DNA of 64,000 nucleotides, taken from positions 20,952 through 84,951 of IMG/VR virus record IMGVR_UViG_3300025697_000014. One strand, 5' to 3'. This document shows positions 1-64,000 of this stretch, piece by piece (within the stretch, counting starts at the first letter, position 1; every line of letters starts with the position of its first letter). The position numbers were made by a program, and so were the translations under genes. The notes below the pieces were generated by a model, which saw nothing but the letters and a program-made list of their open reading frames with translations, was not told the DNA's origin and did no database searches. The DNA is from a virus.

Positions 1-3000
1 GACCAACCCCATGCTTCTTGAGCTGCTTGTCCACTTGCCAGTACGTTTAGCTGACGTTGTGATTGAGCAGCAAGAATATCGCCACCTCCACCGCCAACAC
101 CACCAGAATCAACCGGCCCAGCCATTCCGGCCATTCTGAAGTCACGGAATGCAGATTGTCCATAGGCTGGTATACCCTCTTTGAAGGCAGGACCTACTGC
201 TGTGCGCCATGCAGCCTTAACCATCGCACCTTGTGGGCTGAACGGTGAGAAGAGCCGTTTGATACCGGTTGCTGCGCCAAGCCACCACTGATCACCATCG
301 GCAGCTGCTCCGTCTCCACCACCTCCGCCTCCCCCTCCTCCCATCATGCCCATCGACATCTGGAAGTCTTTGCTTCCAACAAAGCCGCTCAACCCAGCTA
401 CGCCACCTATACCAAATGCTTCCTTTGATAGACGAGTGATGTCACCCATGGCGGTCTTGTCAACCATTGTGGCGATCATCTCTTGCTCGGCTTTGGTTGT
501 ATCGCTCGTGGCACTATTGAGTGCTCTACGGCTTCCGATGAGATTCTGTGTCACCTCTGCAAGCTCTGACTCTACATCAGCCATATTACGTGGCACAGCG
601 CCCGTGGACACACCACTAGCTTTACCACGCTCTCTGTAGGTACGTGCTACTCCCTGTGCTTCCTGGATCGCCCTGTTGCTGGTGTCACCTATGCCAACCG
701 CAGCACCTGCCTCGTCTAGCCTAGCACTGGCATACGAGAAGTCTGTACCGCGTGTAGCCTGGGCTAGATTGCCGAACGCCTCTCTGAATTGAGTGGTGTC
801 CATTCCAGAGGCTTTCATATCTTTCATCAGCTGATCAGCAGCATCTCTATAGCCTCGCTCTAGACCACGAGGGCCGCTAACATCACTGGCAACTCTCTTG
901 ACAGCAGTAAGATAGCTTCCTAGACTACTAGCAGCTTGCATCTCGGCCTTGGTGCTAGGTGTACCACCAGACAGAGCTGACTGATACGCACTCTTCATTC
1001 TATCTAGGTTCTCTTGATCTCCACCAAGAATGCCTACAGATTCAAGAGCTGACTGTGATACTTGCCCTTTGACCATTCGGGTATAGCTAGTTGTCTGACC
1101 TGCTACAGTTGTTGCCTGACTAAATGGAACAGACTCACCACCCGCAAACTGTTTCATATCGCCAAGAATTGCTTGTGCTCTTCGGTTCAGTACAGCTTGT
1201 CCAGTTGCTGATGGGTTCTGCGCAGACGGATCTGCAGCAGCAGAAGCAGTTGATCCTGTACCACCACCACCACCACTGCCAGATGCCCCCTGATCTTGTA
1301 TGTACTTGAGGTACCTGTTCTGGCCCTGGTCACCTAGAGTCATTCCCATAGACTCTGAGTAGGCGTTGACATTGCGTGCGGCTTCCATATCGTTAGCTTG
1401 TACTGCTCTAGTATGAGCAGCACGTAGAGGACGCTGTCTCCAATCGCTTTCGGCACTAGTAACATTTTCGTGTGATGCTTGAACCATCCTACCAAACGCA
1501 GCCTTCTCAGAGCCTGGATCGTTAGGGTCGTATGGATAATCAGCTAGCACTGTCCTACGTACGTCTTCAAAGCGGTCACCCGATACTGCCTGCTGTAGTT
1601 GTGGTCCTATCATAGTAGCCTTCTCCTCTTGGCTCATGGCAGACACTAACCTATCCACCACACTCTCTCGTTTACTCCTTTGCGCAAAGTTCGTCGCTTG
1701 AAGCAGTCCCGGGTATTCAGTGGATTCGTCCGTGGGTAATACGCCCATCGAGCGCAGTACCTCTGTATCTGTTTCTGCGCGTAAGGATGACAGCATGCCA
1801 CCCTCAATCATTGTACCTGTTACCTTAGCAAATTCACCGGCACCAATAGCTTGTTTGCCCCTACCCCTGCTTAGTAGACTCCTGTATGTGCGTGCGGCAC
1901 TTCCCTTCTCGACCATGCCCGTACCCCATTCATCGAGGTTCTCTGCCCACTCAGGATCTTCCCCGGCGGCTTTAGCATAACCAGAAGCGACGACAGCTGT
2001 TAGCCATGGAGCAGTACTGATTACTTCACGCTGTGTCTTGCCTGCGCCAATAGCTCTAACGAGTTCTGATGTCTTTGCACCAGACTCATATAGACCGGCA
2101 ACCTCTTCAAAGTTCTTGTCGCCGGTGCCAATGAACATACCAGCAAAGACACCCCCACTCATCGAGATCTCTTCACTCTGACCAAGCTCTCTCATCAAGC
2201 CTACTTCAGACGAGAGTAGATCCCTGACAAAGCCTGGTCCTTCTCCACGAGCAAAGCCACGAGTCTTGACGTTATAGCTGCTAAGATGTCTTGCTAACTC
2301 GTCAGCTGCTTTAGGCAAAGTACGAGCGTCTACAGATAGCCCATATAGAGGACCAGCTACCTGAGTAATCATATCCTCTGATATACGCATGGCACGAGCT
2401 TGCTGCGATGTACCAGCTGCCTGAGCCTCGATACCCATTGGAATAGCACGTCTGAACGCTTGGAACAAGGGACCAATACGTCCCATACGTTCCTCAATAG
2501 CAAAGGACTCTTCTCCGAACTTAGCTAGGGATGTGGACTGTAGCATACCCGCTGCGTATTTGTATGCTTCTTCCGCACTCCTTGGAGCATTAGCGATCTT
2601 TCTCTTTGTCTTAGCAAGCTCACCAGAACGCGCAGCCATACCCGCTACCGCTCTGTTAAGCTCTGCTTGCGTCCTTGGCATTTGGGAAGCAAGGCCCGCA
2701 TCAATATCCACAGGATCATCGTCCTTATCGCCCTCGTGTGCTTCAGCGAAACGAGAGGATACACTAGCTGGCACCATACTCGACTCTGCTAATGTAACTG
2801 GTCTACCAAGTGCGCTACCAAGTTGCTTGAGTGTCTGAGGACGAAGTCTTGTCTGTGAGTGTAGAGGGCTTGCCGATGGATACCTGAGAGCAAAGACATC
2901 CGGGATCATCTCGGTCTCACCCATCAACATAGCACGAGCAGCTTCGGCAGGAGTCTTGAATTCCTCACGTAGCCTGTCGCCACCAAAGTCTTCTTTACCC

Positions 3001-5177
3001 CAGATCTCGCTAACCAAACCGGTGAGACGGCGTTCTGGAATCCACATCTGCCCTGGTGCTAGACCTGGTAGGGCCTGTATCTTACCACCAAAGCCAGGTG
3101 CTCTACCACCCATAGCAGCTTGACGTATTCCAGCACTAGATGTTTGCTTTGCAAGCTCTGTTTCGTATGATCCAACAGCTTCCATAGCCTCCGCAAGAGA
3201 CTGTGGGTCTTGTAGAAGCTCGTTCTGCGCAATCTTACCGAACATCTCTGGAATCATTCTTGAGAGGCCAGAAACCCTCTGTTCTACATCGTCGCGTCCA
3301 AACCTCCGCATTACATCACCAGGGTTGGGTACAATCAATGGCCCACTTCTGCCGTACCTGTCTGGTAGACTGAGTCTGATACCAGAGGTGCCAGTGTACT
3401 CATCGAGAATAGCCATCGTCTGAGCTTCTACACCGTAGGCATTAGCATCTTCTTTGAGGCCGAGCTGGTTAGCTTCTGTTGCTCTATCGGCAGCTTCTGC
3501 CTGGATAGCAGACCAGTCACCGAGTATTTCGTTCCCTGAGACAGTCTTATAGTACGGGGCTTGCCCGTGCATAGCTGCTGACGCACCTAGTATTGATGCT
3601 GCTGTTGCCCTTGAGTCTATGCTAGCGTGTCTTATTGCGGAAACGCGGTCCTCGTCATGCATGCTAATGTCAGACATAACTTCTGGTGATACATAGCGAG
3701 AGTCAAACTGAAAGATTCCTCTTGGTTGCTCTCCGAGGTTCTCGTATATTCCAAAGCCAGTGAACTTGACCTGCGCCCGTCGCATTCCCTCTTCTGTTAT
3801 CTCTGAGCCAGGTACAATGCTTGCAAGACCCGCATCCCTCAAGGCTTGGATATGAGGATCGGGGTTGTTCGTAGGACCAAGGTATGCCTGTTGGGTAAAG
3901 GAGTATTGTGCAATACGGCCCTGTTCGCTCAGACCTTTCCACAAGCCTCTGACCTCTTTCTGGCCAAGCTCCTTTGGAGCGTAGCCAAGAACGTCAGTGA
4001 ATTGCTTGGGAGTCCATGTAGAGGTCACAGCAGCCATAGCTAGAGCTGCTTCGTTGACCTGTGTAATGTGAGCGGGTTGGATAGACCTTCCACCAAAGGT
4101 AACGTCCCAATCCTGCATTGTGGGATCTGCGACAGCTACTGTCTTCGAGCCAAGCCCCTTCATAGAGAAGGGATCTTTAGACATGCCCTCATATTCAATG
4201 ACGAGGTTATTTCTATCAAAGCCGTAGTTCTGGATTCTAACTTGGTCCTGATTCTTGATACGGGTGGAGATTCCAGGCGCAATATTGAGCATACCGCTGG
4301 CGTCTAGATCAATGACATCACCGACGTTAAACTCAGGAGTGAACCCCTCGCGCTGCATCTCTGAAGGTACTGGAATGTTAGCGTACTTATTGGTTAAGAT
4401 ACCACCGGTTTGCATAAGGTCGATTTGTGACTGGCCCTCTGGTAACACAGAGCCGCCGATCATCATAAGCGTAGGAACGTTCTGGGTAGTCCTTATGTCT
4501 AGAGAGGCTTGCTCTAAAGGAAGATTCGCGAAGTGTCCGAATGTTTGCTCAGCGATGGCCTTCTTCTGTCTAGTTGCAGCCTTACCTAGATCTGAGCCAA
4601 AGAATATCTCGTCTCCCCTTACATCAATACCAGGAATCCTACCAAGCCGTGACGTTGGCATGATAAGAGAACCCATACGAGTTTGGGTTGATGGATCGTA
4701 TTGTTCACCGTAGTTAAACTGACTACCCTCTAGGTGGCTGATGTCAGGGGGTAGCTGTCGATACATAGCACGCATCTGGCTTGTGCCGTGTGTCCAAGCC
4801 CAAGGATCAACAGAGCCTCGTTGTACCATCTCACCAGGTGCTGTATGCTGACCCTGGACCCTTACCTGAAACGGGGTACCGAATTGTTTCTGCGCAGCAG
4901 CTTGGACTTCTCCAAGAGTAGCTTGCCCGATGGTCATTGGAGAACTACCACCACCGATCTCAGTGCTGCCAAAACGAGAAACGACCTCGCCGCCCACAGT
5001 TGTGTAGTGAGCGGTAGGGCCGTATAGATCTTCTAGATATCCACGCGCCATACCGATGTCAACGCCGTATCTGCGTGTAGTAGCAGCAGCAAAGTTTCTA
5101 GCTTCTTCGGTTTGCCACGCTTCGTCAGGTGTTAGATCTTGTAGAGGAATAGAGTTACGCGAACGACCAACAGCCAT
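1..5177 (-). CDS. Giant structural-operon protein, candidate single-chain two-barrel RNA polymerase (partial)
   Basis: The ATG at 5177 overlaps the stop of the gene before it, and the frame stays open to the window edge, giving at least 1725 residues. By position, just after the tail tube and two small ORFs, a tape measure protein would be expected. The sequence instead shows hallmarks of double-psi beta-barrel RNA polymerases. Residues 334-345 (K334, D335, K340, G343, K345) resemble the beta-subunit GDK...RxGxKG lysine motif. An R765-x-P767 element lies 52 residues before D817-K-D819-D-D821, which matches the catalytic DxDGD signature with G replaced by D; the flanking GDKDDDPVDI parallels ADFDGDTINI. 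The C-terminal half is helical and Ala/Gly rich, with a poly-Gly stretch near residue 1614. Phage virion polymerases such as that of crAss-like phages are large single chains encoded among tail genes, which suggests an injected enzyme. The alternative is a tape measure with a chance motif. Confidence 0.6.
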   Translation of the reverse strand, partial: MAVGRSRNSIPLQDLTPDEAWQTEEARNFAAATTRRYGVDIGMARGYLEDLYGPTAHYTTVGGEVVSRFGSTEIGGGSSPMTIGQATLGEVQAAAQKQFGTPFQVRVQGQHTAPGEMVQRGSVDPWAWTHGTSQMRAMYRQLPPDISHLEGSQFNYGEQYDPSTQTRMGSLIMPTSRLGRIPGIDVRGDEIFFGSDLGKAATRQKKAIAEQTFGHFANLPLEQASLDIRTTQNVPTLMMIGGSVLPEGQSQIDLMQTGGILTNKYANIPVPSEMQREGFTPEFNVGDVIDLDASGMLNIAPGISTRIKNQDQVRIQNYGFDRNNLVIEYEGMSKDPFSMKGLGSKTVAVADPTMQDWDVTFGGRSIQPAHITQVNEAALAMAAVTSTWTPKQFTDVLGYAPKELGQKEVRGLWKGLSEQGRIAQYSFTQQAYLGPTNNPDPHIQALRDAGLASIVPGSEITEEGMRRAQVKFTGFGIYENLGEQPRGIFQFDSRYVSPEVMSDISMHDEDRVSAIRHASIDSRATAASILGASAAMHGQAPYYKTVSGNEILGDWSAIQAEAADRATEANQLGLKEDANAYGVEAQTMAILDEYTGTSGIRLSLPDRYGRSGPLIVPNPGDVMRRFGRDDVEQRVSGLSRMIPEMFGKIAQNELLQDPQSLAEAMEAVGSYETELAKQTSSAGIRQAAMGGRAPGFGGKIQALPGLAPGQMWIPERRLTGLVSEIWGKEDFGGDRLREEFKTPAEAARAMLMGETEMIPDVFALRYPSASPLHSQTRLRPQTLKQLGSALGRPVTLAESSMVPASVSSRFAEAHEGDKDDDPVDIDAGLASQMPRTQAELNRAVAGMAARSGELAKTKRKIANAPRSAEEAYKYAAGMLQSTSLAKFGEESFAIEERMGRIGPLFQAFRRAIPMGIEAQAAGTSQQARAMRISEDMITQVAGPLYGLSVDARTLPKAADELARHLSSYNVKTRGFARGEGPGFVRDLLSSEVGLMRELGQSEEISMSGGVFAGMFIGTGDKNFEEVAGLYESGAKTSELVRAIGAGKTQREVISTAPWLTAVVASGYAKAAGEDPEWAENLDEWGTGMVEKGSAARTYRSLLSRGRGKQAIGAGEFAKVTGTMIEGGMLSSLRAETDTEVLRSMGVLPTDESTEYPGLLQATNFAQRSKRESVVDRLVSAMSQEEKATMIGPQLQQAVSGDRFEDVRRTVLADYPYDPNDPGSEKAAFGRMVQASHENVTSAESDWRQRPLRAAHTRAVQANDMEAARNVNAYSESMGMTLGDQGQNRYLKYIQDQGASGSGGGGGTGSTASAAADPSAQNPSATGQAVLNRRAQAILGDMKQFAGGESVPFSQATTVAGQTTSYTRMVKGQVSQSALESVGILGGDQENLDRMKSAYQSALSGGTPSTKAEMQAASSLGSYLTAVKRVASDVSGPRGLERGYRDAADQLMKDMKASGMDTTQFREAFGNLAQATRGTDFSYASARLDEAGAAVGIGDTSNRAIQEAQGVARTYRERGKASGVSTGAVPRNMADVESELAEVTQNLIGSRRALNSATSDTTKAEQEMIATMVDKTAMGDITRLSKEAFGIGGVAGLSGFVGSKDFQMSMGMMGGGGGGGGGDGAAADGDQWWLGAATGIKRLFSPFSPQGAMVKAAWRTAVGPAFKEGIPAYGQSAFRDFRMAGMAGPVDSGGVGGGGGDILAAQSQRQLNVLASGQAAQEAWGW

Positions 5178-5467
5178 TATTTTCCTCCGCTAGAAAGCAA
5201 GTCCCTAATATCGGTAATGGCATTAAGAAAGAGCTTCTTCTCATCAATCTCCCGCTGACTACGCTCCATTTTCTCTCCGATAGCAGCAGCGGAAATGTCT
5301 CTCATAAACGAACGGGGCTGGTCTGTCCAGCCCCCTCCATTTGGTAGTCCATAAGAATCAACGTATCGTTTCCAGTAGAGGGAGTCGGGAACAGTCTCAA
5401 ATTGCTGTAGTCCACCCTTGCCATCTGGTAGTGGATCACCGTGCTCCCAACAACAGAAGGCGAACAC
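5177..5467 (-). CDS. Small ORF upstream of the giant gene; possible frameshift partner
   Basis: The protein is 96 residues from a GTG at 5467, which has a GAGGAG ribosome site 3 nt upstream. The same frame is open further up, to the stop of the preceding gene at 5511, and adds 15 sensible charged residues (DHKEHRRRLKEIEEN). It contains a CCWEHGD segment and a charged helical C-terminus. It ends in TAATG, overlapping the start of the giant gene by one base. In siphophages this slot usually holds the second tail assembly chaperone, made by frameshifting from the first. That would fit, but no conserved domain is recognised. Confidence 0.6.
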   Translation of the reverse strand: MFAFCCWEHGDPLPDGKGGLQQFETVPDSLYWKRYVDSYGLPNGGGWTDQPRSFMRDISAAAIGEKMERSQREIDEKKLFLNAITDIRDLLSSGGK

Positions 5468-5510
5468 ATTCTCCTCAATCTCTTTGAGCCTCCGTCTGTG
5501 TTCCTTATGG

Positions 5511-5981
5511 TCAAAACGTGGTTGCCCAGTGTGGGGCTACCTCTAGCGTCCTGATGTACCAGAAATCGATAACTGGTGTAGGAACAAGCGCGATCATCTT
5601 AGCGAAATCACCACGACTCATGTTACCGTTCTGGTCGAAGGCAATCTCGTCAAACAGGACCTCTTTGTGTTCCTTGTCCCATAGCAAACGTCCGTCGTCA
5701 TCTCTGCGAGGGACGGAAATTTCCAAGTCAGTTCCACCAAAGCATAGGTAGATTTCGTGCTGGATTGTACTCAAGTACCTGTCACCGTCCTCGCGAACAG
5801 TCGCCATGTGCTCCCTACGAGCACGATCTGTGCCGAATGTTGGAGGAACAATACGCACCCAGACATTGCTTAGCGCCGGGTATGGATTCTCCCAGTCCTT
5901 GATAGGCTCTCCAAGAGAGTCCTTTGGATGCTGGATGAGCTTCACTTCCTGCGGATAAAAGTCGCTGATCTTGACAGACAT
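5511..5981 (-). CDS. Tail-region protein, possible first tail assembly chaperone
   Basis: This 156-residue protein follows the tail tube gene and precedes the small ORF and the giant gene, the usual place of the gpG-like tail chaperone. It is mixed alpha/beta and hydrophilic, and I see no named domain. It starts at an ATG preceded by a GGAGGACAG ribosome site. It ends TTT TGA C, where a +1 slip on the TTT codon would continue into the downstream ORF (see findings). The chaperone role rests on synteny only. Confidence 0.65.
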   Translation of the reverse strand: MSVKISDFYPQEVKLIQHPKDSLGEPIKDWENPYPALSNVWVRIVPPTFGTDRARREHMATVREDGDRYLSTIQHEIYLCFGGTDLEISVPRRDDDGRLLWDKEHKEVLFDEIAFDQNGNMSRGDFAKMIALVPTPVIDFWYIRTLEVAPHWATTF

Positions 5982-6055
5982 GCTGTCCTCCTATTCCCCC
6001 TAAGATAGATAAGAGAGGGGAGGAGAAGGAGGTGACCCCTCCCCCCTCTAACCCT
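5982..6055. terminator. Purine/pyrimidine-rich hairpin between tail tube and tail-region gene
   Basis: This 74-bp gap holds an AGAGGGG..AGG arm near 6015 and a CCCCTCCCCCCTCT arm near 6041 that can pair over about 10 bp. On the minus strand it follows the tail tube stop. It could attenuate transcription after this abundant product. No clear U-run follows, so termination is uncertain. Confidence 0.3.
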
Positions 6056-7195
6056 TTATGCTGTATATGAAACGTATTCGGGAAGATCTGTGTACGCTGT
6101 CCCGTTGATGATCTTGATCGTTGCGTACGCTTCTGCTGTAGCCTGAACCGTAGCAACACCGCTGACACGCATGGTCAGATACCCTCCAGCAACCTGTGTG
6201 ATACCACCGGGGCACTGAAGATCGCAACTAGCCAGATTGAAGACAAGCTCCTGGTACTGGGTAGTAGACGTTCCAACTAGCGTGGGGCTTCTAAGCGTCA
6301 GTTCCAATGGCGCACTTAGCACAGTCGGAGACCATGCGTACGCATTGTGACCATGTCGATAGATAGCCCGAGCCAGCTTGGGGTCTTTCCACTTGTAGAC
6401 CATATCAAACGCGATTGTCTGAGACAGTAGCACCATATCATCCATCTGATAATCGCCAACCACAAGCTCGTTCACGATGTTGCTTCCCGAGAAGGTGTTA
6501 GTGACCATCATACGCATGGAAATCGTGGGTACTGTGAAGTCCAGACCTACTCCATCTCCCATATCTATTCCAGCTACAGCTTGGAGGATAGGTTTAGCAG
6601 ATGCAGGTGCAAGGACGATGGATGAAGTGTCCTCAAAGGCTGAGTTCATATCATCCGCCCAGCTGGAAGCGTCAGACGACCAGGATGAGCCGATACTGAG
6701 TAGAGCTAGCTCTAGGCCAGCTGGAGCCGCAGCTCCGATAGAGAAGACGCCAGATGCAATCTTCGCATCCGTCATAATCTCACCCTCGTTCTGAATGCCA
6801 CCGGCAGAGTTGGGGATGTATCTGCGAGCGGTTAGCCAGGGGTGTGTATAGATGTCTGTGCGCGGTGTGAAGGTCGTGGTATAGACACCCGCTGAAGTGC
6901 TGGTGGCGGCTGTTTGGACGCCACCCATCAGCATATAAATGAGATAGCCAATGTCTCCCTCAATGCGCGGATACATTGAAACTCGACCCGCGCCGACATT
7001 GTAGATCTTGTAGGACCCGCCTGGATGATAGCCACCCCCTACCTCGATAGGGAAGTTGCCCATCGCCTGTTGGTTACCAACGTTTGCAGACAACACCCTT
7101 ATCCGCTTAAAATCGGAGTCGGTGTCAATTGATGTTCCCTTTGCAGGCTGAACGGCGAATGCGAGTCCAATTCCTGTTGAAACTGGTTCAGTCAT
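6056..7195 (-). CDS. Major tail tube protein
   Basis: This 379-residue protein starts with a segment (TEPVSTGIGLAFAVQPAKGT, residues 2-21) typical of phage tail tube proteins: an N-terminal beta strand in which the genome product is treated as a tube subunit. The rest is rich in Gly, Ser, Thr and Val with many short beta strands, fitting a beta-sandwich with an added domain. Its place between the connector genes and the possible chaperones is the standard siphovirus order. The ATG has a GGAGCTAACT ribosome site. It would polymerise around the tape measure to form the tail conduit. Confidence 0.72.
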   Translation of the reverse strand: MTEPVSTGIGLAFAVQPAKGTSIDTDSDFKRIRVLSANVGNQQAMGNFPIEVGGGYHPGGSYKIYNVGAGRVSMYPRIEGDIGYLIYMLMGGVQTAATSTSAGVYTTTFTPRTDIYTHPWLTARRYIPNSAGGIQNEGEIMTDAKIASGVFSIGAAAPAGLELALLSIGSSWSSDASSWADDMNSAFEDTSSIVLAPASAKPILQAVAGIDMGDGVGLDFTVPTISMRMMVTNTFSGSNIVNELVVGDYQMDDMVLLSQTIAFDMVYKWKDPKLARAIYRHGHNAYAWSPTVLSAPLELTLRSPTLVGTSTTQYQELVFNLASCDLQCPGGITQVAGGYLTMRVSGVATVQATAEAYATIKIINGTAYTDLPEYVSYTA

Positions 7196-7197
7196 AG

Positions 7198-8259
7198 TTA
7201 GCTCCTAAGTACTTTCTTGTATGCATTTACCCAGTGAGTATAACCCGTAGCCATGTTATGATTATTGATGATATCAAGAAGTCCTCTGCGCTGAAGTTGT
7301 TTCCGTAAACGGTCGTCCTCAACTAGCTTCTTGATTGCGTCGTAATAGCCATCCACCGAATGTTTACAGATGAGGCCATTGCGCATGTGTCTTACTACTG
7401 GATTATACACTACACTGTCTGTTGCCACAACTGCAGCGCCACCAGTTGTGTGTCCTATCACTCGCTTTGCCGCCCACGCCTCCATTGCTTTGACCGCACT
7501 CTTACAATGATTGAAGGGATCGTCGGGATCGATAGCGCAGACCACGATATCCGCTTCTGCTAGCGTAGTTGGATATTGATTGTAGGGCTTTGATCCAATC
7601 AGGTCTACATGGAAGCCCTGTTCCACATAGTCCGGGTGATAACCAGCAACCAGCATACGAACATTCTGGTTCTCCAGTGTGAGCCGCTTGATTGCTTCTG
7701 CGGCAAATCGCCAATCTCCCTGGTGTGTCTTGGTACCAACAAGCAATACATTGATCGTATCGTTGTATTCGCGCTTGTGTCTCATAGACGCGCCAGCAAA
7801 GAATCGTACCTCTACATAGTTATTGATAACGTGTATGGGCTTGTCGCAGAACTCTAGCATACGATTCTTGAGAAACTCTGTTGTAACTGTGAGAGCGTCT
7901 ACGTATGGTAGGTATGGAATACTGCTTGCACCCTCTCCGTTACTTGTGTCACGATATACGTTGGAGAGATCGTCGTCTGTCTCGTATACGATCTTTGCTC
8001 CACGAGAGTGTAGCATTTCACAGTATTTCCTTGCCATCAAGAAGTCGTCCGTTATTGGACGAGATAGGACTATGATGTCTGATGTGAGCGCGACCTCAAG
8101 AGATTCGGGTGACATATTCATGGCATTGGTCTTTGCGTCGAACCAACTAGCCCAGTGTTTAGTTTTCTGATCGATGTAGTGTAGCGGTAGTGTTATTCGA
8201 TAGATGTGGATAGCCATGGGTACTTTCATAGCGCCACTTATGATACCTGTTACTCGCAT
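7198..8259 (-). CDS. GT-B fold glycosyltransferase (GT4-like)
   Basis: The protein has 353 residues from the ATG at 8259, which has an AAGGAGGTGTG ribosome site and overlaps the previous stop (TGATG). The longer frame upstream of this ATG is a shadow of gene 8259-8954. Features of GT4 enzymes are a two-Rossmann layout, the segment INVLLVGTKTHQGDW at the start of the C-terminal domain, and a nucleotide-sugar region ADIVVCAIDPDDPFNHCKSAVKAMEAW resembling the EPFGlvxlEAM motif. The active-site Glu of that motif is not obvious. It sits alone among head-tail genes and probably glycosylates a virion protein or host glycan. Confidence 0.75.
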   Translation of the reverse strand: MRVTGIISGAMKVPMAIHIYRITLPLHYIDQKTKHWASWFDAKTNAMNMSPESLEVALTSDIIVLSRPITDDFLMARKYCEMLHSRGAKIVYETDDDLSNVYRDTSNGEGASSIPYLPYVDALTVTTEFLKNRMLEFCDKPIHVINNYVEVRFFAGASMRHKREYNDTINVLLVGTKTHQGDWRFAAEAIKRLTLENQNVRMLVAGYHPDYVEQGFHVDLIGSKPYNQYPTTLAEADIVVCAIDPDDPFNHCKSAVKAMEAWAAKRVIGHTTGGAAVVATDSVVYNPVVRHMRNGLICKHSVDGYYDAIKKLVEDDRLRKQLQRRGLLDIINNHNMATGYTHWVNAYKKVLRS

Positions 8260-8954
8260 CACACCTCCTTGAATGTTGCGACCTCCAGATACAACTTCGT
8301 GTCCCATATGTAGTCATCTGTTGGACCACCGCGTCTGCGGCAGTGTGTGATAACAGGATAACATCGATACGGGCGTTCACCAAAGGAATCTACTATAGCT
8401 ACACCATCACTATCTAGCATCTTCCAGGCCCAGTCTTGCGGCATAGTAGTATATGAGGTTAGCATAGACTCTAAGAACGAGAGAGCAGCGCTGCCCAATC
8501 TTTCTACCTCGTCTCCTAGTTGATTAGACTCTAGGAAGAATGTAGTCATCTTGACCACAATCCGACGATGCATCATGTGTGAGCTACCAACCTCAAACAG
8601 GAATCCTGGGTCGTCTGCTTTCTGCGCGGAATCTAGCGACGTGTATATGCTGTGTCGCCAGTCTTCTACGTTCTCAAAGTCGTTACCGGCAACCTCGATG
8701 TATACCGAGGGTACTGCACTGTTCTTAGCTAGATTGAGCGTGTCCTCCTGGACTCGCCCCAAAGCAACAAGAGTAGGCCCAAAGATTCTCTCGGTGCCGT
8801 TCTTATCAGTGTATGTCAGTAGCTCTTCTAACTCGGTGGGACAGAAGGCAACCTGTGTCTGACTACCGTCGGTGGCATACTTATCCCCAAGCCATAAGGC
8901 CCGGATATGCGCCTTGATACTAGTAGTCAGTGCGTGAACTATTGAGCTTGTCAT
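8259..8954 (-). CDS. Head-tail joining or tail terminator-like protein
   Basis: This 231-residue soluble protein has no recognised motif. It lies between a connector-like gene (8920-9561, overlap 35 nt) and the GT4 gene, in the region where tail terminators and head-tail completion proteins are found before the tail tube gene. A virion role is inferred from synteny alone. Confidence 0.6.
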   Translation of the reverse strand: MTSSIVHALTTSIKAHIRALWLGDKYATDGSQTQVAFCPTELEELLTYTDKNGTERIFGPTLVALGRVQEDTLNLAKNSAVPSVYIEVAGNDFENVEDWRHSIYTSLDSAQKADDPGFLFEVGSSHMMHRRIVVKMTTFFLESNQLGDEVERLGSAALSFLESMLTSYTTMPQDWAWKMLDSDGVAIVDSFGERPYRCYPVITHCRRRGGPTDDYIWDTKLYLEVATFKEV

Positions 8955-9561
8955 ATTGTGGTGTCGCCCTTGAGTTGATTATGTCCCAGAACTGCTCAAT
9001 GTATCTCTTAGAGAGCTGTAGGATAGGTTGCTGCTCTGGGTTACCAGAGTCAACCCTCGTCCTAAAGTTACCGAGAAGAGCCATCTTACTAGCAAGGTCT
9101 TCCAGAGTCCGGCCAGCTGCGTATAGTTTTAAAGCTTCGTAGGCCCAGTCGGGTACGATAATGTTATCATCGTCATCCGTGACGACATTGTAGTAGGCAA
9201 CATAGTACACCTCATACTCATCGTCTTCAGGAATGGCTGGGCTAAAGTTGATGTACCCACTGGGCCATACGTAGTAACCTTCCTCTATGGGGCGGCCCGG
9301 GATGAAGTCAACCTTGTTGAGCCAGATATCATCTTCGGTGTCATAGACACCGTATATCTTCTCCTCAACCATGTTGCTTGGGACCTCGTGTGATGTAGTT
9401 TCGCCATCCCCAGTAATGGTCGACACCGACGATATACCCGTGTGCATCGACGCGAATAGTCGAAGGGCATCATTGAAGTTATCCATGATGCTATCGCCAT
9501 CCTCGGCGGTAGGGTCATTGATCTTGCGACCAATCTGTATTTTTAGTGTAGACCAAAGCAT
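8920..9561 (-). CDS. Head-tail connector-like protein
   Basis: The 213-residue protein starts MLWSTLKIQIGRKINDPTA, which resembles the helical N-terminus of head-tail adaptor proteins. It continues with an acidic beta-rich middle (DEYEVYYVAYYNVV) and a helical C-terminus with LKLYAAGRTLEDLASKMAL. This composition and its position downstream of the capsid gene fit an adaptor that docks on the portal. An HNH gene now separates it from the capsid gene. Confidence 0.6.
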   Translation of the reverse strand: MLWSTLKIQIGRKINDPTAEDGDSIMDNFNDALRLFASMHTGISSVSTITGDGETTSHEVPSNMVEEKIYGVYDTEDDIWLNKVDFIPGRPIEEGYYVWPSGYINFSPAIPEDDEYEVYYVAYYNVVTDDDDNIIVPDWAYEALKLYAAGRTLEDLASKMALLGNFRTRVDSGNPEQQPILQLSKRYIEQFWDIINSRATPQYDKLNSSRTDY

Positions 9562-9564
9562 CAG

Positions 9565-10272
9565 TTATCTCCGTGCTTGATAGTTATGTATCTGTTCTAT
9601 GTGCTCAAGAAACTCATTGTAGCCAAGTGAAGCTTTTGCATAGTTACATTTACTACAACATGGCACAACGTTATCTTTAGTATAGCCATTACTTGGATTT
9701 AGTCTATCAAGCCCACTAACAGGGCAAGCTCCACAATAATGACACGACTGATGTATAAGAAGCGAGAACATGTCTTGCGTAAGACAAAACTGGATGTCGC
9801 GGCGCCCTGCGCTTTGAACATACTTCTTAAACACTCTTTCGTCTTCTCTGATATTCTCAGGGCGTCCATCACAACCAATTCTGCAAACCTTCATTTTGCT
9901 ACTGGTTAGATTCGCACCTCTGGTAATAACAGTATTACCACAATCGCAGATACATTCCCAGTATGAGAAATGCTCTCTCATTTCAACAAAGCGTAAAACA
10001 ACTAAGTGTCCATAGCGATTTCCGGTAATATCGTTAACTTCATGGTGTTTGCAACCACATGATTTTGTCACACCCTGTCGCAACGAGTATCCTCTTACAG
10101 CAATGTAGTTACCACAACTACACTTACATAACCACCAAGCACATGACTTACCTTCTACCGGATAAAGAGCGGTCAACTCTCCATACTGATGACCGCTCTC
10201 GTCCGTGGCGTTACAGTGTAGTTTAACTTCTTTTGGAAGATTATGTTCATGTAACACCATTGTATTACTCAT
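9565..10272 (-). CDS. HNH homing endonuclease with CxCG zinc repeats
   Basis: The 235-residue protein carries repeated C-x-C-G-x-Y/T modules (CKCSCGNYI near residue 48, CICDCGNTV near 107). These are followed by an HNH-like zinc core with CHYCG, SGLDRLNPSNGYTKDNVVPCC and CSKCNYAK near residues 175-215. Such two-part proteins are free-standing phage homing endonucleases. It sits between the major capsid and connector genes with only a few bases on either side, as expected of an intergenic invader. Its codon use looks more AT-rich than its neighbours. Confidence 0.88.
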   Translation of the reverse strand: MSNTMVLHEHNLPKEVKLHCNATDESGHQYGELTALYPVEGKSCAWWLCKCSCGNYIAVRGYSLRQGVTKSCGCKHHEVNDITGNRYGHLVVLRFVEMREHFSYWECICDCGNTVITRGANLTSSKMKVCRIGCDGRPENIREDERVFKKYVQSAGRRDIQFCLTQDMFSLLIHQSCHYCGACPVSGLDRLNPSNGYTKDNVVPCCSKCNYAKASLGYNEFLEHIEQIHNYQARR

Positions 10273-10274
10273 TT

Positions 10275-11696
10275 CTAAAGCGAAAGCACGCTGCCACCAC
10301 GCCTGGTAGCACCGGTGTAGAAATGAACCTCGAAAGCATCGGGGTCAACCATCTGATACTTCAAGTAAGCGTCCCAGCTGAAGCTCCACACAGCCTTGCG
10401 AACGTCTGCGGGCTGTAGGATGTGGAACTGCGGAGACTGCATAACACCAGCAACCACACCAGGGTTACCAATGCCTTTCTTGAAGAAGATACCGGCGTGC
10501 ACAGGACGGCCCTTGATCAGCCACCCATACATACCTGTACCGAGCGCAGTCGTGTACTTCTCGTTCAGGATGGGTACACGGATACAAACACGGTTGTTGT
10601 CGTAGTCAACGCTGTAAACATCAACGTCGATATTGCGAGAGTCGTCCCACACAACACCGTCTTCTGTAGCCATAGCTGCATCAGCGGAAGGTCGTGTACG
10701 AACTAGAGTAGCCTTATCGCCAGCCTTGAATCCGGTCTCGGCTGTACCAGGTGTCGTAATACCGGACAACTGGATGTAGTGAGTGGCGTCGGGACTACCG
10801 ACGGCCCAGGTCGAGTCAACACGGGTTGTCTCGGGATCGGGGGCACCATCACCAACTTCGATAGCTTCGATCACAGATGCGCTAGCGAGAACCTCACCAC
10901 AGTTCCAGAGAACCATGCGCCAGTTGTGCATCCAAGCAACGTTTTCAAACTCAGCGATAACATAGTTGAGCAACGCGGGGTTCTGAACCGCCTTGTTCCA
11001 GTCGATGTAGTCGCTGGTATTTGCGAGGCTCTTCACAGCATACGTAGCCGAAGGGCTAACGATTGCGGGGAAGACACCCTCTGTTCCGATGGTGTAGTCA
11101 GATCCAAGCTGTACGGATCTGGCGATCTCGACATTGAAGGTATCAGTAGACGCTAGGTCGTGGAAACCAGTTGCGTCGTCTGCGAAGCTGCGGTACTTGG
11201 AGTTACTCAAGAACGCGTTTCGAGCCAAGATGTCGAGAGTCTCGGTCATTTGCGGACCCAGTCTGTTCTGGATGAAGCCGAACAGATCGGTTTGCTGAAT
11301 ACCCTCGTTGGCGAAGGTAAACGGATCTCGGCGGGCCTTCTCTGCCCACTGATAGATATAGGAGTCCCACTTGTGCGCCTGAATCATCGCACCGTAGGAC
11401 GTAACTTCGATCTGCTGTTCCATCGAATCGAAGTAGACGCGGGGAAGCGTAATACCACGGAGATCCTGTTCCGCGATATCGGGCATCACCGGCAACTCGG
11501 AAGTAATATTGATATACTTCGCGTGAGTTGGCAACATGTTGACCATGTGAGTAACGATGTTGAACCACATCGAGTTCTTCACATACGCAGCACCCATGTA
11601 CGGGTCCCACCATTCCCTGTTACGGGAACTTAGATCAACAAACGGCGTTTCGCTAGCGAGATACTGTTCGCCAGCCGCTGTAAATGTAACGGCCAT
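10275..11696 (-). CDS. Major capsid protein
   Basis: This 473-residue protein follows the scaffold gene and has the size of an HK97-fold shell protein. Its N-terminus (EQYLASETPFVDLSSRNREW) and long helical segment, followed by beta-rich sequence with an inserted domain around residues 270-330, are consistent with that fold. A GGAGGAAAATC ribosome site precedes the ATG at 11696, fitting a highly expressed product. The call depends on order (terminase, portal, scaffold, capsid) and length; I did not see a diagnostic motif. Confidence 0.75.
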   Translation of the reverse strand: MAVTFTAAGEQYLASETPFVDLSSRNREWWDPYMGAAYVKNSMWFNIVTHMVNMLPTHAKYINITSELPVMPDIAEQDLRGITLPRVYFDSMEQQIEVTSYGAMIQAHKWDSYIYQWAEKARRDPFTFANEGIQQTDLFGFIQNRLGPQMTETLDILARNAFLSNSKYRSFADDATGFHDLASTDTFNVEIARSVQLGSDYTIGTEGVFPAIVSPSATYAVKSLANTSDYIDWNKAVQNPALLNYVIAEFENVAWMHNWRMVLWNCGEVLASASVIEAIEVGDGAPDPETTRVDSTWAVGSPDATHYIQLSGITTPGTAETGFKAGDKATLVRTRPSADAAMATEDGVVWDDSRNIDVDVYSVDYDNNRVCIRVPILNEKYTTALGTGMYGWLIKGRPVHAGIFFKKGIGNPGVVAGVMQSPQFHILQPADVRKAVWSFSWDAYLKYQMVDPDAFEVHFYTGATRRGGSVLSL

Positions 11697-11710
11697 GATT
11701 TTCCTCCGGC

Positions 11711-12367
11711 TTAGGTTCTAGCTGAAGCTTCTAGTGCGTCTGCTTGCTGCATCAAGGCTAGGGCTTCGGTCACTTCCTTTTTGGCCATGTGCTTCTGTGC
11801 TTCGGCCCTCAAGGCGTCCGGTGTTTTGGTTGCTCCACTCTCGCCGGGTGATGTAGGAGGCTTAGCCCCCGACAACATACTGGTTGCGGCATTAGTTGCA
11901 ATCGTCTGGACTGATCCAGAGATGCTGTCTAGCGCTGCTATAAACGCATCATTATCTTCCGCAGAAGGTAGTGAATTGTTGGCTATGAGTGATGCGATCA
12001 CCGGTGACTCGCCCGCCTTTGCTGCCGCAATCTGCAAACGCGCAAATTCTTGCCTGGAAGACGATAGCTGTTCGCTAACATCCCCAAGATCCGTCAACTG
12101 CTTGTTAAGATCGGTACTAAGGGCATTTGCGGTCGTAAGATCTGTGGTAAGAGCTTGAGTTTGTGAGGTGAGATCACCTACATTTGCCTCAAGTCCAGAT
12201 ACCTGCTCTTTAAGCTCGCCAATGGTGCGGTCATTGCTGCCCTGTGTTCCTCGAAGCCGATTGATGGTAACATCACGCTCTGAGATAGTTGCCTCAAGAG
12301 CCTTGATGCGTCCGTCGTCGGTGCCAGTAGGGTTTGCTTCTCCCTGTCCAGCGTCATTTTCACTCAT
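11711..12367 (-). CDS. Capsid scaffolding protein
   Basis: The 218-residue protein is almost entirely helical and acidic. A coiled coil from about residue 25 to 120 (SERDVTINRLRG, LKEQVSGLEANVGDL, TDLTTANALSTDLNKQL) is followed by an Ala/Ser-rich linker and a basic, helical C-terminus. This is the usual build of phage scaffolds, in which the C-terminus binds the capsid protein. It lies directly between portal (4-nt overlap) and capsid genes. Confidence 0.8.
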   Translation of the reverse strand: MSENDAGQGEANPTGTDDGRIKALEATISERDVTINRLRGTQGSNDRTIGELKEQVSGLEANVGDLTSQTQALTTDLTTANALSTDLNKQLTDLGDVSEQLSSSRQEFARLQIAAAKAGESPVIASLIANNSLPSAEDNDAFIAALDSISGSVQTIATNAATSMLSGAKPPTSPGESGATKTPDALRAEAQKHMAKKEVTEALALMQQADALEASART

Positions 12368-13902
12368 GTCTTTTGATCTCCTTTGTTACTGCCCATATGA
12401 TTTGAATCCCTTGATGCAAGCTCTCCAGAGGAACCAGTGCCGCCAAAGGCGGGACCAGGTTGTCCTTCAATTTCCTGCACCTGTTTCTTCCATGTCTTTA
12501 TTCTACTCAATTCTGCGGAAACGTCAATGATACCACCTAACATTGTTATTGCGGTCTCAGGTGACAGTATATCTGCTTGCACTCTGTTGATAACAGAAGT
12601 CACCTCTTCTAGAACATCACGCGGCATCATGGGGTACCAACCTACTCGTACCTTGGCATTCTTTGCCATATCAGTTGTGATACCGTACATATCTTTGTCA
12701 GCTGCTATGAATAGCATTGTCTTACATATCTTTGCTATAGCAGTTGTGAATGCGGAGCGTTCTTCTCCTATGTGTTTGACGAGGGGAATGGCGCGTAGGG
12801 CCAGTGACGCTGCGCTACGTTGTGAACCATCGTCGTCACCAAATACTACTGGTGGACAGTATGCTTCTGATCGTGCAATGTCTCGTAGGCTATAGACATA
12901 CTGGCCAGCGCTTTGTGCTGAAGAGCCTCTGTTGGGTGGATAGATTACCTTTGGTTCTCTGTTACCCTGAGCGAAGCCAAGGTCTATAACGGGCTTCACG
13001 CCACTGATACGCTTTACCTCTGCATTACGTACGTTGGTGAGCGCAGGCATGTTCGTTGCCTCTTCAGAGACGATGTCTCCTACATCTACCAAGCGGGCGT
13101 TGATTTCCTTGGACATCTCCCACTTGTTCTTCAGGAGACTCGTACCATAGAAGCCGCGCCTGGGTGGATGCGGTATATAGACATAGGGTATCCGGTGAGC
13201 AATTGGTGCACCCTCAGCCTTGCTGGCATACCAGGTTACTGTCTTGTTGTCTACACTGATCCTGTACTTGCCCTCTGTCCAATCTTCTACGTATAGCCCG
13301 ATATCGCTGTCGATCTCGACTCCTAGATCCCTAGCTTGGATCTTAGAAATCCCGTAGGCAACAATGACCTGAAGCATACGATCTAGGTTGTTGTGGCTCC
13401 AGACAGGGTTGAAATACTTGGGGTTCACTGTCTGTAGAGCAACGGGAATCTGGAAATCAACCGCACGCTCTGGTACATAGAACGCTCCTAGAGTACAACC
13501 ACCGTAGATCTGACTGTCGAGTGCGGCAACAGACAGCTTGCTGCGACTATCGTTCTCTTCCCAGATTGTGCGCAGAAACTGTGTCATCTTGTCAGCGGCG
13601 TTCATGGCAACATCGGTAGTGGCCTTAGCACCATTCTTCCATACCTCTACAGTAGGATCAACAGAAGATAGCGCTCCATCAGGCACCTCACCAAACAAGA
13701 AGGCTGTATGCATCACAGTAGGTAGCTCAAACACGTTATACCCAAGAGGGTACATCAATGTATCAGAACGTTCTGATACCGTCTCCCTCAACCAACTTCC
13801 GCTGAAATGCTCCTCATACTCTCGATAGTATGCCATCTGTCGATCCCAGTCGATGTATGGATAGCCTTCATTGCTTCCCAACACCTGATTTAATAGTATC
13901 AT
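12364..13902 (-). CDS. Portal protein
   Basis: At 512 residues it has the normal portal length. It follows the terminase gene by a 4-nt overlap and precedes the scaffold. Features consistent with portals are the aromatic-rich N-terminal wing (DWDRQMAYYREYEEHFSG), central segments such as IPYVYIPHPPRRGFYGTSLL and a conserved-looking clip/stem region (RDIARSEAYCPPVVFGDDDG), and a polar Gly/Ser tail. It would form the dodecameric vertex through which DNA passes. Confidence 0.82.
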   Translation of the reverse strand: MILLNQVLGSNEGYPYIDWDRQMAYYREYEEHFSGSWLRETVSERSDTLMYPLGYNVFELPTVMHTAFLFGEVPDGALSSVDPTVEVWKNGAKATTDVAMNAADKMTQFLRTIWEENDSRSKLSVAALDSQIYGGCTLGAFYVPERAVDFQIPVALQTVNPKYFNPVWSHNNLDRMLQVIVAYGISKIQARDLGVEIDSDIGLYVEDWTEGKYRISVDNKTVTWYASKAEGAPIAHRIPYVYIPHPPRRGFYGTSLLKNKWEMSKEINARLVDVGDIVSEEATNMPALTNVRNAEVKRISGVKPVIDLGFAQGNREPKVIYPPNRGSSAQSAGQYVYSLRDIARSEAYCPPVVFGDDDGSQRSAASLALRAIPLVKHIGEERSAFTTAIAKICKTMLFIAADKDMYGITTDMAKNAKVRVGWYPMMPRDVLEEVTSVINRVQADILSPETAITMLGGIIDVSAELSRIKTWKKQVQEIEGQPGPAFGGTGSSGELASRDSNHMGSNKGDQKT

Positions 13903-15521
13903 TGTATTGACCTCACTGAAGATCTCCTGTTGTTGATAATGCGTCCCCTAGACAACCTGCTGACCTCGCGTACCTCACCCTCGTCCAGATCCGTCGTCTC
14001 ACCTTCAACGAGGGGTAGAGTCTGATTCAGGATATACCCGATTATGAAGAGACAAGATGCGATGTCCTGGCGAAGCTGCTTGTCTGGCATGTGCCACATA
14101 AGTAGCTGGTTCCACACACTGTAGAGAGATTTGGGTATTTGGACAAACCCGCGCCCCATGAGAACCTTGAGACAGAGTACCATGTGCATCTTGAGTCCAC
14201 TCATATTGATTGGTGACCATAGACGGTCCTGATTCAAGACCGCAAGATCATCAAAGGCCTTCTGGGTACCCGTAGCATCAAAGCCAGCATAGTACGGGTT
14301 GTATTCCGTATAAGCAGCTTCCATTGCATTCAGGAATGGCCAGTATGAGCCATAGCCGTATACCCATTTGAATGATGCGAGAGTTGCGGGTTGCTTGGGG
14401 AAGTCGGTAACGTCAAACACCATAACTACCCCGCTATTGCGGTAGGGCGGGTTGCCCTGGCCAGGATCTCCAGCAAGGATGTAAAGATGTCCTCTCTGTG
14501 CTGGTAGTGACCATGTGACGGCCCCGGTGTTGGTAGCAGACTCCAGGAAGTATCCCGGCATACCAGCTGCGAGTGCGTCATTCATGATGGCATCTAGGCC
14601 ATCGCTCTGAGACATAACGATCAGATTCTGTGTGAACTCCTTACCCTTCGGAAGCGGGCGAACGGAGTGCATCAAACGCTGGGCCTCGTCCTTATCCCTA
14701 AACCTACGCTTGATATCACGCAAACTCTTCTCAGTCAGGTAAGGATTGTCATAGGAAGTAAGTAGTAGAGCTAGTCGTTCTGGATCAGCCTCGTAGTCAT
14801 CATACGTCTCCCACAATACAGGATTGTACGCACTGTTGGCCATAAGGACCATCTTACCCAAACGTGCTCTTCCACCGATCTGACCACGCAAACGAGTACC
14901 AAGGTTACCCATCACAGTTTCTAGGTCGATGGACTGGTCCTCTGCCTGGTCAACAACAGCCATGTCACCACTCCAGGTCATGATACCGCTAGCGTCACGG
15001 TCAATGGATTTGAACTCCATCGTAGAGCCGTTAACGAACTCTATCATAGGTTGGGGGCGCATACGAACATTCTTGATCCACTTGGTGATCCTGCGCTCGG
15101 CACCGAGATTATTGTCCCAGTCTATTGCGAATTGCAAGAACTCTCTGTATGAGAGGTCTGCCTGCCAGGACTTGGGGGCAGTACCGAGATAGCGAAAGTT
15201 TGGTAGCATACAGCATAGGTATCCCGCCACAAGAACCATGTTCAATGTTTTACCACATCCAATCGCGCCAATCATGATGATGTCAGAGTGGCCATCGAAT
15301 ACGATATCACTTGCCCATGGAAGCGGTTGAACAGGAACGAACTGCCCCTGGAGTAGAGGTGATGGAAACTTATCAGATGCAATACCAATCAGATCGGTAC
15401 GTGCATCCTTCTCTAGTCCTCCTATAGGAGCGCTCCAGAACTGCCAAAAGAGATCGATACCACCAGTCTCTCTTGACCGCGAAAGCTCCATAATCTCCAG
15501 TTCGATCTCTGATAAAAACAT
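13899..15521 (-). CDS. terL: Terminase large subunit
   Basis: The 540-residue protein has an N-terminal ATPase with Walker A GAIGCGKT (85-92) and a Walker B-like MAVVDQAED (187-195), followed by a C-terminal RNase H-type nuclease with AGDPGQGNP and GFDATGTQKAFDD acidic positions. Together these package DNA into proheads. An oddity is that the Walker B has DQ where most terminases have DE; E194 or D195 might serve as the catalytic acid. It overlaps the portal start by 4 nt and the phosphoesterase stop by 1 nt. Confidence 0.92.
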   Translation of the reverse strand: MFLSEIELEIMELSRSRETGGIDLFWQFWSAPIGGLEKDARTDLIGIASDKFPSPLLQGQFVPVQPLPWASDIVFDGHSDIIMIGAIGCGKTLNMVLVAGYLCCMLPNFRYLGTAPKSWQADLSYREFLQFAIDWDNNLGAERRITKWIKNVRMRPQPMIEFVNGSTMEFKSIDRDASGIMTWSGDMAVVDQAEDQSIDLETVMGNLGTRLRGQIGGRARLGKMVLMANSAYNPVLWETYDDYEADPERLALLLTSYDNPYLTEKSLRDIKRRFRDKDEAQRLMHSVRPLPKGKEFTQNLIVMSQSDGLDAIMNDALAAGMPGYFLESATNTGAVTWSLPAQRGHLYILAGDPGQGNPPYRNSGVVMVFDVTDFPKQPATLASFKWVYGYGSYWPFLNAMEAAYTEYNPYYAGFDATGTQKAFDDLAVLNQDRLWSPINMSGLKMHMVLCLKVLMGRGFVQIPKSLYSVWNQLLMWHMPDKQLRQDIASCLFIIGYILNQTLPLVEGETTDLDEGEVREVSRLSRGRIINNRRSSVRSIQ

Positions 15522-16345
15522 TAGATTATCAACCTCGCTATTTTGCGATTCGGGTATAGATGGAACTCGTTAGGCCCAATGCCTTGCGGGTACATACCCC
15601 TACGTTCTGGGTAATGACCACGCGAATCTTCCGTAACGCCAGACATATAGCTTCCCGTTGCAGAATAGAACACTTTTCTGCGAGTGATGCGACCTGTCGC
15701 GCTATCCATAAGAATCCGTTCGTCTTGGGCAGCAACTCTTTTATGAGCGTGCCCTACACAGTAAAAGTCTGCCTCGTAAGCCTTTGGTAACTTCTCCAGC
15801 TCAAGTAGAATGGCTGACTTTGATCGTCCACCAGATACGCCGTGATGGAGATAGAATGTCGGTCTCCATATACACTTACCATTCGACATGAATCTGAGAC
15901 GAAGGAATCCGCCTGTGCCCAAGCGTCTTTCCTGTGGAATTCCGAGCGTATCGTTTAGCTCTCGGTAGATATCACGGGAGAAGTGCTTAGCCATACTGAA
16001 TTCGTGATTACCCTCGACTGTTGCAAGACATTTGTCTGCAATTCGTCCATAGATATCATTATACCGCAAAACCTGATATTTTGCAGGGTCACTCATCATA
16101 CTGAATGTAAACCACTTAGGAACGGCATTGTGTTCAAACCTTGGGTCTCCGTAGAGGATAAGCTCGCACATGTCGCCTGTGGTAACCCAGTAACAGTTGT
16201 CGTCTTCCGCAACGCGGTCTACGACATCAATCTGTAGTTTCTCATCGACAGCGTTGCTTCCTATGTGCTCGTCACCGTTGTGAATGATTGAAACACACTC
16301 GTCCATTCTGCGCGAAACCTCAATGGTATGTTCATATGCCCTCAT
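15521..16345 (-). CDS. Calcineurin-like metallophosphoesterase
   Basis: This 274-residue protein shows the ordered metal-binding motifs of the superfamily: NGDEHIG near residue 23 (variant of DxH), TTGDMCE near 55, VEGNHEF near 115 (GNHE), LHHGVSGG near 167 and VGHAHKR near 195. It should be a phosphatase, phosphodiesterase or nuclease needing two metal ions. It is in the late operon right before the terminase, so it might act on DNA ends or host signals, but no substrate can be read from the sequence. Confidence 0.85.
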   Translation of the reverse strand: MRAYEHTIEVSRRMDECVSIIHNGDEHIGSNAVDEKLQIDVVDRVAEDDNCYWVTTGDMCELILYGDPRFEHNAVPKWFTFSMMSDPAKYQVLRYNDIYGRIADKCLATVEGNHEFSMAKHFSRDIYRELNDTLGIPQERRLGTGGFLRLRFMSNGKCIWRPTFYLHHGVSGGRSKSAILLELEKLPKAYEADFYCVGHAHKRVAAQDERILMDSATGRITRRKVFYSATGSYMSGVTEDSRGHYPERRGMYPQGIGPNEFHLYPNRKIARLII

Positions 16346-16785
16346 TTTTTCTCCTTGTGTATCTCACACTTAGCATCGTACTGAGGAACAATACCAGCGC
16401 TTTCTAGCTGCTCCTGTAGCAGAGTAGCTATCTTACGATATTTCTCCGTAAGGATCTGGGCTGCAAGTAGCTGCTCCTGAAGAATACGAATCTCGATATT
16501 CTTAGCCTTGATCCTTCCGTCATAGAGACTGCGTTCTTTCTCCATCTCCTTTTCCTCTTTCTCAAGGTCATCTATACGCTCTCCAAGACGCAAAATTGTG
16601 TTCCACTTCGTGTCATTGACAAAGCGCTTCGTCTCTGCGTCTTGCTGGGCTATCTTGCCGTTGAGCACCCCAACTTCTGCCTTGCTCTTTCTAGTACCAA
16701 GAAGGTACGCGGCTAAACCCGTTCCTAATGCGGTTGCATATGGTCCAAGTGCGACCACGACTTCAATCAGTGTTGTGTCTGGCAT
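16342..16785 (-). CDS. Membrane-anchored coiled-coil protein, possible lysis protein
   Basis: The 147-residue protein has one hydrophobic N-terminal segment (about residues 6-26, VVVALGPYATALGTGLAAYLL). It is followed by a long charged coiled coil (residues 65-135) and a lysine-rich tail. One membrane span plus a coiled coil suits a holin/spanin-type accessory protein or a virion membrane anchor. No family is recognised. It overlaps the phosphoesterase gene by 4 nt. Confidence 0.6.
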   Translation of the reverse strand: MPDTTLIEVVVALGPYATALGTGLAAYLLGTRKSKAEVGVLNGKIAQQDAETKRFVNDTKWNTILRLGERIDDLEKEEKEMEKERSLYDGRIKAKNIEIRILQEQLLAAQILTEKYRKIATLLQEQLESAGIVPQYDAKCEIHKEKK

Positions 16786-16793
16786 ATTAGCTC

Positions 16794-18344
16794 CTATTGA
16801 GCTGGTTTGTACCCAAGAGCTTCCACGAGAGAGGTTATTCCCAACTCGCTAGCAATCCATGCTTCGTCCATCTGCTGATGATTTCCTTCATCCCAAATCT
16901 CGCATGTGCCACCGTCTGGTACCTTCGGATCATTCATGAGGTTGCTCATTGTATGACCAAAGCAGTTCCAGTTAGGAGCTTTACCTTGAGCCATCCAGTA
17001 CTGGCATTTAGGATGCCACTGGTGATAGCCATCGTGTTCCCATAACGTCTGATCCTTATAGCCGTGTGTCTTCCTTTCATTAGAGACCCAGGGATCGTCC
17101 GAGCCGTAGTCTAGGTAGTACGGAAATAGTCCAATCTCTTTCATCCAGAGCTTGCGGTTAACAGCAACGCTCTGGTTGTTACCAAACGCCTTCTTCTTCT
17201 TGCCGGTTACATCACCATGTTCGTAGAAGTTGAGATTGAACCAGCGGTGTGTGAACGATTCGGGGTCGATGTTGTCCAGCAAGTGTTTGATATTGTGGAT
17301 GTCATCCTGCCAGCCAATGTTATCGATCTCCATCTGCAGGCCTGCTGTGAGTCCGTGGCTAGGTATAGTCACAAACACCTTCTTGCGTCCGTCCCGGGCG
17401 GCTTTGTAAGCTGCAGCAAGTGCGCCTGGTGGGAGCATAACTTCGGGGGTACTCCACATGATCACTCTACTGGTGGCGTGTTCTAGGACGTAGTTGATGG
17501 AAGCTGTATTACCACGCATGCCCATATCGTGTTGTAGCCTGTGGTACTCGATATTGAGACGATCCTTGAATGGTTCAAGTGTGCCTTCAACATCATCCTC
17601 AGACATATCGTCAATAACCATGAGTTTCCAGTTCTGCAGGGTCTGGTTACACAGCGTCTCTAGCGTGCGCTTCATCAGATGCGATGTGTTCCATACCATC
17701 AGGGCTAGTGTGAACTCTGAGTTGTCTGCGGGCTTTTCTGTGTGATGTCTGAGTTCTGGCTCAACGGCCTTAACGGCTTCTGGGACAGACTCAACATTGA
17801 TGAAATCGGCAATACGAGCTACCTGCTCATCTGAGTTCTCGACAAGCTCATCAAAGTCGATTGTCATTACGGGCCATTCTTGAGGAATGACTGACAGAGT
17901 GTGTTTAAGCGCGTCTTGATAGCGTTTCACAACTATCTTAGCGTTGTTCTCGCCGTTCACATCTGGTAGAACGTTTAGGGACTCTACAATACAATCGAAC
18001 GGTCTTTTGGTAACAATCACCCTGACATCTGTGGATTGAAGATATGGAAGCATTGCTGGAAGCGTGAAGCATAATCGTGGGTCTTTCATACCCCACAAAC
18101 CGTGTTTTCGCCTCTCTGCTACGAAGTCTGCACACCGCTTTTCAAGACCTGCTGTGGTAGTCAATTGTGGATCTTTCCAGTTACCACCGATGAGAGCCTC
18201 ATTAAGGTGATACAGGGTAGCTTCTTCGTAGTTGTCTGGATGTAGGCTTTCGCCAACGAAAACACCAAGCTCTTGTAGGATATGAGTAACTACACTAGTT
18301 CCAGTACGTCCAACTCCAAGTACAATAATACTACGGTCATTCAT
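16794..18344 (-). CDS. Sulfotransferase-like / GT2 glycosyltransferase fusion
   Basis: The 516-residue protein appears to be two enzymes. Residues 1-175 begin IIVLGVGRTGTSVV, a sulfotransferase 5'-phosphosulfate loop, and later have a KRPFDCIVESL segment like the 3'-phosphate site. From about 200 a GT-A fold starts (FTLALMVWNTSHLMKRTLET, LMVIDDMSEDDVEG) and continues to a WEHDGYHQWHP region. The fusion could both build and sulfate a sugar. It is the last gene of the glycan cassette and overlaps the aminotransferase gene by 4 nt. Confidence 0.8.
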   Translation of the reverse strand: MNDRSIIVLGVGRTGTSVVTHILQELGVFVGESLHPDNYEEATLYHLNEALIGGNWKDPQLTTTAGLEKRCADFVAERRKHGLWGMKDPRLCFTLPAMLPYLQSTDVRVIVTKRPFDCIVESLNVLPDVNGENNAKIVVKRYQDALKHTLSVIPQEWPVMTIDFDELVENSDEQVARIADFINVESVPEAVKAVEPELRHHTEKPADNSEFTLALMVWNTSHLMKRTLETLCNQTLQNWKLMVIDDMSEDDVEGTLEPFKDRLNIEYHRLQHDMGMRGNTASINYVLEHATSRVIMWSTPEVMLPPGALAAAYKAARDGRKKVFVTIPSHGLTAGLQMEIDNIGWQDDIHNIKHLLDNIDPESFTHRWFNLNFYEHGDVTGKKKKAFGNNQSVAVNRKLWMKEIGLFPYYLDYGSDDPWVSNERKTHGYKDQTLWEHDGYHQWHPKCQYWMAQGKAPNWNCFGHTMSNLMNDPKVPDGGTCEIWDEGNHQQMDEAWIASELGITSLVEALGYKPAQ

Positions 18345-19426
18345 ACAAGCTCCTCTAGACTTTCTGTAAATGTATCTATAACGGTATCAAACAACTCCGG
18401 GTTTCTGTAAAGATCGTAGAACATAGGCATGCTGATGAGTCTCTGCCATACTTCTTCAGCAACGGGTGTTTCACCATCAAACATACTATAGTGGTTCAGT
18501 GGTTTGTAGTGTACACCAGCGCTGACTCCTTTGTCTAGCATCTTGGTAACCAGCTCGTTCCTTATATGTGCTGGTACCCTGATTGGATACAAGTGCCATG
18601 TGTGTTGTCTGTGGTTGGGTGGGAGTAGAAGGTCTAGATATCCACGCAGTGCTAAGTCGTATTCCTTTGCTATACAACGACGGGCTGCGTTTAATCCACC
18701 TAGACGATGGAATTGAGCTAGGCCAATTGCTGCTTGTATATCGTTCCAGTGATACTTGAACCCGACTTCTTCTATATCATAGTCCCACCCATATCGATCC
18801 TGCGAGCGTTCCCAGGTGGACTTGTTGATCCCGCACCACCTTAACGCACGCATACGTTCTGCATAGTGGCGGTTATTGGTGAGAACTGCTCCACCGTCAC
18901 CTGTAGCTAGATTCTTGACTGGGTGGAACGAGAGACAGATCATGTCTCCATATCCAGGTGTTCCGCCGCAGGAATGTGCTGCATCCTGGATAACTGGTAT
19001 ACCTAGATCCCTACGGCCAGCTGGGTAGCCAGCGTAGTCAACTGCTATGATAGCCTTAGTGCGCGGTGTAATCTTTGCTTCTGCGCAGTCCCAGTCTATA
19101 CAGAGAGTCTTGGGATCGATGTCTGCAAGTACTGGCGTAGCCCCCACATAGATAGGAGCCAGACCCGTGCTCACAAATGTTAGCGGAGGAACGATCACCT
19201 CGTCTCCTGGTCCGACGTCTAGTACTAACATAGATAGGTGTAAAGCGGCTGTACCGCTATTCGTAGTAACGCAATAGCGATAACCGTATAACTCGGCCAT
19301 CTCTTTCTCGAATTGCTCAACAACCTTCCCAGTACCCCACCATCCAGATTTCAAGACGCTAACTACAGCGTTTATCTCGGCCTGGGTACAACTGGGTTGT
19401 AACAAAGGAATTACGTTGCTAGGCAT
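18341..19426 (-). CDS. DegT/DnrJ/EryC1-type sugar aminotransferase
   Basis: This 361-residue PLP enzyme has the expected motifs: TNSGTAALHLSM (residues 55-66, PLP phosphate binding), IQDAAHSCGG (D148 binds the pyridine nitrogen) and LSFHPVKNLATGDGG with the Schiff-base lysine at K171. Family members transfer an amino group to a keto-sugar nucleotide. Here it would make an amino sugar for the neighbouring glycosyltransferases. It overlaps neighbours by 8 and 4 nt, so it is co-translated with them. Confidence 0.92.
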   Translation of the reverse strand: MPSNVIPLLQPSCTQAEINAVVSVLKSGWWGTGKVVEQFEKEMAELYGYRYCVTTNSGTAALHLSMLVLDVGPGDEVIVPPLTFVSTGLAPIYVGATPVLADIDPKTLCIDWDCAEAKITPRTKAIIAVDYAGYPAGRRDLGIPVIQDAAHSCGGTPGYGDMICLSFHPVKNLATGDGGAVLTNNRHYAERMRALRWCGINKSTWERSQDRYGWDYDIEEVGFKYHWNDIQAAIGLAQFHRLGGLNAARRCIAKEYDLALRGYLDLLLPPNHRQHTWHLYPIRVPAHIRNELVTKMLDKGVSAGVHYKPLNHYSMFDGETPVAEEVWQRLISMPMFYDLYRNPELFDTVIDTFTESLEELV

Positions 19427-20006
19427 CCAAACTCCTCTTGTGTATAACGATCATGCTCTTGGAGAGATGCATGAACAATATACGGCTTTTGTCAAGACGT
19501 GGATCGCCCCACCGGCCATGTCCATAGTCATTTATCTCGTCTATTAGCGGGCGAAACATATCAACGGTTGTCGGTCCTCCATTGTTGTATTCTGTGCGAT
19601 ATCCAGCGCGTACATCTTCGATAATCCATAGTCCACCAGGTTTAAGATGCGGAAAGCCAAGATCGAAGGCTGTCTTAACATCTACCGATTGGTGGCTACC
19701 ATCATCGACAACAACATCGAACTCTCCAAGCCGCGACCATAGATTGCTATCTGTAGCATCGCCATGATGGAACTTAAAGCGTGGATCGCTTACATTGTTG
19801 ATTTTGATATCTATCCCGTCAACGAGTGAATCTGGCAAGTACTCAAGCCACATCTTAATAGACATACCCTCGTGAACACCAATCTCTAGCAGGTGTAACG
19901 GACGAGGTAGCCAGGACAAATACCACTCGTATCTATACAAGTAGTTGTTTGCCCTTGACGTCTTGTCCGTTCCACATCTCAGACCGATGTCATTCAGGCT
20001 TTCCAT
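19419..20006 (-). CDS. Class I SAM methyltransferase (CmcI/hydroxylase-like)
   Basis: The start is the ATG at 20006 in GGAGGTCTAATG; 195 residues. LLEIGVHEGMSIKMW is the SAM-binding motif I, followed by VDGIDIK and FDVVVDDGSHQSVD, typical of sugar and macrolide O-methyltransferases of the CmcI-like group. It probably methylates a sugar made by the cassette. Confidence 0.85.
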   Translation of the reverse strand: MESLNDIGLRCGTDKTSRANNYLYRYEWYLSWLPRPLHLLEIGVHEGMSIKMWLEYLPDSLVDGIDIKINNVSDPRFKFHHGDATDSNLWSRLGEFDVVVDDGSHQSVDVKTAFDLGFPHLKPGGLWIIEDVRAGYRTEYNNGGPTTVDMFRPLIDEINDYGHGRWGDPRLDKSRILFMHLSKSMIVIHKRSLDA

Positions 20007-20659
20007 TAGACCTCCGGCCACTCGTCAGGGAACCCAGCCTTGTGACGGGCTTCGTATGTCTCCCTATCGATCTTGTTGTGTTCCATGTCTAGAATCTTGA
20101 GACGCTGAGCATCGCGATCCTGATGATGTGTGAATGTTGCTTCTGCGCAGAATACAAGCGCATGTGCTTCATTAGCTCTGAATGTCCACTCGTTATCGCC
20201 ATATTCGACGTAGTACCAGGGGAGACCCATTCTACCATTCATAACGGTATCAACGTATTCCCGAGTACACATCCATAGGGTGGCTAGTGTTCCATAGTGC
20301 CACGGGTCGTGGAAAGCTACAAAGCCCTTGTTGGGCGTGTCTAGGCAAGCCCGTAGCCAGCCATCGTCGAATTCCATATCGTCCGACATAAGAGCAATCC
20401 ACTCGCCAGTTGAGACCTGGTAACCAGCTTCCCACTTCTCTTGTGGGTGTCCGTTACGATAGTCTTCTGGCATAAGCACTACTCGTACATCGAGTAAGTC
20501 CATCATAGCTTCTCTGCTTATGATGTCTGGTGCGTCCAGAATGACGATAATCTCTGTATTAATACCGGCGGTTGTTGCGCGTATGTTAGCGAGTGATCGC
20601 TTGAGACCACCTACTCTGTCTCTACTCGGTATGAGAATGCTGACTAGCGGATCTGCCAT
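20006..20659 (-). CDS. GT2-like glycosyltransferase
   Basis: The 217-residue GT-A protein opens VSILIPSRDRVGGLKRSL, then EIIVILDAPD, and has a DXD-like segment LMSDDMEFDDGWL that would bind the metal and nucleotide sugar. Gene ends overlap neighbours by 1 and 16 nt. It would add a sugar to a phage or host glycan; donor and acceptor are unknown. Confidence 0.85.
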   Translation of the reverse strand: MADPLVSILIPSRDRVGGLKRSLANIRATTAGINTEIIVILDAPDIISREAMMDLLDVRVVLMPEDYRNGHPQEKWEAGYQVSTGEWIALMSDDMEFDDGWLRACLDTPNKGFVAFHDPWHYGTLATLWMCTREYVDTVMNGRMGLPWYYVEYGDNEWTFRANEAHALVFCAEATFTHHQDRDAQRLKILDMEHNKIDRETYEARHKAGFPDEWPEV

Positions 20660-21183
20660 AGCTCTCTCCCTTCTTCCCCATTCCAGTCCTGGAAGAAAAG
20701 GTTGTCCCTTTTCTCGAAGATAGTGATATTGGATTCGTCCTTGTTTACCTCTATTGTCCTGATAGATGGCGAGAACTGCTTCAGGAATGCGACGATGTTA
20801 TCTACGTCCTGTGTGCGCCTAGTATCGTGGAAAGCTAGCTTGCCTCCAATTTTCAGTAGAGGCCATGCGTTAAATGCGAACTCGCGTCGTTTGTCATCGA
20901 CTCCATCATCAAAGATGAGATCGTAGCCACTACCCTTTCTCTCCATGTATTGTTGGTATGTAACAATCTCTATCTCACGTATGTCTAGATCTGAGAGACG
21001 CTTATTGGTGGTCTCAATCCAGTAAGGATCGGTTTCAACCGATTTCATAGGACATGTAGAATAAGCAGCCATCACCTGTGTAGACGCTCCACATCCAAAC
21101 TCTAGGATGCTGGTTGCTTCACAGGCAAGCTTACGTAATACCACAGCGTCTGCTTTACTGATATCGCCAATGTACGGGATCAT
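20644..21183 (-). CDS. SAM-dependent methyltransferase
   Basis: The ATG at 21183 overlaps the previous stop (AATGA), giving 179 residues; the longer frame upstream is a shadow. SILEFGCGASTQVM is motif I, with an acidic residue in MKSVETDPYW and YDLIFDDGVDD as motif II. It resembles enzymes that methylate sugars or small molecules in surface-glycan clusters. Confidence 0.82.
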   Translation of the reverse strand: MIPYIGDISKADAVVLRKLACEATSILEFGCGASTQVMAAYSTCPMKSVETDPYWIETTNKRLSDLDIREIEIVTYQQYMERKGSGYDLIFDDGVDDKRREFAFNAWPLLKIGGKLAFHDTRRTQDVDNIVAFLKQFSPSIRTIEVNKDESNITIFEKRDNLFFQDWNGEEGRELWQIR

Positions 21184-21845
21184 TTCTGTTGAACCTCCAT
21201 GTGCTCTGCTATCTTGGTAGTCCAGTAATTGGACTGACCAACACCAATTGATTTCATATAGTATAGCTCGTCGTCTGATAGGTCGCTTACCTTGTCGTAG
21301 TACCAAGGGACATGTATAGCATCGTAGGGTGGCGCAGAGCGTACAGCGGGGAAATCATGTAGTCGACTACGGCATAGACAGAAAGTTGTGTCAATGTCAC
21401 TGCCATAGAACTGATCGTCTACCTTACGTGACCAAGCAATGGCTTCCCACTTCTTAGCCTGGATACCGATAACTGTCGGTGGTAAGTCGCTGGTCCTTAG
21501 AGAGAAACCAGACTTACACGCAAACTCATGTCTATCTAGACCTAGCTGAAGTACATGCGGCCAATCCTTCGGGATATGGTCGATCTTCAGATCGGGGTCT
21601 GTGACAACGAAACCACCATTGAGACCAAAGTCGTCCAGGATACTCGTTAGCCAGACTACAGCACACCCGTAGTTCATATCCATACGCAGAACCTTGTGAG
21701 GTGTAGTCTCGTAGTACTCCAGCAACGGGGGATATGTACTCTTGTTATCTATGATGATAGGGGTTACCCCAGGACACTCAGCAAGATAGTCTGCCATTCT
21801 GCGCGGAAGGTGAAGACGGTTGTAGTTGATGATAAAGGCATACAT
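21180..21845 (-). CDS. Glycosyltransferase-like protein (GT-A)
   Basis: Starting at the ATG at 21845, the 221-residue protein has MYAFIINYNRLHLPRRMADY, TPIIIDNKS, YGCAVVW and FVVTDPDLKID. These are a GT-A N-terminus and a DPD metal-binding motif. It is close in layout to glycosyltransferases found in virion-glycan clusters. The start is chosen because it sits just after the preceding stop. Confidence 0.75.
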   Translation of the reverse strand: MYAFIINYNRLHLPRRMADYLAECPGVTPIIIDNKSTYPPLLEYYETTPHKVLRMDMNYGCAVVWLTSILDDFGLNGGFVVTDPDLKIDHIPKDWPHVLQLGLDRHEFACKSGFSLRTSDLPPTVIGIQAKKWEAIAWSRKVDDQFYGSDIDTTFCLCRSRLHDFPAVRSAPPYDAIHVPWYYDKVSDLSDDELYYMKSIGVGQSNYWTTKIAEHMEVQQK

Positions 21846-21847
21846 GT

Positions 21848-22339
21848 CTATTTCCCGTTCCTGCATTCAAAGTGGAGCCACCATGGAACATCTTTATCAC
21901 CAGGTGATTTATCGAGATTGATTGACGTAAATCCATAGTTGGTAAGTAGGTCTACCAACGTGATTTTCGTGAAAAGGTTATAGTGCTGATGTGGGTAACC
22001 AGCCTGGTCTCCATACAAGTTTCGCATGAAAGTTTCACGATCAATCGTGCCAGCAACATACTTCTTGATATTAGAGTCAAGGCTAGGAGTAGTGCCGTGT
22101 AGAAGGCCGTGCGGTTTGAGAATTCGCTTCCACTCAGGGAAAACGAGGTGATACTTCCACACAGGAACATGCTCAATTACATCACCAACCCAAATCTCGT
22201 CTACATAGTCGTCCTCAAGAGGAATATCAACGAAGTCACACACTATTTCGATGTGAGGCCCTTCGTCAAAGTCCAAATGAATCCAGTCGTCCAATGGCTT
22301 CTTGGTATTCAGGCCGCAGCCCATGTCCAGCTTAATCAT
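21848..22339 (-). CDS. SAM-dependent methyltransferase
   Basis: The 163-residue protein starts with IKLDMGCGLNTKK (SAM motif I), then WIHLDFDEGP, VDEIWVGDVIEHV and FPEWKRILKPHGLL, the classic class I methyltransferase order. It belongs to the glycan cassette and may methylate a sugar or lipid. A GGAAAGGTGGTACA ribosome site precedes the ATG. Confidence 0.88.
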   Translation of the reverse strand: MIKLDMGCGLNTKKPLDDWIHLDFDEGPHIEIVCDFVDIPLEDDYVDEIWVGDVIEHVPVWKYHLVFPEWKRILKPHGLLHGTTPSLDSNIKKYVAGTIDRETFMRNLYGDQAGYPHQHYNLFTKITLVDLLTNYGFTSINLDKSPGDKDVPWWLHFECRNGK

Positions 22340-22368
22340 TGTACCACCTTTCCATAGTGTATCTCATA

Positions 22369-23190
22369 TCAAGCCTCAGTTGGCTCGACAATATCTGTTT
22401 CTACGTGTTTGTTGAAGCCTCCATCAAAGTATGGTGGAATCTGACCGTTCTGTAGAGCGAGCTTGTATCTGTTGTAGTTCGGCATACCCTGAGAAGCCTG
22501 CCTACTCTTCCATGCTGTATATTCAGCTAGTGGATTTGGATCAATGTGATCGATATCAACGCCATGTAAGAAGCACGATGAATATCCCAGCTTGTGTGCT
22601 CTAAGGGCAGCGATAGCATCGTCAAAGCCATAGACCGTGTCAGGTTGTAGCAAGTAGCCGAATTCAGGTAACATACTTGGATTGAAGCAGTAACAGGTAC
22701 CCATAACGTGGTTCGTTTCCTCGATTACTATCCACGGCTCTCCTGGCTTCTGATCAACCATCAAAAGGCGTGTGCGATAGAATGGTTCCGAAGAAGTAGG
22801 CCGTTCCGGTAGATCCTTGCGCTTCATGCCGAGAATACCAACAGAAGGCATGCGCTCAAGAACGAACTCTACACGCGATGTCCACCCGGGTGTGTTTATG
22901 ACACAATCGTTGTCCATCTTACAGAGAACTTCTCCCTCGTCAGCCAGTCTCCAAGCCTGATTCGTACCACCGGCAATTCCAAGGTTCTCTCCGTTAAAGA
23001 TCACGGAGAAGTTTTCATAGCGTTCCATGACGGTCTGATAAACATAGTGTGTCAGTTTACAAGACCCATTGTCCGATACCACAACGCGGTCTGTGCCTCT
23101 GATGCTCTCCATCAGCACCTCTAGCGTCTTTGCAGTTAGTTCACTCCTGCCGTTCTCTTCTGTGTCCCATACGGGCATTGCGATCAACAT
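22369..23190 (-). CDS. GT2 family glycosyltransferase
   Basis: The 273-residue GT-A enzyme has RVVVSDNGSCKLT, FNGENLGIAGGTNQAW and LCKMDNDCVIN (the DXD-type motif), followed by a C-terminal region with YGFDDAIAAL and HGVDIDH. It is the first enzyme of the leftward glycan cassette, so it is transcribed early in that operon. Confidence 0.9.
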   Translation of the reverse strand: MLIAMPVWDTEENGRSELTAKTLEVLMESIRGTDRVVVSDNGSCKLTHYVYQTVMERYENFSVIFNGENLGIAGGTNQAWRLADEGEVLCKMDNDCVINTPGWTSRVEFVLERMPSVGILGMKRKDLPERPTSSEPFYRTRLLMVDQKPGEPWIVIEETNHVMGTCYCFNPSMLPEFGYLLQPDTVYGFDDAIAALRAHKLGYSSCFLHGVDIDHIDPNPLAEYTAWKSRQASQGMPNYNRYKLALQNGQIPPYFDGGFNKHVETDIVEPTEA

Positions 23191-23492
23191 CTTAGTACTC
23201 CCTCCCTTATTGCTAAATCAAAGTGACTCAAAACATTGTCAAGGAACAAATCGAAGTCTTCTGTAAGTACACCTCCTATACCTCTACACAACATGGCGTT
23301 TCTAAGTCGTATTATAGCGTGCTCTTTTGCATCTACTCGTTTAATACGGCCTTCTCTAAGTGCGTATAGAAGGCTGTCCAAAGTAGCTTTCTGGTCTTTC
23401 GGTAAGCAATATCTTTGCGTGAATTCAAACATATGTGTCATGTACTCCTTTATTATATGCGGTTGTTCGATATAGTCAATTTGTTCGCCCAT
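23184..23492 (-). CDS. Hypothetical protein at the head of the leftward operon
   Basis: I place the start at the ATG at 23492 (MGEQIDYIEQ), 102 residues. The longer open frame upstream is antisense to a real plus-strand gene. The product is helical and charged, without a known motif. The ribosome site is weak. It lies at the divergence point between leftward late genes and rightward genes, so its promoter should be within 23493-23526 or inside the neighbour. Confidence 0.6.
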   Translation of the reverse strand: MGEQIDYIEQPHIIKEYMTHMFEFTQRYCLPKDQKATLDSLLYALREGRIKRVDAKEHAIIRLRNAMLCRGIGGVLTEDFDLFLDNVLSHFDLAIREGVLRC

Positions 23493-23526
23493 AGCTGCTT
23501 CGCAATAAACATCAAATGGAGGTTTG

Positions 23527-24033
23527 ATGAACGTATATACATGCGATTGGATGCAAACAACGGAAGTGCGTAGGTTAAAGAGGACATTCTGGCAGAGGGT
23601 GAAGCAGGGTTTGTTCCGCCCCTTCCAGATCGAGATTGTGGTGACACCTATCGAAGAAGTATACGCAATAGGAGACACCGTATTCATGCACCCATCAATG
23701 TACGAGGGATGGATAACCGACAAGAACGACGAGAACATCATACTCACTAGAGAAGCCGGTAGGGGTAGTGGAACCACAACAGCTATGGTACACAGACTCA
23801 TAGAGTCATTGGTTGTGGATAACCATATCAAGACCGCGACATTGGAGGCCCATACCAACGCATATGGTTGCCAGATACTAGAGAACCTAATCAAGTACTC
23901 GCGGCAAAGAGGTTATGAAGTGGGCCGTATTTTCAGAGACAAGGTTCAGATCGAGAAGAAGTGGGTAGTGGTAAATGGCGGGATGTTTGTGCCCAACCTG
24001 TATACAGACCATCACAAAGAGGGAATAGGATGA
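23527..24033 (+). CDS. Hypothetical protein with degenerate P-loop
   Basis: The ATG at 23527 follows a GGAGG site at 23517; 168 residues. A segment AGRGSGTTTAMVHRLIESL in the middle has the spacing of a Walker A loop, but Thr replaces the invariant Lys. The C-terminal half (RQRGYEVGRIF...WVVVNGGMF) looks like alternating strands and helices. Function unknown. It is the first gene of the rightward region. Confidence 0.7.
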   Translation: MNVYTCDWMQTTEVRRLKRTFWQRVKQGLFRPFQIEIVVTPIEEVYAIGDTVFMHPSMYEGWITDKNDENIILTREAGRGSGTTTAMVHRLIESLVVDNHIKTATLEAHTNAYGCQILENLIKYSRQRGYEVGRIFRDKVQIEKKWVVVNGGMFVPNLYTDHHKEGIG

Positions 24034-24443
24034 ACAAATACGGTGTAGATCTATCGGTAATCAGCAACCAAATGCCTACCCCATATGAAATGATCTTAGA
24101 GCATGAGTTCCTACAACTGACCTTCCTTGGCAATCACTACTCGTCATTTCCATGGCCACCAGTAAGGCAGATTCATGACCTCGTCTCTGATAAGGTAGTA
24201 AGAGTACACTTCGTAGACTACGGGCATGGATACGTAGCCATAGCATCCATCCGTGCATATAAGGACTGGAAAGCACCGGAGGGATGGAGAGCACTTGAAA
24301 CCAAGTATGGTTTTACCACCTTCGTAGCGTTCTATCATGTAGGATGCAAACACAAAGGCATGACAGATGTCAGAGGTCGTGAATTTGAACATACGTATAG
24401 CTGCGCAGAATGTGGATTCTCAGAAACACTCGATAGCTCGTAA
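24030..24443 (+). CDS. Hypothetical protein with C-terminal zinc ribbon
   Basis: Overlapping the previous stop (ATGA), this 137-residue protein ends with HVGCKHKG then CAECGF, a likely metal site. The remainder has no known motif. Confidence 0.7.
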   Translation: MNKYGVDLSVISNQMPTPYEMILEHEFLQLTFLGNHYSSFPWPPVRQIHDLVSDKVVRVHFVDYGHGYVAIASIRAYKDWKAPEGWRALETKYGFTTFVAFYHVGCKHKGMTDVRGREFEHTYSCAECGFSETLDSS

Positions 24444-24454
24444 GGGGAATATAT

Positions 24455-24946
24455 ATGATCTGGAATGATGTAATGTTGGCTCAGTGGGCCTCTGTTGGAG
24501 GTATTTCGCCTTTTGTACCAGAGCTGGTGAACCCAGCGTCTATAGACCTTCGCTGGAGCGGTAGATACCGTTTTCGCGAAGGAGGTAAGTGGTCAGACGT
24601 ACAACTCACCAGTGTGTTGTGGATGAAGCCAGGAGAGCTGTATTTGCTCGATACTCTTGAGTATATTACGATGCCACCAGATGCTGCCGGTGATATCAAG
24701 CTGAAATCTCGCGTTGGACGTAGAGGAATTGAACATTTGCACGCTGGCTTCGTAGAACCGACTTTTGCCGGTACACTAACGCTAGAAATGACAAATGTCC
24801 TCAAATCCCTAGTATCCCTTCAAAACGGAGATCGTCTTGTGCAATTAGTACTAATGTCGATGGCACAAGTCCCGCAGAAGCCCTACTCCGAAGTTGGACA
24901 CTTTATGGGACAAACCGAGCCTACAACAGCGGAAGAACGGGTTTAA
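24455..24946 (+). CDS. dCTP deaminase / dUTPase family protein
   Basis: The 163-residue protein matches the Dcd/dUTPase trimeric fold. PASIDLRWSGRYRF and SRVGRRGIEHLHAGFVEP are the substrate-binding segments, and FAGTLTLEMTN carries the catalytic region (GFxxPxFxGxxTLE). NGDRLVQLVL matches the conserved C-terminal strand. It would deaminate dCTP or hydrolyse dUTP, supplying dTMP precursor and keeping uracil out of phage DNA. Confidence 0.9.
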   Translation: MIWNDVMLAQWASVGGISPFVPELVNPASIDLRWSGRYRFREGGKWSDVQLTSVLWMKPGELYLLDTLEYITMPPDAAGDIKLKSRVGRRGIEHLHAGFVEPTFAGTLTLEMTNVLKSLVSLQNGDRLVQLVLMSMAQVPQKPYSEVGHFMGQTEPTTAEERV

Positions 24947-25068
24947 TAGTGCATAAGCAAAGAAATTCAAGCCGTACTATGAAATAGCTATAGAGTAAAG
25001 GTATTCCCTTGAACGTAGAGGGGTCTCGACGATCACCTATTTCTGCGCACAATCCAAGGAGTAACACG

Positions 25069-25230
25069 ATGAGCAAGATACACAGAGGCGACAAGGTTCA
25101 TATCAAGGGTAACGAATGGAAGACCTATACCATCAAATGCATTTGGGCAGAGAAGAACAAGCGAACTGAGGTTAAGCTAGTAGAACTTGATAGATGGTTC
25201 TCGGCTCACGATTTGGTGAAAGCGAGATGA
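25069..25230 (+). CDS. Small KOW/SH3-like protein
   Basis: The ATG at 25069 follows AAGGAGTAACACG; 53 residues. RGDKVHIKGNEWKTYTIKCI has the pattern of a small beta-barrel binding fold. A copy of the repeated TTCTGCGCACAA motif lies just upstream at 25041. Confidence 0.65.
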   Translation: MSKIHRGDKVHIKGNEWKTYTIKCIWAEKNKRTEVKLVELDRWFSAHDLVKAR

Positions 25231-25421
25231 ATAAATACACTATCTATCTATCGAGCGGGGAAACGATGGTGATTGAGGCCCATAGATGGAAGTATACTGA
25301 TATGGATCTGTCGTTTTATGACGAGAATGGAAAGCGGTTAGCAGTAGTACAACCGGCTAACTACTGTGGCTTCACAATAGAGGAGATGGAAGATGAAGAT
25401 CTACATAGCGGGGCCAATTAG
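25227..25421 (+). CDS. Hypothetical small protein
   Basis: It starts in ATGA overlapping the previous stop; 64 residues, mostly beta. The last 29 nt overlap the next gene. No domain is recognised. Confidence 0.6.
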   Translation: MNKYTIYLSSGETMVIEAHRWKYTDMDLSFYDENGKRLAVVQPANYCGFTIEEMEDEDLHSGAN

Positions 25422-25821
25422 CGGCCTGTCATTCGACGCTGTTCAAGAGTTTTTCACAACCAAGAAGAACATACTAGAGATGGCGGGTCATACCGTTCTT
25501 AGCCCAATGCTGGGTAAAGATGACCTGCGAAACGAGACAGTACTCAGGGGCTATGGATACAAGGGCGCAACAACTACTAACCACGCTATTGTTGAAAGAG
25601 ATAGGTGGATGGTCGAGCAAAGCGATATCGTCTTTGCAGATCTTAGTCATGCTAAAAGCGTGAGCATTGGCACCGTGTTTGAGCTTGCGTGGGCATCTCT
25701 GCTACGAAAGCATACTGTGGTTGTAATCGACAACTTTCACTACCATGCATTCGTCATGGAGGCTGCAGACATCATCTTCGAGACATGTGATGAAGCCCTG
25801 GAATACCTGTCTAAGCTATAA
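25393..25821 (+). CDS. Nucleoside 2-deoxyribosyltransferase-like protein
   Basis: The 142-residue protein opens KIYIAGPISGL and has RDRWMVEQSDIVFADLSHAKSVSIGTVFELAWA, the pattern of the nucleoside deoxyribosyltransferase fold, including the Asp and Glu that contact ribose. Phage members may salvage or modify nucleosides. It follows the dCTP deaminase gene by four genes, so nucleotide metabolism is plausible. Confidence 0.85.
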   Translation: MKIYIAGPISGLSFDAVQEFFTTKKNILEMAGHTVLSPMLGKDDLRNETVLRGYGYKGATTTNHAIVERDRWMVEQSDIVFADLSHAKSVSIGTVFELAWASLLRKHTVVVIDNFHYHAFVMEAADIIFETCDEALEYLSKL

Positions 25822-25830
25822 GGAGGGGTA

Positions 25831-26256
25831 ATGTCTAGGTTCTACGGATGGTTAACTGGTAATCGCGGTACTACGACGAGGTGTGGAACTAGGAATAGCG
25901 GGATTCTCACAAGACTCAGGAGCCTAACTGGGATAGAGGTGTCTACAAAGCTTGGTGAGAAGTTTGACGGCACAGATGTCATATGCTTCTGTATCACTTA
26001 TGGTGAAGAAGTACTCTTTAGAGCTACATGGGACAGAAAGCGTGGTCTTGTAATCTCTATACCGGAAAAGGTGGCCCGTAAACCAATTAGAGTGACTTCT
26101 GAGTGGAATATAGGTGATATCGTAACCATACGCGACCATTCTTTTGTAGTAGAAGGAGAATCTAGCAATATCGTCGCAAGACTTAGGAAAATTGATAAAG
26201 GGGAAAGATATGGAAAACGAACAAATGGAACAGTTGTCTGCGATACAACACAATGA
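25831..26256 (+). CDS. Hypothetical protein
   Basis: This 141-residue protein begins after an AAGGAGGGGTA site. It is basic at the N-terminus and beta-rich after it, with no motif I can name. The last 47 nt overlap the next gene in another frame. Confidence 0.65.
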   Translation: MSRFYGWLTGNRGTTTRCGTRNSGILTRLRSLTGIEVSTKLGEKFDGTDVICFCITYGEEVLFRATWDRKRGLVISIPEKVARKPIRVTSEWNIGDIVTIRDHSFVVEGESSNIVARLRKIDKGERYGKRTNGTVVCDTTQ

Positions 26257-26536
26257 GATTTGGTCGCATTGGATGGATTATCTATTCAAGCAATGTCAGG
26301 AATATCCAGACGGCAGTATGATGATTCCGGCTAGCTTAGTAGAGCACTGGGATAGACAAGTACATACCAAGTATGCCGATCTCACAGGGCAAGAGAAAGA
26401 GAGTGATCGTGAGCAAGTGCGGAAGTTTGCGCATCTTGTGGGAGATCAAAAGTGGATTGATGCTCTAGAAGCAGCGGGCGTTGATAATTGGGATGGATAT
26501 ACCTACGCAATAGATGTATATCAAGGGAGAGGGTGA
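26210..26536 (+). CDS. Conserved phage protein of the RQxxTxYxxLxxxEKESDR type
   Basis: The ATG at 26210 follows GGGGAAAGAT; 108 residues. SHWMDYLFKQCQEYPDGSM, then WDRQVHTKY.DLTGQEKESDRE form a pattern I recall from many phage genomes as a small conserved protein of unknown role. Confidence 0.75.
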   Translation: MENEQMEQLSAIQHNEIWSHWMDYLFKQCQEYPDGSMMIPASLVEHWDRQVHTKYADLTGQEKESDREQVRKFAHLVGDQKWIDALEAAGVDNWDGYTYAIDVYQGRG

Positions 26537-26537
26537 T

Positions 26538-27269
26538 ATGATCATCGTCATTGGACGCGGTCATTCAGGTACGCGGGCTATAGCACATACACTATTAGCC
26601 AGTGGTGTTCATATGGGCCACCATCTCAACGGTGCGGGCGATCTCATTCCAGCAGAGGCCATGTATGACGCAGCTAAGATCTTTAGCAGGTACGTGACCT
26701 ATAAAGGTGACCTGCTGTGGAACTTTGACTCAGCAATGACTATCCGTATCTTGCCAAAAGAGTATAGGTCTGCTTTGGACTTCTATCTACAGGATATAGT
26801 GAATAGCGGTTATGCGCAGAAAGGGTGGAAGCTCCCAGAGACCATTCTATCGCTGCCGTGGATCATTCGTAGGTTCCCTGACGCGCATTACATCTACTGG
26901 GTCCGAGATCCCCGAGATTGCATCCTGGGCAATCATATGACCGATAATCTCAAAGATTTCGGTATCGATTACACAGAAGATGAGGACGTACGAGTAAATC
27001 GCGCTATTTCCTGGAAATATCAGTACAACTTGATGCTTGCAACACCAAAACCAGAGCATTACATCGAAATCAGGTTCGAGGACTTCGTACTAGAGCAGTA
27101 TGATACACTAGGTCGTCTTGAGAACTTCCTGGGGATTCCGTTGGCCACAATACCAGTTCGCGAAGAGTCCATAGGCCGCTGGAAGACACCTCATACCATG
27201 GATAAGATTGGATTCCTAAAGCCCTATATGGCACGCTTTGGATACGAGGAGGAAAACGATGGCGAATAA
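26538..27269 (+). CDS. Sulfotransferase family protein
   Basis: The 243-residue protein has the 5'-phosphosulfate loop MIIVIGRGHSGTRAIAHTL at the N-terminus and IYWVRDPRDCILGNH near residue 125, matching the 3'-phosphate motif RDPRxxxxS/N of PAPS-dependent enzymes. ENFLGIPLA near 200 is also typical. It may sulfate host or virion glycans and could work with the leftward glycan cassette, though it lies in the rightward region. Confidence 0.88.
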   Translation: MIIVIGRGHSGTRAIAHTLLASGVHMGHHLNGAGDLIPAEAMYDAAKIFSRYVTYKGDLLWNFDSAMTIRILPKEYRSALDFYLQDIVNSGYAQKGWKLPETILSLPWIIRRFPDAHYIYWVRDPRDCILGNHMTDNLKDFGIDYTEDEDVRVNRAISWKYQYNLMLATPKPEHYIEIRFEDFVLEQYDTLGRLENFLGIPLATIPVREESIGRWKTPHTMDKIGFLKPYMARFGYEEENDGE

Positions 27270-27501
27270 AACGATGCTTGGACAGGAGTTGATTGACATT
27301 CTAGGATTACCAGACCACATCTACCGGTTTGGGATCGTATTCCAGGCAGGGCAACCGCCAATAGTGAAGTGTGAGTATCGCCTGGATCTAGCCGATGATG
27401 AAATACTGGGATTCAAGAGAGCATTCAAGAAATACCAGCTGGTTGAGACTGATTCTGTGGAGGAAGGCGATGAGCAAACAGACAACGACGGTAAGGTTTG
27501 A
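27259..27501 (+). CDS. Hypothetical small acidic protein
   Basis: The ATG at 27259 follows GAGGAGGAAAACG and overlaps the previous gene by 11 nt. The 80-residue product is beta then helical with an acidic tail. No function is evident. Confidence 0.65.
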   Translation: MANKTMLGQELIDILGLPDHIYRFGIVFQAGQPPIVKCEYRLDLADDEILGFKRAFKKYQLVETDSVEEGDEQTDNDGKV

Positions 27502-27787
27502 AGGTACAGTGATTAGTAAAAGTATGGGCCAGGTCGTTCTTCGTAAGACAGATGGCACCATGCACGAAATCAGAACGAAATGGAAGTATGACATTACATG
27601 TAGGCCTATAGAGCCAGAGATCGCAAAGTGTGTCCATTGTGGTTGCATGATGAAAGTTGTCGAAGCAAAACACGCCAATGTCGTTGGCTATAAGACACGA
27701 TGTGGCAATTGTAGCAGTATGGGACCGTGGGCCAGTAGTCGAATGGACGCCATAGTGAGATCTAACAAGAGACCGGGATATGAGTAA
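27470..27787 (+). CDS. Lar-like zinc-ribbon protein (possible restriction alleviation)
   Basis: The 105-residue protein starts at 27470 inside the previous gene. An N-terminal beta domain is followed by KCVHCGCMMKVVEA, YKTRCGNCSSMGPW and MDAIVRSNKRPG. The two CxxC pairs with a trailing Ala-Ile-xx-x-N-x-R match the layout of restriction alleviation proteins (Lar family), which counter host type I systems. The N-terminal extension is not typical. Confidence 0.68.
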   Translation: MSKQTTTVRFEGTVISKSMGQVVLRKTDGTMHEIRTKWKYDITCRPIEPEIAKCVHCGCMMKVVEAKHANVVGYKTRCGNCSSMGPWASSRMDAIVRSNKRPGYE

Positions 27788-28005
27788 TGGATACCGAAAG
27801 GGAGTGGGAAATGCTAAGGGTAAAGATCATGGCGAACTACAGCCTAATAGAGGAGATCTACATTCAGCGTGAAGCTGGTGGTGATCTCGATGGCTTCTGT
27901 GACTACAGAATACGTTTCCCTGCTACAGAAGGCCTGATCAAGCACTGGAGACCAGATGGAGCTAGGGTCCTCGTCAAAAAGGCACTAGACCACTTACTGT
28001 CATGA
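27787..28005 (+). CDS. Hypothetical small protein
   Basis: 72 residues; the first base overlaps the previous stop. No motif is recognised. It immediately precedes the tandem paralogue array. Confidence 0.62.
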   Translation: MDTEREWEMLRVKIMANYSLIEEIYIQREAGGDLDGFCDYRIRFPATEGLIKHWRPDGARVLVKKALDHLLS

Positions 28006-28229
28006 CCATGCTAGGGAGAGACGAGGTGATGAAGTTGGTTAGGCAGGCCTCCGACATCATACAATGGAACTCGAATACAGGATATGAGCCGATTACCAAA
28101 GAAGCCGCCACACTCCTAGTAATCAACATCGAAGATGATCACCTTGTCCCCTGTATATTCTCCAAAACGATAGATTTGGTTCTAGTAGATAACGATGAAT
28201 GGGTTTTGACCCTGACAGGAGAAGTATGA
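28002..28229 (+). CDS. Tandem paralogue array member 1
   Basis: 75 residues. GRDEVMKLVRQASDIIQW followed by ITKEAATLLV are the two helices shared by the array, and EWVLTLTG matches the common C-terminal Trp-x-x-x-Leu strand. It starts overlapping the upstream stop by 4 nt. The role of the family is unknown. Confidence 0.72.
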   Translation: MTMLGRDEVMKLVRQASDIIQWNSNTGYEPITKEAATLLVINIEDDHLVPCIFSKTIDLVLVDNDEWVLTLTGEV

Positions 28230-28678
28230 GTATTCATGATTGGACCCCGGAAGAACCCGTCGCACCTTACTGGCGTGCTCTAACCCCTGGCTCTGAACTG
28301 TTAGATCTAATAGCCCCGACGGGATTAAATACAGACTGGGTAACAACACATACTTTCAATGGCGGGGATTACATAACAGATGATAGACACGCATCAGATG
28401 CATGGAAATTCCCTATAAACGCAGAGGAAGATATGATCATCACAAAAGACGATTGCATCAAGCATGTCAACACGCATAAGACGATCTACTACTGTCGTTA
28501 TAACCCAGGGGACACAAAAGTCATAACCCGTGATGCGGCCAGGAAGATCATCATTGAAGCCCCTGATAACTTGTTGCTGATTCAAGATATGTACGGTACA
28601 AACACAGTAGCGATTTACAGTAAGAAAGATCGTTTAGATCGAGATTACATTTGGTCGATGACACTGTACGAATCATGA
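28226..28678 (+). CDS. Tandem paralogue array member 2, with N-terminal extension
   Basis: The 150-residue protein has about 68 extra N-terminal residues rich in Trp, Pro and Asp. It then has the array domain: IITKDDCIKHVNTHKTIYY, VITRDAARKIIIEAP and a final YIWSMTLYE. The extension contains a Trp- and Asp-rich stretch with no known family. Confidence 0.72.
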   Translation: MSIHDWTPEEPVAPYWRALTPGSELLDLIAPTGLNTDWVTTHTFNGGDYITDDRHASDAWKFPINAEEDMIITKDDCIKHVNTHKTIYYCRYNPGDTKVITRDAARKIIIEAPDNLLLIQDMYGTNTVAIYSKKDRLDRDYIWSMTLYES

Positions 28679-28920
28679 TCATTACACGAGACGAGGCTGT
28701 GAAAGCGCTGAATGGGGTTAATAGGGTATCCTACCTAGTGTTTGGAGTGAATCAAAAGAAAGTGACGTTGGACTTCGCTCGAACTAAGCTAGCCAATGTG
28801 AAAGACACCCATGTACTAACCAGATCAGATATAACGTCATCTCTTAGACAAGACTTAACCCACATATTCTGTAGAGAAGAAAATGGCCCGCTCACATGGG
28901 CACTAACACTATATAGGTGA
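28675..28920 (+). CDS. Tandem paralogue array member 3
   Basis: 81 residues beginning IITRDEAVKALNGVNRVSYL, with IFCREENGPLTWALTLYR at the end. Start and preceding stop overlap. The CR-x(n)-W-x-x-x-L ending is shared with members 7 and 9. Confidence 0.72.
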   Translation: MIITRDEAVKALNGVNRVSYLVFGVNQKKVTLDFARTKLANVKDTHVLTRSDITSSLRQDLTHIFCREENGPLTWALTLYR

Positions 28921-28927
28921 ATACACA

Positions 28928-29167
28928 ATGGATATCACTAGAGAAAAAGCTGTAGAGCTTGTGAATAGGGCCGGTAGAGTACGATATTGGTTGGGCTATT
29001 CAGCTTACCAAAGCCCATCAAAGAAGTACGTTATCGACTATATCAGAGATGCAAAGAGTGATGCTGGATTATCAACCACGACCTTCCCCACCCTCAATCT
29101 CATCGTCCTAAAATGCAAAAGGTTTCTATATAGAGAGTTCATTCTAATGGACATAGAGGACCTATGA
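28928..29167 (+). CDS. Tandem paralogue array member 4
   Basis: 79 residues beginning DITREKAVELVNRAGRVRYW. The C-terminal half is more diverged (KCKRFLYREFIL), so the second helix is less clear. Confidence 0.68.
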   Translation: MDITREKAVELVNRAGRVRYWLGYSAYQSPSKKYVIDYIRDAKSDAGLSTTTFPTLNLIVLKCKRFLYREFILMDIEDL

Positions 29168-29466
29168 AAGTGATAACCACACAACAGGCATTTCTGGCGC
29201 TGTCTATGGCAGACAAGATCACCAACTGGATATACGGAAAGCCGAATGAGCCTATATCCAAAGATGGGGTCATGGAGCTGTTGAGGAAAGTTGCGCTCGT
29301 ACACGAGATCTGGGCCAAGCCCTATGGAAATGAGATGGAACAGCTGATTCTGAAATGTAGAGAGAAGGGAATGGGACCTATCTACGCAAATACGTACTGG
29401 GAATGGCGAATCGTGCTTGAGGGCGAGAATGTCAAGTGGGCAGCTGCATACCTGCTAATGGACTGA
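29164..29466 (+). CDS. Tandem paralogue array member 5
   Basis: 100 residues. VITTQQAFLALSMADKITNW, then ISKDGVMELLRK, KCREKG and WRIVLEGE keep the array order. It overlaps both neighbours by 1-4 nt. Confidence 0.72.
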   Translation: MKVITTQQAFLALSMADKITNWIYGKPNEPISKDGVMELLRKVALVHEIWAKPYGNEMEQLILKCREKGMGPIYANTYWEWRIVLEGENVKWAAAYLLMD

Positions 29467-29741
29467 TGTATAAGGATGAGATCACCCGGGATCAGGCGTT
29501 TAGGATCGTGAGAAGGAGTCTGTTAATCAAGAGTGAGTTAAACAACGATAAGATACTTACGCAGGAAGAAGCTGTACAGATACTTCTGGGCACTACTACC
29601 CATATCTGGATAGAGCAATATGGTAGCGAGGTACCTTTTTTGTGCACGATAGGAAACCATTGCGGAGGAAAAGAGGGAAATTGGGGACTTCGGCTTCGTG
29701 GGGTGGAGCCATTGCTAAAGGGGGTGTTTGATGTCGTTTGA
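29466..29741 (+). CDS. Tandem paralogue array member 6
   Basis: 91 residues from the ATG in TGATG at 29466. EITRDQAFRIVRRSLLIK, ILTQEEAVQILLG, then WGLRLRG. A GNHCGGKEG insertion sits where other members have FCR. Confidence 0.72.
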   Translation: MYKDEITRDQAFRIVRRSLLIKSELNNDKILTQEEAVQILLGTTTHIWIEQYGSEVPFLCTIGNHCGGKEGNWGLRLRGVEPLLKGVFDVV

Positions 29742-30042
29742 GACGATAACGAAGGATCAGATGTTTCAGATGCTGTGTAAGACAGAAGTGATCCTGGATT
29801 GGACTAACCTTGTAGAGAAGGTTGAGATTACGAAGGAGCAAGCTGTCGATATTGTGAAGGATGCAGATGGTGAAATCTGTATCTACCAGTGGAGCTATCA
29901 TATGGAGGTGTTCTGTAGAACGAAGGATCGTAACGTGTGGAGGATGCTGCTATACCCAGAGAGTGGAGATTCATTTGCTGAGATTATGAGTGTTTGTGCG
30001 CAGAAGGACGCCGGGAAGATATTCATCCCTCGTCAGATATAG
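29731..30042 (+). CDS. Tandem paralogue array member 7
   Basis: 103 residues. TITKDQMFQMLCKTEVILDW, ITKEQAVDIVKD and FCRTKDRNVWRMLLYPE are close to the array consensus and most similar to member 9. Confidence 0.75.
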   Translation: MSFETITKDQMFQMLCKTEVILDWTNLVEKVEITKEQAVDIVKDADGEICIYQWSYHMEVFCRTKDRNVWRMLLYPESGDSFAEIMSVCAQKDAGKIFIPRQI

Positions 30043-30051
30043 GAGATACCA

Positions 30052-30399
30052 ATGAGAAATGTAGATATAACTAAACTTCGAGCTCTTGCCTTAATCCATA
30101 AGTCAGTTGATATTAACGATTGGGGACCAGTAGCTAATGGGGAAAACGTCACACACGACGAAGCGTGTGCCATCATACGAAGTACCAAGGAAGACTGGAC
30201 AATCAGAGTGGAGGAGGGCCATGACGGTATAGAGATGTATTGCTGGAGAGTGTCACTGGACTGGAAAACAGAGGCTTGGCGACTACACCTGGTACTAAAA
30301 AGAGGCCTAGAGCTCGCCAACGAAGCTCTGGATATACCGTATAAGAAAAAGATAGTATTGAAAAACACCCTGCCAACTATAGGAGATAGATATGGATAA
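30052..30399 (+). CDS. Tandem paralogue array member 8
   Basis: 115 residues. DITKLRALALIHKSVDINDW, VTHDEACAIIRS, then YCWRVSLDWKTEAWRLHLVL. A longer helical tail follows. The last 8 nt overlap the next gene. Confidence 0.72.
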   Translation: MRNVDITKLRALALIHKSVDINDWGPVANGENVTHDEACAIIRSTKEDWTIRVEEGHDGIEMYCWRVSLDWKTEAWRLHLVLKRGLELANEALDIPYKKKIVLKNTLPTIGDRYG

Positions 30400-30580
30400 G
30401 AGATACTGGATTCAATGCGGAGAGACGTGGATCAACCCCGATAATGTGGCTGCGATTAAGCCTTCAAGTGGTGGCTATACGGTCTACTTCAACGGGAGTA
30501 GGGATCACTATACCATACTTTCTAAGAAGGAGGCTGAGCCTCTGCTGGCGTTTATGCACTACTTCCACTTTACAGGATGA
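30392..30580 (+). CDS. Small protein paralogous to the one at 31.8 kb
   Basis: 62 residues. YWIQCGETWINPDNVAAI followed by a YTVYFNG strand aligns with the protein at 31770-31946 (HWIRLEDGGYINMDTVSI, IAVFYTDG). It is a small beta domain that interrupts the tandem array. Confidence 0.7.
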   Translation: MDKRYWIQCGETWINPDNVAAIKPSSGGYTVYFNGSRDHYTILSKKEAEPLLAFMHYFHFTG

Positions 30581-30861
30581 AATACCCAACGATAACTAGG
30601 GACCAAGCATTCCAGATGGTATGTGAAGCAAAGAGCATCCTCGATTGGTCGGGCTCCGGTGGGAACGGTGCCCTTAGCAAGGATGAAGCAGCTACCCTTG
30701 TACGAGACATGGGAGAGAATACCGAGATCTGTCTGAATATGTGGGGTAGTCACGCAGAGATTTTCTGTCGCGCTGTACCCGTAGATGTGTGGAGAATGTG
30801 GATGGCCCCGAGTTCTGTCAATTCGTTTAGAGGTGTTTTGGAAAACACTGTCCGAGTTTAA
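30577..30861 (+). CDS. Tandem paralogue array member 9
   Basis: 94 residues. TITRDQAFQMVCEAKSILDW, LSKDEAATLVRD and FCRAVPVDVWRMWMAP define the consensus together with member 7. It is the last recognisable member; an untranslated region follows. Confidence 0.75.
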   Translation: MKYPTITRDQAFQMVCEAKSILDWSGSGGNGALSKDEAATLVRDMGENTEICLNMWGSHAEIFCRAVPVDVWRMWMAPSSVNSFRGVLENTVRV

Positions 30862-31183
30862 GGAGGGTAGAAGCATCGCCGCCCACTGCAAGATTGAACA
30901 TAGGGGGGTGTCCTATGCTATGTCTTCTACTAGAGATAGCGTGGCGTGCACCCCTCTCGTCTTCCATCTTGTGTGACCCCGCGAGCTGCACACGCAAGGC
31001 TAGGCTCACGTAGGGCCGTGATGGTCCACTAAGCATAGGTGGGGCTATTACGTCGAATTGACGTGATTTAAGCCCTAATTGCGTGTTTTGGGGCTGAATT
31101 GGCCCCTTTGTAGCGTGTAAGAGGAGGGTGGGGCATAGTTACCCACTATCACGCTTAACACATACTCACTAATAGGAGGCATC
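30862..31183 (+). other. Untranslated region with several hairpins
   Basis: These 322 nt have no convincing ORF. GGGGCtgaattgGCCCC followed by TTT at 31090-31109 resembles a weak terminator. Further on, AGCGTG at 31112 can pair with CACGCT near 31153, enclosing GTGGG..CCCAC, just before the ribosome site of the gene at 31184. The segment near 30900-30960 also has GGGGTG/CACCCC complementarity. It marks the end of the paralogue array operon. Confidence 0.5.
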
Positions 31184-31441
31184 ATGAACACGAAGCAATA
31201 CGTTGTAGTAGTCAATGGTGTTGTCGAGTCAATAGCATCCTTTGGTACATCCAACCTATACGCAAAGAATCAGCGTAAGGATGGTAACAGTGTTCTACTA
31301 CGTCTAGCTATGGTACCAGACTTCGTGGCTTTTGAAGCTGAGAACAATGCATACTGGGAGCGCTATGCGTTGCACTGTGATGACTGGATCAAGCAGGATA
31401 AGGCCCATGCCCAAGCGGTATGGGACGCTGTCACGCTCTAG
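31184..31441 (+). CDS. VVVNGVVE-type small protein
   Basis: 85 residues. YVVVVNGVVESIASFGTSN..YAKNQRKDGN..LL aligns with the C-terminal half of the protein at 35869-36306 (YTVLLNGVVAMIGDFDTAS..YARGLSGNR). A strong AATAGGAGG site precedes it. A small beta-alpha domain of unknown role. Confidence 0.7.
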   Translation: MNTKQYVVVVNGVVESIASFGTSNLYAKNQRKDGNSVLLRLAMVPDFVAFEAENNAYWERYALHCDDWIKQDKAHAQAVWDAVTL

Positions 31442-31545
31442 TATAGTACGCTTCCCCCATACATCACCAGGTGGTGGTGTGTGGGCTAGGTGATACTACA
31501 CCTGGCACATACGCACTACGCTATGTGTCTATATATGGAGGTATG
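31442..31545 (+). repeat. Structured intergenic element 1
   Basis: The sequence has a 13-bp hairpin, CCCATACATCACC (from 31455) with GGTGGTGTGTGGG, then a TACTACACCT box, then a second hairpin GGCACATA..TATGTGTC near 31502-31530 and the ribosome site of the next gene. The layout is shared with elements at 31665, 31947 and 32365. Confidence 0.65.
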
Positions 31546-31547
31546 TG

Positions 31548-31664
31548 ATGAAGGCGTTACTAGTGTTGGTATACATGGGCATGGCAGCATTGGCGTTGGT
31601 AGTAGCAGCATACGTATTCACATGGGGTATGGCTATGCTCAATGGGCTGGCCCCCATCTTCTAG
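31548..31664 (+). CDS. Small single-span membrane protein
   Basis: 38 residues after a TATGGAGGTATGTG site. LLVLVYMGMAALALVVAAYV forms one transmembrane helix. It is bounded on both sides by the structured repeat elements. Function unknown. Confidence 0.6.
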   Translation: MKALLVLVYMGMAALALVVAAYVFTWGMAMLNGLAPIF

Positions 31665-31767
31665 TAGTACGCTTCCCCTGTGCTACACCCTGGGTGGTGG
31701 CGCACAGGCTAGGTGGTACTACACCTCACACACCTACGCTATGTGGTGTGTGTATGTATGGAGGTAG
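31665..31767 (+). repeat. Structured intergenic element 2
   Basis: CCTGTGCTACACC pairs with GGTGGCGCACAGG (31677-31708) despite different sequence from element 1. The TACTACACCT box follows, then CACACACC tacgctatgt GGTGTGTG (31725-31752) and GGAGG. It shares TAGTACGCTTCCCC at its start with element 1. Confidence 0.65.
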
Positions 31768-31769
31768 TG

Positions 31770-31946
31770 ATGAACAAGCATTGGATACGACTGGAAGATG
31801 GTGGATACATCAACATGGATACTGTATCTATTACACACGCACCTGACAATGGGGATATTGCGGTGTTCTATACTGATGGGAACGAGGGAGAGTTCTCTGG
31901 TCAAGATGCAGAGAACATTATCCGCTACCTTGAGCTTGTGTCATAG
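31770..31946 (+). CDS. Small protein paralogous to the one at 30.4 kb
   Basis: 58 residues, starting MNKHWIRLEDGGYINMDTVS after GGAGGTAGTG. It aligns with the 62-residue protein at 30392. Likely a small beta domain; no function known. Confidence 0.68.
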   Translation: MNKHWIRLEDGGYINMDTVSITHAPDNGDIAVFYTDGNEGEFSGQDAENIIRYLELVS

Positions 31947-32029
31947 TAGTGAGCTGCATTCTGCGCACAACACGGGTTGTGCGTAGAGAAGGTGTCACTA
32001 CACCTACCGTATCTATGTTGTATAGGAGG
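31947..32029 (+). repeat. Structured intergenic element 3
   Basis: CTGCGCACAAC (31961) pairs with GTTGTGCGTAG over 11 bp with one G-U, here built on the repeated TTCTGCGCACAA motif. It is followed by a CACTACACCT box and then TATAGGAGG. The second hairpin is weak or absent. Confidence 0.6.
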
Positions 32030-32034
32030 CTATG

Positions 32035-32364
32035 ATGCAAGTGTTCCTGATGTTGTTGACGTATAAGTCGTTTACTCCGTATCACTGGTTGCGCCCTATG
32101 TCTGACGCTATTCCTGGCACACACTGTGTCATTGATGTGGGGGTGCTTCCCAAGCGCCGTTGCTACGAGATCAAGCGCCCGGGCAAGTTGCCGCTGGGCG
32201 TTATCGAGAACTATGGTGATGATGATCCATACGCGAATTACTGGACCGTCTTTGCTATCGAGGATGATGAGTGGCGCAGGGTTGGCATACCTCACAGTGG
32301 CCACAAGCGCACTATGGGCCTGGGTAAGATCAAGGCCGAGATGAAGAAACTCGGTTTCCTGTAG
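32035..32364 (+). CDS. Hypothetical beta-rich protein
   Basis: 109 residues from the second of two adjacent ATGs, 5 nt after AGGAGG. It includes HWLRPMSDAIPGTHCVID, RRCYEIKRPGKLPLG and an HSGHKRTMGLGKIKAEM tail. No family is recognised. Confidence 0.65.
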   Translation: MQVFLMLLTYKSFTPYHWLRPMSDAIPGTHCVIDVGVLPKRRCYEIKRPGKLPLGVIENYGDDDPYANYWTVFAIEDDEWRRVGIPHSGHKRTMGLGKIKAEMKKLGFL

Positions 32365-32466
32365 TATGTTTCGTTTGCTCATCACTGACGAGTGGTGGGC
32401 AATCTGGGCAATACTACGCCTGACGCACCTGCATTACGCGGTGCGTCTTTTTCATAGGGAGGTTCA
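32365..32466 (+). repeat. Structured intergenic element 4 with terminator-like second hairpin
   Basis: TTGCTCATCACT pairs with AGTGGTGGGCAA over 12 bp (loop GACG), followed by an ATACTACGCCT box. Then GACGCACC tgcattacgc GGTGCGTC is directly followed by TTTTT (about 32420-32450), a textbook intrinsic terminator. The ribosome site GGGAGG comes after it, so a new transcript or partial readthrough must serve the next gene. Confidence 0.7.
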
Positions 32467-32468
32467 CT

Positions 32469-32555
32469 GTGAAGGGTATCGTAGTAGTAGTATCGAACAT
32501 CGTTGTTGTTGTTGTGTTCATTGTGCTGTATGTGGTGGCGTGTGGGGTAGTGTAG
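32469..32555 (+). CDS. Small Val-rich membrane protein
   Basis: 28 residues from a GTG after GGGAGGTTCACT. IVVVVSNIVVVVVFIVLYVV is one membrane helix made almost only of Val and Ile; the DNA is built of GTA/GTT/GTG runs. Unknown function. Confidence 0.5.
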   Translation: MKGIVVVVSNIVVVVVFIVLYVVACGVV

Positions 32556-32580
32556 TGTTCTGCGCACAAGGAGGTATGTG

Positions 32581-32790
32581 ATGAGGAGGATTACGCCTCA
32601 GATGCTCAGCAGGTACGCTGTAGCGTGTAGACAGGTAGTAGTAACGATAAAGGGATCATCCTTTATCACAGTCCGTAGAGTGTATTCTGGTAGTGAGGAA
32701 TATACGACGCCGTACTCAGTGACGAATATGAAGCGCCTCGTCCAGTTCGTAGAGACGCTTCCACCATGTGTTACATGGAGGCTTCAATAG
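32581..32790 (+). CDS. Hypothetical small basic protein
   Basis: 69 residues after AAGGAGGTATGTG; a TTCTGCGCACAA copy lies right before the ribosome site. Basic and beta-rich. No domain. Confidence 0.6.
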   Translation: MRRITPQMLSRYAVACRQVVVTIKGSSFITVRRVYSGSEEYTTPYSVTNMKRLVQFVETLPPCVTWRLQ

Positions 32791-32804
32791 TAGTAGTATT
32801 CAGA

Positions 32805-32941
32805 ATCCGGTAGGCGAACGGAGCACACGAGATTGCCTCAAGGGCGATAAATGGGGCTATGCCGTAGGGATACGGCTGAGTTAGACCTGACTAGAAGCCA
32901 CGCTGACATGGTCGCTCGTGTGTTGCAATCGCTTACCGGAT
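32805..32941 (+). ncRNA. Multibranched structured RNA (novel candidate)
   Basis: The ends pair over 13 bp (32805-32817 with 32929-32941, one G-U). After a small internal loop they pair over 10 more bp (32822-32831 with 32915-32924, one G-U). Inside are three short hairpins: ATTGCC/GGCGAT (32832-32848), GCCGTA-GGGA-TACGGC (32861-32876) and GACC/GGTC (32884-32913). The region does not fit a tRNA or hammerhead. It ends 12 nt before the ribosome site of the gene at 32964, so it is either a 5' regulatory element or a stand-alone RNA. Confidence 0.6.
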
Positions 32942-32963
32942 ATTATCTATTTGGAGGTAGTGT

Positions 32964-33324
32964 GATGTTCACAGTGGGTTCGATGGTCTATCTGGTGTCG
33001 TTGGAAATCGTCAAATTCGCAGCAGAGTGCGCGAATTTGGAGTTGCTCACATACGCAGAGACTTGTGATCCTCAGTATGAGGGCAAGACTTCCGGGTTTG
33101 CTAACCACGGCCAGTACTGGTCTTTCGAGGACAGCGCAACAGCCGGTGGTGGTTGCCGCATTACGTGGTCCAAGAACGTCGCTTGGGTGTCCAGGCACTC
33201 AGGGTACGGCTGGGCTGATTGCACACAAGAGGTGTGCGATCTCTTGGAGGAGTTGGGCGCTAAGCACGCAAAGCAGGTGAGCTTCCGCAATCCGCGTGTG
33301 TACGGTACCGTCAGGGGATTCTAA
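32964..33324 (+). CDS. Hypothetical protein
   Basis: Start at the ATG at 32964 after GGAGGTAGTG, immediately downstream of the structured RNA; 119 residues. It contains KFAAECANLELLTYAETC and GQYWSFEDSATAGGGCRITW; mixed alpha/beta, no known family. Confidence 0.68.
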
Positions 33325-33343
33325 TTCTAGCATAGTGTGTTTC

Positions 33344-33390
33344 CACTAGCCGTAATGTGAGCGGCTAGTGTAGACGACATTACGTTGTCT
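33344..33390 (+). repeat. Structured intergenic element 5
   Basis: CACTAGCC (33344) pairs with GGCTAGTG (33363) over 8 bp. AGACGAC (33372) pairs with GTTGTCT over 7 bp. A third small hairpin GGGGTG/CATCCC follows near 33404. This repeats the two-hairpin layout before a ribosome site. Confidence 0.55.
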
Positions 33391-33434
33391 GATGTTGCGT
33401 TAAGGGGTGCGCTTTCATCCCTGTGGAGAGACGA

Positions 33435-33677
33435 ATGAGTGAGCGCATAGTGATGGTATGGTTGGAGTTGTTCGTGTCCACCCCCACAGTTCCGCTGAAG
33501 CAGGTATACGCGAGGTTCACAAGCTCACCCAAGGAGGCTATTGCATTTGTGCGGCAGGCTCGTTCTTTGGGCTTCAAGTGCCGCTATGAGCATGACTTCA
33601 GGGGCGCTAAGATGTCGTCGTATACCCAGATTCGCAAGATGTATGCTATCTTGAAGAACTTCGGATATAGTGCGTAG
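33435..33677 (+). CDS. Small protein paralogous to the one at 40.6 kb
   Basis: 80 residues from the ATG after GGAGAGACGA. YARFTSSPKEAIAFVRQARS, LGFKCRYEHDFRGAKMSS and MYAILKNFGY match the protein at 40624-40866 (IRFTRSPEYARTFVTQCRKL, YEHQFKGVKMST). Both have exactly 80 residues. The fold looks like a small alpha/beta domain. Confidence 0.72.
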   Translation: MSERIVMVWLELFVSTPTVPLKQVYARFTSSPKEAIAFVRQARSLGFKCRYEHDFRGAKMSSYTQIRKMYAILKNFGYSA

Positions 33678-33679
33678 CG

Positions 33680-33738
33680 TTTAGGGGGAAGCGCGGGCTT
33701 CCCTCTAAGCAGTGGGCACAATACCGTGCTTACTACAA
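33680..33738 (+). repeat. Structured intergenic element 6
   Basis: TTAGGGGGAAGC, loop GCGG, GCTTCCCTCTAA gives a 12-bp hairpin. GTGGGCAC, loop aatacc, GTGCTTAC gives 8 bp with two G-U pairs. It is followed by TACTACAAGGAGG, so again two hairpins, a TACTAC box and a ribosome site. Confidence 0.6.
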
Positions 33739-33748
33739 GGAGGTTATC

Positions 33749-33925
33749 GTGACCAAGAAGAATCGTGGATTCGCTGATCGGACGAAGAAGTACTTTGCTC
33801 ATCAGGGTGGAAGTGGCGGGATGACAGTTGACGAGCTGACAGCTCATTGTGCGAAGTATGGATCGAAGAATCTGAGTGCTTGGCAGATCAAGGTTATGGA
33901 GCAGCGTGGCGTTCTCAAGAAGTAG
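33749..33925 (+). CDS. Small basic protein
   Basis: 58 residues from GTG after AAGGAGGTTATC. KKNRGFADRTKKYF and MTVDELTAHCAKYGSKN..AWQIKVMEQRGVLKK suggest a helical, possibly winged DNA-binding fold. Confidence 0.6.
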   Translation: MTKKNRGFADRTKKYFAHQGGSGGMTVDELTAHCAKYGSKNLSAWQIKVMEQRGVLKK

Positions 33926-33928
33926 TCT

Positions 33929-33940
33929 TTCTGCGCACAA
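33929..33940 (+). repeat. TTCTGCGCACAA intergenic motif (representative copy)
   Basis: This 12-mer occurs at 25041, 31959, 32558, 33929, 45688, 49315 and 51364, and with T for C (TTCTGCGCATAA) at 47048 and 53430; a shorter copy is at 51917. In several cases it runs straight into AAGGAGG. All copies lie on the plus strand in the 25-54 kb region. Confidence 0.7.
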
Positions 33941-33949
33941 GGAGGTTGT

Positions 33950-34537
33950 ATGAGAAGATCAAGAATGTCTCCCGAGCAGTGCAGATGTATAGTGGGGCAA
34001 GTGCTTAGCGGGGCTAGCTTTAGCGATTTGGCTAAAGAGTATGATGCTAGCGTCCAGTCCATTTGCAATATCATCAGAGGTAGAACCTATAGCGCCATTA
34101 CAGGTCGAACCTGCAAGATGACTCCGGAGGAACGCTTTTGGCGTAAGGTTAATAAGACTGATGATTGCTGGTTATGGACAGGTGCTCCAGACACTAATGG
34201 ATATGGACGCATAAAGATAGATGGCAAGTTTATAGGCGTGCATCGGTTTTCCTTCACGCTTGCGTATGGGCCAATACCAGACGGGTTATACATTTGCCAC
34301 CACTGTGATGTCCCACTCTGTGTCAATCCAGAACACCTGTTTACAGGAACAGCAAGAGACAATGCGGTAGATATGGCACACAAGGAACGTGCCTTCGGCA
34401 CAAAGCTAAGTGCTGATGATGTAAGACATATTAGAGCAAGTAGCTTGTCTAGAAAAAATCTAGCTAAGAAGTTTGGTGTATGCAGACAGTGTATTGACCA
34501 AGTTCTTCTTGGTATTACGTGGAGCTGGCTTGACTAG
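33950..34537 (+). CDS. HNH homing endonuclease with HTH ends
   Basis: 195 residues. The N-terminal part has SFSDLAKEYDASVQSICNII, a helix-turn-helix. The centre has CWLWTGAPDTNGYGRI, HRFSFTLAYGPIPDG, CHHCDVPLCVNPEHLFTGT, a classic HNH core. The C-terminus has a second HTH (SRKNLAKKFGVCRQCIDQVL). This is a typical free-standing phage homing endonuclease. Confidence 0.92.
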   Translation: MRRSRMSPEQCRCIVGQVLSGASFSDLAKEYDASVQSICNIIRGRTYSAITGRTCKMTPEERFWRKVNKTDDCWLWTGAPDTNGYGRIKIDGKFIGVHRFSFTLAYGPIPDGLYICHHCDVPLCVNPEHLFTGTARDNAVDMAHKERAFGTKLSADDVRHIRASSLSRKNLAKKFGVCRQCIDQVLLGITWSWLD

Positions 34538-34546
34538 GAGGATATG

Positions 34547-35206
34547 ATGGATAAATGGCAATGTTGCGCCGTCTCGAAGGATGGTATAACCAAACACTTT
34601 GGCACACAACATGAGTGCCAGGTATATGTTCGATACCATCCTCTCTGTGAAGTGCGGGAGCGGCTTCACGGCTACAAGAAATACCGTGTGGAAGCGGTGT
34701 TCGTTGGTGATACCGTATACATCTTCGAGGGTGGTTGGGTGGATGCCTTGCCGTTCGTTGTAGACCACGACTATGATGACCTGAGAACGTATCATGACCA
34801 GAAAGCCATGTATCGCTGGATACGTGGTCACGAGATTGAGAATGTCGTTCGTGTTAAGCGACGACACAAGGAGAATAGTATCGTGTCCAAGAAACGCATT
34901 AGGACCTATTGCATATACTCAGGCTTCTCCGGCGACAGCATCACCAACAAGTTCAGGAATAGTAGTGGCAGGTGGTCTATATTTGTACGAGCTGTTAGTA
35001 TCAGGCAAGCATACTACTTCGTAGGCAAAGAGGTGATGCTTGACGACCAACTCGGTGTATTCTTTATGAATTACCCGGGCGGTCCTTCAATGGCAGGGTT
35101 GTTCCAATTCAACAATCGAATGCGAGCTGCGGTGAACAAGGGCTGGACGAAGTTCAACCGCAAGGGTCGCAAGCCCATTGAATTCAAAGATTCATGGCTT
35201 GACTAG
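34547..35206 (+). CDS. Two-part protein whose second half duplicates the next gene
   Basis: 219 residues from the ATG 5 nt after AGGAGG. Residues from about 113 (KKRIRTYCIYSGFSG, FVRAVSIRQAYYFVGKEVM, NRMRAAVNKGWTKF) align with the following protein. An internal GTG near 34882 has an AAGGAG site upstream, so the second half may also be made alone. The first half is alpha/beta, with no known family. Confidence 0.68.
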   Translation: MDKWQCCAVSKDGITKHFGTQHECQVYVRYHPLCEVRERLHGYKKYRVEAVFVGDTVYIFEGGWVDALPFVVDHDYDDLRTYHDQKAMYRWIRGHEIENVVRVKRRHKENSIVSKKRIRTYCIYSGFSGDSITNKFRNSSGRWSIFVRAVSIRQAYYFVGKEVMLDDQLGVFFMNYPGGPSMAGLFQFNNRMRAAVNKGWTKFNRKGRKPIEFKDSWLD

Positions 35207-35215
35207 GAGGATATG

Positions 35216-35524
35216 ATGACTAAGCGAAGACGACGTACATATGAGCTGTATTGCAGCAGTCCGGGTAGTATCGTCAAGTATTACGGAAGATCAAAGCCCT
35301 GGGTCATAAAGGTTAGGGCTGTGTCCATCAAGCAAGCATACTGGCTAGTTGGCAACCAGGTTATGTTTGATGGCTACAAGGGTATCTTCTCACTAGATAA
35401 CTGCGATGGGCCAAATCGGTCGTTCCCATTTGCGGATAGGATGCGTGCAGCGTTGCCCAGATCCTGGCGCAACTATGACTATCGAGGCACCGAAGAGATC
35501 ATAGTTGACGATCGCTGGTACTAG
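35216..35524 (+). CDS. Paralogue of the C-terminal half of the preceding gene
   Basis: 102 residues. VRAVSIKQAYWLVGNQVMFD and DRMRAALPRSWRNYDYRG match the upstream protein. The preceding junction TTGACTAGGAGGATATGATG is identical to that before the upstream gene, showing the duplication included the leader. Confidence 0.72.
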   Translation: MTKRRRRTYELYCSSPGSIVKYYGRSKPWVIKVRAVSIKQAYWLVGNQVMFDGYKGIFSLDNCDGPNRSFPFADRMRAALPRSWRNYDYRGTEEIIVDDRWY

Positions 35525-35533
35525 GAGGATGTG

Positions 35534-35749
35534 ATGGAAGCTGTACCATTGCGCGTCATCAAGCAGCAGATCGCAGATCACTGGAAGCCGCGTGAGTACT
35601 GGCTCCCCAATGTGATTCCCATCGTCAGACGCAATGAGCCATGTCCGTGCGGCAGTGGTAGGAAGTACAAACAGTGCCACGGTAAGCGTGGTATTGAGCG
35701 TGAGATGATTTGGCTAGTAGAGGAGGGTCTAGACGACGACGAGGATTGA
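35534..35749 (+). CDS. SEC-C motif protein
   Basis: 71 residues. [19 protein letters not shown] is the SEC-C zinc-binding motif, as in the SecA C-terminus and many stand-alone adaptor proteins. It may bind nucleic acid or a protein partner. Confidence 0.85.
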
Positions 35750-35790
35750 GAATACGGGGTGTCTTCGAGGCTTGTAGTATCGTTGAGAAT

Positions 35791-35856
35791 GTAGTAGCTA
35801 TTGTGGACAATGAGTCGAATAGCTACTACGTAATATTTGACTGATATTTTCAGTTA
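35791..35856 (+). repeat. Structured intergenic element 7
   Basis: GTAGTAGCTATT (35791) pairs perfectly over 12 bp with AATAGCTACTAC (35818). A small ACTGA/TCAGT hairpin follows before GGGAGGGAACAGTG. Same two-hairpin layout as the elements at 31.4-33.7 kb. Confidence 0.6.
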
Positions 35857-35868
35857 CGGGAGGGAACA

Positions 35869-36306
35869 GTGGACGCTATACAAGAGTACATTGGAGATAT
35901 GGCAACATCGGTGAAGAACACAATCATCGGTCTTGTGGATAACAACAAGAAGGCCGTAGCTGTGAGTAACTTGATGATGTTGACTGGTGAGGACATTACC
36001 TTCACGACACATGTTGTGGAGGCTATTGCCCACGATGCTAAGTGCGGAGAGACGATGGGTTATGGTCGTAAGGTAGAGAAGTACACCGTGTTGTTGAATG
36101 GCGTCGTGGCCATGATTGGTGACTTCGATACAGCTAGTACGTATGCCCGTGGACTCAGTGGGAATCGGGTTGTGCGCAAGACACAGCCTGATGATTTCGT
36201 CAGGTCGTTTGACCGCAAGGTCGTTGTCCACAAGCTCGTTGGCGATAACAACAAGCTGCACATTGTGGAAGAGAACTGGAATCAGACTACTCTATTTGGA
36301 GGTTAA
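35869..36306 (+). CDS. VLLNGVV-domain protein
   Basis: 145 residues from GTG after CGGGAGGGAACA. The first half is helical. The second half (KYTVLLNGVVAMIGDFDTAS..YARGLSGNRVV) is a paralogue of the 85-residue protein at 31184. Unknown function. Confidence 0.68.
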   Translation: MDAIQEYIGDMATSVKNTIIGLVDNNKKAVAVSNLMMLTGEDITFTTHVVEAIAHDAKCGETMGYGRKVEKYTVLLNGVVAMIGDFDTASTYARGLSGNRVVRKTQPDDFVRSFDRKVVVHKLVGDNNKLHIVEENWNQTTLFGG

Positions 36307-36307
36307 C

Positions 36308-36793
36308 ATGTGGTTACCAGCAACACTGGTGAGTTTGAACGATACAGGATTTGAGATCGACAGTGCCGAAGATGACTGGGTTGATGAGCAATACGCTCAG
36401 CTCATGGACGGAGCCGATCTCTATGATGCGGTGATGGAGCGCACAGCTGCGCAGGCTATCGCGTCGGTGCCAAAGCTGGAAGGTACCCCAGCTAGGGTAT
36501 GGAAGGTCTTCACAGACTTGGTTGAGGGGCCACGCTTTGAGCTATATAAGGACTACGACCCCATCTCAGCAAACGAGTGGGCTAAGATATATAGGCACGT
36601 TGAGCAACCGTTCGCTATCGAGATACTCTTCTCATATGAGAACATGGGCATGAAGTACACCTTGTGTAACGTGGATCAGTACGGTGAGTTCAGCCCGGTA
36701 ATATCAATATCTGGTGGAGCTGACATGGAAGCTGACATGTTCTACGATGGGGATATCAACCCCCTACTATGGAGGCACGAATGTTTGTTCTAG
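36308..36793 (+). CDS. Hypothetical acidic protein
   Basis: 161 residues after GGAGGTTAAC. Highly acidic, with FELYKDYDPISANEWAKIY and a beta-rich end. The last 13 nt overlap the next gene. Confidence 0.65.
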   Translation: MWLPATLVSLNDTGFEIDSAEDDWVDEQYAQLMDGADLYDAVMERTAAQAIASVPKLEGTPARVWKVFTDLVEGPRFELYKDYDPISANEWAKIYRHVEQPFAIEILFSYENMGMKYTLCNVDQYGEFSPVISISGGADMEADMFYDGDINPLLWRHECLF

Positions 36794-36996
36794 TGGTAGA
36801 TGGAGTTGTAGATGGCAGCGGTGCGTTCATGGACATGGTCAGAGCAGCTGAGACCGTCAAGATTGGTGACCTGATCGAGGTTCGACGTGCCCGCGAGGGC
36901 GACAGTGTGGGCGATGTTGAGTTCGATACAGAAGACGCCAATGAGGAAGGTTTCGATGTTCTGCCAGACCCTCCTCCTTCAGGTTGGATTTGGTAA
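36781..36996 (+). CDS. Small acidic VVDGVV protein
   Basis: 71 residues from the ATG 5 nt after GGAGGC. FVLVVDGVVDGSGAFMDMV resembles the N-terminus of the VVNGVV family. The tail is acidic and Pro-rich. Confidence 0.62.
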   Translation: MFVLVVDGVVDGSGAFMDMVRAAETVKIGDLIEVRRAREGDSVGDVEFDTEDANEEGFDVLPDPPPSGWIW

Positions 36997-37000
36997 TAGC

Positions 37001-37018
37001 TGCGCAGAAGACTGCGCA
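37001..37018 (+). repeat. TGCGCAG hairpin
   Basis: TGCGCAG-AAGA-CTGCGCA is a perfect 7-bp stem with a tetraloop, right after the stop at 36996. It is built on the TGCGCA core that recurs across the window. No U-run follows. Confidence 0.5.
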
Positions 37019-37080
37019 ATACCTGTTAATATTTGTTAAGTGTACAGGAAAATCCACACAATGTTGAAAAGGAAACATAT

Positions 37081-37473
37081 ATGCTCAATACTGTCAAACA
37101 AAACATATGGTACAATCAGAGAGCACACGACGACATGGACAGAAAGGCTGCCGATCTACAAAGACGCCTACGCAAAGCCATCACTACATACAACAAGGCC
37201 ACACAAGCTGTTTATGGTCACAACAGAAGGGTAGCTGGAGGGGTTAGGATCACAAAAGAGGTGATCATAGATGTGATCAATGCAGCTAATGGTTTCTGCT
37301 GCTGGTGTAACCAGCCGATCAAGAAAGGGCACATCGATCACATCCAACCAGTATCTCGTGGTGGTGGAAATCAGCCAAGCAACCTGGTGTATATATGCTC
37401 TACTTGTAATCTGAGTAAGCACGACAAAACTGTGTTAGAGTTCATGATATGGAGGAAACGGAGGCAAATATGA
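37081..37473 (+). CDS. HNH endonuclease
   Basis: 130 residues. The N-terminus is basic and helical. The C-terminal core CCWCNQPIKKGHIDHI..PVSRGGGN..SNLVYICSTCNLSKHD has both CxxC pairs, the catalytic His-Asp-His and the Asn. Closer to McrA-type HNH proteins than to the homing enzymes elsewhere in the window. Confidence 0.9.
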   Translation: MLNTVKQNIWYNQRAHDDMDRKAADLQRRLRKAITTYNKATQAVYGHNRRVAGGVRITKEVIIDVINAANGFCCWCNQPIKKGHIDHIQPVSRGGGNQPSNLVYICSTCNLSKHDKTVLEFMIWRKRRQI

Positions 37474-37742
37474 CATTCCTTGGATGCTATTCGGTATATC
37501 ACCTCATATACTGGAAGATGGCAGCACGAGATCTGGATACGAGGGTTCGTGTTGAGTTGAAGGCGTACGGTATTGGTGGAGAGCCAATGCCGACGTTTGT
37601 GTCGGTGTATGCTGAGGACGAGGATGACATAGTGTTGCTCAGGAAGTTGTACTGGGGACATGTCATCCCCCACCTCAGTGAGATCATGGTGTTGGCGGGT
37701 CAGCAGATCCGCCGATGGAATCGCCTAAAGGAGTCGAAATGA
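37470..37742 (+). CDS. Hypothetical protein
   Basis: 90 residues from the ATG after CGGAGGCAAAT, overlapping the HNH stop by 4 nt. It contains RVRVELKAYGIGGEPMPT and a helical end. No family. Confidence 0.65.
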   Translation: MTFLGCYSVYHLIYWKMAARDLDTRVRVELKAYGIGGEPMPTFVSVYAEDEDDIVLLRKLYWGHVIPHLSEIMVLAGQQIRRWNRLKESK

Positions 37743-38119
37743 GTGTCACAGTGACGAATGAGAAGGGTCGGATCGTGTTCATGGGCGACGAGGATACTGC
37801 GCAGAACTATGTCAGTCTGACAGCTGATCCCAGTCTCTACAAAACATTGCCCGCAAACGAGGGAGCCGAGCGCTCCTTCAACTCATCCACGGATGAGGCA
37901 GTAGTCCGAGCGTTACTTGCGCAGTCCAAGATCCACGGTAGTATCACAGTGGATCAGGTGTTGGAAGCAACCGGACGCGAGGGAGAGAGAAACCGTTGGA
38001 CTGCGTACTACAACGCGGTCAAGGAAGGTTCCTCGAATCGGAAGTGGGATAGCGTTTGGTGGAAGGAAATCAACGTACGTAAGGCGCAGGTATTACGTGC
38101 TATAGCTGCTTCGCAGTAA
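37739..38119 (+). CDS. Hypothetical protein
   Basis: 126 residues, start overlapping the previous stop. VTNEKGRIVFMGDEDTAQNYV recalls the small NGVV proteins, followed by a helical domain (VDQVLEATGREGERN, WWKEINVRKAQVL). The final codons lie within an AGCTGCTTCGCAGTAA sequence that recurs elsewhere. Confidence 0.65.
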   Translation: MSVTVTNEKGRIVFMGDEDTAQNYVSLTADPSLYKTLPANEGAERSFNSSTDEAVVRALLAQSKIHGSITVDQVLEATGREGERNRWTAYYNAVKEGSSNRKWDSVWWKEINVRKAQVLRAIAASQ

Positions 38120-38123
38120 GATT

Positions 38124-38209
38124 TATGGCCCCTGTGTGAGATACAGAGGCCATAGTCGGGGCTTGCATTGCCCGCATCTGGGGGAGAGGTAGTCGGTAAC
38201 CTACCTCTC
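38124..38209. terminator. Two hairpins between convergent genes
   Basis: TATGGCC/GGCCATA with inner CTGT/ACAG (38124-38154) follows the plus-strand stop. GAGAGGTAG (38184) pairs with CTACCTCTC (38201) over 9 bp across the minus-strand stop. Neither has a strong U-run, but their place between converging genes argues for termination. Confidence 0.5.
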
Positions 38210-38554
38210 TCCGTCTACTGAAATACGAGTGGTGATAAAGTCGGGGAGCTTCAAACCCAACTTGGCCAGGTTGTCGATGAGATCACCTAGAAGGGTTGTC
38301 TCAATAGCAATCCAGGTAATGGGCAACAGCGGTGTGAGAGCACACCAATCGCCTATAACCTTGACGACTGCATACCCTAGAACATAGGGCAGCAGCTTGC
38401 GCCACAAGAACTCAGCCACCCGTCGGAAGTCGAAGTCCTTCTGTTTGAGGCCAGCAGCAATAGCCATAACCAGATTGACAACGATATGACCGATGATAAA
38501 CCGAACATCGGTTGCAGCAAAGAACTTCGCAAGAACACTCAGAATGTTTTCCAT
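38201..38554 (-). CDS. Holin-like membrane protein
   Basis: 117 residues from the ATG at 38554 with GGAGGTGTAT. Hydrophobic segments near residues 18-38 (FIIGHIVVNLVMAIAAGL), 60-77 and 83-104, with a charged tail, fit a three-span phage holin. The TATAAT box lies 17 nt upstream. It stands alone on the minus strand inside the rightward region. Confidence 0.62.
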   Translation of the reverse strand: MENILSVLAKFFAATDVRFIIGHIVVNLVMAIAAGLKQKDFDFRRVAEFLWRKLLPYVLGYAVVKVIGDWCALTPLLPITWIAIETTLLGDLIDNLAKLGLKLPDFITTRISVDGER

Positions 38555-38570
38555 ATACACCTCCACTAGT

Positions 38571-38598
38571 ATTATACACAAGGAGTAGTAATGAGCAA
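38571..38598 (-). promoter_or_regulatory. Promoter of the holin-like gene
   Basis: On the minus strand TTGCTC (38593-38598), 16-bp spacer, TATAAT (38571-38576). The -35 lies inside the first codons of the divergent gene at 38591. A normal leader with a ribosome site follows. Confidence 0.65.
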
Positions 38599-38875
38599 GC
38601 CGTTGAGTTCGTTTAGGGACAATGAGTTGCAGCGGGCAGTAGCGCGTCGTATCAATTCGGCAACGGGTGGTTTAGGCTACTTGTCAGCTATGGACTACCA
38701 GGCCGGGAAGGCCACACGGGTCAAGGCTGCGAAAGCTAAGACTGCGCAGAAAGCCGTTGAGGCTGAAGATGCTAACAATTTCGTTGACGACTATGTTGAG
38801 GGAATGGTGACAGCAATGGCTGAGATTGTGGTGGCCGAGATGGAAGCAATCGGCTTGGTGGTCAACGCTGAGTAG
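38591..38875 (+). CDS. Hypothetical helical protein
   Basis: 94 residues after AAGGAGTAGTA. Ala- and Lys-rich helices (RVKAAKAKTAQKAVEAED). It is divergent from the holin-like gene, and the promoters must overlap. Function unknown. Confidence 0.62.
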   Translation: MSKPLSSFRDNELQRAVARRINSATGGLGYLSAMDYQAGKATRVKAAKAKTAQKAVEAEDANNFVDDYVEGMVTAMAEIVVAEMEAIGLVVNAE

Positions 38876-38912
38876 TTGTAGCATATCTCTTGAATGTGAA
38901 AGGGAGATTACG

Positions 38913-40601
38913 ATGGATAGCTTTGCGAGAACGGCGATGGTAGAGGCAGCTGCGGCAATTGCCATGAATACATATGCTGGTGATCCGTGGCAGCTGGATC
39001 GGGTTGATGACATCACAGCAGCGGCTGTTGATGCATGCAATACGTATCGTCCCTTGGATGGTATGGATGACATCTTCTACCAGGCTAACCACGTACTGGG
39101 CACAGCGGCAGCTGCTATGCGACAGGCCGCGAAGGATGACTCGGAGAACGACTTCGTACGTTGCTTCTCGGACCTGGTACCGGATGGTATTGGTGACCCG
39201 GCGAGATGGCTAGAGGACAAGGTCGGCTCACGTATGATGTTCTCGCCAGCAAACAGCAACGTCTACGATGAGAACTACGAGTGGGACGTGGAACAGACTG
39301 CGTTCTACATTGACGGGAAGTACTGGTCTGTTGACCATCTAGCTCGGGCATTGGCTGAGGGTGTATCTACACCTGAGTTGGCAGCTGAGTTCGAGATGGA
39401 CGACTTCGATGATATCGCGGTTAACACCGAGGTGTTGCGAGATCGTCTGACTGTCTGGGCTAGGGGCAGGGATTCGTTTGAGTCCTTGATTCAGGAGAAG
39501 GTGGAGGTTGAGGACGCACCTCTGATTAGGACTAGGTTTGGGAGGATGACGAAGGATGGTCCCGTTTACACAGGTGAGCGGATGACCAGTGGCAAGACGT
39601 TCGAGGGATCTGTCCTCGGCCACGATGAAGCATATGTCGCTCCTCATGACTATGCTACAGAGGACTTCTGCTTGGCTGCTGATCTCAGGAAGGGTGCGTT
39701 CAAGGATACAGGAGCACCAGGCTTCGATAAGGCCGATCCTGAGATGGTAGCTAACCGTAACATGCCTCTGATCAAGCGGTTGGCGAAGCATATCAAGATG
39801 CTCACGAACGCTTACGATGACCGTCTCCCCGTGGAAGCTGTACTAGATGGAGAGATTATCGACGGCCTACTAATGGCCATCCATCAAGAGGTATCGTCTC
39901 TCAATATCACTGAGTCGTCCTACAACGCGGTGTGTACTGAGTTCGCACGCCGAGTATCTGGTATCGTTAAGCACAAGGGTGTGCTGGCAACGATCAAGGA
40001 TAGACTTGGTGTCTCCTGGGACGACTGGGGGAAGGACGAGGAACGTGATCCTGTCAGCAGCAAGAAGCTGCGCGACCTCATCATCGAGGAGACAGAAGCG
40101 GGTAGGATCTTCGCTAGCAGGGGTGCAATCGTCCTCGCCAAGATCGGCGGGATGCACCCAGGCCATGCAGCGAAGCTGGGCGATGCCCTGGCAGACCGCT
40201 CCAAGAAACTGAAGCGGATACTGGATCAGGGCAAGTTCTCCACGGAAGCAGAGATCCTGATCGTGGATGGAGTAATGCCGCTATTCAACGAGGGCATTCC
40301 CAAGATCCGCATTGGTATCGTTGGCCCCGTCAGAGCAGGTGATGTGTACCTGAAGCTGATGGAAGAGCATATCCATAGATACGTTATCGTCGGATGCGAT
40401 AACAACGCCAAGAACGTAGCGGCTGTCTTGGGTGCTGAGTACTACGCGATCCCTGTTAGCGACGACCCGAGAGGGAAGAAGTGGGCAGGCGGTCAGGTGT
40501 GTGCGTCGAGTTCACATGCGATGGTAGTTATGCCTGAGAAGTTTCGTAGCGTAAAGCTACAACAGCTCAAGGCAATGGACGTTGTCGGTTGGTTTGTGTA
40601 G
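38913..40601 (+). CDS. Large hypothetical protein
   Basis: 562 residues from the ATG after AAGGGAGATTACG; the track of codons upstream is not coding. The N-terminal half is helical and acidic. The C-terminal 100 residues (IRIGIVGPVRAGDVYLKLM, VIVGCDNNAKNVAAVLGAEY) look like a Rossmann-type alternation with a GxVGPxxAG loop. It is one of the largest genes in the accessory region and I do not recognise it. Confidence 0.72.
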   Translation: MDSFARTAMVEAAAAIAMNTYAGDPWQLDRVDDITAAAVDACNTYRPLDGMDDIFYQANHVLGTAAAAMRQAAKDDSENDFVRCFSDLVPDGIGDPARWLEDKVGSRMMFSPANSNVYDENYEWDVEQTAFYIDGKYWSVDHLARALAEGVSTPELAAEFEMDDFDDIAVNTEVLRDRLTVWARGRDSFESLIQEKVEVEDAPLIRTRFGRMTKDGPVYTGERMTSGKTFEGSVLGHDEAYVAPHDYATEDFCLAADLRKGAFKDTGAPGFDKADPEMVANRNMPLIKRLAKHIKMLTNAYDDRLPVEAVLDGEIIDGLLMAIHQEVSSLNITESSYNAVCTEFARRVSGIVKHKGVLATIKDRLGVSWDDWGKDEERDPVSSKKLRDLIIEETEAGRIFASRGAIVLAKIGGMHPGHAAKLGDALADRSKKLKRILDQGKFSTEAEILIVDGVMPLFNEGIPKIRIGIVGPVRAGDVYLKLMEEHIHRYVIVGCDNNAKNVAAVLGAEYYAIPVSDDPRGKKWAGGQVCASSSHAMVVMPEKFRSVKLQQLKAMDVVGWFV

Positions 40602-40623
40602 ACGTAGTTTGAGGAGGTTCAGG

Positions 40624-40866
40624 ATGAGCAGCAAGGTAGTTCAGATTTGGGTGTCAGTGCCCGTGAAGTCCGGCGAAGAGACGAAGTACATCTACATCCG
40701 GTTCACCCGGTCGCCCGAGTACGCGAGGACTTTTGTTACACAGTGCCGCAAGCTCGGTTTCCGTGCCCGGTACGAACACCAGTTCAAGGGTGTGAAGATG
40801 TCCACTCCCGCTCAGGTCAGGATGGGATACGCCATTCTGCGCAGTGCTGGGTATGTGGGGTCGTAG
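40624..40866 (+). CDS. Small protein paralogous to the one at 33.4 kb
   Basis: 80 residues after GAGGAGGTTCAGG. IRFTRSPEYARTFVTQCRKL and RARYEHQFKGVKMSTPAQV match the protein at 33435. A strong terminator follows. Confidence 0.72.
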   Translation: MSSKVVQIWVSVPVKSGEETKYIYIRFTRSPEYARTFVTQCRKLGFRARYEHQFKGVKMSTPAQVRMGYAILRSAGYVGS

Positions 40867-40874
40867 TCAACAAA

Positions 40875-40900
40875 GGGGCGGGGGAAACCTCGCCCCACTT
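40875..40900 (+). terminator. GNRA-loop terminator
   Basis: GGGGCGGGG-GAAA-CCTCGCCCC forms nine pairs (one G-U) with a GAAA tetraloop, followed by ACTTT. It sits between the genes ending at 40866 and starting at 40917. Confidence 0.7.
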
Positions 40901-40916
40901 TCCATGGGGGATAGAT

Positions 40917-41597
40917 ATGATAGAGACAATTGAGTCGAAAGAACTGCGTAAACTGGATGCTGTCCTCGGTGGGAAAGCTGGGGTGTATTACAAAGTAAAA
41001 GGCAGTACTAATCTCCTCATCAGCAATGAAGTAGCAGAAGCTATTGACTTCGATAGTCTATGGCCAAAAGTATCTCGTTGTAGTTTCGGTATGAAGAACG
41101 GATGGGTTGTGTGGGCACAAGACAATGATGTGTTGCCGTTTGAGGTTTTGTCTGTAGTACAGCAACATCAGCGGTACTGGTTCAACGTCCACGATATCAT
41201 GGAAGGTGGTATGTATAGCTTCTATGTGCGAGGTATGGACCTTGACCTGTCCCGTGTTGTGAGGGAACAGCAAGCTATGTGTATTGGTGTCACACTCATC
41301 ACATCAAAGATGTTCAGTTCAGAAGGTGTGTTCATCATCGAGGACGACCTGCTGAGACAGTTCGCATACGAAGCAATGCCCTTTGGTGGAGAACTAAGTC
41401 CTGGCTGGGGTACCAGTCGATTGTATACTTATGCGCAGAAGCTGCCCATCGAAGGTGGCAGGGGCTGCTTTGTCTATGACGCAGGCCAGATCAGGGAAGG
41501 CAGGAAGGTGGTGAAGTCAGCCATGCAGGGCGTCATCTGCAATCTCATTGACGAAATCCTCGTGTACTCCGATATAATCGCGGCATGCTATGCCTAA
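40917..41597 (+). CDS. Hypothetical protein
   Basis: 226 residues from the ATG after GGGGGATAGAT. The longer frame upstream of this ATG is a shadow. It has a mixed fold with WYVHDIMEGG-like beta strands and a helical C-terminus. No known domain. Confidence 0.68.
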   Translation: MIETIESKELRKLDAVLGGKAGVYYKVKGSTNLLISNEVAEAIDFDSLWPKVSRCSFGMKNGWVVWAQDNDVLPFEVLSVVQQHQRYWFNVHDIMEGGMYSFYVRGMDLDLSRVVREQQAMCIGVTLITSKMFSSEGVFIIEDDLLRQFAYEAMPFGGELSPGWGTSRLYTYAQKLPIEGGRGCFVYDAGQIREGRKVVKSAMQGVICNLIDEILVYSDIIAACYA

Positions 41598-42045
41598 AGC
41601 GAAACCTATACCAACGGTGAAACACCGTCAGGAGGGTGATCGCCATGTCATTATCGCTGGATTTAATGATGATGCGATCTATCATCTTGACGAGGTGGTG
41701 AAAATCCGGGGCAAGGATCGTCCAGACATCTACAGGTACTGGACATCCAAGCCCTGGCGGTGGTCATGTCTCTACTATGACCTCGTATCAAAGCAACAGA
41801 AGAATGGGCATATCAGCCAGGTCTGGCTACGGTATTGCACATGGCGTTTTGGTGACGCGGGAGTCGTAGTTGAGATGGTGGGCGCAGAGAACACACGCCT
41901 ATTCATCTGGGAACAGCACGAGGAAGCTATACGTCTAGCAAGCGACCTCGCTATCGACGTATGCATTCCCAAGATCGACAAGCGTACATCGCGTCTTCTC
42001 GCCAGGTACCGAGTGAAGACAGTAGGCCTGCTAGACTGGCCATAG
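41590..42045 (+). CDS. Hypothetical protein
   Basis: 151 residues, overlapping the previous gene by 8 nt. No ribosome site is visible, but a TATAAT at about 41570 lies inside the upstream gene. Beta-rich centre with YYDLVSKQQKNGH and WLRYCTWRFG. Unknown. Confidence 0.62.
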   Translation: MPKAKPIPTVKHRQEGDRHVIIAGFNDDAIYHLDEVVKIRGKDRPDIYRYWTSKPWRWSCLYYDLVSKQQKNGHISQVWLRYCTWRFGDAGVVVEMVGAENTRLFIWEQHEEAIRLASDLAIDVCIPKIDKRTSRLLARYRVKTVGLLDWP

Positions 42046-42071
42046 CATAGAAGAACAACTAGGAGAGTATC

Positions 42072-42383
42072 ATGATAATCGAAATGACTCAGCAGGTTGA
42101 TGTTTGGTACAAAGTGATAGATGCAGGACCACGCTCAATTGGAACCATGCGAGAAAATGACACCATCTGCATCGTGCGATTCCCGTCATGGAAAAGCGCT
42201 ATCGCGTTTGCAGAAGAGCTTGTTGAGAAAGAGGGTCGGCCAGGAATGACACGCAAGAATCTGATGGGGATAACAAGCACACGCCTTCTGTGCGGCGGAC
42301 TCCAAGAAAGATACGACATTCCATGGCTAGACGATCCCATTAGGCAAGAAGGCGGTCGTAAAGAACAGATCGAATGCAAATAG
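42072..42383 (+). CDS. Hypothetical protein
   Basis: 103 residues after ACTAGGAGAGTATC. It has AIAFAEELVEKEGRPG, a helix typical of small alpha/beta domains. No family. Confidence 0.65.
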   Translation: MIIEMTQQVDVWYKVIDAGPRSIGTMRENDTICIVRFPSWKSAIAFAEELVEKEGRPGMTRKNLMGITSTRLLCGGLQERYDIPWLDDPIRQEGGRKEQIECK

Positions 42384-42398
42384 AATAGGAGAGTGCTG

Positions 42399-42794
42399 AT
42401 GAAACGCACTAAACAATGGTGGAATCAGCTATCACCTGAAGAGAGAGTAGAGCTGTGTGCACTAGAGAAGGCTAGCAACCAGCTAGGATTCAGGGGTGGC
42501 GGGCTTCCAGACGACTGCTCATCGTGTACATTCTGTGGTAGCCCACATCTAGGAGTTGGCCTATGCATACATTGTGGAAACACGCTATCTAGGCTGATCA
42601 GGAAAGCTAACAACGGCAACGAGATCCTTGTTCTGCGCAGTAGAGTGGTGCTGCTTGAAGCAGAACTCAGGAAGCTAGAGTGGAGCATGGAGTGGTATGG
42701 ACACGACATCAACTACTGTCCAGAATGCGGTGAGTATGAAAGCAAAGGACACAGGGCAAGCTGTTCGCTAGGAGCAGCATTAGCAGGAGGATAA
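42399..42794 (+). CDS. Multi-zinc-ribbon protein
   Basis: 131 residues from the ATG 6 nt after TAGGAGA. CSSCTFCG, LCIHCGN and YCPECGE..HRASC provide three metal-binding clusters with a helix between (RSRVVLLEAELRKLEW). Probably binds nucleic acid or protein. Confidence 0.72.
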   Translation: MKRTKQWWNQLSPEERVELCALEKASNQLGFRGGGLPDDCSSCTFCGSPHLGVGLCIHCGNTLSRLIRKANNGNEILVLRSRVVLLEAELRKLEWSMEWYGHDINYCPECGEYESKGHRASCSLGAALAGG

Positions 42795-42796
42795 CG

Positions 42797-43024
42797 ATGG
42801 CACTTACACCAAGTGAGCTTGGAGACCAGATGATAGCTTTTGGCAAGACTGCGTTACTACAGAATCAGGTGGAGCGCCTTACCGCCCGTAACACCGAGAT
42901 GGAAGCAGGACTCAACCACATTATCAAGTGGTGCAAGCAGTCGCATAGCCTATTCAGTGTCAATCAGCTCGCGAAGGCTATCGGGCGTATGTGTAAAGAT
43001 GTATTACAGGAGAACGAGACATGA
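42797..43024 (+). CDS. Small helical protein
   Basis: 75 residues after AGGAGGATAACG. A coiled-coil segment NQVERLTARNTEMEAGL is followed by another helix. Overlaps the next gene by 4 nt. Confidence 0.62.
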   Translation: MALTPSELGDQMIAFGKTALLQNQVERLTARNTEMEAGLNHIIKWCKQSHSLFSVNQLAKAIGRMCKDVLQENET

Positions 43025-43461
43025 GCCTAGACGTATATCTAACAGTCAAAGACATACTGAACACTGAATCCGCTATCTACCTACGTGTTGGTGGACGCAA
43101 CAAGCGTGTGACACGCGCTAATTGGGACGAGCTAAACCCAGGGCGAGAACCTACTGTTGTAGCTCAGGAGAACGCAAATGTGTTCTGGGCTAACATCACG
43201 CACAACCTGAATACCATGGCTGGTGAGGCTGGGATTTACAAGGAGCTATGGCGACCCGATGAGATCGGTATTACGACAGCAGGCCAGCTTGCTGATCCAC
43301 TCACGAGTGGTCTACAGAGACTCAAGGATGACCCGGCAAAGTTCATACCATTCGAGCCAGAGAACAGATGGGGTACATACGGAACACTCGTTGGCTTTGT
43401 GGAGGAGTATCTGGAAGCCTGCATCAAGTATCCAGACGCCACCGTTGAGGTATCGCGATGA
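43021..43461 (+). CDS. Hypothetical protein (SLDVYLTV type)
   Basis: 146 residues. It starts MSLDVYLTVKDIL and contains NVFWANITHNLNTMAGEAGIYKELWRPDEIG and GTYGTLVGFVEEYLEACIKYPDA. I recall this pattern as a conserved phage and prophage protein of unknown role. Confidence 0.72.
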   Translation: MSLDVYLTVKDILNTESAIYLRVGGRNKRVTRANWDELNPGREPTVVAQENANVFWANITHNLNTMAGEAGIYKELWRPDEIGITTAGQLADPLTSGLQRLKDDPAKFIPFEPENRWGTYGTLVGFVEEYLEACIKYPDATVEVSR

Positions 43462-43823
43462 ATAGAGCTTCTGAGACGAAGGGGTGGCGCTACTCGATGG
43501 AGCCGGGGGATGGTACTCACTATGAATTCTCCCTCGTCTCTTGCGACCCACGCACAGCTCGCGGGGTAGGTGTAGATACATCAAAGTTCATCACTCTGGT
43601 CCTACATAATCCGGGAGCTGGAGCCTACGAGGTCCGAAGGTCAGAGCTTCAAGAGCCAGCCATGCACTACATCCGCTATCTACGTAAGCACTTTACACCT
43701 GCGAATTACACACTTGCTGCTATCGTGCTAGCATGCAGTATCCTGGTAGACGATGCTGGTGAGTTGGATAGAGCGGCTGCTGAGATGCTCAAAGCTAACG
43801 CGCTTTTACATGAGGAGGATTGA
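43458..43823 (+). CDS. Hypothetical protein
   Basis: 121 residues, overlapping both neighbours by 1-4 nt, so co-translated. Beta-rich first half and helical second half. Unknown. Confidence 0.65.
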   Translation: MNRASETKGWRYSMEPGDGTHYEFSLVSCDPRTARGVGVDTSKFITLVLHNPGAGAYEVRRSELQEPAMHYIRYLRKHFTPANYTLAAIVLACSILVDDAGELDRAAAEMLKANALLHEED

Positions 43824-43909
43824 TGGACGAGCCTAAGTGGAACAACTTTGACTACTGGAGCTTGGCTATCGGCGTGGTAATTCTGGTGCTTGCTAGGGTG
43901 CTGGGATAA
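43823..43909 (+). CDS. Very small membrane protein
   Basis: 28 residues, ATG overlapping the preceding TGA and preceded by GAGGAGGATTG. WSLAIGVVILVLARVLG is a membrane helix. Confidence 0.55.
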   Translation: MDEPKWNNFDYWSLAIGVVILVLARVLG

Positions 43910-43914
43910 AGGAA

Positions 43915-43955
43915 GGGGCAAGATAAAGAGCCGTAAAAGGCCCCTATCTTGCCCT
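43915..43955. terminator. Bidirectional terminator
   Basis: GGGCAAGATA pairs perfectly over 10 bp with TATCTTGCCC, extended by a G-U. It lies between the plus-strand gene ending at 43909 and the minus-strand gene ending at 44022, so it can stop transcription from both. Confidence 0.65.
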
Positions 43956-44021
43956 GATACCTGTTTTACCCCAAAAGCTCTAGAACAATCGCTAAGGATG
44001 CTTAGACAAGCTCTGGCTACA

Positions 44022-45206
44022 CTAGTCAGCCTCTAGCCAACCACGCATGGTGACATTGGCAACACCTGCTATAGTTGATTCACCTGCAGCACTCAACTCT
44101 GTGTGCTCAAGGAACTTCAGTGGAATAATAAACGTAAGAGACACTGACTCATTGGCAGCTATCGCCTCAGCTTCTGGATAGTACATATCACTCACTAGAT
44201 AATCCTGTGTCGGATCTCTGTTTGAATGTATGTGGAGCCGTGCATATTGTCGATTAGCATTCGAGCAACCAAAGCCGAAGACTACTTGTGTGACGTACAG
44301 TGTGTAGCCATCAGGTACAGTGTAGAATGACGAACGGTCTACAGTATAACCCAGTGTGATGTAGCCATAGGTGATAGTACCAGGTGTATTGCGTAAGCTC
44401 AAGTTGCCAACTGGGAGACCGCCAGATCCAGCTGCAATTACCCGTATGGAATTGATACGGAATATGTCATCGCGCACTGTATTTACCGGCGTTGTACCAT
44501 TTAACACCACAATCTCGCCACCTTTGACATAGTCTTCATCAAGAAACTGAATCCATACAGCCATCGCGCCAGTGTGCGCCGATGCGTCGACAACAGCGTA
44601 ATAGCGGCTTGCACCAGAGCCACCCTTCTGGAAGCCCCTAGCTACTGTAAGCTGATGCTCGGAAACATTTGTGATGATACCATACTCTGGTCCAGGGTGC
44701 ACAGCGTGCGGGTCTAGAATGAGGTGATCTCCCACCGCTACCGCAGTACCAGTTGTGAAGTTTACACTTGCATCCCTGAGTGTCGTCAGAGAGCCATCTG
44801 TGTCAGACTGTACGGTATTCCCTGTTGCATCACCCTTGATGACGGTCCCGATGTCTTGCGCGTTGTCGCTTGAGTACATCTCCATCTGCTGCTCTGCTGT
44901 GGGGTAGACGTAGAGGCCCGCCGCGCTCCATATATCACTCTCTGTCGCGTTCATTGTTGGCGTATATCCAAAGCTATTCCACGCCTTGTGACCAGTAACG
45001 AGGCCTTCTGCAATGTCGTAGGTATAGGGCATTGCACTGACGCGGGGTTTCCCATCAACTAGCTTGAGGCCAAAGGAGTCTCCGTCTTCATCAAGCATCC
45101 CGACATATCCAGCGGTTACCGGAGCATATGTGCCATCACCCATATCCTTATAGAGAATGTTTACCTGATCCGATCCTAGTCCTACCTTCTTAGTAATGTC
45201 TGCCAT
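44022..45206 (-). CDS. Virion-type beta-rich protein (fibre or decoration)
   Basis: 394 residues, almost all Gly, Ser, Thr, Val and Asp with regular short strands (e.g. LTVARGFQKGGSGASRYYAV, YVTQVVFGFGCSNANRQYA). This matches phage tail fibre, baseplate or head decoration proteins. The start has GGAGATAACT. It is far from the structural operon and oriented alone, which suggests a separately regulated, recently moved or host-range gene. Confidence 0.65.
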   Translation of the reverse strand: MADITKKVGLGSDQVNILYKDMGDGTYAPVTAGYVGMLDEDGDSFGLKLVDGKPRVSAMPYTYDIAEGLVTGHKAWNSFGYTPTMNATESDIWSAAGLYVYPTAEQQMEMYSSDNAQDIGTVIKGDATGNTVQSDTDGSLTTLRDASVNFTTGTAVAVGDHLILDPHAVHPGPEYGIITNVSEHQLTVARGFQKGGSGASRYYAVVDASAHTGAMAVWIQFLDEDYVKGGEIVVLNGTTPVNTVRDDIFRINSIRVIAAGSGGLPVGNLSLRNTPGTITYGYITLGYTVDRSSFYTVPDGYTLYVTQVVFGFGCSNANRQYARLHIHSNRDPTQDYLVSDMYYPEAEAIAANESVSLTFIIPLKFLEHTELSAAGESTIAGVANVTMRGWLEAD

Positions 45207-45275
45207 AGTTATCTCCTCTAATAGTTACGTATAACCATATGATAGCACCATCTATAGCTTCTGGCAAGTTGGGTG

Positions 45276-45284
45276 TGGTATAAT
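45276..45284 (+). promoter_or_regulatory. Extended -10 promoter TGGTATAAT
   Basis: TGGTATAAT, with the TGn extension and no clear -35, lies 26 nt before the ATG at 45310. The same 9-mer occurs before tRNA-Arg (47966) and, on the minus strand, before the gene at 58097. Confidence 0.7.
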
Positions 45285-45309
45285 ATTACCTGAAGGGAGA
45301 AACTAGCAT

Positions 45310-45702
45310 ATGAATGTTTTACTGGCGTTTTCAGTACTACTGGCGGGTTGGGCAAGTCAATATGGCCCGGGTGTGATGGACTCTGTGATCCGTGTACGAC
45401 AAGCGGGCAGGACAGTTATGACGCTGCCTATGGAGTTGCCTGATACTGATGGCTATGTAGCGATGGTGGAGTGTGATCGTATCGGGGATATCGTTTACTT
45501 ACGGCCTTTGGGAGACGAGGTGTTTGAGTCGTTCTTAGTGGTGGATTGCTCAGGACATGATGAGACTACTGACTGGATGGAGCGCAACAACATTCTAGTG
45601 GAGGTGGATTACGAGACAGCCCTACGATGGGATACAATTGGCCACGGTCAACAGATCGAGATGAAGCAAGCCGATGAGTACATAACGTTCTGCGCACAAT
45701 AG
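45310..45702 (+). CDS. Secreted RlpA-like double-psi barrel protein
   Basis: 130 residues. The N-terminal hydrophobic stretch (LLAFSVLLAGWAS) suggests export. The segments QYGPGVMDSVIRVRQ, VAMVECDRIGDIVYLRP, FLVVDCSGHDETTDW and ILVEVDYETALRW match a small extracellular barrel fold with a conserved VxDC Asp. I associate this pattern with proteins from Chloroflexota, so it is a weak host clue. The stop codon region contains the TTCTGCGCACAA motif. It might act on the cell envelope. Confidence 0.62.
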   Translation: MNVLLAFSVLLAGWASQYGPGVMDSVIRVRQAGRTVMTLPMELPDTDGYVAMVECDRIGDIVYLRPLGDEVFESFLVVDCSGHDETTDWMERNNILVEVDYETALRWDTIGHGQQIEMKQADEYITFCAQ

Positions 45703-45711
45703 GGAGGTAAC

Positions 45712-46047
45712 ATGCGAGTAATACTGGAAGCTACAAAAGATATGACCCTGGAAATAGATGTAACACACAGTCTACGTGATGAGTTCGGAGATCCTGTGTT
45801 TGCTGCTCAGCTAGGAATGGCTTCAGGAGTAGCGGCTTTCCTAGAGAGTCTATTAGGCCTCGTCGAGCCAGACCCCACCCTTGAGATCACAGACGATGAC
45901 ACCACAGAAACAATCGCTGAAAAGGTCTGCAAAAGCCTTGAGACTATGTTGTATGATGCAGCAGCGCATTTGCTCAGCGAGCAGGAGAATAATACCGAGG
46001 ACTGGACAGATATGTTCAAGAGGCTTGGAAAGGATAGTCATGTTTGA
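45712..46047 (+). CDS. Hypothetical acidic protein
   Basis: 111 residues after AGGGAGGTAAC. Beta strands then long helices with DDDTTETIAEKV. No family. Confidence 0.65.
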   Translation: MRVILEATKDMTLEIDVTHSLRDEFGDPVFAAQLGMASGVAAFLESLLGLVEPDPTLEITDDDTTETIAEKVCKSLETMLYDAAAHLLSEQENNTEDWTDMFKRLGKDSHV

Positions 46048-46318
46048 GCTAATCCTGTTTGTGTTGCTGGGTATCGTCGGGATCATCGGACTTTTGCGTG
46101 GAGAAAAACCGAAGCCGCTGACCCAGAATCAGACAAAGGTTGCTGAAGCTGACGACCTTCTATCTGCCTTTGGCTTGGAACACCTGCTGTATTCCCCAAG
46201 ACCCTATCCTGGAATAGATGAGGACCGTCGAGACGCTCAAGACGCCCTTTACGAATGGGGACTAGACGATACTCTGGTTCGGGACCCAAAGGTGTATCCT
46301 CAGTCCCACAGTCGATAA
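46040..46318 (+). CDS. Membrane-anchored small protein
   Basis: 92 residues, start overlapping the previous gene by 8 nt after GGAAAGGATAGTC. One N-terminal membrane span (LILFVLLGIVGIIGLL) and an acidic cytoplasmic part. The C-terminal half is antisense to the minus-strand ORF at 46083-46499. Confidence 0.65.
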   Translation: MFELILFVLLGIVGIIGLLRGEKPKPLTQNQTKVAEADDLLSAFGLEHLLYSPRPYPGIDEDRRDAQDALYEWGLDDTLVRDPKVYPQSHSR

Positions 46319-46499
46319 GATAGCGGTCATCGCGCTTTGAGACTATCTGGTGTGTACGGAAACGCACGCCCTTGGGGTTGTTCTGGCCCTCAATGTAGTA
46401 CCTGGGTATCGGTTCTCCCCGAGGTATAAACTCGGCCACAAAGCCAGAGTGTGGGTGGCCATCCCTATCATTCCACGTAACATAGTCTCCAATATTCAT
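46083..46499 (-). CDS. Antisense beta-barrel-like protein, predicted leaderless
   Basis: The protein-like part is residues 1-65: NIGDYVTWNDRDGHPHSGFV, IPRYYIEGQNNPKGVRF. This is a small hypervariable beta barrel resembling KOW-like domains. The rest overlaps the plus-strand gene. On the minus strand TTGCTT (46529-46534), 17-bp spacer, TATAAT (46506-46511) precedes it, with exactly 6 nt to the ATG at 46499 and no ribosome site. The region 46319-46505 has no plus-strand gene. Confidence 0.58.
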   Translation of the reverse strand: MNIGDYVTWNDRDGHPHSGFVAEFIPRGEPIPRYYIEGQNNPKGVRFRTHQIVSKRDDRYLIDCGTEDTPLGPEPEYRLVPIRKGRLERLDGPHLFQDRVLGNTAGVPSQRQIEGRQLQQPLSDSGSAASVFLHAKVR

Positions 46500-46505
46500 A
46501 CTCAT

Positions 46506-46534
46506 ATTATAGTAGGAGGTTGATGTGAAAGCAA
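46506..46534 (-). promoter_or_regulatory. Sigma70-like promoter of the antisense gene
   Basis: TTGCTT, 17-bp spacer, TATAAT on the minus strand, overlapping the ribosome site and start of the plus-strand gene at 46525. Transcription would start at the ATG itself. Confidence 0.6.
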
Positions 46535-46962
46535 TTGTCTACTGTGGCCCGCCTGGTGCTGGCAAGAGCTACGAGATCAAAGCAGCCAACTTCCCTGAAG
46601 ATACACCTATCCTCGACATGGCTAAGTACTACAAGGAGGTAGAGAAGCAGTACCCAACCCTCGATTCGTATGGTGCATACACTGAACGTATGGATCGTTT
46701 GGTGAATGAGTTGTTTACGCTTTCCCGTGATGACGAGGTAGGAACGGTGGTCATCGAGGGAATCTTTGCCCCGGCATCTCATAGTAGAGAGTGGTTGATA
46801 CAGGCCTGCTTCGATTACAATATCGATGTGAACTTCGTGGCTGTGGACTTCAACCTGGAAGATCCTGTTCGCAGGATTACTGCAGACTATGAGAGAGATC
46901 ATGATCGCAAGCGATACCTGGGCCGTCTAGCGTTGTTCTCTAAGTACGCTGATCGCTTTTGA
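46525..46962 (+). CDS. P-loop kinase-like protein
   Basis: 145 residues from GTG after TAGGAGGTTGAT. IVYCGPPGAGKSYEIKAA is a Walker A loop. VVIEGIFAPASHSREWLIQ and FVAVDFNLEDPVRRITAD follow, typical of AAA/zeta-toxin/polynucleotide kinase-type P-loop enzymes. Substrate unknown; phage relatives include nucleotide and polynucleotide kinases. Confidence 0.8.
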   Translation: MKAIVYCGPPGAGKSYEIKAANFPEDTPILDMAKYYKEVEKQYPTLDSYGAYTERMDRLVNELFTLSRDDEVGTVVIEGIFAPASHSREWLIQACFDYNIDVNFVAVDFNLEDPVRRITADYERDHDRKRYLGRLALFSKYADRF

Positions 46963-47183
46963 GCAGGGTTGTGGATAGAGCTGCTTCGCAGTAAGGCTTG
47001 AGATTTGTATCAAGTACAAGATTGGCCAGCTCGGTTCAAGGGGATCATTCTGCGCATAAAGAATAACCTTACGCTAATGAAAAACGTCGTTGATGATGGG
47101 GTCTGATCCCCGCCCCATCACCAATACTCACTGTACATAATTCTTGAGCTGTGATGCGCTAAGTCGGAATAAGGAGGAATAAC
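46963..47183 (+). other. Untranslated region with hairpin and repeats
   Basis: It holds CTGCTTCGCAG at 46981, a TTCTGCGCATAA copy at 47048, and TGATGGGG (47094) pairing with CCCCATCA (47113). No U-run follows. No tRNA cloverleaf could be drawn. Confidence 0.5.
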
Positions 47184-47414
47184 ATGCTAGTACCTGTTAC
47201 AAAGACAAAGTCTTACAAACTCGCGAGCGTATTGGACATGAGTATTGGCAAAAGCTATGTTGGTAACAACCAGCAAGCAATAATCAATACGTTACGTGAA
47301 GAGCTTACCATCCTGTGCAAGAAAGATCTCAAGGCACCAGACCTAGCTATAGCAGACTTCAAGTTTAACGGTGGCAATGTCATCGTCACACTTGGATGGA
47401 TAGAGATAACATGA
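47184..47414 (+). CDS. Hypothetical small protein
   Basis: 76 residues after AAGGAGGAATAAC. Beta strands flank a helix (NTLREELTILCKKDL). Overlaps the next gene by 4 nt. Confidence 0.65.
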   Translation: MLVPVTKTKSYKLASVLDMSIGKSYVGNNQQAIINTLREELTILCKKDLKAPDLAIADFKFNGGNVIVTLGWIEIT

Positions 47415-47599
47415 TCATCAATGTCGTGTTAGAGATCGACACAGGTGACAGCATTGGAGGAGGACACGAAACAGATCTTGGAAACGTCCTTCGCTATTTC
47501 AATATACGCAAACAGCACCCCGTAGGCATTAACGGAACGCGTCTTCAGATCACTAGCTTTAGCGTTCAGCAAGTTACCGAGAACGAAATCGAGGAATAG
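47411..47599 (+). CDS. Hypothetical small protein
   Basis: 62 residues; INVVLEIDTGDSIGGGHETD at the start, then a helix and strand. The paired overlap with the preceding gene suggests a complex. Confidence 0.62.
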   Translation: MIINVVLEIDTGDSIGGGHETDLGNVLRYFNIRKQHPVGINGTRLQITSFSVQQVTENEIEE

Positions 47600-47638
47600 C
47601 ATGGCATACTGGACTAAGCAGTTAGCGGAGGTGAGCAA

Positions 47639-47779
47639 GTGAACCCAGGATATCTGTTTGACTTTGTCGTAGATATAGTGATAGGTTGTGTTGCCATATG
47701 TGGCGCGATGGGTGCGGGAATAGGAGTCATGCTTATCTGGCTAGCGATCACAACCCCAACCAAGCCCTCGTCAAGATAG
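47639..47779 (+). CDS. Small membrane protein
   Basis: 46 residues from GTG after GCGGAGGTGAGCAA. VIGCVAICGAMGAGIGVMLIW is a Gly-rich membrane helix. Confidence 0.55.
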   Translation: MNPGYLFDFVVDIVIGCVAICGAMGAGIGVMLIWLAITTPTKPSSR

Positions 47780-48000
47780 GACAGCGAAGATAGCGGTGCT
47801 GGAAGGAGCAGAGGGCAGTCTATAAGCCCGAGGATAACCCCTAGAAAGCTAGTAGGCAATCAACCGAAAGCGAGTATGTGGGGCAAACTTCCTAAACGGA
47901 GTGGCGGGAGGGACCGATAATCCCAATGAGTCCACACCGAACAGTATCCATTATCAATGAATCCGTGGTATAATTTACACGAGAAGTGAGAGTAGGACTT
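47780..48000 (+). other. Untranslated stretch before tRNA-Arg
   Basis: No ORF is visible. It contains CTAG-AAAG-CTAG (about 47841) and an extended -10 TGGTATAAT at 47966, about 26 nt before the tRNA. The purine-rich first part does not fold convincingly. Confidence 0.5.
47966..47974 (+). promoter_or_regulatory. Extended -10 promoter before tRNA-Arg
   Basis: TGGTATAAT 26 nt upstream of the tRNA start, with no good -35. It likely drives the tRNA and the structured RNA behind it. Confidence 0.65.
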
Positions 48001-48073
48001 GCGTCTATAGCTCAATCGGATAGAGCCCCTGCCTTCTAAGCAGGTGGTTGCTGGTTCAAGTCCAGCTAGGCGC
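48001..48073 (+). tRNA. tRNA-Arg (UCU anticodon)
   Basis: A complete cloverleaf: acceptor GCGTCTA/TAGGCGC (one G-U), D stem GCTC/GAGC, anticodon stem CCTGC/GCAGG with loop CTTCTAA (anticodon TCT), and T arm GCTGG-TTCAAGT-CCAGC. The discriminator is T and CCA is not encoded. It reads AGA codons, which are common in these genes. Confidence 0.95.
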
Positions 48074-48075
48074 TC

Positions 48076-48247
48076 TGAGTCTGAAACCGGGCATTCCCGG
48101 GTAGTAGGACTCATCCGGGGTTGTGGGATGAAAACGAGCGAGAAGGCCTCCAAACAAATAACAGGCCTCAAACACTCGTCAATTCCCACAATCCCATCAG
48201 CTGACCCGGCACGTCCGGGCGCAGTAACACCGCCGTCCTCAAGGACG
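48076..48247 (+). ncRNA. Structured RNA behind tRNA-Arg (novel candidate)
   Basis: Four hairpins in a row: TGAGTC/GACTCA enclosing CCGGG/CCCGG (48076-48113); a long one, GGGGTTGTGGGA (48117) with TCCCACAATCCC (48184), ACGAG/CTCGT, AGGCCT/AGGCCT; CCCGG/CCGGG (48205-48219); and CGTCC-TCAA-GGACG (48234-48247). No ORF covers them. It ends just before the ribosome site of the next gene and may be processed from the tRNA transcript. Confidence 0.58.
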
Positions 48248-48272
48248 TAGGTAGTCAAGGGGAGGAGCTACG

Positions 48273-48425
48273 ATGGTCGTAGACTATCGTCCCAACCCGC
48301 CCAGAGATTGGTGCGGTGATGCTCTAGTAAATGATCGGGCCAAATCTGCGGTAAGAAGCACCTTGCATGAGCGGCAGATGAACCGGGGGAGCTTGCCCGA
48401 TCAGATCCAAACCCTAATACCATAA
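48273..48425 (+). CDS. Small hypothetical protein
   Basis: 50 residues after GGGGAGGAGCTACG. Rich in Arg, Asp and Pro; no motif. Confidence 0.5.
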   Translation: MVVDYRPNPPRDWCGDALVNDRAKSAVRSTLHERQMNRGSLPDQIQTLIP

Positions 48426-48435
48426 GGAGATATAC

Positions 48436-48633
48436 ATGACGATTGAAGAAGCACTGGTGGAGTATGAGTCACGGCTGGTAATTGCTACGATACTATCGGA
48501 ACGCAAGGAAGGCGGGAAGGAAGGGCTGACCGCTGAAGATATTAGCAATAAGCGTAAGGCTCTCATCTCAGCTATTGACGAGGAGCAATGTGGGTGGGCT
48601 GAGTGGGTTGAGGAGTTGTCAGGAGGATCGTAA
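48436..48633 (+). CDS. Small acidic helical protein
   Basis: 65 residues after AAGGAGATATAC. Several helices with acidic residues. Ends overlapping the next ATG by 1 nt. Confidence 0.6.
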   Translation: MTIEEALVEYESRLVIATILSERKEGGKEGLTAEDISNKRKALISAIDEEQCGWAEWVEELSGGS

Positions 48634-48770
48634 TGGACTCTTTGCTGATATTAGCCATTGGTCTGGGCGCAACTAGTATTTCTCTACTGGTATATGCAGT
48701 GGCATACGGTATAGGATTTTGCCGGGGCGCTGAGAACGCAACTGACTTCTACAAGAAACTTCATCGGTAA
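48633..48770 (+). CDS. Small membrane protein
   Basis: 45 residues after AGGAGGATCGTA. One span (ILAIGLGATSISLLVYAVAY) and a short basic cytoplasmic tail. Confidence 0.58.
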   Translation: MDSLLILAIGLGATSISLLVYAVAYGIGFCRGAENATDFYKKLHR

Positions 48771-48808
48771 CATATGTAAATAATGGCACACAATTTCGAT
48801 ACTTTGCT

Positions 48809-49120
48809 ATGAGAACCAGGTCCACTAGGGCGCGTCACAAATTTCATCTGGATCTTGAGTATCTCAAAGAACTCTGGGAAAGCCAGGGTGGTATCTGTCC
48901 GCTTACTGGATGGGAAATAGAACTACCAATAAACACGACGGGGTTCAGGATAAAGCGCGATCCACACAACGCCTCTCTCGACAGGATTGACAACGATAAG
49001 GACTATGTAAAGGGTAACGTTCGATATATCGCATTGATCGCGAATCTTGCGAGGAACAGCTGGGACGACAAAGCGGTAATAGAGTTCGCAAGAAGTGTAG
49101 TTCAACAACACAAAACTTGA
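48809..49120 (+). CDS. HNH-type endonuclease without zinc Cys pairs
   Basis: 103 residues. GGICPLTGWEIELP, then ASLDRIDNDKDYVKGNVRYI and LANLARNSW are the HNH pattern, with Asp-Arg-Ile-Asp in place of the first His region and few Cys. No ribosome site precedes the ATG. It lies between two tRNA genes, a common location for homing endonucleases. Confidence 0.78.
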   Translation: MRTRSTRARHKFHLDLEYLKELWESQGGICPLTGWEIELPINTTGFRIKRDPHNASLDRIDNDKDYVKGNVRYIALIANLARNSWDDKAVIEFARSVVQQHKT

Positions 49121-49164
49121 CAGGTTGGAGTCCTGGCCGCCAGTCCTGTATCATAGTAGTACAT

Positions 49165-49237
49165 GCTCCGCGTGGTCTAATGGCTAAGACAATTGCTTTG
49201 TACGCAGTGGATTCCTGGTTCGAGTCCAGGCCGGAGC
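49165..49237 (+). tRNA. tRNA-Thr (UGU anticodon)
   Basis: Acceptor GCTCCGC/CCGGAGC (six pairs, C-C at position 7), D arm with GTC..GAC, anticodon stem ATTGC/GCAGT with loop TTTGTAC (anticodon TGT), and T arm CCTGG-TTCGAGT-CCAGG. CCA is not encoded. It reads ACA codons. Confidence 0.92.
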
Positions 49238-49241
49238 TTTG

Positions 49242-49295
49242 GGTGGTCTGATAAACCACCACTTGTTAGATTCACGGAGTTGGGAGATCTCCGTC
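49242..49295 (+). terminator. Two hairpins after tRNA-Thr
   Basis: GGTGGT/ACCACC (49242-49260) and ACGGAG/CTCCGT (about 49275-49295). The first may terminate or process the tRNA transcript. No long U-run. Confidence 0.5.
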
Positions 49296-49326
49296 ATCAA
49301 AACTCCCATAACCTTTCTGCGCACAA

Positions 49327-49449
49327 GGGGGTGAACTGAATCGATTCGGTGCCAAGATTACCGGGGAGACAGAAAAAGCCCTTCGCAAAGACTGTCCATG
49401 ATCCAGTAGTGCAACATTGAAGACGCGGGTTCATTGCCCGCCACCTCCA
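49327..49449 (+). ncRNA. tmRNA-like RNA, shortened (candidate)
   Basis: The 5' end GGGGGTG pairs with CACCTCC (49442-49448) as a 7-bp acceptor stem. The 3' side GACGCGGG-TTCATTG-CCCGC closely resembles the bacterial tmRNA end (GACGCGGGTTCAA...CCCGC), and the start GGGGGTGAACTG recalls its 5' end. Between them are a CTGAAT..ATTCGG hairpin and a GACAG/CTGTC stem with a 19-nt loop. The total of 123 nt is far shorter than a normal tmRNA of about 350, the T-loop is off-consensus, and no clear tag reading frame is seen. Confidence 0.45.
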
Positions 49450-49473
49450 CATCATTATACCAAAGGAGATACC

Positions 49474-49695
49474 ATGAGTGAACACGAAATTCTAACATAC
49501 TCGACCTATCAAGTACGTGCACGCCGAGAGTCTCGTCTGATCCCCGGCGTGAAGGTTAACGTTGATATTGGTATACGATGTCCGCGCTGTGACAAGATAG
49601 GAGACAACATCGAACATCTAGAAACAAGGACCTGTGCCTGCGGTCTTATCATGGAACGCCGTGGCAATGCTCTATATATCAGCGAAGAGGAATAA
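49474..49695 (+). CDS. Small zinc-ribbon protein
   Basis: 73 residues after AAAGGAGATACC. RCPRCDKIG and RTCACGLIMERR form a metal site. Confidence 0.66.
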   Translation: MSEHEILTYSTYQVRARRESRLIPGVKVNVDIGIRCPRCDKIGDNIEHLETRTCACGLIMERRGNALYISEEE

Positions 49696-49697
49696 CT

Positions 49698-49859
49698 ATG
49701 CCCGAAGTGAAAGTATCCTGTGAAGTCTACTCTCGCGTCGTCGGATTTCTACGTCCAGTCAGTGCGTACAACGAAGGAAAACAGCAGGAGTTCTATGATC
49801 GAGTAAACTTTCAGCTTCCCACAAAGGAGAAGCTGCTAGATGTTGTAGTCCAGGAGTAA
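49698..49859 (+). CDS. NrdD C-terminal glycyl-radical-like mini protein
   Basis: 53 residues: CEVYSRVVGFLRPVSAYNEG, then KQQEFYDRVNF. It matches the C-terminal glycyl-radical motif of anaerobic ribonucleotide reductase (RVxGY...N.GK..E...R), with G17 in the position of the radical Gly. The large reductase subunit is not in this window. It might supply a spare glycyl-radical domain or be a relict. Confidence 0.75.
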   Translation: MPEVKVSCEVYSRVVGFLRPVSAYNEGKQQEFYDRVNFQLPTKEKLLDVVVQE

Positions 49860-49860
49860 T

Positions 49861-50154
49861 ATGATAGAAACACAATGGTCCCTTAACTACTACCGCGAGG
49901 TAAAACATCTCTACAATCGCTTAATGGACATGACTGGGCACTCGACACAAGATATGTATATCACAACTGGTAACATCAATGTTCCACTGACTAAGGAGGG
50001 CAACATGTCCTGGCGCTATACAGAAGAGGAACGGAAGAAAGCAGACATAGTCATGGCCTGCGTAGTTGTCGTCTTTAGCCTCATCGATATGGCAGTGGTG
50101 GGCGGGGCAGTATATCTTTTCCTGAAGATGCTCATGAATCTAGGAGTGATATGA
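49861..50154 (+). CDS. Membrane protein with possible internal start
   Basis: 97 residues from the ATG at 49861. An internal ATG at 50005 has a perfect AAGGAGG site, so a 49-residue form (MSWRYTEEERKKADIVMACV...) is at least as likely. One hydrophobic segment VMACVVVVFSLIDMAVVGGA spans the membrane. Confidence 0.6.
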   Translation: MIETQWSLNYYREVKHLYNRLMDMTGHSTQDMYITTGNINVPLTKEGNMSWRYTEEERKKADIVMACVVVVFSLIDMAVVGGAVYLFLKMLMNLGVI

Positions 50155-50678
50155 TTAACAGAGAAGGACTACATGGACACCCGTTGTACTTTGAACTCCT
50201 GGAGCAGCTTGAAGAGGAGTGTGATGCAATTCCAATGGAGAAGCATACATACGAGCGGCTTACTCTCCAGTTTGAGAGTTCGTGTTGGTGGGCAATCGAG
50301 GAACGTGAACCTGTCTGGTTCTATGTTGCTCTTGAGGGGTTGGGGTTCTTGATAGAGATATCTGGTGATAACGATGTACACCAGATCCTACAAGATATGG
50401 CGCAGCTACACAGCGACAAGAATGCAGGGTATGCTGGCCACCAGAACGAGAACCCACTAGCTAACTTCTATGCCTCAGAAGAGTACATAGGTATCAGCGC
50501 ATATCACGGATGCCTCGTCCGTCTGTGTGATAAGTATGAGAGGATCAAACATCTTCGAGAGAACCCTGCCAATGACAAGGTGAACGAGTCAATCATTGAT
50601 ACTACTAGGGATCTCATTGCGTATGCATTGATTGCTGCTATTCTGCTAGAGGAGTCTGGAGAGGGAGACGAGGAATGA
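50151..50678 (+). CDS. Conserved phage protein of the KNxGYAGxxxPLANF type
   Basis: 175 residues. LHSDKNAGYAGHQNENPLAN, CLVRLCDKYERIKHL and NESIIDTTRDLIAYALIAAI fit a helical family seen in phage genomes (similar to DUF1599 nucleotide-metabolism proteins), perhaps an all-alpha NTP pyrophosphatase-like fold. Overlaps both neighbours by 4 nt. Confidence 0.72.
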   Translation: MINREGLHGHPLYFELLEQLEEECDAIPMEKHTYERLTLQFESSCWWAIEEREPVWFYVALEGLGFLIEISGDNDVHQILQDMAQLHSDKNAGYAGHQNENPLANFYASEEYIGISAYHGCLVRLCDKYERIKHLRENPANDKVNESIIDTTRDLIAYALIAAILLEESGEGDEE

Positions 50679-51106
50679 AGCGATGGATTGTTGTGTTGCT
50701 ACTACTGGTTGTATTGGTGATGGCCGCTCCGGTGTGTGCTGGTACCTGTACGTTCACAAACGAGCTCAAGACAGAGGCTAGTGACTCTGACACAGAGGTT
50801 ACTAGCCCAGATGGACTGGTAGTATGTGGGGTTCAGGTCAAGGCGGGACAGGGACTCTATACATTCTACGAAAATGGTGAGGATGGGTGCTTTAAGGTGG
50901 AAGGCCTGGGCACATCGAGTGTTACTGTATCAGAGCTTGGGAACCCCGGGTGTCATGATATCTCTCACATCAACTGGGGAAGCTCCGTAACGTCTGTCAC
51001 TATCTCAGAGATCGACGCCAGAACTAACGTACAACTACTTGCTAGTATGGCTGTCATTGTCGTCATACTGATTGCAGGTATATCTTGGGTTGAAAGGAAG
51101 AAGTAA
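50675..51106 (+). CDS. Exported protein anchored at the C-terminus
   Basis: 143 residues. A signal peptide (WIVVLLLLVVLVMAAPVCAG, residues 4-23), a Thr/Ser/Gly-rich extracellular beta domain with four Cys, and a C-terminal membrane span (LLASMAVIVVILIAGISW). It could mark the surface of infected cells, for example in superinfection exclusion. Confidence 0.75.
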   Translation: MKRWIVVLLLLVVLVMAAPVCAGTCTFTNELKTEASDSDTEVTSPDGLVVCGVQVKAGQGLYTFYENGEDGCFKVEGLGTSSVTVSELGNPGCHDISHINWGSSVTSVTISEIDARTNVQLLASMAVIVVILIAGISWVERKK

Positions 51107-51360
51107 TGGCGTACGGAATTGCCTTGAAGATGCGAGCGATCCAGCCTCATTCTGCAGTCGTGTTATTTGACGAAGGCTTCATGACCAATCGTGAGACTGG
51201 CCAGGTCTATATACACAACCGAGCCTATCGGCGTGTAGACAACGCGCTTGGTTCTAGGTCCTCTAAGCACAAGATGCAGAAACGGTTCGCGCACGGGTAT
51301 TGGCAAGCCCGCAAGGATCGTCGTACGGCAGCTAAGATCTCACGCAGGAATACCTACTAG
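51106..51360 (+). CDS. Basic hypothetical protein
   Basis: 84 residues, start overlapping the previous stop. The C-terminal half is very basic (SSKHKMQKRFAHGYW, RKDRRTAAKISRR), suggesting nucleic acid binding. Confidence 0.62.
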   Translation: MAYGIALKMRAIQPHSAVVLFDEGFMTNRETGQVYIHNRAYRRVDNALGSRSSKHKMQKRFAHGYWQARKDRRTAAKISRRNTY

Positions 51361-51386
51361 CTTTTCTGCGCACAAGGAGGGCAGAT

Positions 51387-51539
51387 ATGGAACTCTCAGA
51401 CAAACAACTTAACATACTCGCGAGTGGCTTAATCGTCATCTATTACGTCGTCCTTGTTGTAGCAGTAATCGCGTGTATTTTAGTGGTTGTGGATACAGTT
51501 CATACATACACATCATGTTTGGAGACTTGTTGTGGGTAA
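51387..51539 (+). CDS. Small membrane protein
   Basis: 50 residues after CAAGGAGGGCAGAT and a TTCTGCGCACAA copy. One span (GLIVIYYVVLVVAVIACILVV) and a Cys-rich end. Confidence 0.58.
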   Translation: MELSDKQLNILASGLIVIYYVVLVVAVIACILVVVDTVHTYTSCLETCCG

Positions 51540-51726
51540 AAGGACCAAGTCATGCCACAAGAAGAATAGAGTACTGTGGACCGCCCAAGAGGAGCATGAT
51601 CTAGAGACAAACTATCCACAGCATGGATCTGATCTGCGATGGTGGCTTGACTCAACTGATAGATCTTGCGCTGCAGTAAGAAGCAAAGCATCACGGATGC
51701 ACATCAAGTACGATCCTTACAGATAA
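51532..51726 (+). CDS. SANT/Myb-like DNA-binding protein
   Basis: 64 residues from GTG at 51532. LWTAQEEHDLETNYPQHGSD, RSCAAVRSKASRMHI is the Trp-containing three-helix pattern of Myb-like domains common in phages. Probably a small transcription factor. Confidence 0.68.
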   Translation: MGKRTKSCHKKNRVLWTAQEEHDLETNYPQHGSDLRWWLDSTDRSCAAVRSKASRMHIKYDPYR

Positions 51727-51990
51727 CAGAACTACTGCCGGTGGCATGATTGTGGTGCTAGGCGTCGAAGTCAACACCGGTATTACCTGCAATTTCGCAG
51801 GCCGCTACATAGTCTAAGGGCTATGTAGTATTAGCCGTCGGATCTACATTGAAAGAAGGTGCCAGCGGAGAACTATCCACCAAGTTTGACACAACGGATA
51901 TGACATGTCCACAATCGCTGCGCACAAATCATCTAGCCCCAGTCCCCCCACGAGGTGCGCCGTGGATGGGGCGTAGCAATAGGAGATACT
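51727..51990 (+). ncRNA. Untranslated region with a run of hairpins
   Basis: CCGGTG/CACCGG (51738-51780), CCTGC/GCAGG (51786-51801), CTACATAG/CTATGTAG (51805-51828) and, just before the next gene, CCCCA..TGGGG enclosing CCACG/CGTGG (about 51938-51972). An ORF from 51849 has no protein-like composition and I leave it out. May be a regulatory or stand-alone RNA. Confidence 0.42.
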
Positions 51991-52179
51991 ATGGCGAAGA
52001 TCTATGTGTTAGAAGAGACTCTGTTTGGTCCACAATACACAGACCGCAATCTTGTCAGCGCGTGGCATACCACAAAACAAGCACACTCTGAGCTTATACG
52101 TATGCGCGAGCTTAGGAACAGCCAGAAGAACTATGCGTTTGAGTATATCATCCTTACTGTTGATCTTCACGATAAATAG
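51991..52179 (+). CDS. Hypothetical small protein
   Basis: 62 residues after ATAGGAGATACT. Helical with IYVLEETLFGP at the start. Unknown. Confidence 0.62.
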   Translation: MAKIYVLEETLFGPQYTDRNLVSAWHTTKQAHSELIRMRELRNSQKNYAFEYIILTVDLHDK

Positions 52180-52190
52180 GAGACGATGGA

Positions 52191-52613
52191 ATGATTACGC
52201 TCAGCACTTATCCAGCGGCTGAAGAGCGACAGTGGCGAACACAAGGGTGGGAGTGGGGCTTTGAAGGCCCTCCATTCATCAAAGCAGAGTTCAAGGATGG
52301 CGAGAAGAAGACTATCACACTCGATATCTACCCCGACTTTGATGAGGATCTGTTCGATGATCCACAAGATCTACCTACTGCCTGGTGGAAACTGATGGAA
52401 GAAGCATGCGATGATTGCGAAGAGGCCCTCGGAGATCCCAAAGACGGTGAGAAGTGGCACTTCAAGGACATAGACACTCCCTGTCGATGGCGACCAGAGT
52501 CTGAGTGGGAAGCTTTGTACGAGCATGCCAGGAACAACAAGCTACACTGGTACTCGGATGATGAAGATGGTGGAATTATGGGTCTTGATGCACACATCGA
52601 TCACCAACGATAA
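52191..52613 (+). CDS. Acidic hypothetical protein
   Basis: 140 residues, very acidic (Asp/Glu/Trp rich) with WWKLMEEACDDCEEALGDP. The charge pattern would suit a DNA-mimic protein, but nothing else supports that. Confidence 0.65.
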   Translation: MITLSTYPAAEERQWRTQGWEWGFEGPPFIKAEFKDGEKKTITLDIYPDFDEDLFDDPQDLPTAWWKLMEEACDDCEEALGDPKDGEKWHFKDIDTPCRWRPESEWEALYEHARNNKLHWYSDDEDGGIMGLDAHIDHQR

Positions 52614-52624
52614 GGAAGACACCA

Positions 52625-53026
52625 ATGAAGAAGGTGTGCTCTGTGTGTCACGTACCAAAGAGGTTATCGGAGTTTAACAAGCGCAGGTCGTCAAGCAATG
52701 GACGTAGATCAGAGTGTAGAGTTTGTCAGCACGCAGCATCGTTGGAGTTCCGCGCAGAACATGGCGATCAGATAGCTACTCGCAAGAAAGCAAGGCATGT
52801 ACGTATACCATCAGATAGCATGGCTACCTGCAGGAAGTGTCCGAAGGATGGGGTGATTGGCACCCAGTTGTATCACCCGGGACTGGCTAAGTTCGCATTC
52901 AGGGATCTCAGACGAGATGTAGCACTGGGCCACATACCGAATGGATCACGATGGGAGTGCAACTCGCAGTTGTGGGAAGTACGCAGATCAAGACTACGCA
53001 AGATAGGTCGTATACTACGACGATAG
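52625..53026 (+). CDS. Zinc-finger protein, endonuclease VII-like start
   Basis: 133 residues. CSVCHVPKRLSEFNKRRSSS..SECRVCQ is the zinc module seen in phage endonuclease VII and HNH-type proteins, followed by a basic C-terminus. The catalytic HNH residues are not clear. Confidence 0.68.
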   Translation: MKKVCSVCHVPKRLSEFNKRRSSSNGRRSECRVCQHAASLEFRAEHGDQIATRKKARHVRIPSDSMATCRKCPKDGVIGTQLYHPGLAKFAFRDLRRDVALGHIPNGSRWECNSQLWEVRRSRLRKIGRILRR

Positions 53027-53036
53027 GGAGGACAGA

Positions 53037-53237
53037 ATGACTTACTGGCAAGCGTTGGTAGTAGCAATTGGGCTAGTGGTATACACGGTGTCCACATACG
53101 GGGCTATGTCTTTCATAGACATGATTGCAAAGTGGGCCGGTAAGAAATGGTCACCACTAAAGCATGTTGTATGGGTAGTCCTGGGTATACCACTACTCGC
53201 GGCATTGATATGGTCAACTGGAGTGCCTTATGGATAA
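53037..53237 (+). CDS. Two-span membrane protein
   Basis: 66 residues. Hydrophobic spans near residues 3-30 and 44-62. Holin-like size, but no basis for a lysis role. Confidence 0.62.
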   Translation: MTYWQALVVAIGLVVYTVSTYGAMSFIDMIAKWAGKKWSPLKHVVWVVLGIPLLAALIWSTGVPYG

Positions 53238-53406
53238 GGAGACGAAGGCTCTACGAGTTATCTACTTGCGGCGTATGAAGAACCAACGCGCCGCTAAGAT
53301 GATTGGATACATCGTCGCTGCTATAGCCGTTATCCTAGGAACATACGTATATGTATATAGGTATCGTAACCCCGACTTGTGTATCGACAGTCCCCCAACA
53401 CAGTAG
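53230..53406 (+). CDS. Small membrane protein with basic N-terminus
   Basis: 58 residues, overlapping the previous gene by 8 nt. Basic helix, one span (IGYIVAAIAVILGTYVYV) and a short outer tail. Confidence 0.58.
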   Translation: MDKETKALRVIYLRRMKNQRAAKMIGYIVAAIAVILGTYVYVYRYRNPDLCIDSPPTQ

Positions 53407-53653
53407 TATTGTGATACAGATAGGGATTGTTCTGCGCATAACAGTGGTTTTTTTGTACCGATGTGGTATCATTGCTGTACAAGATTCTGTCGTATAGGCG
53501 GGGTGTTGGCGAATGTGCAGGGTTTTGCTTAGAGCTGCTGCGCAGTAATACTTGGGAGTTGGAAGCAGGGCAAGAAAGTACCATTTTGGGTCAGTCAAAG
53601 CTCGTAGATAAGCTACGAGATAGACATTATGAAGGGCACTTAGGAGGTGCAAG
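53407..53653 (+). other. Untranslated leader of the ubiquitin-like operon
   Basis: A TTCTGCGCATAA copy at 53430 is followed by a run of seven T, then TGGTATCAT (about 53465), a variant extended -10. CTGCTGCGCAG lies near 53531 and a perfect 7-bp hairpin CTCGTAG-ataag-CTACGAG at 53601-53619 precedes the ribosome site at 53645. The short ORF across it is weak. Confidence 0.5.
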
Positions 53654-53947
53654 ATGAGTCGTAAGACGTTTGATGAGCTGTTTGTGCAGGCGAAGGTTGA
53701 TGAAGCCCGTAAGGGAATCGCGAAGGATTCTGTGAAGTTGCAGTTGGAATCCGCCGTGCTTCAGATTCGTACTCAGAAGCTGAATGCAGAGCGTGTGATG
53801 GACTCTCTGTTCGTCAGTGTGAAGGACCAGAGCGTGCTCAGGATCGAGGACGTTCTGAATCAGATGGCCAACATCCGCGATTTGGAAGAAGCTGCAGCCG
53901 ATCTCGCAGCCATCACCAATGACCTCTTCCCCACAGTCGAAGGCTAG
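53654..53947 (+). CDS. Helical hypothetical protein
   Basis: 97 residues after AGGAGGTGCAAG. Entirely helical with coiled-coil periodicity. First gene of the operon that leads to the ubiquitin-like genes; role unknown. Confidence 0.65.
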   Translation: MSRKTFDELFVQAKVDEARKGIAKDSVKLQLESAVLQIRTQKLNAERVMDSLFVSVKDQSVLRIEDVLNQMANIRDLEEAAADLAAITNDLFPTVEG

Positions 53948-54506
53948 TCGTAGACGCAAGCTGCTGCAGGGGGTGGATTTCTCACCCCCTACGCAGTCCC
54001 TCTCGATAGCAGGAACTACCCCAGAAAACCACGGCCAGGTGACAGGACCTTCGTCTAATCTCTTCGACTCGAAACTCGTTACACCAGACCTGAAGCTAGG
54101 TCTTGGAAAGTACGAGTATAAGGTAGAGCTGATCCCCGAGTACTCCATCACGATGGGGACAGTATGCGGCCTAACTGGGGTGTCTTGCAGCTACGTAGTT
54201 ACTATCTTCAAGTCTATGGACGAGGCTAGACTGGCGGCACGAGAGGTTGCTTTTGAGCTAGCGAATACAGTACCCGGCGATCTCATCGCAAAGAGTAACG
54301 ATAAGGTGAAGGCCGAGTGGCTAGTGCGTCTGTTGCAGACAGAACCTGCAATGTGTGAGACAGAGGACTTGTTGAACTGTATTCCAGCACACAAGCTTCT
54401 GTCATCTACCCATCAACCACATATGAACATCGTTTGGATGACGAAAGATCTTACACGAGCACTGGGCTGGTCGTCAATAGGTAAACCAATTCTATACGTT
54501 CAGTAG
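53919..54506 (+). CDS. Hypothetical protein upstream of the ubiquitin-like gene
   Basis: 195 residues, overlapping the previous gene by 29 nt. Disordered Ser/Pro-rich N-terminus, then YEYKVELIPEYSITMGTVCG and a helical part with three Cys. It could be a substrate or partner of the conjugation system, by position only. Confidence 0.65.
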   Translation: MTSSPQSKASRRRKLLQGVDFSPPTQSLSIAGTTPENHGQVTGPSSNLFDSKLVTPDLKLGLGKYEYKVELIPEYSITMGTVCGLTGVSCSYVVTIFKSMDEARLAAREVAFELANTVPGDLIAKSNDKVKAEWLVRLLQTEPAMCETEDLLNCIPAHKLLSSTHQPHMNIVWMTKDLTRALGWSSIGKPILYVQ

Positions 54507-54514
54507 GAGGAAAC

Positions 54515-54745
54515 ATGTTGCGTATCGCAGGACAAGGAACCACGAAGACCGTTAGTGTCAACCCGGGCACCACACTTGAGGATGCCCTCAGTATGGTTGG
54601 CCTGGAATATCTACCCACCATCTCGTACCGAACATCAGAGGGAACGCTGAATCGAACATCAACTGTTCCCACCAGCGGCGTAGTTGTGTTCGCAAAGGCG
54701 GAGGCAAATGGGTCTGTGTCTGTTTTGCCTAAATCAGGGCAGTAG
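54515..54745 (+). CDS. Ubiquitin-like beta-grasp protein
   Basis: 76 residues after AGGAGGAAAC. TKTVSVNPGTTLEDALSMVG (strand, turn, helix) then ISYRTSEGTLNRTS and SGVVVFAKAEANG match the ThiS/MoaD/ubiquitin layout in length and order. The chain ends ANGSVSVLPKSGQ, not GG, so the adjacent protease might trim it to expose a Gly. Its coding region overlaps the E2-like start by 38 nt. Position with E2-, JAMM- and E1-like genes supports the call. Confidence 0.78.
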   Translation: MLRIAGQGTTKTVSVNPGTTLEDALSMVGLEYLPTISYRTSEGTLNRTSTVPTSGVVVFAKAEANGSVSVLPKSGQ

Positions 54746-55595
54746 GATTGGCGCTAACTCGCTGAACCTATTTCTATGCGACGAGCACTATTTCTATGGT
54801 GCTCGTCTTCTTTTGAACGAGTTCAATGTACGGAACTGGTTTGAAAGCGAAGAGTTTAGGTTTAACGTACCAGGTGACATCATCTACAAGGATGATCTGT
54901 ATGAGTTCCCAGATATACAGGTATCAGTCGGACGTAGGGATGGCTGGACATACGTACATATGGATGGTACTGATGAGAGTGAACATCCGCATCTGGACTC
55001 GGCTGGAGAGATGTGCCTTGGAGGCAATGGTGATCTTCTACAGAAGTACGCTGAGCAAATGAACTGGGAATCGTTCTATGCAATAGCGCTCATTTCTGGA
55101 GGATTGTATACGCAAGACGACGCCTTCAGACCATTAGTCACTTGTGAAGCTTGTGATGCTGGAGATCAAGAGATGATTGTGTGCCCCAACTGCGGGGCCA
55201 ATGTATGTGTGTACTGTTATCATTCGGAATTAGAGGTTTGTGCCCTATGTGCAAACAAGTGCTCAAACTGTGGAGGTGTTTATGGTGAAGCTGACAAGGG
55301 GATGGCGTGCGATCTTTGCGGGACGGAACTCTGTCCCAAATGTGCCTACACCGAGTACGACGAAGAAACGGATGAAGCCATTGGTAGGGTATGCTCATAC
55401 CATGCAACCTACGACAACCGGGGCGTTGTTAGATCTACCGGCAAATTTGTTCGCGGCCCTGACGAAGTGGCAGGCCGCGCACCTGGCGGAGATCTCGGGG
55501 TACGGACTAGTGACGGAGGGGAGAGTCAGGAAACTGTGGCTGACAGCGAGGGGGACGCCCGGAGGAGTGGAGACGAGCGCAGCATCCCATTCTAA
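54708..55595 (+). CDS. E2-like conjugating enzyme with zinc-rich treble clefs
   Basis: 295 residues from the ATG after GGCGGAGG. A CxxC..CxxH pair at residues 4-27, then an E2-like core: FPDIQVS, WTYVHMDG, HPHLDSAGEMCLGG, where C103 is the likely catalytic Cys in the HPH-x(n)-G-x-x-C pattern of prokaryotic E2s. Residues 146-245 hold about eight CxxC pairs (CEAC, CPNC, CVYC, CALC, CSNC, CDLC, CPKC), a RING-like treble-clef array. The polar tail is disordered. One chain may combine E2 and E3 roles. Confidence 0.75.
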   Translation: MGLCLFCLNQGSRIGANSLNLFLCDEHYFYGARLLLNEFNVRNWFESEEFRFNVPGDIIYKDDLYEFPDIQVSVGRRDGWTYVHMDGTDESEHPHLDSAGEMCLGGNGDLLQKYAEQMNWESFYAIALISGGLYTQDDAFRPLVTCEACDAGDQEMIVCPNCGANVCVYCYHSELEVCALCANKCSNCGGVYGEADKGMACDLCGTELCPKCAYTEYDEETDEAIGRVCSYHATYDNRGVVRSTGKFVRGPDEVAGRAPGGDLGVRTSDGGESQETVADSEGDARRSGDERSIPF

Positions 55596-56085
55596 GGTGC
55601 TGCTACAAGCTATTGAGGCAGGGTATGATTACCTGAACCTCCAATGGCACACACACTACAACCTCACACCATACTTCTCGTCCACTGACAACCGTGCACA
55701 AGAAGAGCTATGCGAGGAAGCTGAAACACAGCAAGAGATGTACTACCTATGTTTGGACGGGATGTCAGCGGTAGCAAGACTGTTTGATATTCCAGGTAAG
55801 ACATACGTGGATGGGTCTGTATCAATCGACGGGGTAATTCTACCCGGTAAAGAGGAAATATCGTTTGGAGGTGGAGGATATGGACCTGTCTCGACAGGCT
55901 TTACTCATCCCAGCGCACGCAATAGGGGAACTAACGTTCTTGATAATAGGGCTAGGGTCAATCGGGTCGAATGTCGCGAATGTCTTGAGCAGAATGGGTG
56001 CAAGTACGCAGACCTGGTACGACAGGGATATTACTTCTCTGGAAAATGTGGCTCCGGCTTTTTCTGGCATCAACTCAATTGGTGA
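55402..56085 (+). CDS. JAMM/JAB metalloprotease (deubiquitinase-like)
   Basis: I prefer the ATG at 55402 (55375 is also possible), giving 227 residues. E30 in AEISGYGLV, then HTH (83-85) with S93 and D96 exactly fulfils JAMM E...HxH-x7-S-x2-D. It should cleave the ubiquitin-like protein from precursors or targets. It overlaps the E2-like gene by about 190 nt and the E1 gene by 206 nt. The C-terminal 65 residues lie in the second overlap and look unstructured. Confidence 0.85.
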   Translation: MQPTTTGALLDLPANLFAALTKWQAAHLAEISGYGLVTEGRVRKLWLTARGTPGGVETSAASHSKVLLQAIEAGYDYLNLQWHTHYNLTPYFSSTDNRAQEELCEEAETQQEMYYLCLDGMSAVARLFDIPGKTYVDGSVSIDGVILPGKEEISFGGGGYGPVSTGFTHPSARNRGTNVLDNRARVNRVECRECLEQNGCKYADLVRQGYYFSGKCGSGFFWHQLNW

Positions 56086-56575
56086 TACGAAAGTAGACAC
56101 CGCGTATGCCAGGATACAGCAAGACCTCGGAGAAGAGGAGGTCAAGAATATCAGAGCATATCCATACTTCTATAAGAACCAACGCGAACACGCCGACATC
56201 GTCATTGTCGGCGTGGACAGTATGGAGGTACGCCGGGAGATCTGGGCTAACAATAGGATCGAAGGCTGGAAGCTCTGGATCGACGGTAGAATGGGTGAGG
56301 ACCAAGCTGGCTTGTATATCGTTCGAGAGAATGACGACTATGAATGGTATGAGGAGAGTCTAGCTCGGCCAGGTGCGGAGCTAATGTGTGGAGAGAAAGC
56401 TACAGCTCCCATCTGCGCAGGTCTGATACCCGGTATGGTAGGCTCTGTCATCATGCGGTATGTGAACGGACTAACCGTACCGCAAAGTATCTTCGTGAAG
56501 ATGCTACTGGACTTTGGGATGTTCTTCTCAGTAGGAGAGGGGGAAGTATGCTCTGCAACAGACGATACTACGTAA
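55880..56575 (+). CDS. E1/ThiF-like activating enzyme
   Basis: 231 residues after GGAGGTGGAGGAT. GLGSIG (24-29) is the ATP-binding loop, then YDRDITSLENVAP (D48, D50, N56) and VGVDSMEVRREIW. ELMCGEKATAPICAG has two Cys near the adenylation crossover. It should adenylate the C-terminus of the ubiquitin-like protein and pass it on. It lacks the larger domains of eukaryotic E1, as in bacterial ThiF and MoeB. Confidence 0.9.
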   Translation: MDLSRQALLIPAHAIGELTFLIIGLGSIGSNVANVLSRMGASTQTWYDRDITSLENVAPAFSGINSIGDTKVDTAYARIQQDLGEEEVKNIRAYPYFYKNQREHADIVIVGVDSMEVRREIWANNRIEGWKLWIDGRMGEDQAGLYIVRENDDYEWYEESLARPGAELMCGEKATAPICAGLIPGMVGSVIMRYVNGLTVPQSIFVKMLLDFGMFFSVGEGEVCSATDDTT

Positions 56576-56853
56576 GTGTAGACGATCTGGAGATTGAGAT
56601 CCCCGTCGAGTTCCACGGAGAGCTTGACGACGATCTATGGAGCTGGAATGGCGAGGAGTTCTCATATGCTGTTCCAGATCTGGAGTCCGGGTGTGATCCT
56701 GATTCCACCGAGGAAGATGTTATAGCTTGGGGACTCGGTGACGTATGGTGTGTGATTAAAGTACGGACAGATGTCAATGGAGTAGCAAATACATCTAGTG
56801 CTACATGGCCGTACTTTGGACGTGAAGCGGCAAGTAAAGAGGTGAATGCATGA
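56548..56853 (+). CDS. Hypothetical acidic protein after E1
   Basis: 101 residues after AGGAGAGGGGG, overlapping E1 by 28 nt. Beta-rich and acidic (YYVSVDDLEIEIPVEFHGEL). Possible partner of the conjugation system. Confidence 0.65.
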   Translation: MLCNRRYYVSVDDLEIEIPVEFHGELDDDLWSWNGEEFSYAVPDLESGCDPDSTEEDVIAWGLGDVWCVIKVRTDVNGVANTSSATWPYFGREAASKEVNA

Positions 56854-57029
56854 AGGTAGTCGGAGGAGTTAACTGGTACGAGTGTCCTCAGTGTTCAAAG
56901 AAAGACGAGCGCCGATTTGTGCGCGTGGCCTTTGACATCAGAGACCTGGGATTCATCAGAGTGTGGGGTCTCAAGAAGAAACTGTCGTGCCCTAGTGGGC
57001 ACACCCACATGGTAGATATCACAGGATAG
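56850..57029 (+). CDS. Small zinc-ribbon protein
   Basis: 59 residues overlapping the previous gene. YECPQCSKKDERRF and LSCPSGHTHMV provide a four-ligand metal site. Confidence 0.66.
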   Translation: MKVVGGVNWYECPQCSKKDERRFVRVAFDIRDLGFIRVWGLKKKLSCPSGHTHMVDITG

Positions 57030-57031
57030 CT

Positions 57032-57175
57032 ATGAACCTTATAGCCTTCGTCATATAGCTAATAGGAGCGGCGTTCATTGTTAGTGAGATCACAGTAGAG
57101 AAAGGTCTAGTACTGGTGCTGTGGTCGCTGTTGTTTGTCATAGGGACAGTTGCGGATAAGAAAAAGTGGTGGTGA
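57032..57175 (+). pseudogene. Small membrane protein interrupted by in-frame TAG
   Basis: From the ATG at 57032, NLIAFVI is followed by TAG at 57056-57058, then the same frame continues LIGAAFIVSEITVEKGLVLV..WSLLFVIGTVADKKKWW to TGA. Without the TAG it would be a perfect two-span membrane protein. Either a recent nonsense mutation, stop readthrough, or use of an unusual ATT start after AGGAGCGG. Confidence 0.5.
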
Positions 57176-57228
57176 GAGCTAGGCTATCGCCTAGTAGTAG
57201 ATAAGTTACTTAGTTCAGGGAGGAAAGA

Positions 57229-57642
57229 ATGTCGTACCAGAAGATCGTTTTATTCGGGAATCTTGGCAGGGACCCAGAAATGCGCTATCTTGACGATGGA
57301 ACAGCTGTTACATCGTTCAGTATGGCGACGAACCGTCGATGGAAGAACACAGATGGATCGAAGGGTGAAGAGGTTGTGTGGTGGCGCGTGACTTGTTGGC
57401 GTGGGCTAGCAGAGGTCGTGGCGCAATACCTCACCAAAGGCCGTCAGGTGTTGGTTGAGTGCCGCATGAGTCCTGAGAAGGGTACTGGTAGTCCCAGGAC
57501 CTGGCAGGACAGTGAAGGAAACTGGCGTGCCTCGTATGAGGTTGTTGCCAGCAGTGTTATCTTCGGCGGCAGTGCTGGAGATACACCCAGCGAGAGTGGT
57601 CCTACGGCTGGGCCAACAGAAGAAGACGAGGTTCCCTTCTAG
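57229..57642 (+). CDS. ssb: Single-stranded DNA-binding protein
   Basis: 137 residues after GGGAGGAAAGA. KIVLFGNLGRDPEMRYLDDG, FSMATNRRW, WWRVTCWRGLAEVVAQYL and KGRQVLVEC are the OB-fold of bacterial SSBs, and the acidic tail ends DEVPF like the partner-binding tip. It coats ssDNA in replication and recombination. Confidence 0.95.
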   Translation: MSYQKIVLFGNLGRDPEMRYLDDGTAVTSFSMATNRRWKNTDGSKGEEVVWWRVTCWRGLAEVVAQYLTKGRQVLVECRMSPEKGTGSPRTWQDSEGNWRASYEVVASSVIFGGSAGDTPSESGPTAGPTEEDEVPF

Positions 57643-58097
57643 GGATCTTTGATCTCAACGACAGAGGGCGAATCGATCACACCCTCTGTCGGTCTTCCCA
57701 TTTGTGGGATGAAGATATGAAGTTGAGGACCACCGGATGCCTGGATGGGGGTACTACGTGCTCCCATCTTGGCTATCTCTAATACGAAAGCTGCAGCAGC
57801 AGTAGAGTTCCCCTTAGCCTCTCCTCTGGCTACCATTGCTTGATGAGTCACAATGGATTGAAGCTCATCTAGGGCTGTGATCTGCGCTGCGTCAGAACGT
57901 ACATCGTGGATGTCTGCAAGGTAGGTAGTAAGCTTACCTTCGCGGAGCCAACGTGTGGTAGCTTGGTAATTGAGACCAAGCTCTTCACAAGCCTTGCGCG
58001 TACTAACACCTGGGTGTTCTGCGCGGAAGGTGAAAAGCTTTATCAGATGACCTGCGATGATTTCATCATCGAGCTGGGCAAGTTCGTTTGAAGTCAT
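57639..58097 (-). CDS. HTH protein, terminase-small-like, predicted leaderless
   Basis: 152 residues from the ATG at 58097. STRKACEELGLNYQATTRWL is a helix-turn-helix, followed by a helical middle and an Ala/Pro tail, as in small terminase subunits that bind packaging sites; it could also be a regulator. TGGTATAAT (58104-58112) lies exactly 6 nt before the ATG and there is no ribosome site. Convergent with SSB (4-nt overlap). Confidence 0.7.
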   Translation of the reverse strand: MTSNELAQLDDEIIAGHLIKLFTFRAEHPGVSTRKACEELGLNYQATTRWLREGKLTTYLADIHDVRSDAAQITALDELQSIVTHQAMVARGEAKGNSTAAAAFVLEIAKMGARSTPIQASGGPQLHIFIPQMGRPTEGVIDSPSVVEIKDP

Positions 58098-58103
58098 GTA
58101 CTT

Positions 58104-58171
58104 ATTATACCATACACCTGTCACTTTACCAGGCTTGGTACTCTTGCAATCAATGACAAACGATGTATACT
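58104..58171. promoter_or_regulatory. Divergent leaderless promoters
   Basis: Minus strand: TGGTATAAT at 58104-58112, 6 nt before the ATG at 58097. Plus strand: TTGCAA (58144), 16-bp spacer, TATACT (58166-58171), 6 nt before the ATG at 58178. Both would start at the ATG. Two HTH proteins are controlled here, so cross-regulation is likely. Confidence 0.65.
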
Positions 58172-58177
58172 GTACAT

Positions 58178-58402
58178 ATGAATACACACAACGAAGTACA
58201 CACATACATGAGGATGTACCAACAAGCACACGGTCAACCACCTACGCTGAGAGAGATCAAGGACTCCTGCCAACACCTGAACTGGAGAAGCAGCGCAAGG
58301 TATGCAATCAACGCACTCATATCACAGGGACGTGTCACTATTGTAGCGCCAATGAACTATGGAAGGAGATATAGCGCAAATGACCAACGAGGCAACAGTT
58401 AG
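58178..58402 (+). CDS. LexA-like winged-helix regulator
   Basis: 74 residues. GQPPTLREIKDSCQHLNWRS then AINALISQGRVTI has the LexA DNA-binding pattern (PTxREI..L...L...G). The serine protease half of LexA is absent. It has no ribosome site and a -10 box 6 nt before the ATG. Likely a transcriptional repressor. Confidence 0.72.
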   Translation: MNTHNEVHTYMRMYQQAHGQPPTLREIKDSCQHLNWRSSARYAINALISQGRVTIVAPMNYGRRYSANDQRGNS

Positions 58403-58931
58403 GCACGAATTGCGCAATATGCTGCGCTATCACTACGGGCTATGGCCTGATCACTGGCCCGATATTCCAGGGACCAAACGCCCTGGCCGACCAGATCTCA
58501 TCGTCATGAACCCACGAGGACCAGGATTCTACATTGAAGTTAAGACGTTGTATTATAAACGCAACAAGTCATTCGGCTTCGATAGGATTGAACAGTCACA
58601 GCGTAATTGGTTGAGTACTTGGGAAGAGCAAAGACACGGTGGTAGCTGGCTTGCTATTGGAGTCATTGGAGCACCAGATAAACGTAGTACATTCGTGATC
58701 CCGTGGACATACTGGCAAGCACTAGAGGATCTCGTCAAAGAACACCAGCACAGTTTACCATACGTAGCAGGTAAGGGATTCTCTAAGCCTATGCAAGAAG
58801 ACCGTCTAGACTTCAGATTGATCAATGACTTTAAGCTAGACCGCGTACCCCCGTCAGAAAGAAAACACCTAGACTCAGGATGGAGATTCAAGGAGGAGGA
58901 ACCGTGGCTGAGGAATTATCAATCGCGATAG
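58380..58931 (+). CDS. PD-(D/E)xK nuclease-like protein
   Basis: 183 residues from the ATG after GAAGGAGATATAGCGC. GRPDLIVMNPRGPGFYIEVKT is the PD..ExK catalytic segment of VRR-NUC or Holliday-resolvase-type nucleases. Likely acts in phage DNA recombination or host DNA degradation. Confidence 0.82.
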   Translation: MTNEATVRHELRNMLRYHYGLWPDHWPDIPGTKRPGRPDLIVMNPRGPGFYIEVKTLYYKRNKSFGFDRIEQSQRNWLSTWEEQRHGGSWLAIGVIGAPDKRSTFVIPWTYWQALEDLVKEHQHSLPYVAGKGFSKPMQEDRLDFRLINDFKLDRVPPSERKHLDSGWRFKEEEPWLRNYQSR

Positions 58932-59665
58932 GAAACAACTACCCAATATTCCAGACATCCGACATGTCAAAACTTGTCGAGATAGCACTGAAGGATCTAC
59001 CCTCCGATATCGAGGAAGAGTCACAAGCAGTAGCCTGGGTGGTCAAGCGTATACTTGAGCTTGGACAGCAGGGAAGACACAGACAGCGTACTATCCAGAT
59101 GGCACTGGTGTCCTGGATTGCCAATGGAGACATGGGCAGGATATATCAGGCACACCCAGAACATTACCCAGATCTACGTAGCTTTCTCAAATCGGTTGGT
59201 ACAAGAGAGAAAGGTAATCAGCTGTCACCGTCAACCATCACAGAGATGGTCACGGTGGCAGATATTTTCGTTCCCTTCTGTCAGGACAACGATATTGAGT
59301 TCCAGCACTTCATTGCTACGGATCTGTGGACTAAGGCGCGTGAGGCAATGACAGCTATCAAGGCTGCTATTGTTAAGGACGATGCTGTTAGTGTTGTTGC
59401 GATCTTGCAGGATGTAGTCGAGCTTCCTTCACGAGATGCTGTGAGAGAGAAGTACCGCTCTAGGAGTAACGAGAAGTTTGGCAGGTCTGACCTTATCCTT
59501 GGGAACGGTGTATCTGTTGTGGTCACTATCGTGCCAACCAGCAGGATCAGCGATATCAAGCGTGCTCTAGGTAGATACACAGAGTGGGATGCGTTCGCCA
59601 GTGGTACCATCAACCGTATCATCGTCAATACAGGAGGAACCAATGGAGACGTACACCAAACTTGA
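58904..59665 (+). CDS. Hypothetical replication-module protein
   Basis: 253 residues from GTG after CAAGGAGGAGGAACC. Mostly helical first two thirds, then a beta-rich end with RSDLILGNGVSVVVTIVPTS. No motif I know. Its place between nuclease and helicase genes suggests DNA binding. Confidence 0.68.
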   Translation: MAEELSIAIGNNYPIFQTSDMSKLVEIALKDLPSDIEEESQAVAWVVKRILELGQQGRHRQRTIQMALVSWIANGDMGRIYQAHPEHYPDLRSFLKSVGTREKGNQLSPSTITEMVTVADIFVPFCQDNDIEFQHFIATDLWTKAREAMTAIKAAIVKDDAVSVVAILQDVVELPSRDAVREKYRSRSNEKFGRSDLILGNGVSVVVTIVPTSRISDIKRALGRYTEWDAFASGTINRIIVNTGGTNGDVHQT

Positions 59666-60158
59666 TATCAAAGAGATTGCCTACGAGCTAGGCGAGCACT
59701 TCAACAAGCATGACTTGGATGGATACACTGGTAGGTGTGTCATCTGTAACACCCGTGTTGGCCAGCAAGTCAATGAGTGCCCAGGCTGTGGTACGCCGGT
59801 AGTGTGGCTGAACTCTTCTGTATGGACCTCTCTATTCGGTAGTGGGAAGATGCGTGTACGTGAACTAGATGCGGTACCTGCTAATTGTACTAGTGGCAAG
59901 CAGCTTCTTAGTAGATGTAGAGCACTAGGGTTTGCTAATCTTAAAGAGAGAGACGATTGGACGAAGTTTGATAGAAGGTTTGGTCAGGCCGAAGCTGAAC
60001 GAGTGATAGAGTATGTGTTCAAGGCAGACAAGACCTACGGGCGTGGTGCTATGGCGCACGCTATGGCTATCGCACGCAAGAAGCTACGCGAGAATCCCCT
60101 GTCTACTACTATCAAGAGAGAGGACACTGTCACGAGCATGAAGGCGTGGCAGGAATGA
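59643..60158 (+). CDS. Zinc-ribbon protein before the helicase, possible loader
   Basis: 171 residues. RCVICNTRVGQQ and ECPGCGTPV form a zinc ribbon, followed by helices. It ends 4 nt into the helicase gene. Helicase loaders often occur here, but the sequence gives no direct proof. Confidence 0.68.
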   Translation: METYTKLDIKEIAYELGEHFNKHDLDGYTGRCVICNTRVGQQVNECPGCGTPVVWLNSSVWTSLFGSGKMRVRELDAVPANCTSGKQLLSRCRALGFANLKERDDWTKFDRRFGQAEAERVIEYVFKADKTYGRGAMAHAMAIARKKLRENPLSTTIKREDTVTSMKAWQE

Positions 60159-61408
60159 GCCTAGTAGAAGACTATCTAGCCGTACTGTGTAGGATGCCAG
60201 GTGAGACTAACGAAGAAGCACTCATTAGGTTCCATACATACTATCAAAGAGCACCAGCTGGTGATGCAGAAGCGGGCTTTGAGTTTCTAGAACAGCAAGC
60301 GTTCCGTGGTATCTCTGTTACACCTAGAGTCCTGCTTGCTGCAACTGGTATAGAGGTATCACAAGAAGGGCTGACGCCAGAGTCGACTCAGTTCTTCTTC
60401 GAGAAGTTCGTGAAAGAGGATGAGCGCAAACGGGTACTCCTGGCTGGTCAACAGCTTCTCAAGATAGCTGATGGTCAACCAGGCAGTATTGATGACGTTA
60501 TGGCAGCGGTTAACGTGAGCGATGTCAACAAGCAGACTGCGCTTACAATGAGCGATCAGACCGCCATCGGTCTCAAGCTCTACAGAGAGCGTGTAACCGC
60601 ATTAGCTGAAGGGAAACCCAGGGTTGCGTTCCCTTGGCCCAAGCTGAATGAGTGGGTCCCGTTTATTTACGATGACGACATGATTCTGCTTACTGGTAAG
60701 TCCAAGACAGGCAAGTCATCAGCGGCTCACCAGATAGCGATGTATAATGCTAGTCGTATACCAGTACTATACTTCCATAACGAGGACAACCAGCTCAAGT
60801 TGTTCCTGCGCAGAACAGCACAGTCTCAGCTAGGACTAGACCCTGAACTCAGGGGTCCTGCCCTGGCAAGTACACTAAGTTACCGAGACCTCCTCTCACA
60901 CAACGTAAAATCTGATGCTTTCATGAGTCAGATTGAACGTAATAGCCAAGACTTACTGAACCACATGCATGACAACATTACGTATGTGTACTGCTCTGGA
61001 TGGACAGCAGAACAGATCATCCATGAATGGAGACGTATCAAGTCAGTGCAACCACTAGGCCTCGTCATCATCGACTACCTCAATAAGATCGAGTCATATG
61101 CAAAGATAGGTAAGATCGGCACAATGGCCGGTGCAATGGAGTACAACGTCGAGCTATTCAAGCGCGAGGCTGGGCGCAAGGGACAGATGACAACGTGCGT
61201 GCTCGTACAGCAGGAGAACGAGAGTGGTACAACACGAGATACCAGGTCCAGCTATATCAAGAGCCAGGTACATGTCTCGTTCACACGGGACACCAACGAG
61301 AACGGAATGAGATTACAGGGTAGCATCGCTATCCTGCGTGCTAATGATGGAATGACAGGGAGAATCGAGGCTCGTTTCATGCCTGAGTATATGATATGGA
61401 TAGCCTAG
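60155..61408 (+). CDS. DnaB-like replicative helicase
   Basis: 417 residues from the ATG overlapping the previous stop. Walker A GKSKTGKS (181-188), ILYFHNEDN-like H1a and LGLVIIDYLNKI Walker B fit the RecA-like DnaB/KaiC fold. A Gln-rich CVLVQQEN-type motif follows. The N-terminal part is short and unlike the usual DnaB domain. Confidence 0.88.
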   Translation: MSLVEDYLAVLCRMPGETNEEALIRFHTYYQRAPAGDAEAGFEFLEQQAFRGISVTPRVLLAATGIEVSQEGLTPESTQFFFEKFVKEDERKRVLLAGQQLLKIADGQPGSIDDVMAAVNVSDVNKQTALTMSDQTAIGLKLYRERVTALAEGKPRVAFPWPKLNEWVPFIYDDDMILLTGKSKTGKSSAAHQIAMYNASRIPVLYFHNEDNQLKLFLRRTAQSQLGLDPELRGPALASTLSYRDLLSHNVKSDAFMSQIERNSQDLLNHMHDNITYVYCSGWTAEQIIHEWRRIKSVQPLGLVIIDYLNKIESYAKIGKIGTMAGAMEYNVELFKREAGRKGQMTTCVLVQQENESGTTRDTRSSYIKSQVHVSFTRDTNENGMRLQGSIAILRANDGMTGRIEARFMPEYMIWIA

Positions 61409-61422
61409 CTAAGGAGATTAAC

Positions 61423-61644
61423 ATGTGGGGAATTACTTCTGCCATGGCGTGTTCTGCTATGGTGTTGACCGGCCGACTGATCATGTATTGGAATGGACAC
61501 GAGCAAAGAAAACTATCGAGAGAGCGAATGGCAACAGTTTACGGACAGGGCTTGACCCCTGAAGCCCTCCGTATTAAGGCTGAGATTATAAAGGCAGAAG
61601 AAGAGAAGGATGCGCTAGCTGGCATGCTAAGAGAGAGACGATGA
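61423..61644 (+). CDS. Small membrane/coiled-coil protein
   Basis: 73 residues after AAGGAGATTAAC. One N-terminal span (SAMACSAMVLTGRLIMYW) and a charged helix. Unknown. Confidence 0.62.
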   Translation: MWGITSAMACSAMVLTGRLIMYWNGHEQRKLSRERMATVYGQGLTPEALRIKAEIIKAEEEKDALAGMLRERR

Positions 61645-61955
61645 AGAAAAATGGCTGGCCTAAGATTGCAGGACTACACACAGTGCTGCTGGGTCTGCAC
61701 GGGGCTGACCTGTTGACGACTTCTATGGTGTCACCTGGACAAGAGGCCAATCCGCTTATGAGAAACCTGTGGATTAACGGAGGCTTCAGTATGATGATTT
61801 TAGCTAAAGCAGCCTCATGGATGCTTATGCTTGCTTACTATCTAGCCATACTAAAATGGTTACCCGGATTCGAGAAATCAATATGGGTAAGTCAGTTCAT
61901 TGGATTGGTTGCGATGGTTGCATTAGTTGGATGGAATATTCATATGGTGTTTTAG
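61641..61955 (+). CDS. Three-span membrane protein
   Basis: 104 residues. ADLLTTSMVSPGQEANPLMR is a pattern found in DUF5658-like small membrane proteins, with three hydrophobic segments. Role unknown. Confidence 0.7.
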   Translation: MKKNGWPKIAGLHTVLLGLHGADLLTTSMVSPGQEANPLMRNLWINGGFSMMILAKAASWMLMLAYYLAILKWLPGFEKSIWVSQFIGLVAMVALVGWNIHMVF

Positions 61956-61977
61956 AATTGCTAGGAGACCGGTAGAT

Positions 61978-62658
61978 ATGGATAGCGTAAACATACTGTA
62001 TGATAGAGTAATCATTTGGGGCGGCACTGGTATTTGCAAACAAGCTAAACCTGTCATCGAGCACTATGGCTCGAAGGTGATAGCTATCTTCGATGACACA
62101 GACATAGAGCCACCCTTTGATGATGTACCACTATACAAGGGGTGGGAAGGCTTTGCGAAATGGCGACAAAAGCTCTATAGAGAACATGATCTATACAACA
62201 ACATAGGCTTCCTGGTTGCCGTTGGAGCACCACATGGAGAAGCCCGCCTACGTATTCATAATCAACTCAAGCACGAGGGACTGTTACCCATCACACTGTG
62301 TCACCCTTCGTCCGTCGTCTTCCCAGATGTAACTATAGGAGAAGGGTGTCATATCATGGCACATGCCGTACTTGGTCCTGCTGCTGTCTTGGGTAAGCAG
62401 GTTCTCGTCCATACCAGCGCTAACATCACACACGACTGCGTGCTGGAAGATTGTGCCACCGTTGCTCCTAATGGCACATTGTGTGGAGACGTACATCTTA
62501 AACCCAGGGCATGGGTATGTGCTGGTGCCACAGTGCTACCAGGGCTTACCATTGGCTCCGGTGCCGTTGTCGGCGCAGGTGCTACCGTTACTCGTGATGT
62601 ACTGGCAGGCGAGGTCGTAGTAGGAATCCCAGCTAAACCCCTACACCGCAAAGTGTGA
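61978..62658 (+). CDS. NeuD-like sugar O/N-acetyltransferase
   Basis: 226 residues. VIIWGGTGICKQAKPVI and IAIFDDTD are the N-terminal nucleotide-sugar fold. Hexapeptide repeats (CHIMAHAVLGPAAVLGKQ, GSGAVVGAGATVTRDV) form a left-handed beta-helix with catalytic His in NITHDCVL. It resembles acetyltransferases of sialic acid and O-antigen pathways and may act with the glycan cassette. Confidence 0.88.
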   Translation: MDSVNILYDRVIIWGGTGICKQAKPVIEHYGSKVIAIFDDTDIEPPFDDVPLYKGWEGFAKWRQKLYREHDLYNNIGFLVAVGAPHGEARLRIHNQLKHEGLLPITLCHPSSVVFPDVTIGEGCHIMAHAVLGPAAVLGKQVLVHTSANITHDCVLEDCATVAPNGTLCGDVHLKPRAWVCAGATVLPGLTIGSGAVVGAGATVTRDVLAGEVVVGIPAKPLHRKV

Positions 62659-63572
62659 TGTATCTAGATCTCTCTAGGTATAGACTAACCTCACGAAAGC
62701 GTGGGGGTCAGTACTCGGGGCAATGCTGGTATACTGGCGAAGGGCGCGATAGATTCACTATTGAGCCTAATCCACCAGAGGGTGGGCCTCCACGCTGGTT
62801 CTGTAGAGCATGCTCCTTTTCATGCGGCCACGGATTCTCGGGTGGCGCTACAAGATACGGTACATTCCACGATAAGCAGGCACCAGAAAGGCCCAAGATG
62901 AAAGCAAGGAAGAACGTCGTCACCCTGCAAATGGTAGAGACCTACGAACGATTCCTAGATGACAATGGCCTGGAGTACCTGAAATCACGCGGTATCAGCG
63001 AGACAACAGCTCGTCATTTCAGACTAGGAATGGTAGGTGGAGTATACATAACCATACCGTGTGTATACACATGGAAGGATAAGGTTAGATGTCAGGCAAT
63101 CAAGAAACGCTGGATCGAGAAACATAGACCAGCAGATCAACCAGCATACCTCGCACTCCCGGGCAGTAAGACCAAGGCCATCTTCAACTTCAACATCCTC
63201 CAACAAGATCGAGAGTGGGGTATCATAGCCAACTCTCTATTCGATGTAATGCTGTTGCATGAACTAGGTCTGCCTGTGGTTGGACCGTTTGCAGGTGAAG
63301 CCTCTTGGGATGATGAATGGTTCAAGTATATCCACTGGGAAACAGTGGTTAATCTTGGCGATTGGGACGATGAGATTGAGCCCATTCAAGATGGTGGCGA
63401 ACCTTATAGACCTGGAACGTTGTTCATGCTTGCCCGCGCAGTAAAGCTGCGAGGCAATATTATTCAGAATGTTATTAATGTCTACCCTCCGAATGGGGCT
63501 ACGGATGTGAGCAGGGCCTGGGAGAAGGGTGAAGATATCAAAGCGTGGATCAATAGCTTAATAGGAGGTTAG
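62658..63572 (+). CDS. DnaG-like primase (zinc finger plus TOPRIM-like)
   Basis: 304 residues from the ATG overlapping the previous stop. C23 and FCRACSFSC make a zinc finger. FLDDNGLEYLKSRGISETTA is the conserved GI-T segment. Then FNFNILQQDREW and WDDEIEP, which hold TOPRIM-type acidic residues, and VSRAWEKGEDI. Primes replication with the helicase next to it. Confidence 0.85.
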   Translation: MYLDLSRYRLTSRKRGGQYSGQCWYTGEGRDRFTIEPNPPEGGPPRWFCRACSFSCGHGFSGGATRYGTFHDKQAPERPKMKARKNVVTLQMVETYERFLDDNGLEYLKSRGISETTARHFRLGMVGGVYITIPCVYTWKDKVRCQAIKKRWIEKHRPADQPAYLALPGSKTKAIFNFNILQQDREWGIIANSLFDVMLLHELGLPVVGPFAGEASWDDEWFKYIHWETVVNLGDWDDEIEPIQDGGEPYRPGTLFMLARAVKLRGNIIQNVINVYPPNGATDVSRAWEKGEDIKAWINSLIGG

Positions 63573-63573
63573 C

Positions 63574-64000
63574 ATGGCTTCGAGAGATGAAAAGAATTAC
63601 TGGATGAGATTCTTTGCAAACAAACAGATAGCTAAGATGGAACTGATGCGTGAGTCTTTCTCGACAGAGCGAGGGCAAATTAAGAAGGATGTCCTAGCCA
63701 AGAGCGGGAAAGCACAGATACTTGCAGAACTCACACGTATTGGTGTGCAAATCAAAGACCTCCAAGACGAAGCTATCAGGCTTGCCAGAGGAGAGGGTGT
63801 CTATGCACGAGGGATGTCTAATCCAACCCGCTATATAGAGAAAATTAGCAGGAGCGTAGACAGGCTGACTGAAAAAGCTCTCGCAAGCTTTGATCAAGCA
63901 CACGGTATCCAAAACAAACATGAGATCAACTCGAAACTGCGCAGAAGGATGTTGGCAGCAACCACAGACGTTAAACTATCACAGCTGGTAGAGGTTCTAT
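63574..64000 (+). CDS. Helical hypothetical protein (partial)
   Basis: Starts at the ATG after ATAGGAGGTTAGC; 142 residues are seen and the frame runs off the window. Long charged helices with coiled-coil periodicity. No family can be named from this part. Confidence 0.62.
   Translation, partial: MASRDEKNYWMRFFANKQIAKMELMRESFSTERGQIKKDVLAKSGKAQILAELTRIGVQIKDLQDEAIRLARGEGVYARGMSNPTRYIEKISRSVDRLTEKALASFDQAHGIQNKHEINSKLRRRMLAATTDVKLSQLVEVL

What the first reader, a model, noticed from the sequence alone, without database searches (positions are those of the whole stretch)
54515..56575. A complete ubiquitin-like conjugation operon in a phage
Four consecutive overlapping genes encode a 76-residue beta-grasp protein, an E2-like protein with HPH..G..C at C103 and a RING-like zinc array, a JAMM protease with every catalytic residue (E30, H83, H85, S93, D96), and a ThiF/E1 enzyme with GLGSIG. 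Bacterial E1-E2-JAB-Ubl clusters act in antiphage defence; in a phage the set could modify a host protein, tail proteins or counter such defence. E2 and E3 functions seem to be in one chain, which would be unusual.
Basis: partly seen in the sequence, partly recalled or inferred. Interest (0 to 1): 0.93.

Follow-up and report, generated by a model that had tools for sequence, protein, structure and literature searches.

The report
Phage-encoded ubiquitin-like conjugation gene cassette
This virus of bacteria carries a complete four-gene kit for tagging proteins with a ubiquitin-like label and taking the label off again, and similar kits turn up in many other phages, which suggests that protein tagging is an unrecognised tool of phage infection.

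Summary
At 54515-56575 an 85-kb phage contig encodes, in overlapping order, a beta-grasp Ubl, an E2 with HPH-x4-G-x2-C plus a large zinc array, a JAMM protease and a single-domain ThiF/E1. On single sequences only E1 and, weakly, JAMM are recognisable. Scanning IMG/VR for the E2 motif recovered 23 further non-redundant phage loci with E2+JAB+E1, nearly all in that order, about 20 with a Ubl gene nearby. Family profiles match SAMP2 (8e-11), ubiquitin E2s (2e-4), RPN11 (1e-11) and UBA5/ThiF (5e-21), with catalytic residues invariant or nearly so. The E2 family has no good Pfam, PHROG or NCBIfam model. 'RING-like' needs correction: the tail holds two tandem cross-brace-spaced modules that do not fit the RING consensus. 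The cassette lies in the replication module here, in crAss-like and in Flavobacterium phages; some relatives have AAA+ ATPases nearby. Best reading: a maturation-conjugation-deconjugation pathway acting early in infection. It is not Bil, type II CBASS, PRTRC/6d or 6e by tested features. The substrate is unknown and no biochemistry exists. New variant of a known kind.

The parts
54515..54745 (+). Ubl gene: 76-aa beta-grasp modifier precursor; family-aligned conjugation glycine is G66 (KAEANG|SVSVLPKSGQ), implying a 10-aa propeptide (alternative: G75)
   Evidence: alignment; AF2 pLDDT 83.6, last strand 55-61, tail floppy; Foldseek: TtuB-type, SUMO, ubiquitin; profile to SAMP2 7.8e-11
54708..55595 (+). 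E2-like protein with C-terminal zinc array, 295 aa
   Evidence: family HMM hit 6e-23 (the window was one of the training sequences)
55014..55016 (+). Predicted E2 catalytic Cys103 in HPHLDSAGEMCLGG
   Evidence: Invariant across 24 phage E2s
54717..54791 (+). N-terminal zinc finger of the E2 protein: C4-x2-C7-x16-C24-x2-H27
   Evidence: Sequence
55143..55250 (+). First cross-brace-spaced zinc module, E2 residues 146-181
   Evidence: pattern in 0 of 2000 shuffled tails
55260..55403 (+). Second cross-brace-spaced zinc module, E2 residues 185-232
55402..56085 (+). JAMM/JAB metalloprotease, 227 aa, E30 H83 H85 S93 D96; first 194 nt overlap the E2 gene
   Evidence: Prok-JAB 0.005; PADLOC JAB 5e-5; family profile to RPN11 1.3e-11
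55880..56575 (+). E1/ThiF adenylating enzyme, 231 aa, single adenylation domain; first 206 nt overlap the JAMM gene
   Evidence: ThiF 1.3e-12; PADLOC E1-E2 5e-11; family profile to UBA5 4.5e-21, ThiF 5e-20
56387..56389 (+). Predicted E1 thioester cysteine C170
   Evidence: Invariant in 25 of 25 E1s
57229..63572 (+). Adjacent replication module (context): SSB, VRR-NUC nuclease, DnaB-like helicase, primase

Best explanation
The four genes form a self-contained ubiquitin-like conjugation and deconjugation pathway. Steps: (1) the JAMM protease clips the Ubl precursor, probably after G66; (2) the E1, probably a homodimer, adenylates the Ubl C-terminus and forms a thioester at C170; (3) the Ubl passes to C103 of the E2; (4) the E2, whose own C-terminal zinc modules take the place of a separate E3 for substrate choice or activation, joins it to an amine on a target protein; (5) the JAMM protease removes it. 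Because the cassette lies in the early/replication module here and in other phage groups, the likeliest use is reversible tagging of phage replication proteins or of a host protein early in infection, in some relatives possibly handed to a phage AAA+ unfoldase. Shown here: the four components, their active-site residues, conserved synteny and genomic setting. Inferred: the reactions, their order, the E3-like role of the zinc modules, the timing and the target.
For: Components, residues and fold. In the low-confidence E2 model the four best Foldseek hits are all E2s (UBE2E1, UBCH5B, UBE2S, Ubc13), though none is significant. Synteny: 23 further non-redundant phage loci with E2+JAB+E1, 22 in the order E2-JAB-E1 and one E2-E1-JAB (L036); the Ubl lies just upstream in most and after E1 in some. 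Ubl tails share a Gly near the C-terminus followed mostly by 1-4 residues, as expected of precursors that JAMM must mature. In Caldiarchaeum, Rpn11/JAMM removes a nine-residue propeptide from pro-ubiquitin, and E1, E2, a small RING protein and JAMM work together in vitro (PMC5654768). Replication setting: window; crAss-like phages; Flavobacterium phage Fpv1; neighbourhood census with DnaB, primase/helicase, Sak4, ParB, RuvC, endonuclease VII and SSB. AAA+ proteins near relatives: ClpC-like 839 aa in L017 (PHROG ATP-dependent protease 1e-257) and AAA in L033, L060, L061, L076.
Against: No biochemistry exists. The full-length E2 model is weak. E1 is short, without a separate Cys half-domain or UFD, and the MoeB Arg73 position appears as Asn in most of the family and Pro in the window, so catalysis may be non-canonical. 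The window Ubl lacks a GG end. No separate substrate, E3 or AAA+ unfoldase gene was found on the window contig. The neighbourhood census shows co-location only, had no control set, and phage early regions hold many unrelated genes.
Confidence: 0.6

Rival explanations
1. A phage-borne antiviral system: like the bacterial Bil system it tags structural or other proteins of competing phages, so the resident phage excludes superinfecting phages.
For: Same component order as reported for BilABCD (Ubl, E2, JAMM, E1; PMC11354881); a bacterial ISG15-like system tags the central tail fibre (PMC11364771); E1 and JAB match PADLOC defence models.
Against: The cassette lies in the replication module rather than a variable cargo region, and recurs there in distant phages. 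E1 is a single adenylation domain and the Ubl is single, unlike the BilD and BilA described in PMC11354881. PADLOC matches are to E1-E2 fusions, are partial, and reflect shared domains.
Confidence: 0.18
2. Counter-defence: the phage uses JAMM and Ubl/E2 as deconjugase or decoy against host Bil or CBASS conjugation.
For: JAMM resembles defence JABs. Phage inhibitors of CBASS exist (own knowledge).
Against: A decoy does not need a complete set with invariant E1 and E2 cysteines. JAMM is co-linear with its own Ubl rather than standing alone.
Confidence: 0.1
3. Sulfur-carrier pathway (ThiS/MoaD/SAMP2-like), for example tRNA thiolation; the phage carries two tRNA genes.
For: The closest solved relative of the Ubl profile is SAMP2, with ThiS and MoaD next; E1 resembles ThiF/UBA5; tRNA-Arg and tRNA-Thr genes lie in the window.
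Against: A dedicated E2 with an invariant HPH and Cys is not part of ThiS/MoaD pathways; the neighbourhood census showed no sulfurtransferase or thiolase among the families listed.
Confidence: 0.07
4. Maturation of the phage's own tail or virion proteins by Ubl tagging, in analogy to the lambda tail proteins I (Ub-like) and K (JAB-NlpC).
For: Phage tail operons with a Ub-like protein and JAB are known (PMC1779556).
Against: Portal, terminase and the rest of the predicted structural block are about 40 kb away on the other strand; lambda-type clusters lack E1 and E2.
Confidence: 0.04

Closest known systems
BilABCD (bacterial ISG15-like antiphage system)
   Same: Four genes in the same order: Ubl, E2, JAMM, E1; JAMM matures the Ubl (PMC11354881).
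   Different: Here one Ubl domain instead of two; E1 of 231 aa with one adenylation domain instead of an IAD+AAD pseudodimer with a Cys domain; an E2 with zinc modules; carried by phages in the replication module.
Caldiarchaeum subterraneum / Asgard E1-E2-srfp-ubiquitin-Rpn11 operon
   Same: Ub, E1, E2, a zinc E3 element and a JAMM closest to RPN11; propeptide of similar length (9 aa there, 10 aa here) (PMC5654768).
   Different: There the RING (srfp) is a separate protein and the pro-ubiquitin has a GG; here zinc modules are fused to the E2 and their spacing is not RING.
PRTRC / operon type 6d of Iyer et al. 2006
   Same: Ubl, JAB, E1 and E2-like genes together; ParB-like genes lie near a few of the phage cassettes. 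That 6d corresponds to PRTRC is my own knowledge.
   Different: The 6d E2 lacks the histidine before the Cys and its JAB has an N-terminal alpha+beta domain (PMC1779556); the window E1 scores 24.7 bits against a PRTRC_ThiF cut-off of 144.75.
Type II CBASS Cap2/Cap3
   Same: E1 resembles the Cap2 E1 domain (7tsq 0.004 alone; profile 2e-12).
   Different: Cap2 is an E1-E2 fusion acting on a CD-NTase; here E1 and E2 are separate, with a true Ubl and no CD-NTase found.
Prokaryotic RING-associated E1/E2/JAB/Ubl clusters (Burroughs, Iyer and Aravind 2011; from memory, paper not held)
   Same: Zinc treble-clef domains tied to E1, E2, JAB and Ubl.
   Different: Could not be compared in detail; whether they included phage cassettes or E2-fused tandem zinc modules is unknown to me.

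Membership tests
Prokaryotic ubiquitin-like conjugation cassette (general kind: Ubl + E1 + E2 + JAMM) | Beta-grasp Ubl gene adjacent | tested here: met
   AF2 beta-grasp, Foldseek prob 1.00 to SUMO/ubiquitin; family profile to SAMP2 7.8e-11
Prokaryotic ubiquitin-like conjugation cassette (general kind: Ubl + E1 + E2 + JAMM) | E1 with nucleotide-binding motif and catalytic Cys | tested here: met
   GLGSIG and invariant D48, D50, K71, D113, C170; UBA5 4.5e-21
Prokaryotic ubiquitin-like conjugation cassette (general kind: Ubl + E1 + E2 + JAMM) | E2 with UBC fold and active-site Cys | tested here: inconclusive
   Motif invariant; profile hits in PDB are nearly all E2s, best 2e-4; AF2 model low confidence
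Prokaryotic ubiquitin-like conjugation cassette (general kind: Ubl + E1 + E2 + JAMM) | JAMM with E, HxH, S, D | tested here: met
Prokaryotic ubiquitin-like conjugation cassette (general kind: Ubl + E1 + E2 + JAMM) | Covalent conjugates formed | not testable with these tools
   Needs biochemistry
Bil (BilABCD) | Gene order Ubl-E2-DUB-E1 | tested here: met
Bil (BilABCD) | E1 with inactive plus active adenylation domains and Cys domain | tested here: not met
   E1 is 231 aa with a single ThiF domain
Bil (BilABCD) | BilA with two Ubl domains | tested here: not met
   76 aa, one domain
Bil (BilABCD) | Antiphage activity | not testable with these tools
   Needs an infection assay
Type II CBASS | E1-E2 fusion and CD-NTase in the operon | tested here: not met
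   Separate E1 and E2; no CD-NTase recognised among the adjacent ORFs scanned
PRTRC / type 6d | E2 without the His before the Cys; E1 above PRTRC_ThiF cut-off | tested here: not met
   HPH precedes C103; 24.7 of 144.75 bits
Type 6e polyUbl | PolyUbl, inactive E2, JAB fused to E1 | tested here: not met
   Single Ubl, E2 with Cys, separate JAB and E1
RING E3 domain | Canonical RING spacing C-x2-C-x9-39-C-x1-3-H-x2-3-C-x2-C-x4-48-C-x2-C | tested here: not met
   Pattern absent from the window tail; FYVE/PHD-like cross-brace spacing found twice instead

The most novel reading that the evidence does not exclude
Phages have their own widespread lineage of ubiquitin-like systems, with an E2 family absent from Pfam, PHROGs and NCBIfam, used as a standard part of the infection programme: tagging replication or host proteins and, where a Clp-like or Cdc48/PAN-like AAA+ ATPase is encoded nearby, sending tagged proteins for unfolding or degradation. 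The E2-zinc fusion of this phage would be a one-protein E2-E3.
Probability: 0.35. Interest if true: 0.93.

Novelty: new variant of a known kind. Interest (0 to 1): 0.76.

Why it matters
Bacterial ubiquitin-like conjugation is so far known mainly as antiphage defence. A complete, separately organised cassette in many phages turns the question round: phages may tag proteins for their own ends. The E2 family is not covered by the main libraries, so phage annotation misses it; E1 is labelled 'thiamine biosynthesis protein' and JAB 'metalloprotease' in cultured crAss-like and Flavobacterium phages. Those isolates make the function directly testable. Fused E2-zinc proteins bear on how E3 activity arose.

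Tried and rejected
Single-protein searches in viral contigs gave only identical copies or nothing; the degenerate DNA motif scan solved this. Arthrobacter phage Sonny gp55 and Microbacterium phage Pavlo (E2 hits at E 2-5) were read and rejected as chance. tblastn of E2 or JAMM in named phages and of E2 or E1 in plasmids: none. Terminase relatives L008-L012 were contig fragments without E2, so uninformative. Whether the E2 and Ubl of crAss-like phages complete the set could be only half tested: JAB and E1 clear, Ubl and E2 profile hits not significant. An assembly error as cause of the long overlaps was not excluded past 55193; up to there a second contig is identical over 6486 nt. Literature: the held library gave no paper describing a phage Ubl-E2-JAMM-E1 cassette; the main Bil and RING papers are not held, so novelty against subscription literature is untested.

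Full report
WHAT IS THERE. The window is bases 20952-84951 of an 84,951-bp virus record with portal, DnaB helicase, primase and SSB genes. Four plus-strand genes overlap head to tail: Ubl 54515-54745, E2 54708-55595, JAMM 55402-56085, E1 55880-56575. Ubl, E2 and E1 have good Shine-Dalgarno sequences; the JAMM start is weaker, but its catalytic E30 forces a start well inside the E2 gene, so the long overlap is real unless there is an assembly error. On single sequences only E1 (ThiF 1.3e-12) and, weakly, JAMM (Prok-JAB 0.005; PADLOC JAB 5e-5) are recognised; E2 and Ubl match nothing convincing.

RELATIVES. tblastn in named phages found E1 only, in crAss-like phages at 24-30% identity. I therefore back-translated the E2 active-site motif HPHxxxxGxxCLG and scanned IMG/VR: 84 stretches. 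Roughly half are chance; the rest are E2 genes by HMM. In 23 further non-redundant loci a JAB gene and an E1 gene (window E1 phmmer 4e-21 to 8e-4) lie on the same strand beside the E2, 22 in the order E2-JAB-E1 and one as E2-E1-JAB; three more have E2 and E1 without a JAB matched by the motif used. A small Ubl ORF lies next to the set in about 20, including loci not used to train the profile (L036 1e-9, L054 4e-9, L080 2e-8, L064 5e-7, L062 2e-6). The contigs reach 178 kb or more.

IDENTITY OF THE PARTS. Aligned families show the expected active sites. Profiles against the PDB name the fold in each case: Ubl to SAMP2 7.8e-11 and ThiS/MoaD; E2 to UbcH5B 2e-4 followed by other ubiquitin E2s; JAB to RPN11 1.3e-11, then CSN5 and AMSH; E1 to UBA5 4.5e-21, ThiF and UBA6. 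The Ubl model is confident in the core (first 60 residues 88-93) with last strand 55-61 and a floppy tail; the Foldseek list is sulfur-carrier Ubls, SUMO and ubiquitin, best E 3.5e-3, probability 1.00. The E2 model is poor (57.1), though its core shows a helix, a five-strand meander and helices after C103, and its top four structure hits are E2s without significance. None of the E2s tested scored a good Pfam, PHROG or NCBIfam model.

UBL C-TERMINUS. Most phage Ubls end in a Gly followed by one to four residues. In the window the alignment and the model both put the equivalent Gly at 66, leaving SVSVLPKSGQ as a ten-residue propeptide; G75 (SG-Q) is the alternative. Caldiarchaeum pro-ubiquitin has a nine-residue propeptide removed by its JAMM Rpn11 (PMC5654768). 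My estimate for G66 is about 0.75 (inference; the model was built on the same alignment, so the two are not independent).

ZINC MODULES. The E2 tail holds sixteen Cys/His ligands in two units of cross-brace spacing, absent from 2000 shuffles; a RING consensus does not match. That such spacing is typical of FYVE and PHD fingers is my own knowledge. L019, L037 and both E2s of L088 have similar units; L029, L054, L056, L060, L064, L065, L079 and L091, and bacterial L101, L102, L109, L111 and L115, have other Cys-rich tails; the rest have none. On an E1 tree the zinc trait needs at least ten changes among 39 rows, with many weak forks, so tails seem gained or lost repeatedly; the window is a long, unplaced branch.

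SETTING. Next to the cassette are SSB, a VRR-NUC nuclease, DnaB helicase and primase. In crAss-like phages JAB and E1 lie between primase and uracil-DNA glycosylase; in Flavobacterium phage Fpv1 near uracil-DNA glycosylase and exonuclease VIII. A census of 124 neighbouring ORFs is led, among named families, by helicase, primase, Sak4, ParB, nuclease and SSB families, with a few endolysins; no control set was run. AAA+ proteins lie near five relatives. The portal and terminase of the window lie about 40 kb off on the other strand. This favours an early role over tail modification but does not prove it.

MECHANISM. Shown: the parts, the residues, the conserved order and the setting. Inferred: JAMM maturation, E1 adenylation with thioester at C170, transfer to E2 C103, ligation helped by the zinc modules, removal by JAMM. 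Caveat: the position of MoeB Arg73, a catalytic residue (PMC12355090), appears as Asn in most of this family and Pro in the window by my reading of the alignment.

MEMBERSHIP. It is a prokaryotic Ubl conjugation cassette in general kind. It shares gene order with BilABCD but fails two of its described features (single Ubl, single adenylation domain); it fails the defining features of type II CBASS, PRTRC/6d and 6e as described in PMC1779556 and PMC11354881. Kinship to the RING-associated clusters of Burroughs 2011 could not be tested. About ten cassettes or fragments in bacterial MAG contigs show the kind is shared with cellular genomes or their mobile elements.

VERDICT. New variant of a known kind; interest 0.76.

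Noticed in passing
L100 (Flavobacterium phage Fpv1) 2219-4511: The JAB gene is split into an N-terminal part (gp56) and a C-terminal part with the HSH...SGTD motif (gp54) by an endonuclease gene (gp55) on the opposite strand, suggesting a homing endonuclease or intron insertion.
   Followed up: partly
L017 2874-5390: An 839-aa Clp_N/AAA_2/ClpB_D2-small unfoldase (PHROG 'ATP-dependent protease' 1e-257) lies about 300 nt downstream of E1; a Ubl-coupled unfoldase is conceivable.
   Followed up: partly
L033 3-950, L060 8708-9853, L061 11498-12934, L076 482-2122: Classical AAA (PF00004) ATPases within about 5 kb of the cassette in four phages, and a ParB-type HTH protein in L076.
   Followed up: partly
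L056 3921-6055, L062 1-1249, L088 1793-3980, L105 2916-5140: Two E2 genes in tandem in one cassette, which may form an active pair with different tails.
   Followed up: no
L101, L102, L105, L108, L109, L111, L113, L115: The same Ubl/E2/JAB/E1 cassette or parts of it in MAG contigs of Myxococcales, planctomycete, CPR, Zixibacteria and Deltaproteobacteria, some on contigs over 100 kb; whether prophage, plasmid or chromosome was not checked.
   Followed up: partly
window 16797-23801 (minus strand): A block of glycan-related genes: a protein with sulfotransferase and glycosyltransferase 2 domains, a DegT-type aminotransferase, and methyl- or glycosyltransferase-like ORFs, next to the structural genes; perhaps virion or host-surface sugar modification.
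   Followed up: no
window 56548-57029: Two small genes directly after E1: a 101-aa protein without matches and a 59-aa zinc-ribbon-like protein; possible accessory or substrate genes of the cassette.
   Followed up: no
window 48001-48075 and 49165-49238: tRNA-Arg (TCT) and tRNA-Thr (TGT) genes.
   Followed up: no
window 55402-55595 and 55880-56085: Unusually long gene overlaps (194 and 206 nt) between E2/JAMM and JAMM/E1; the overlapped C-terminal tails look disordered and unconserved.
   Followed up: partly
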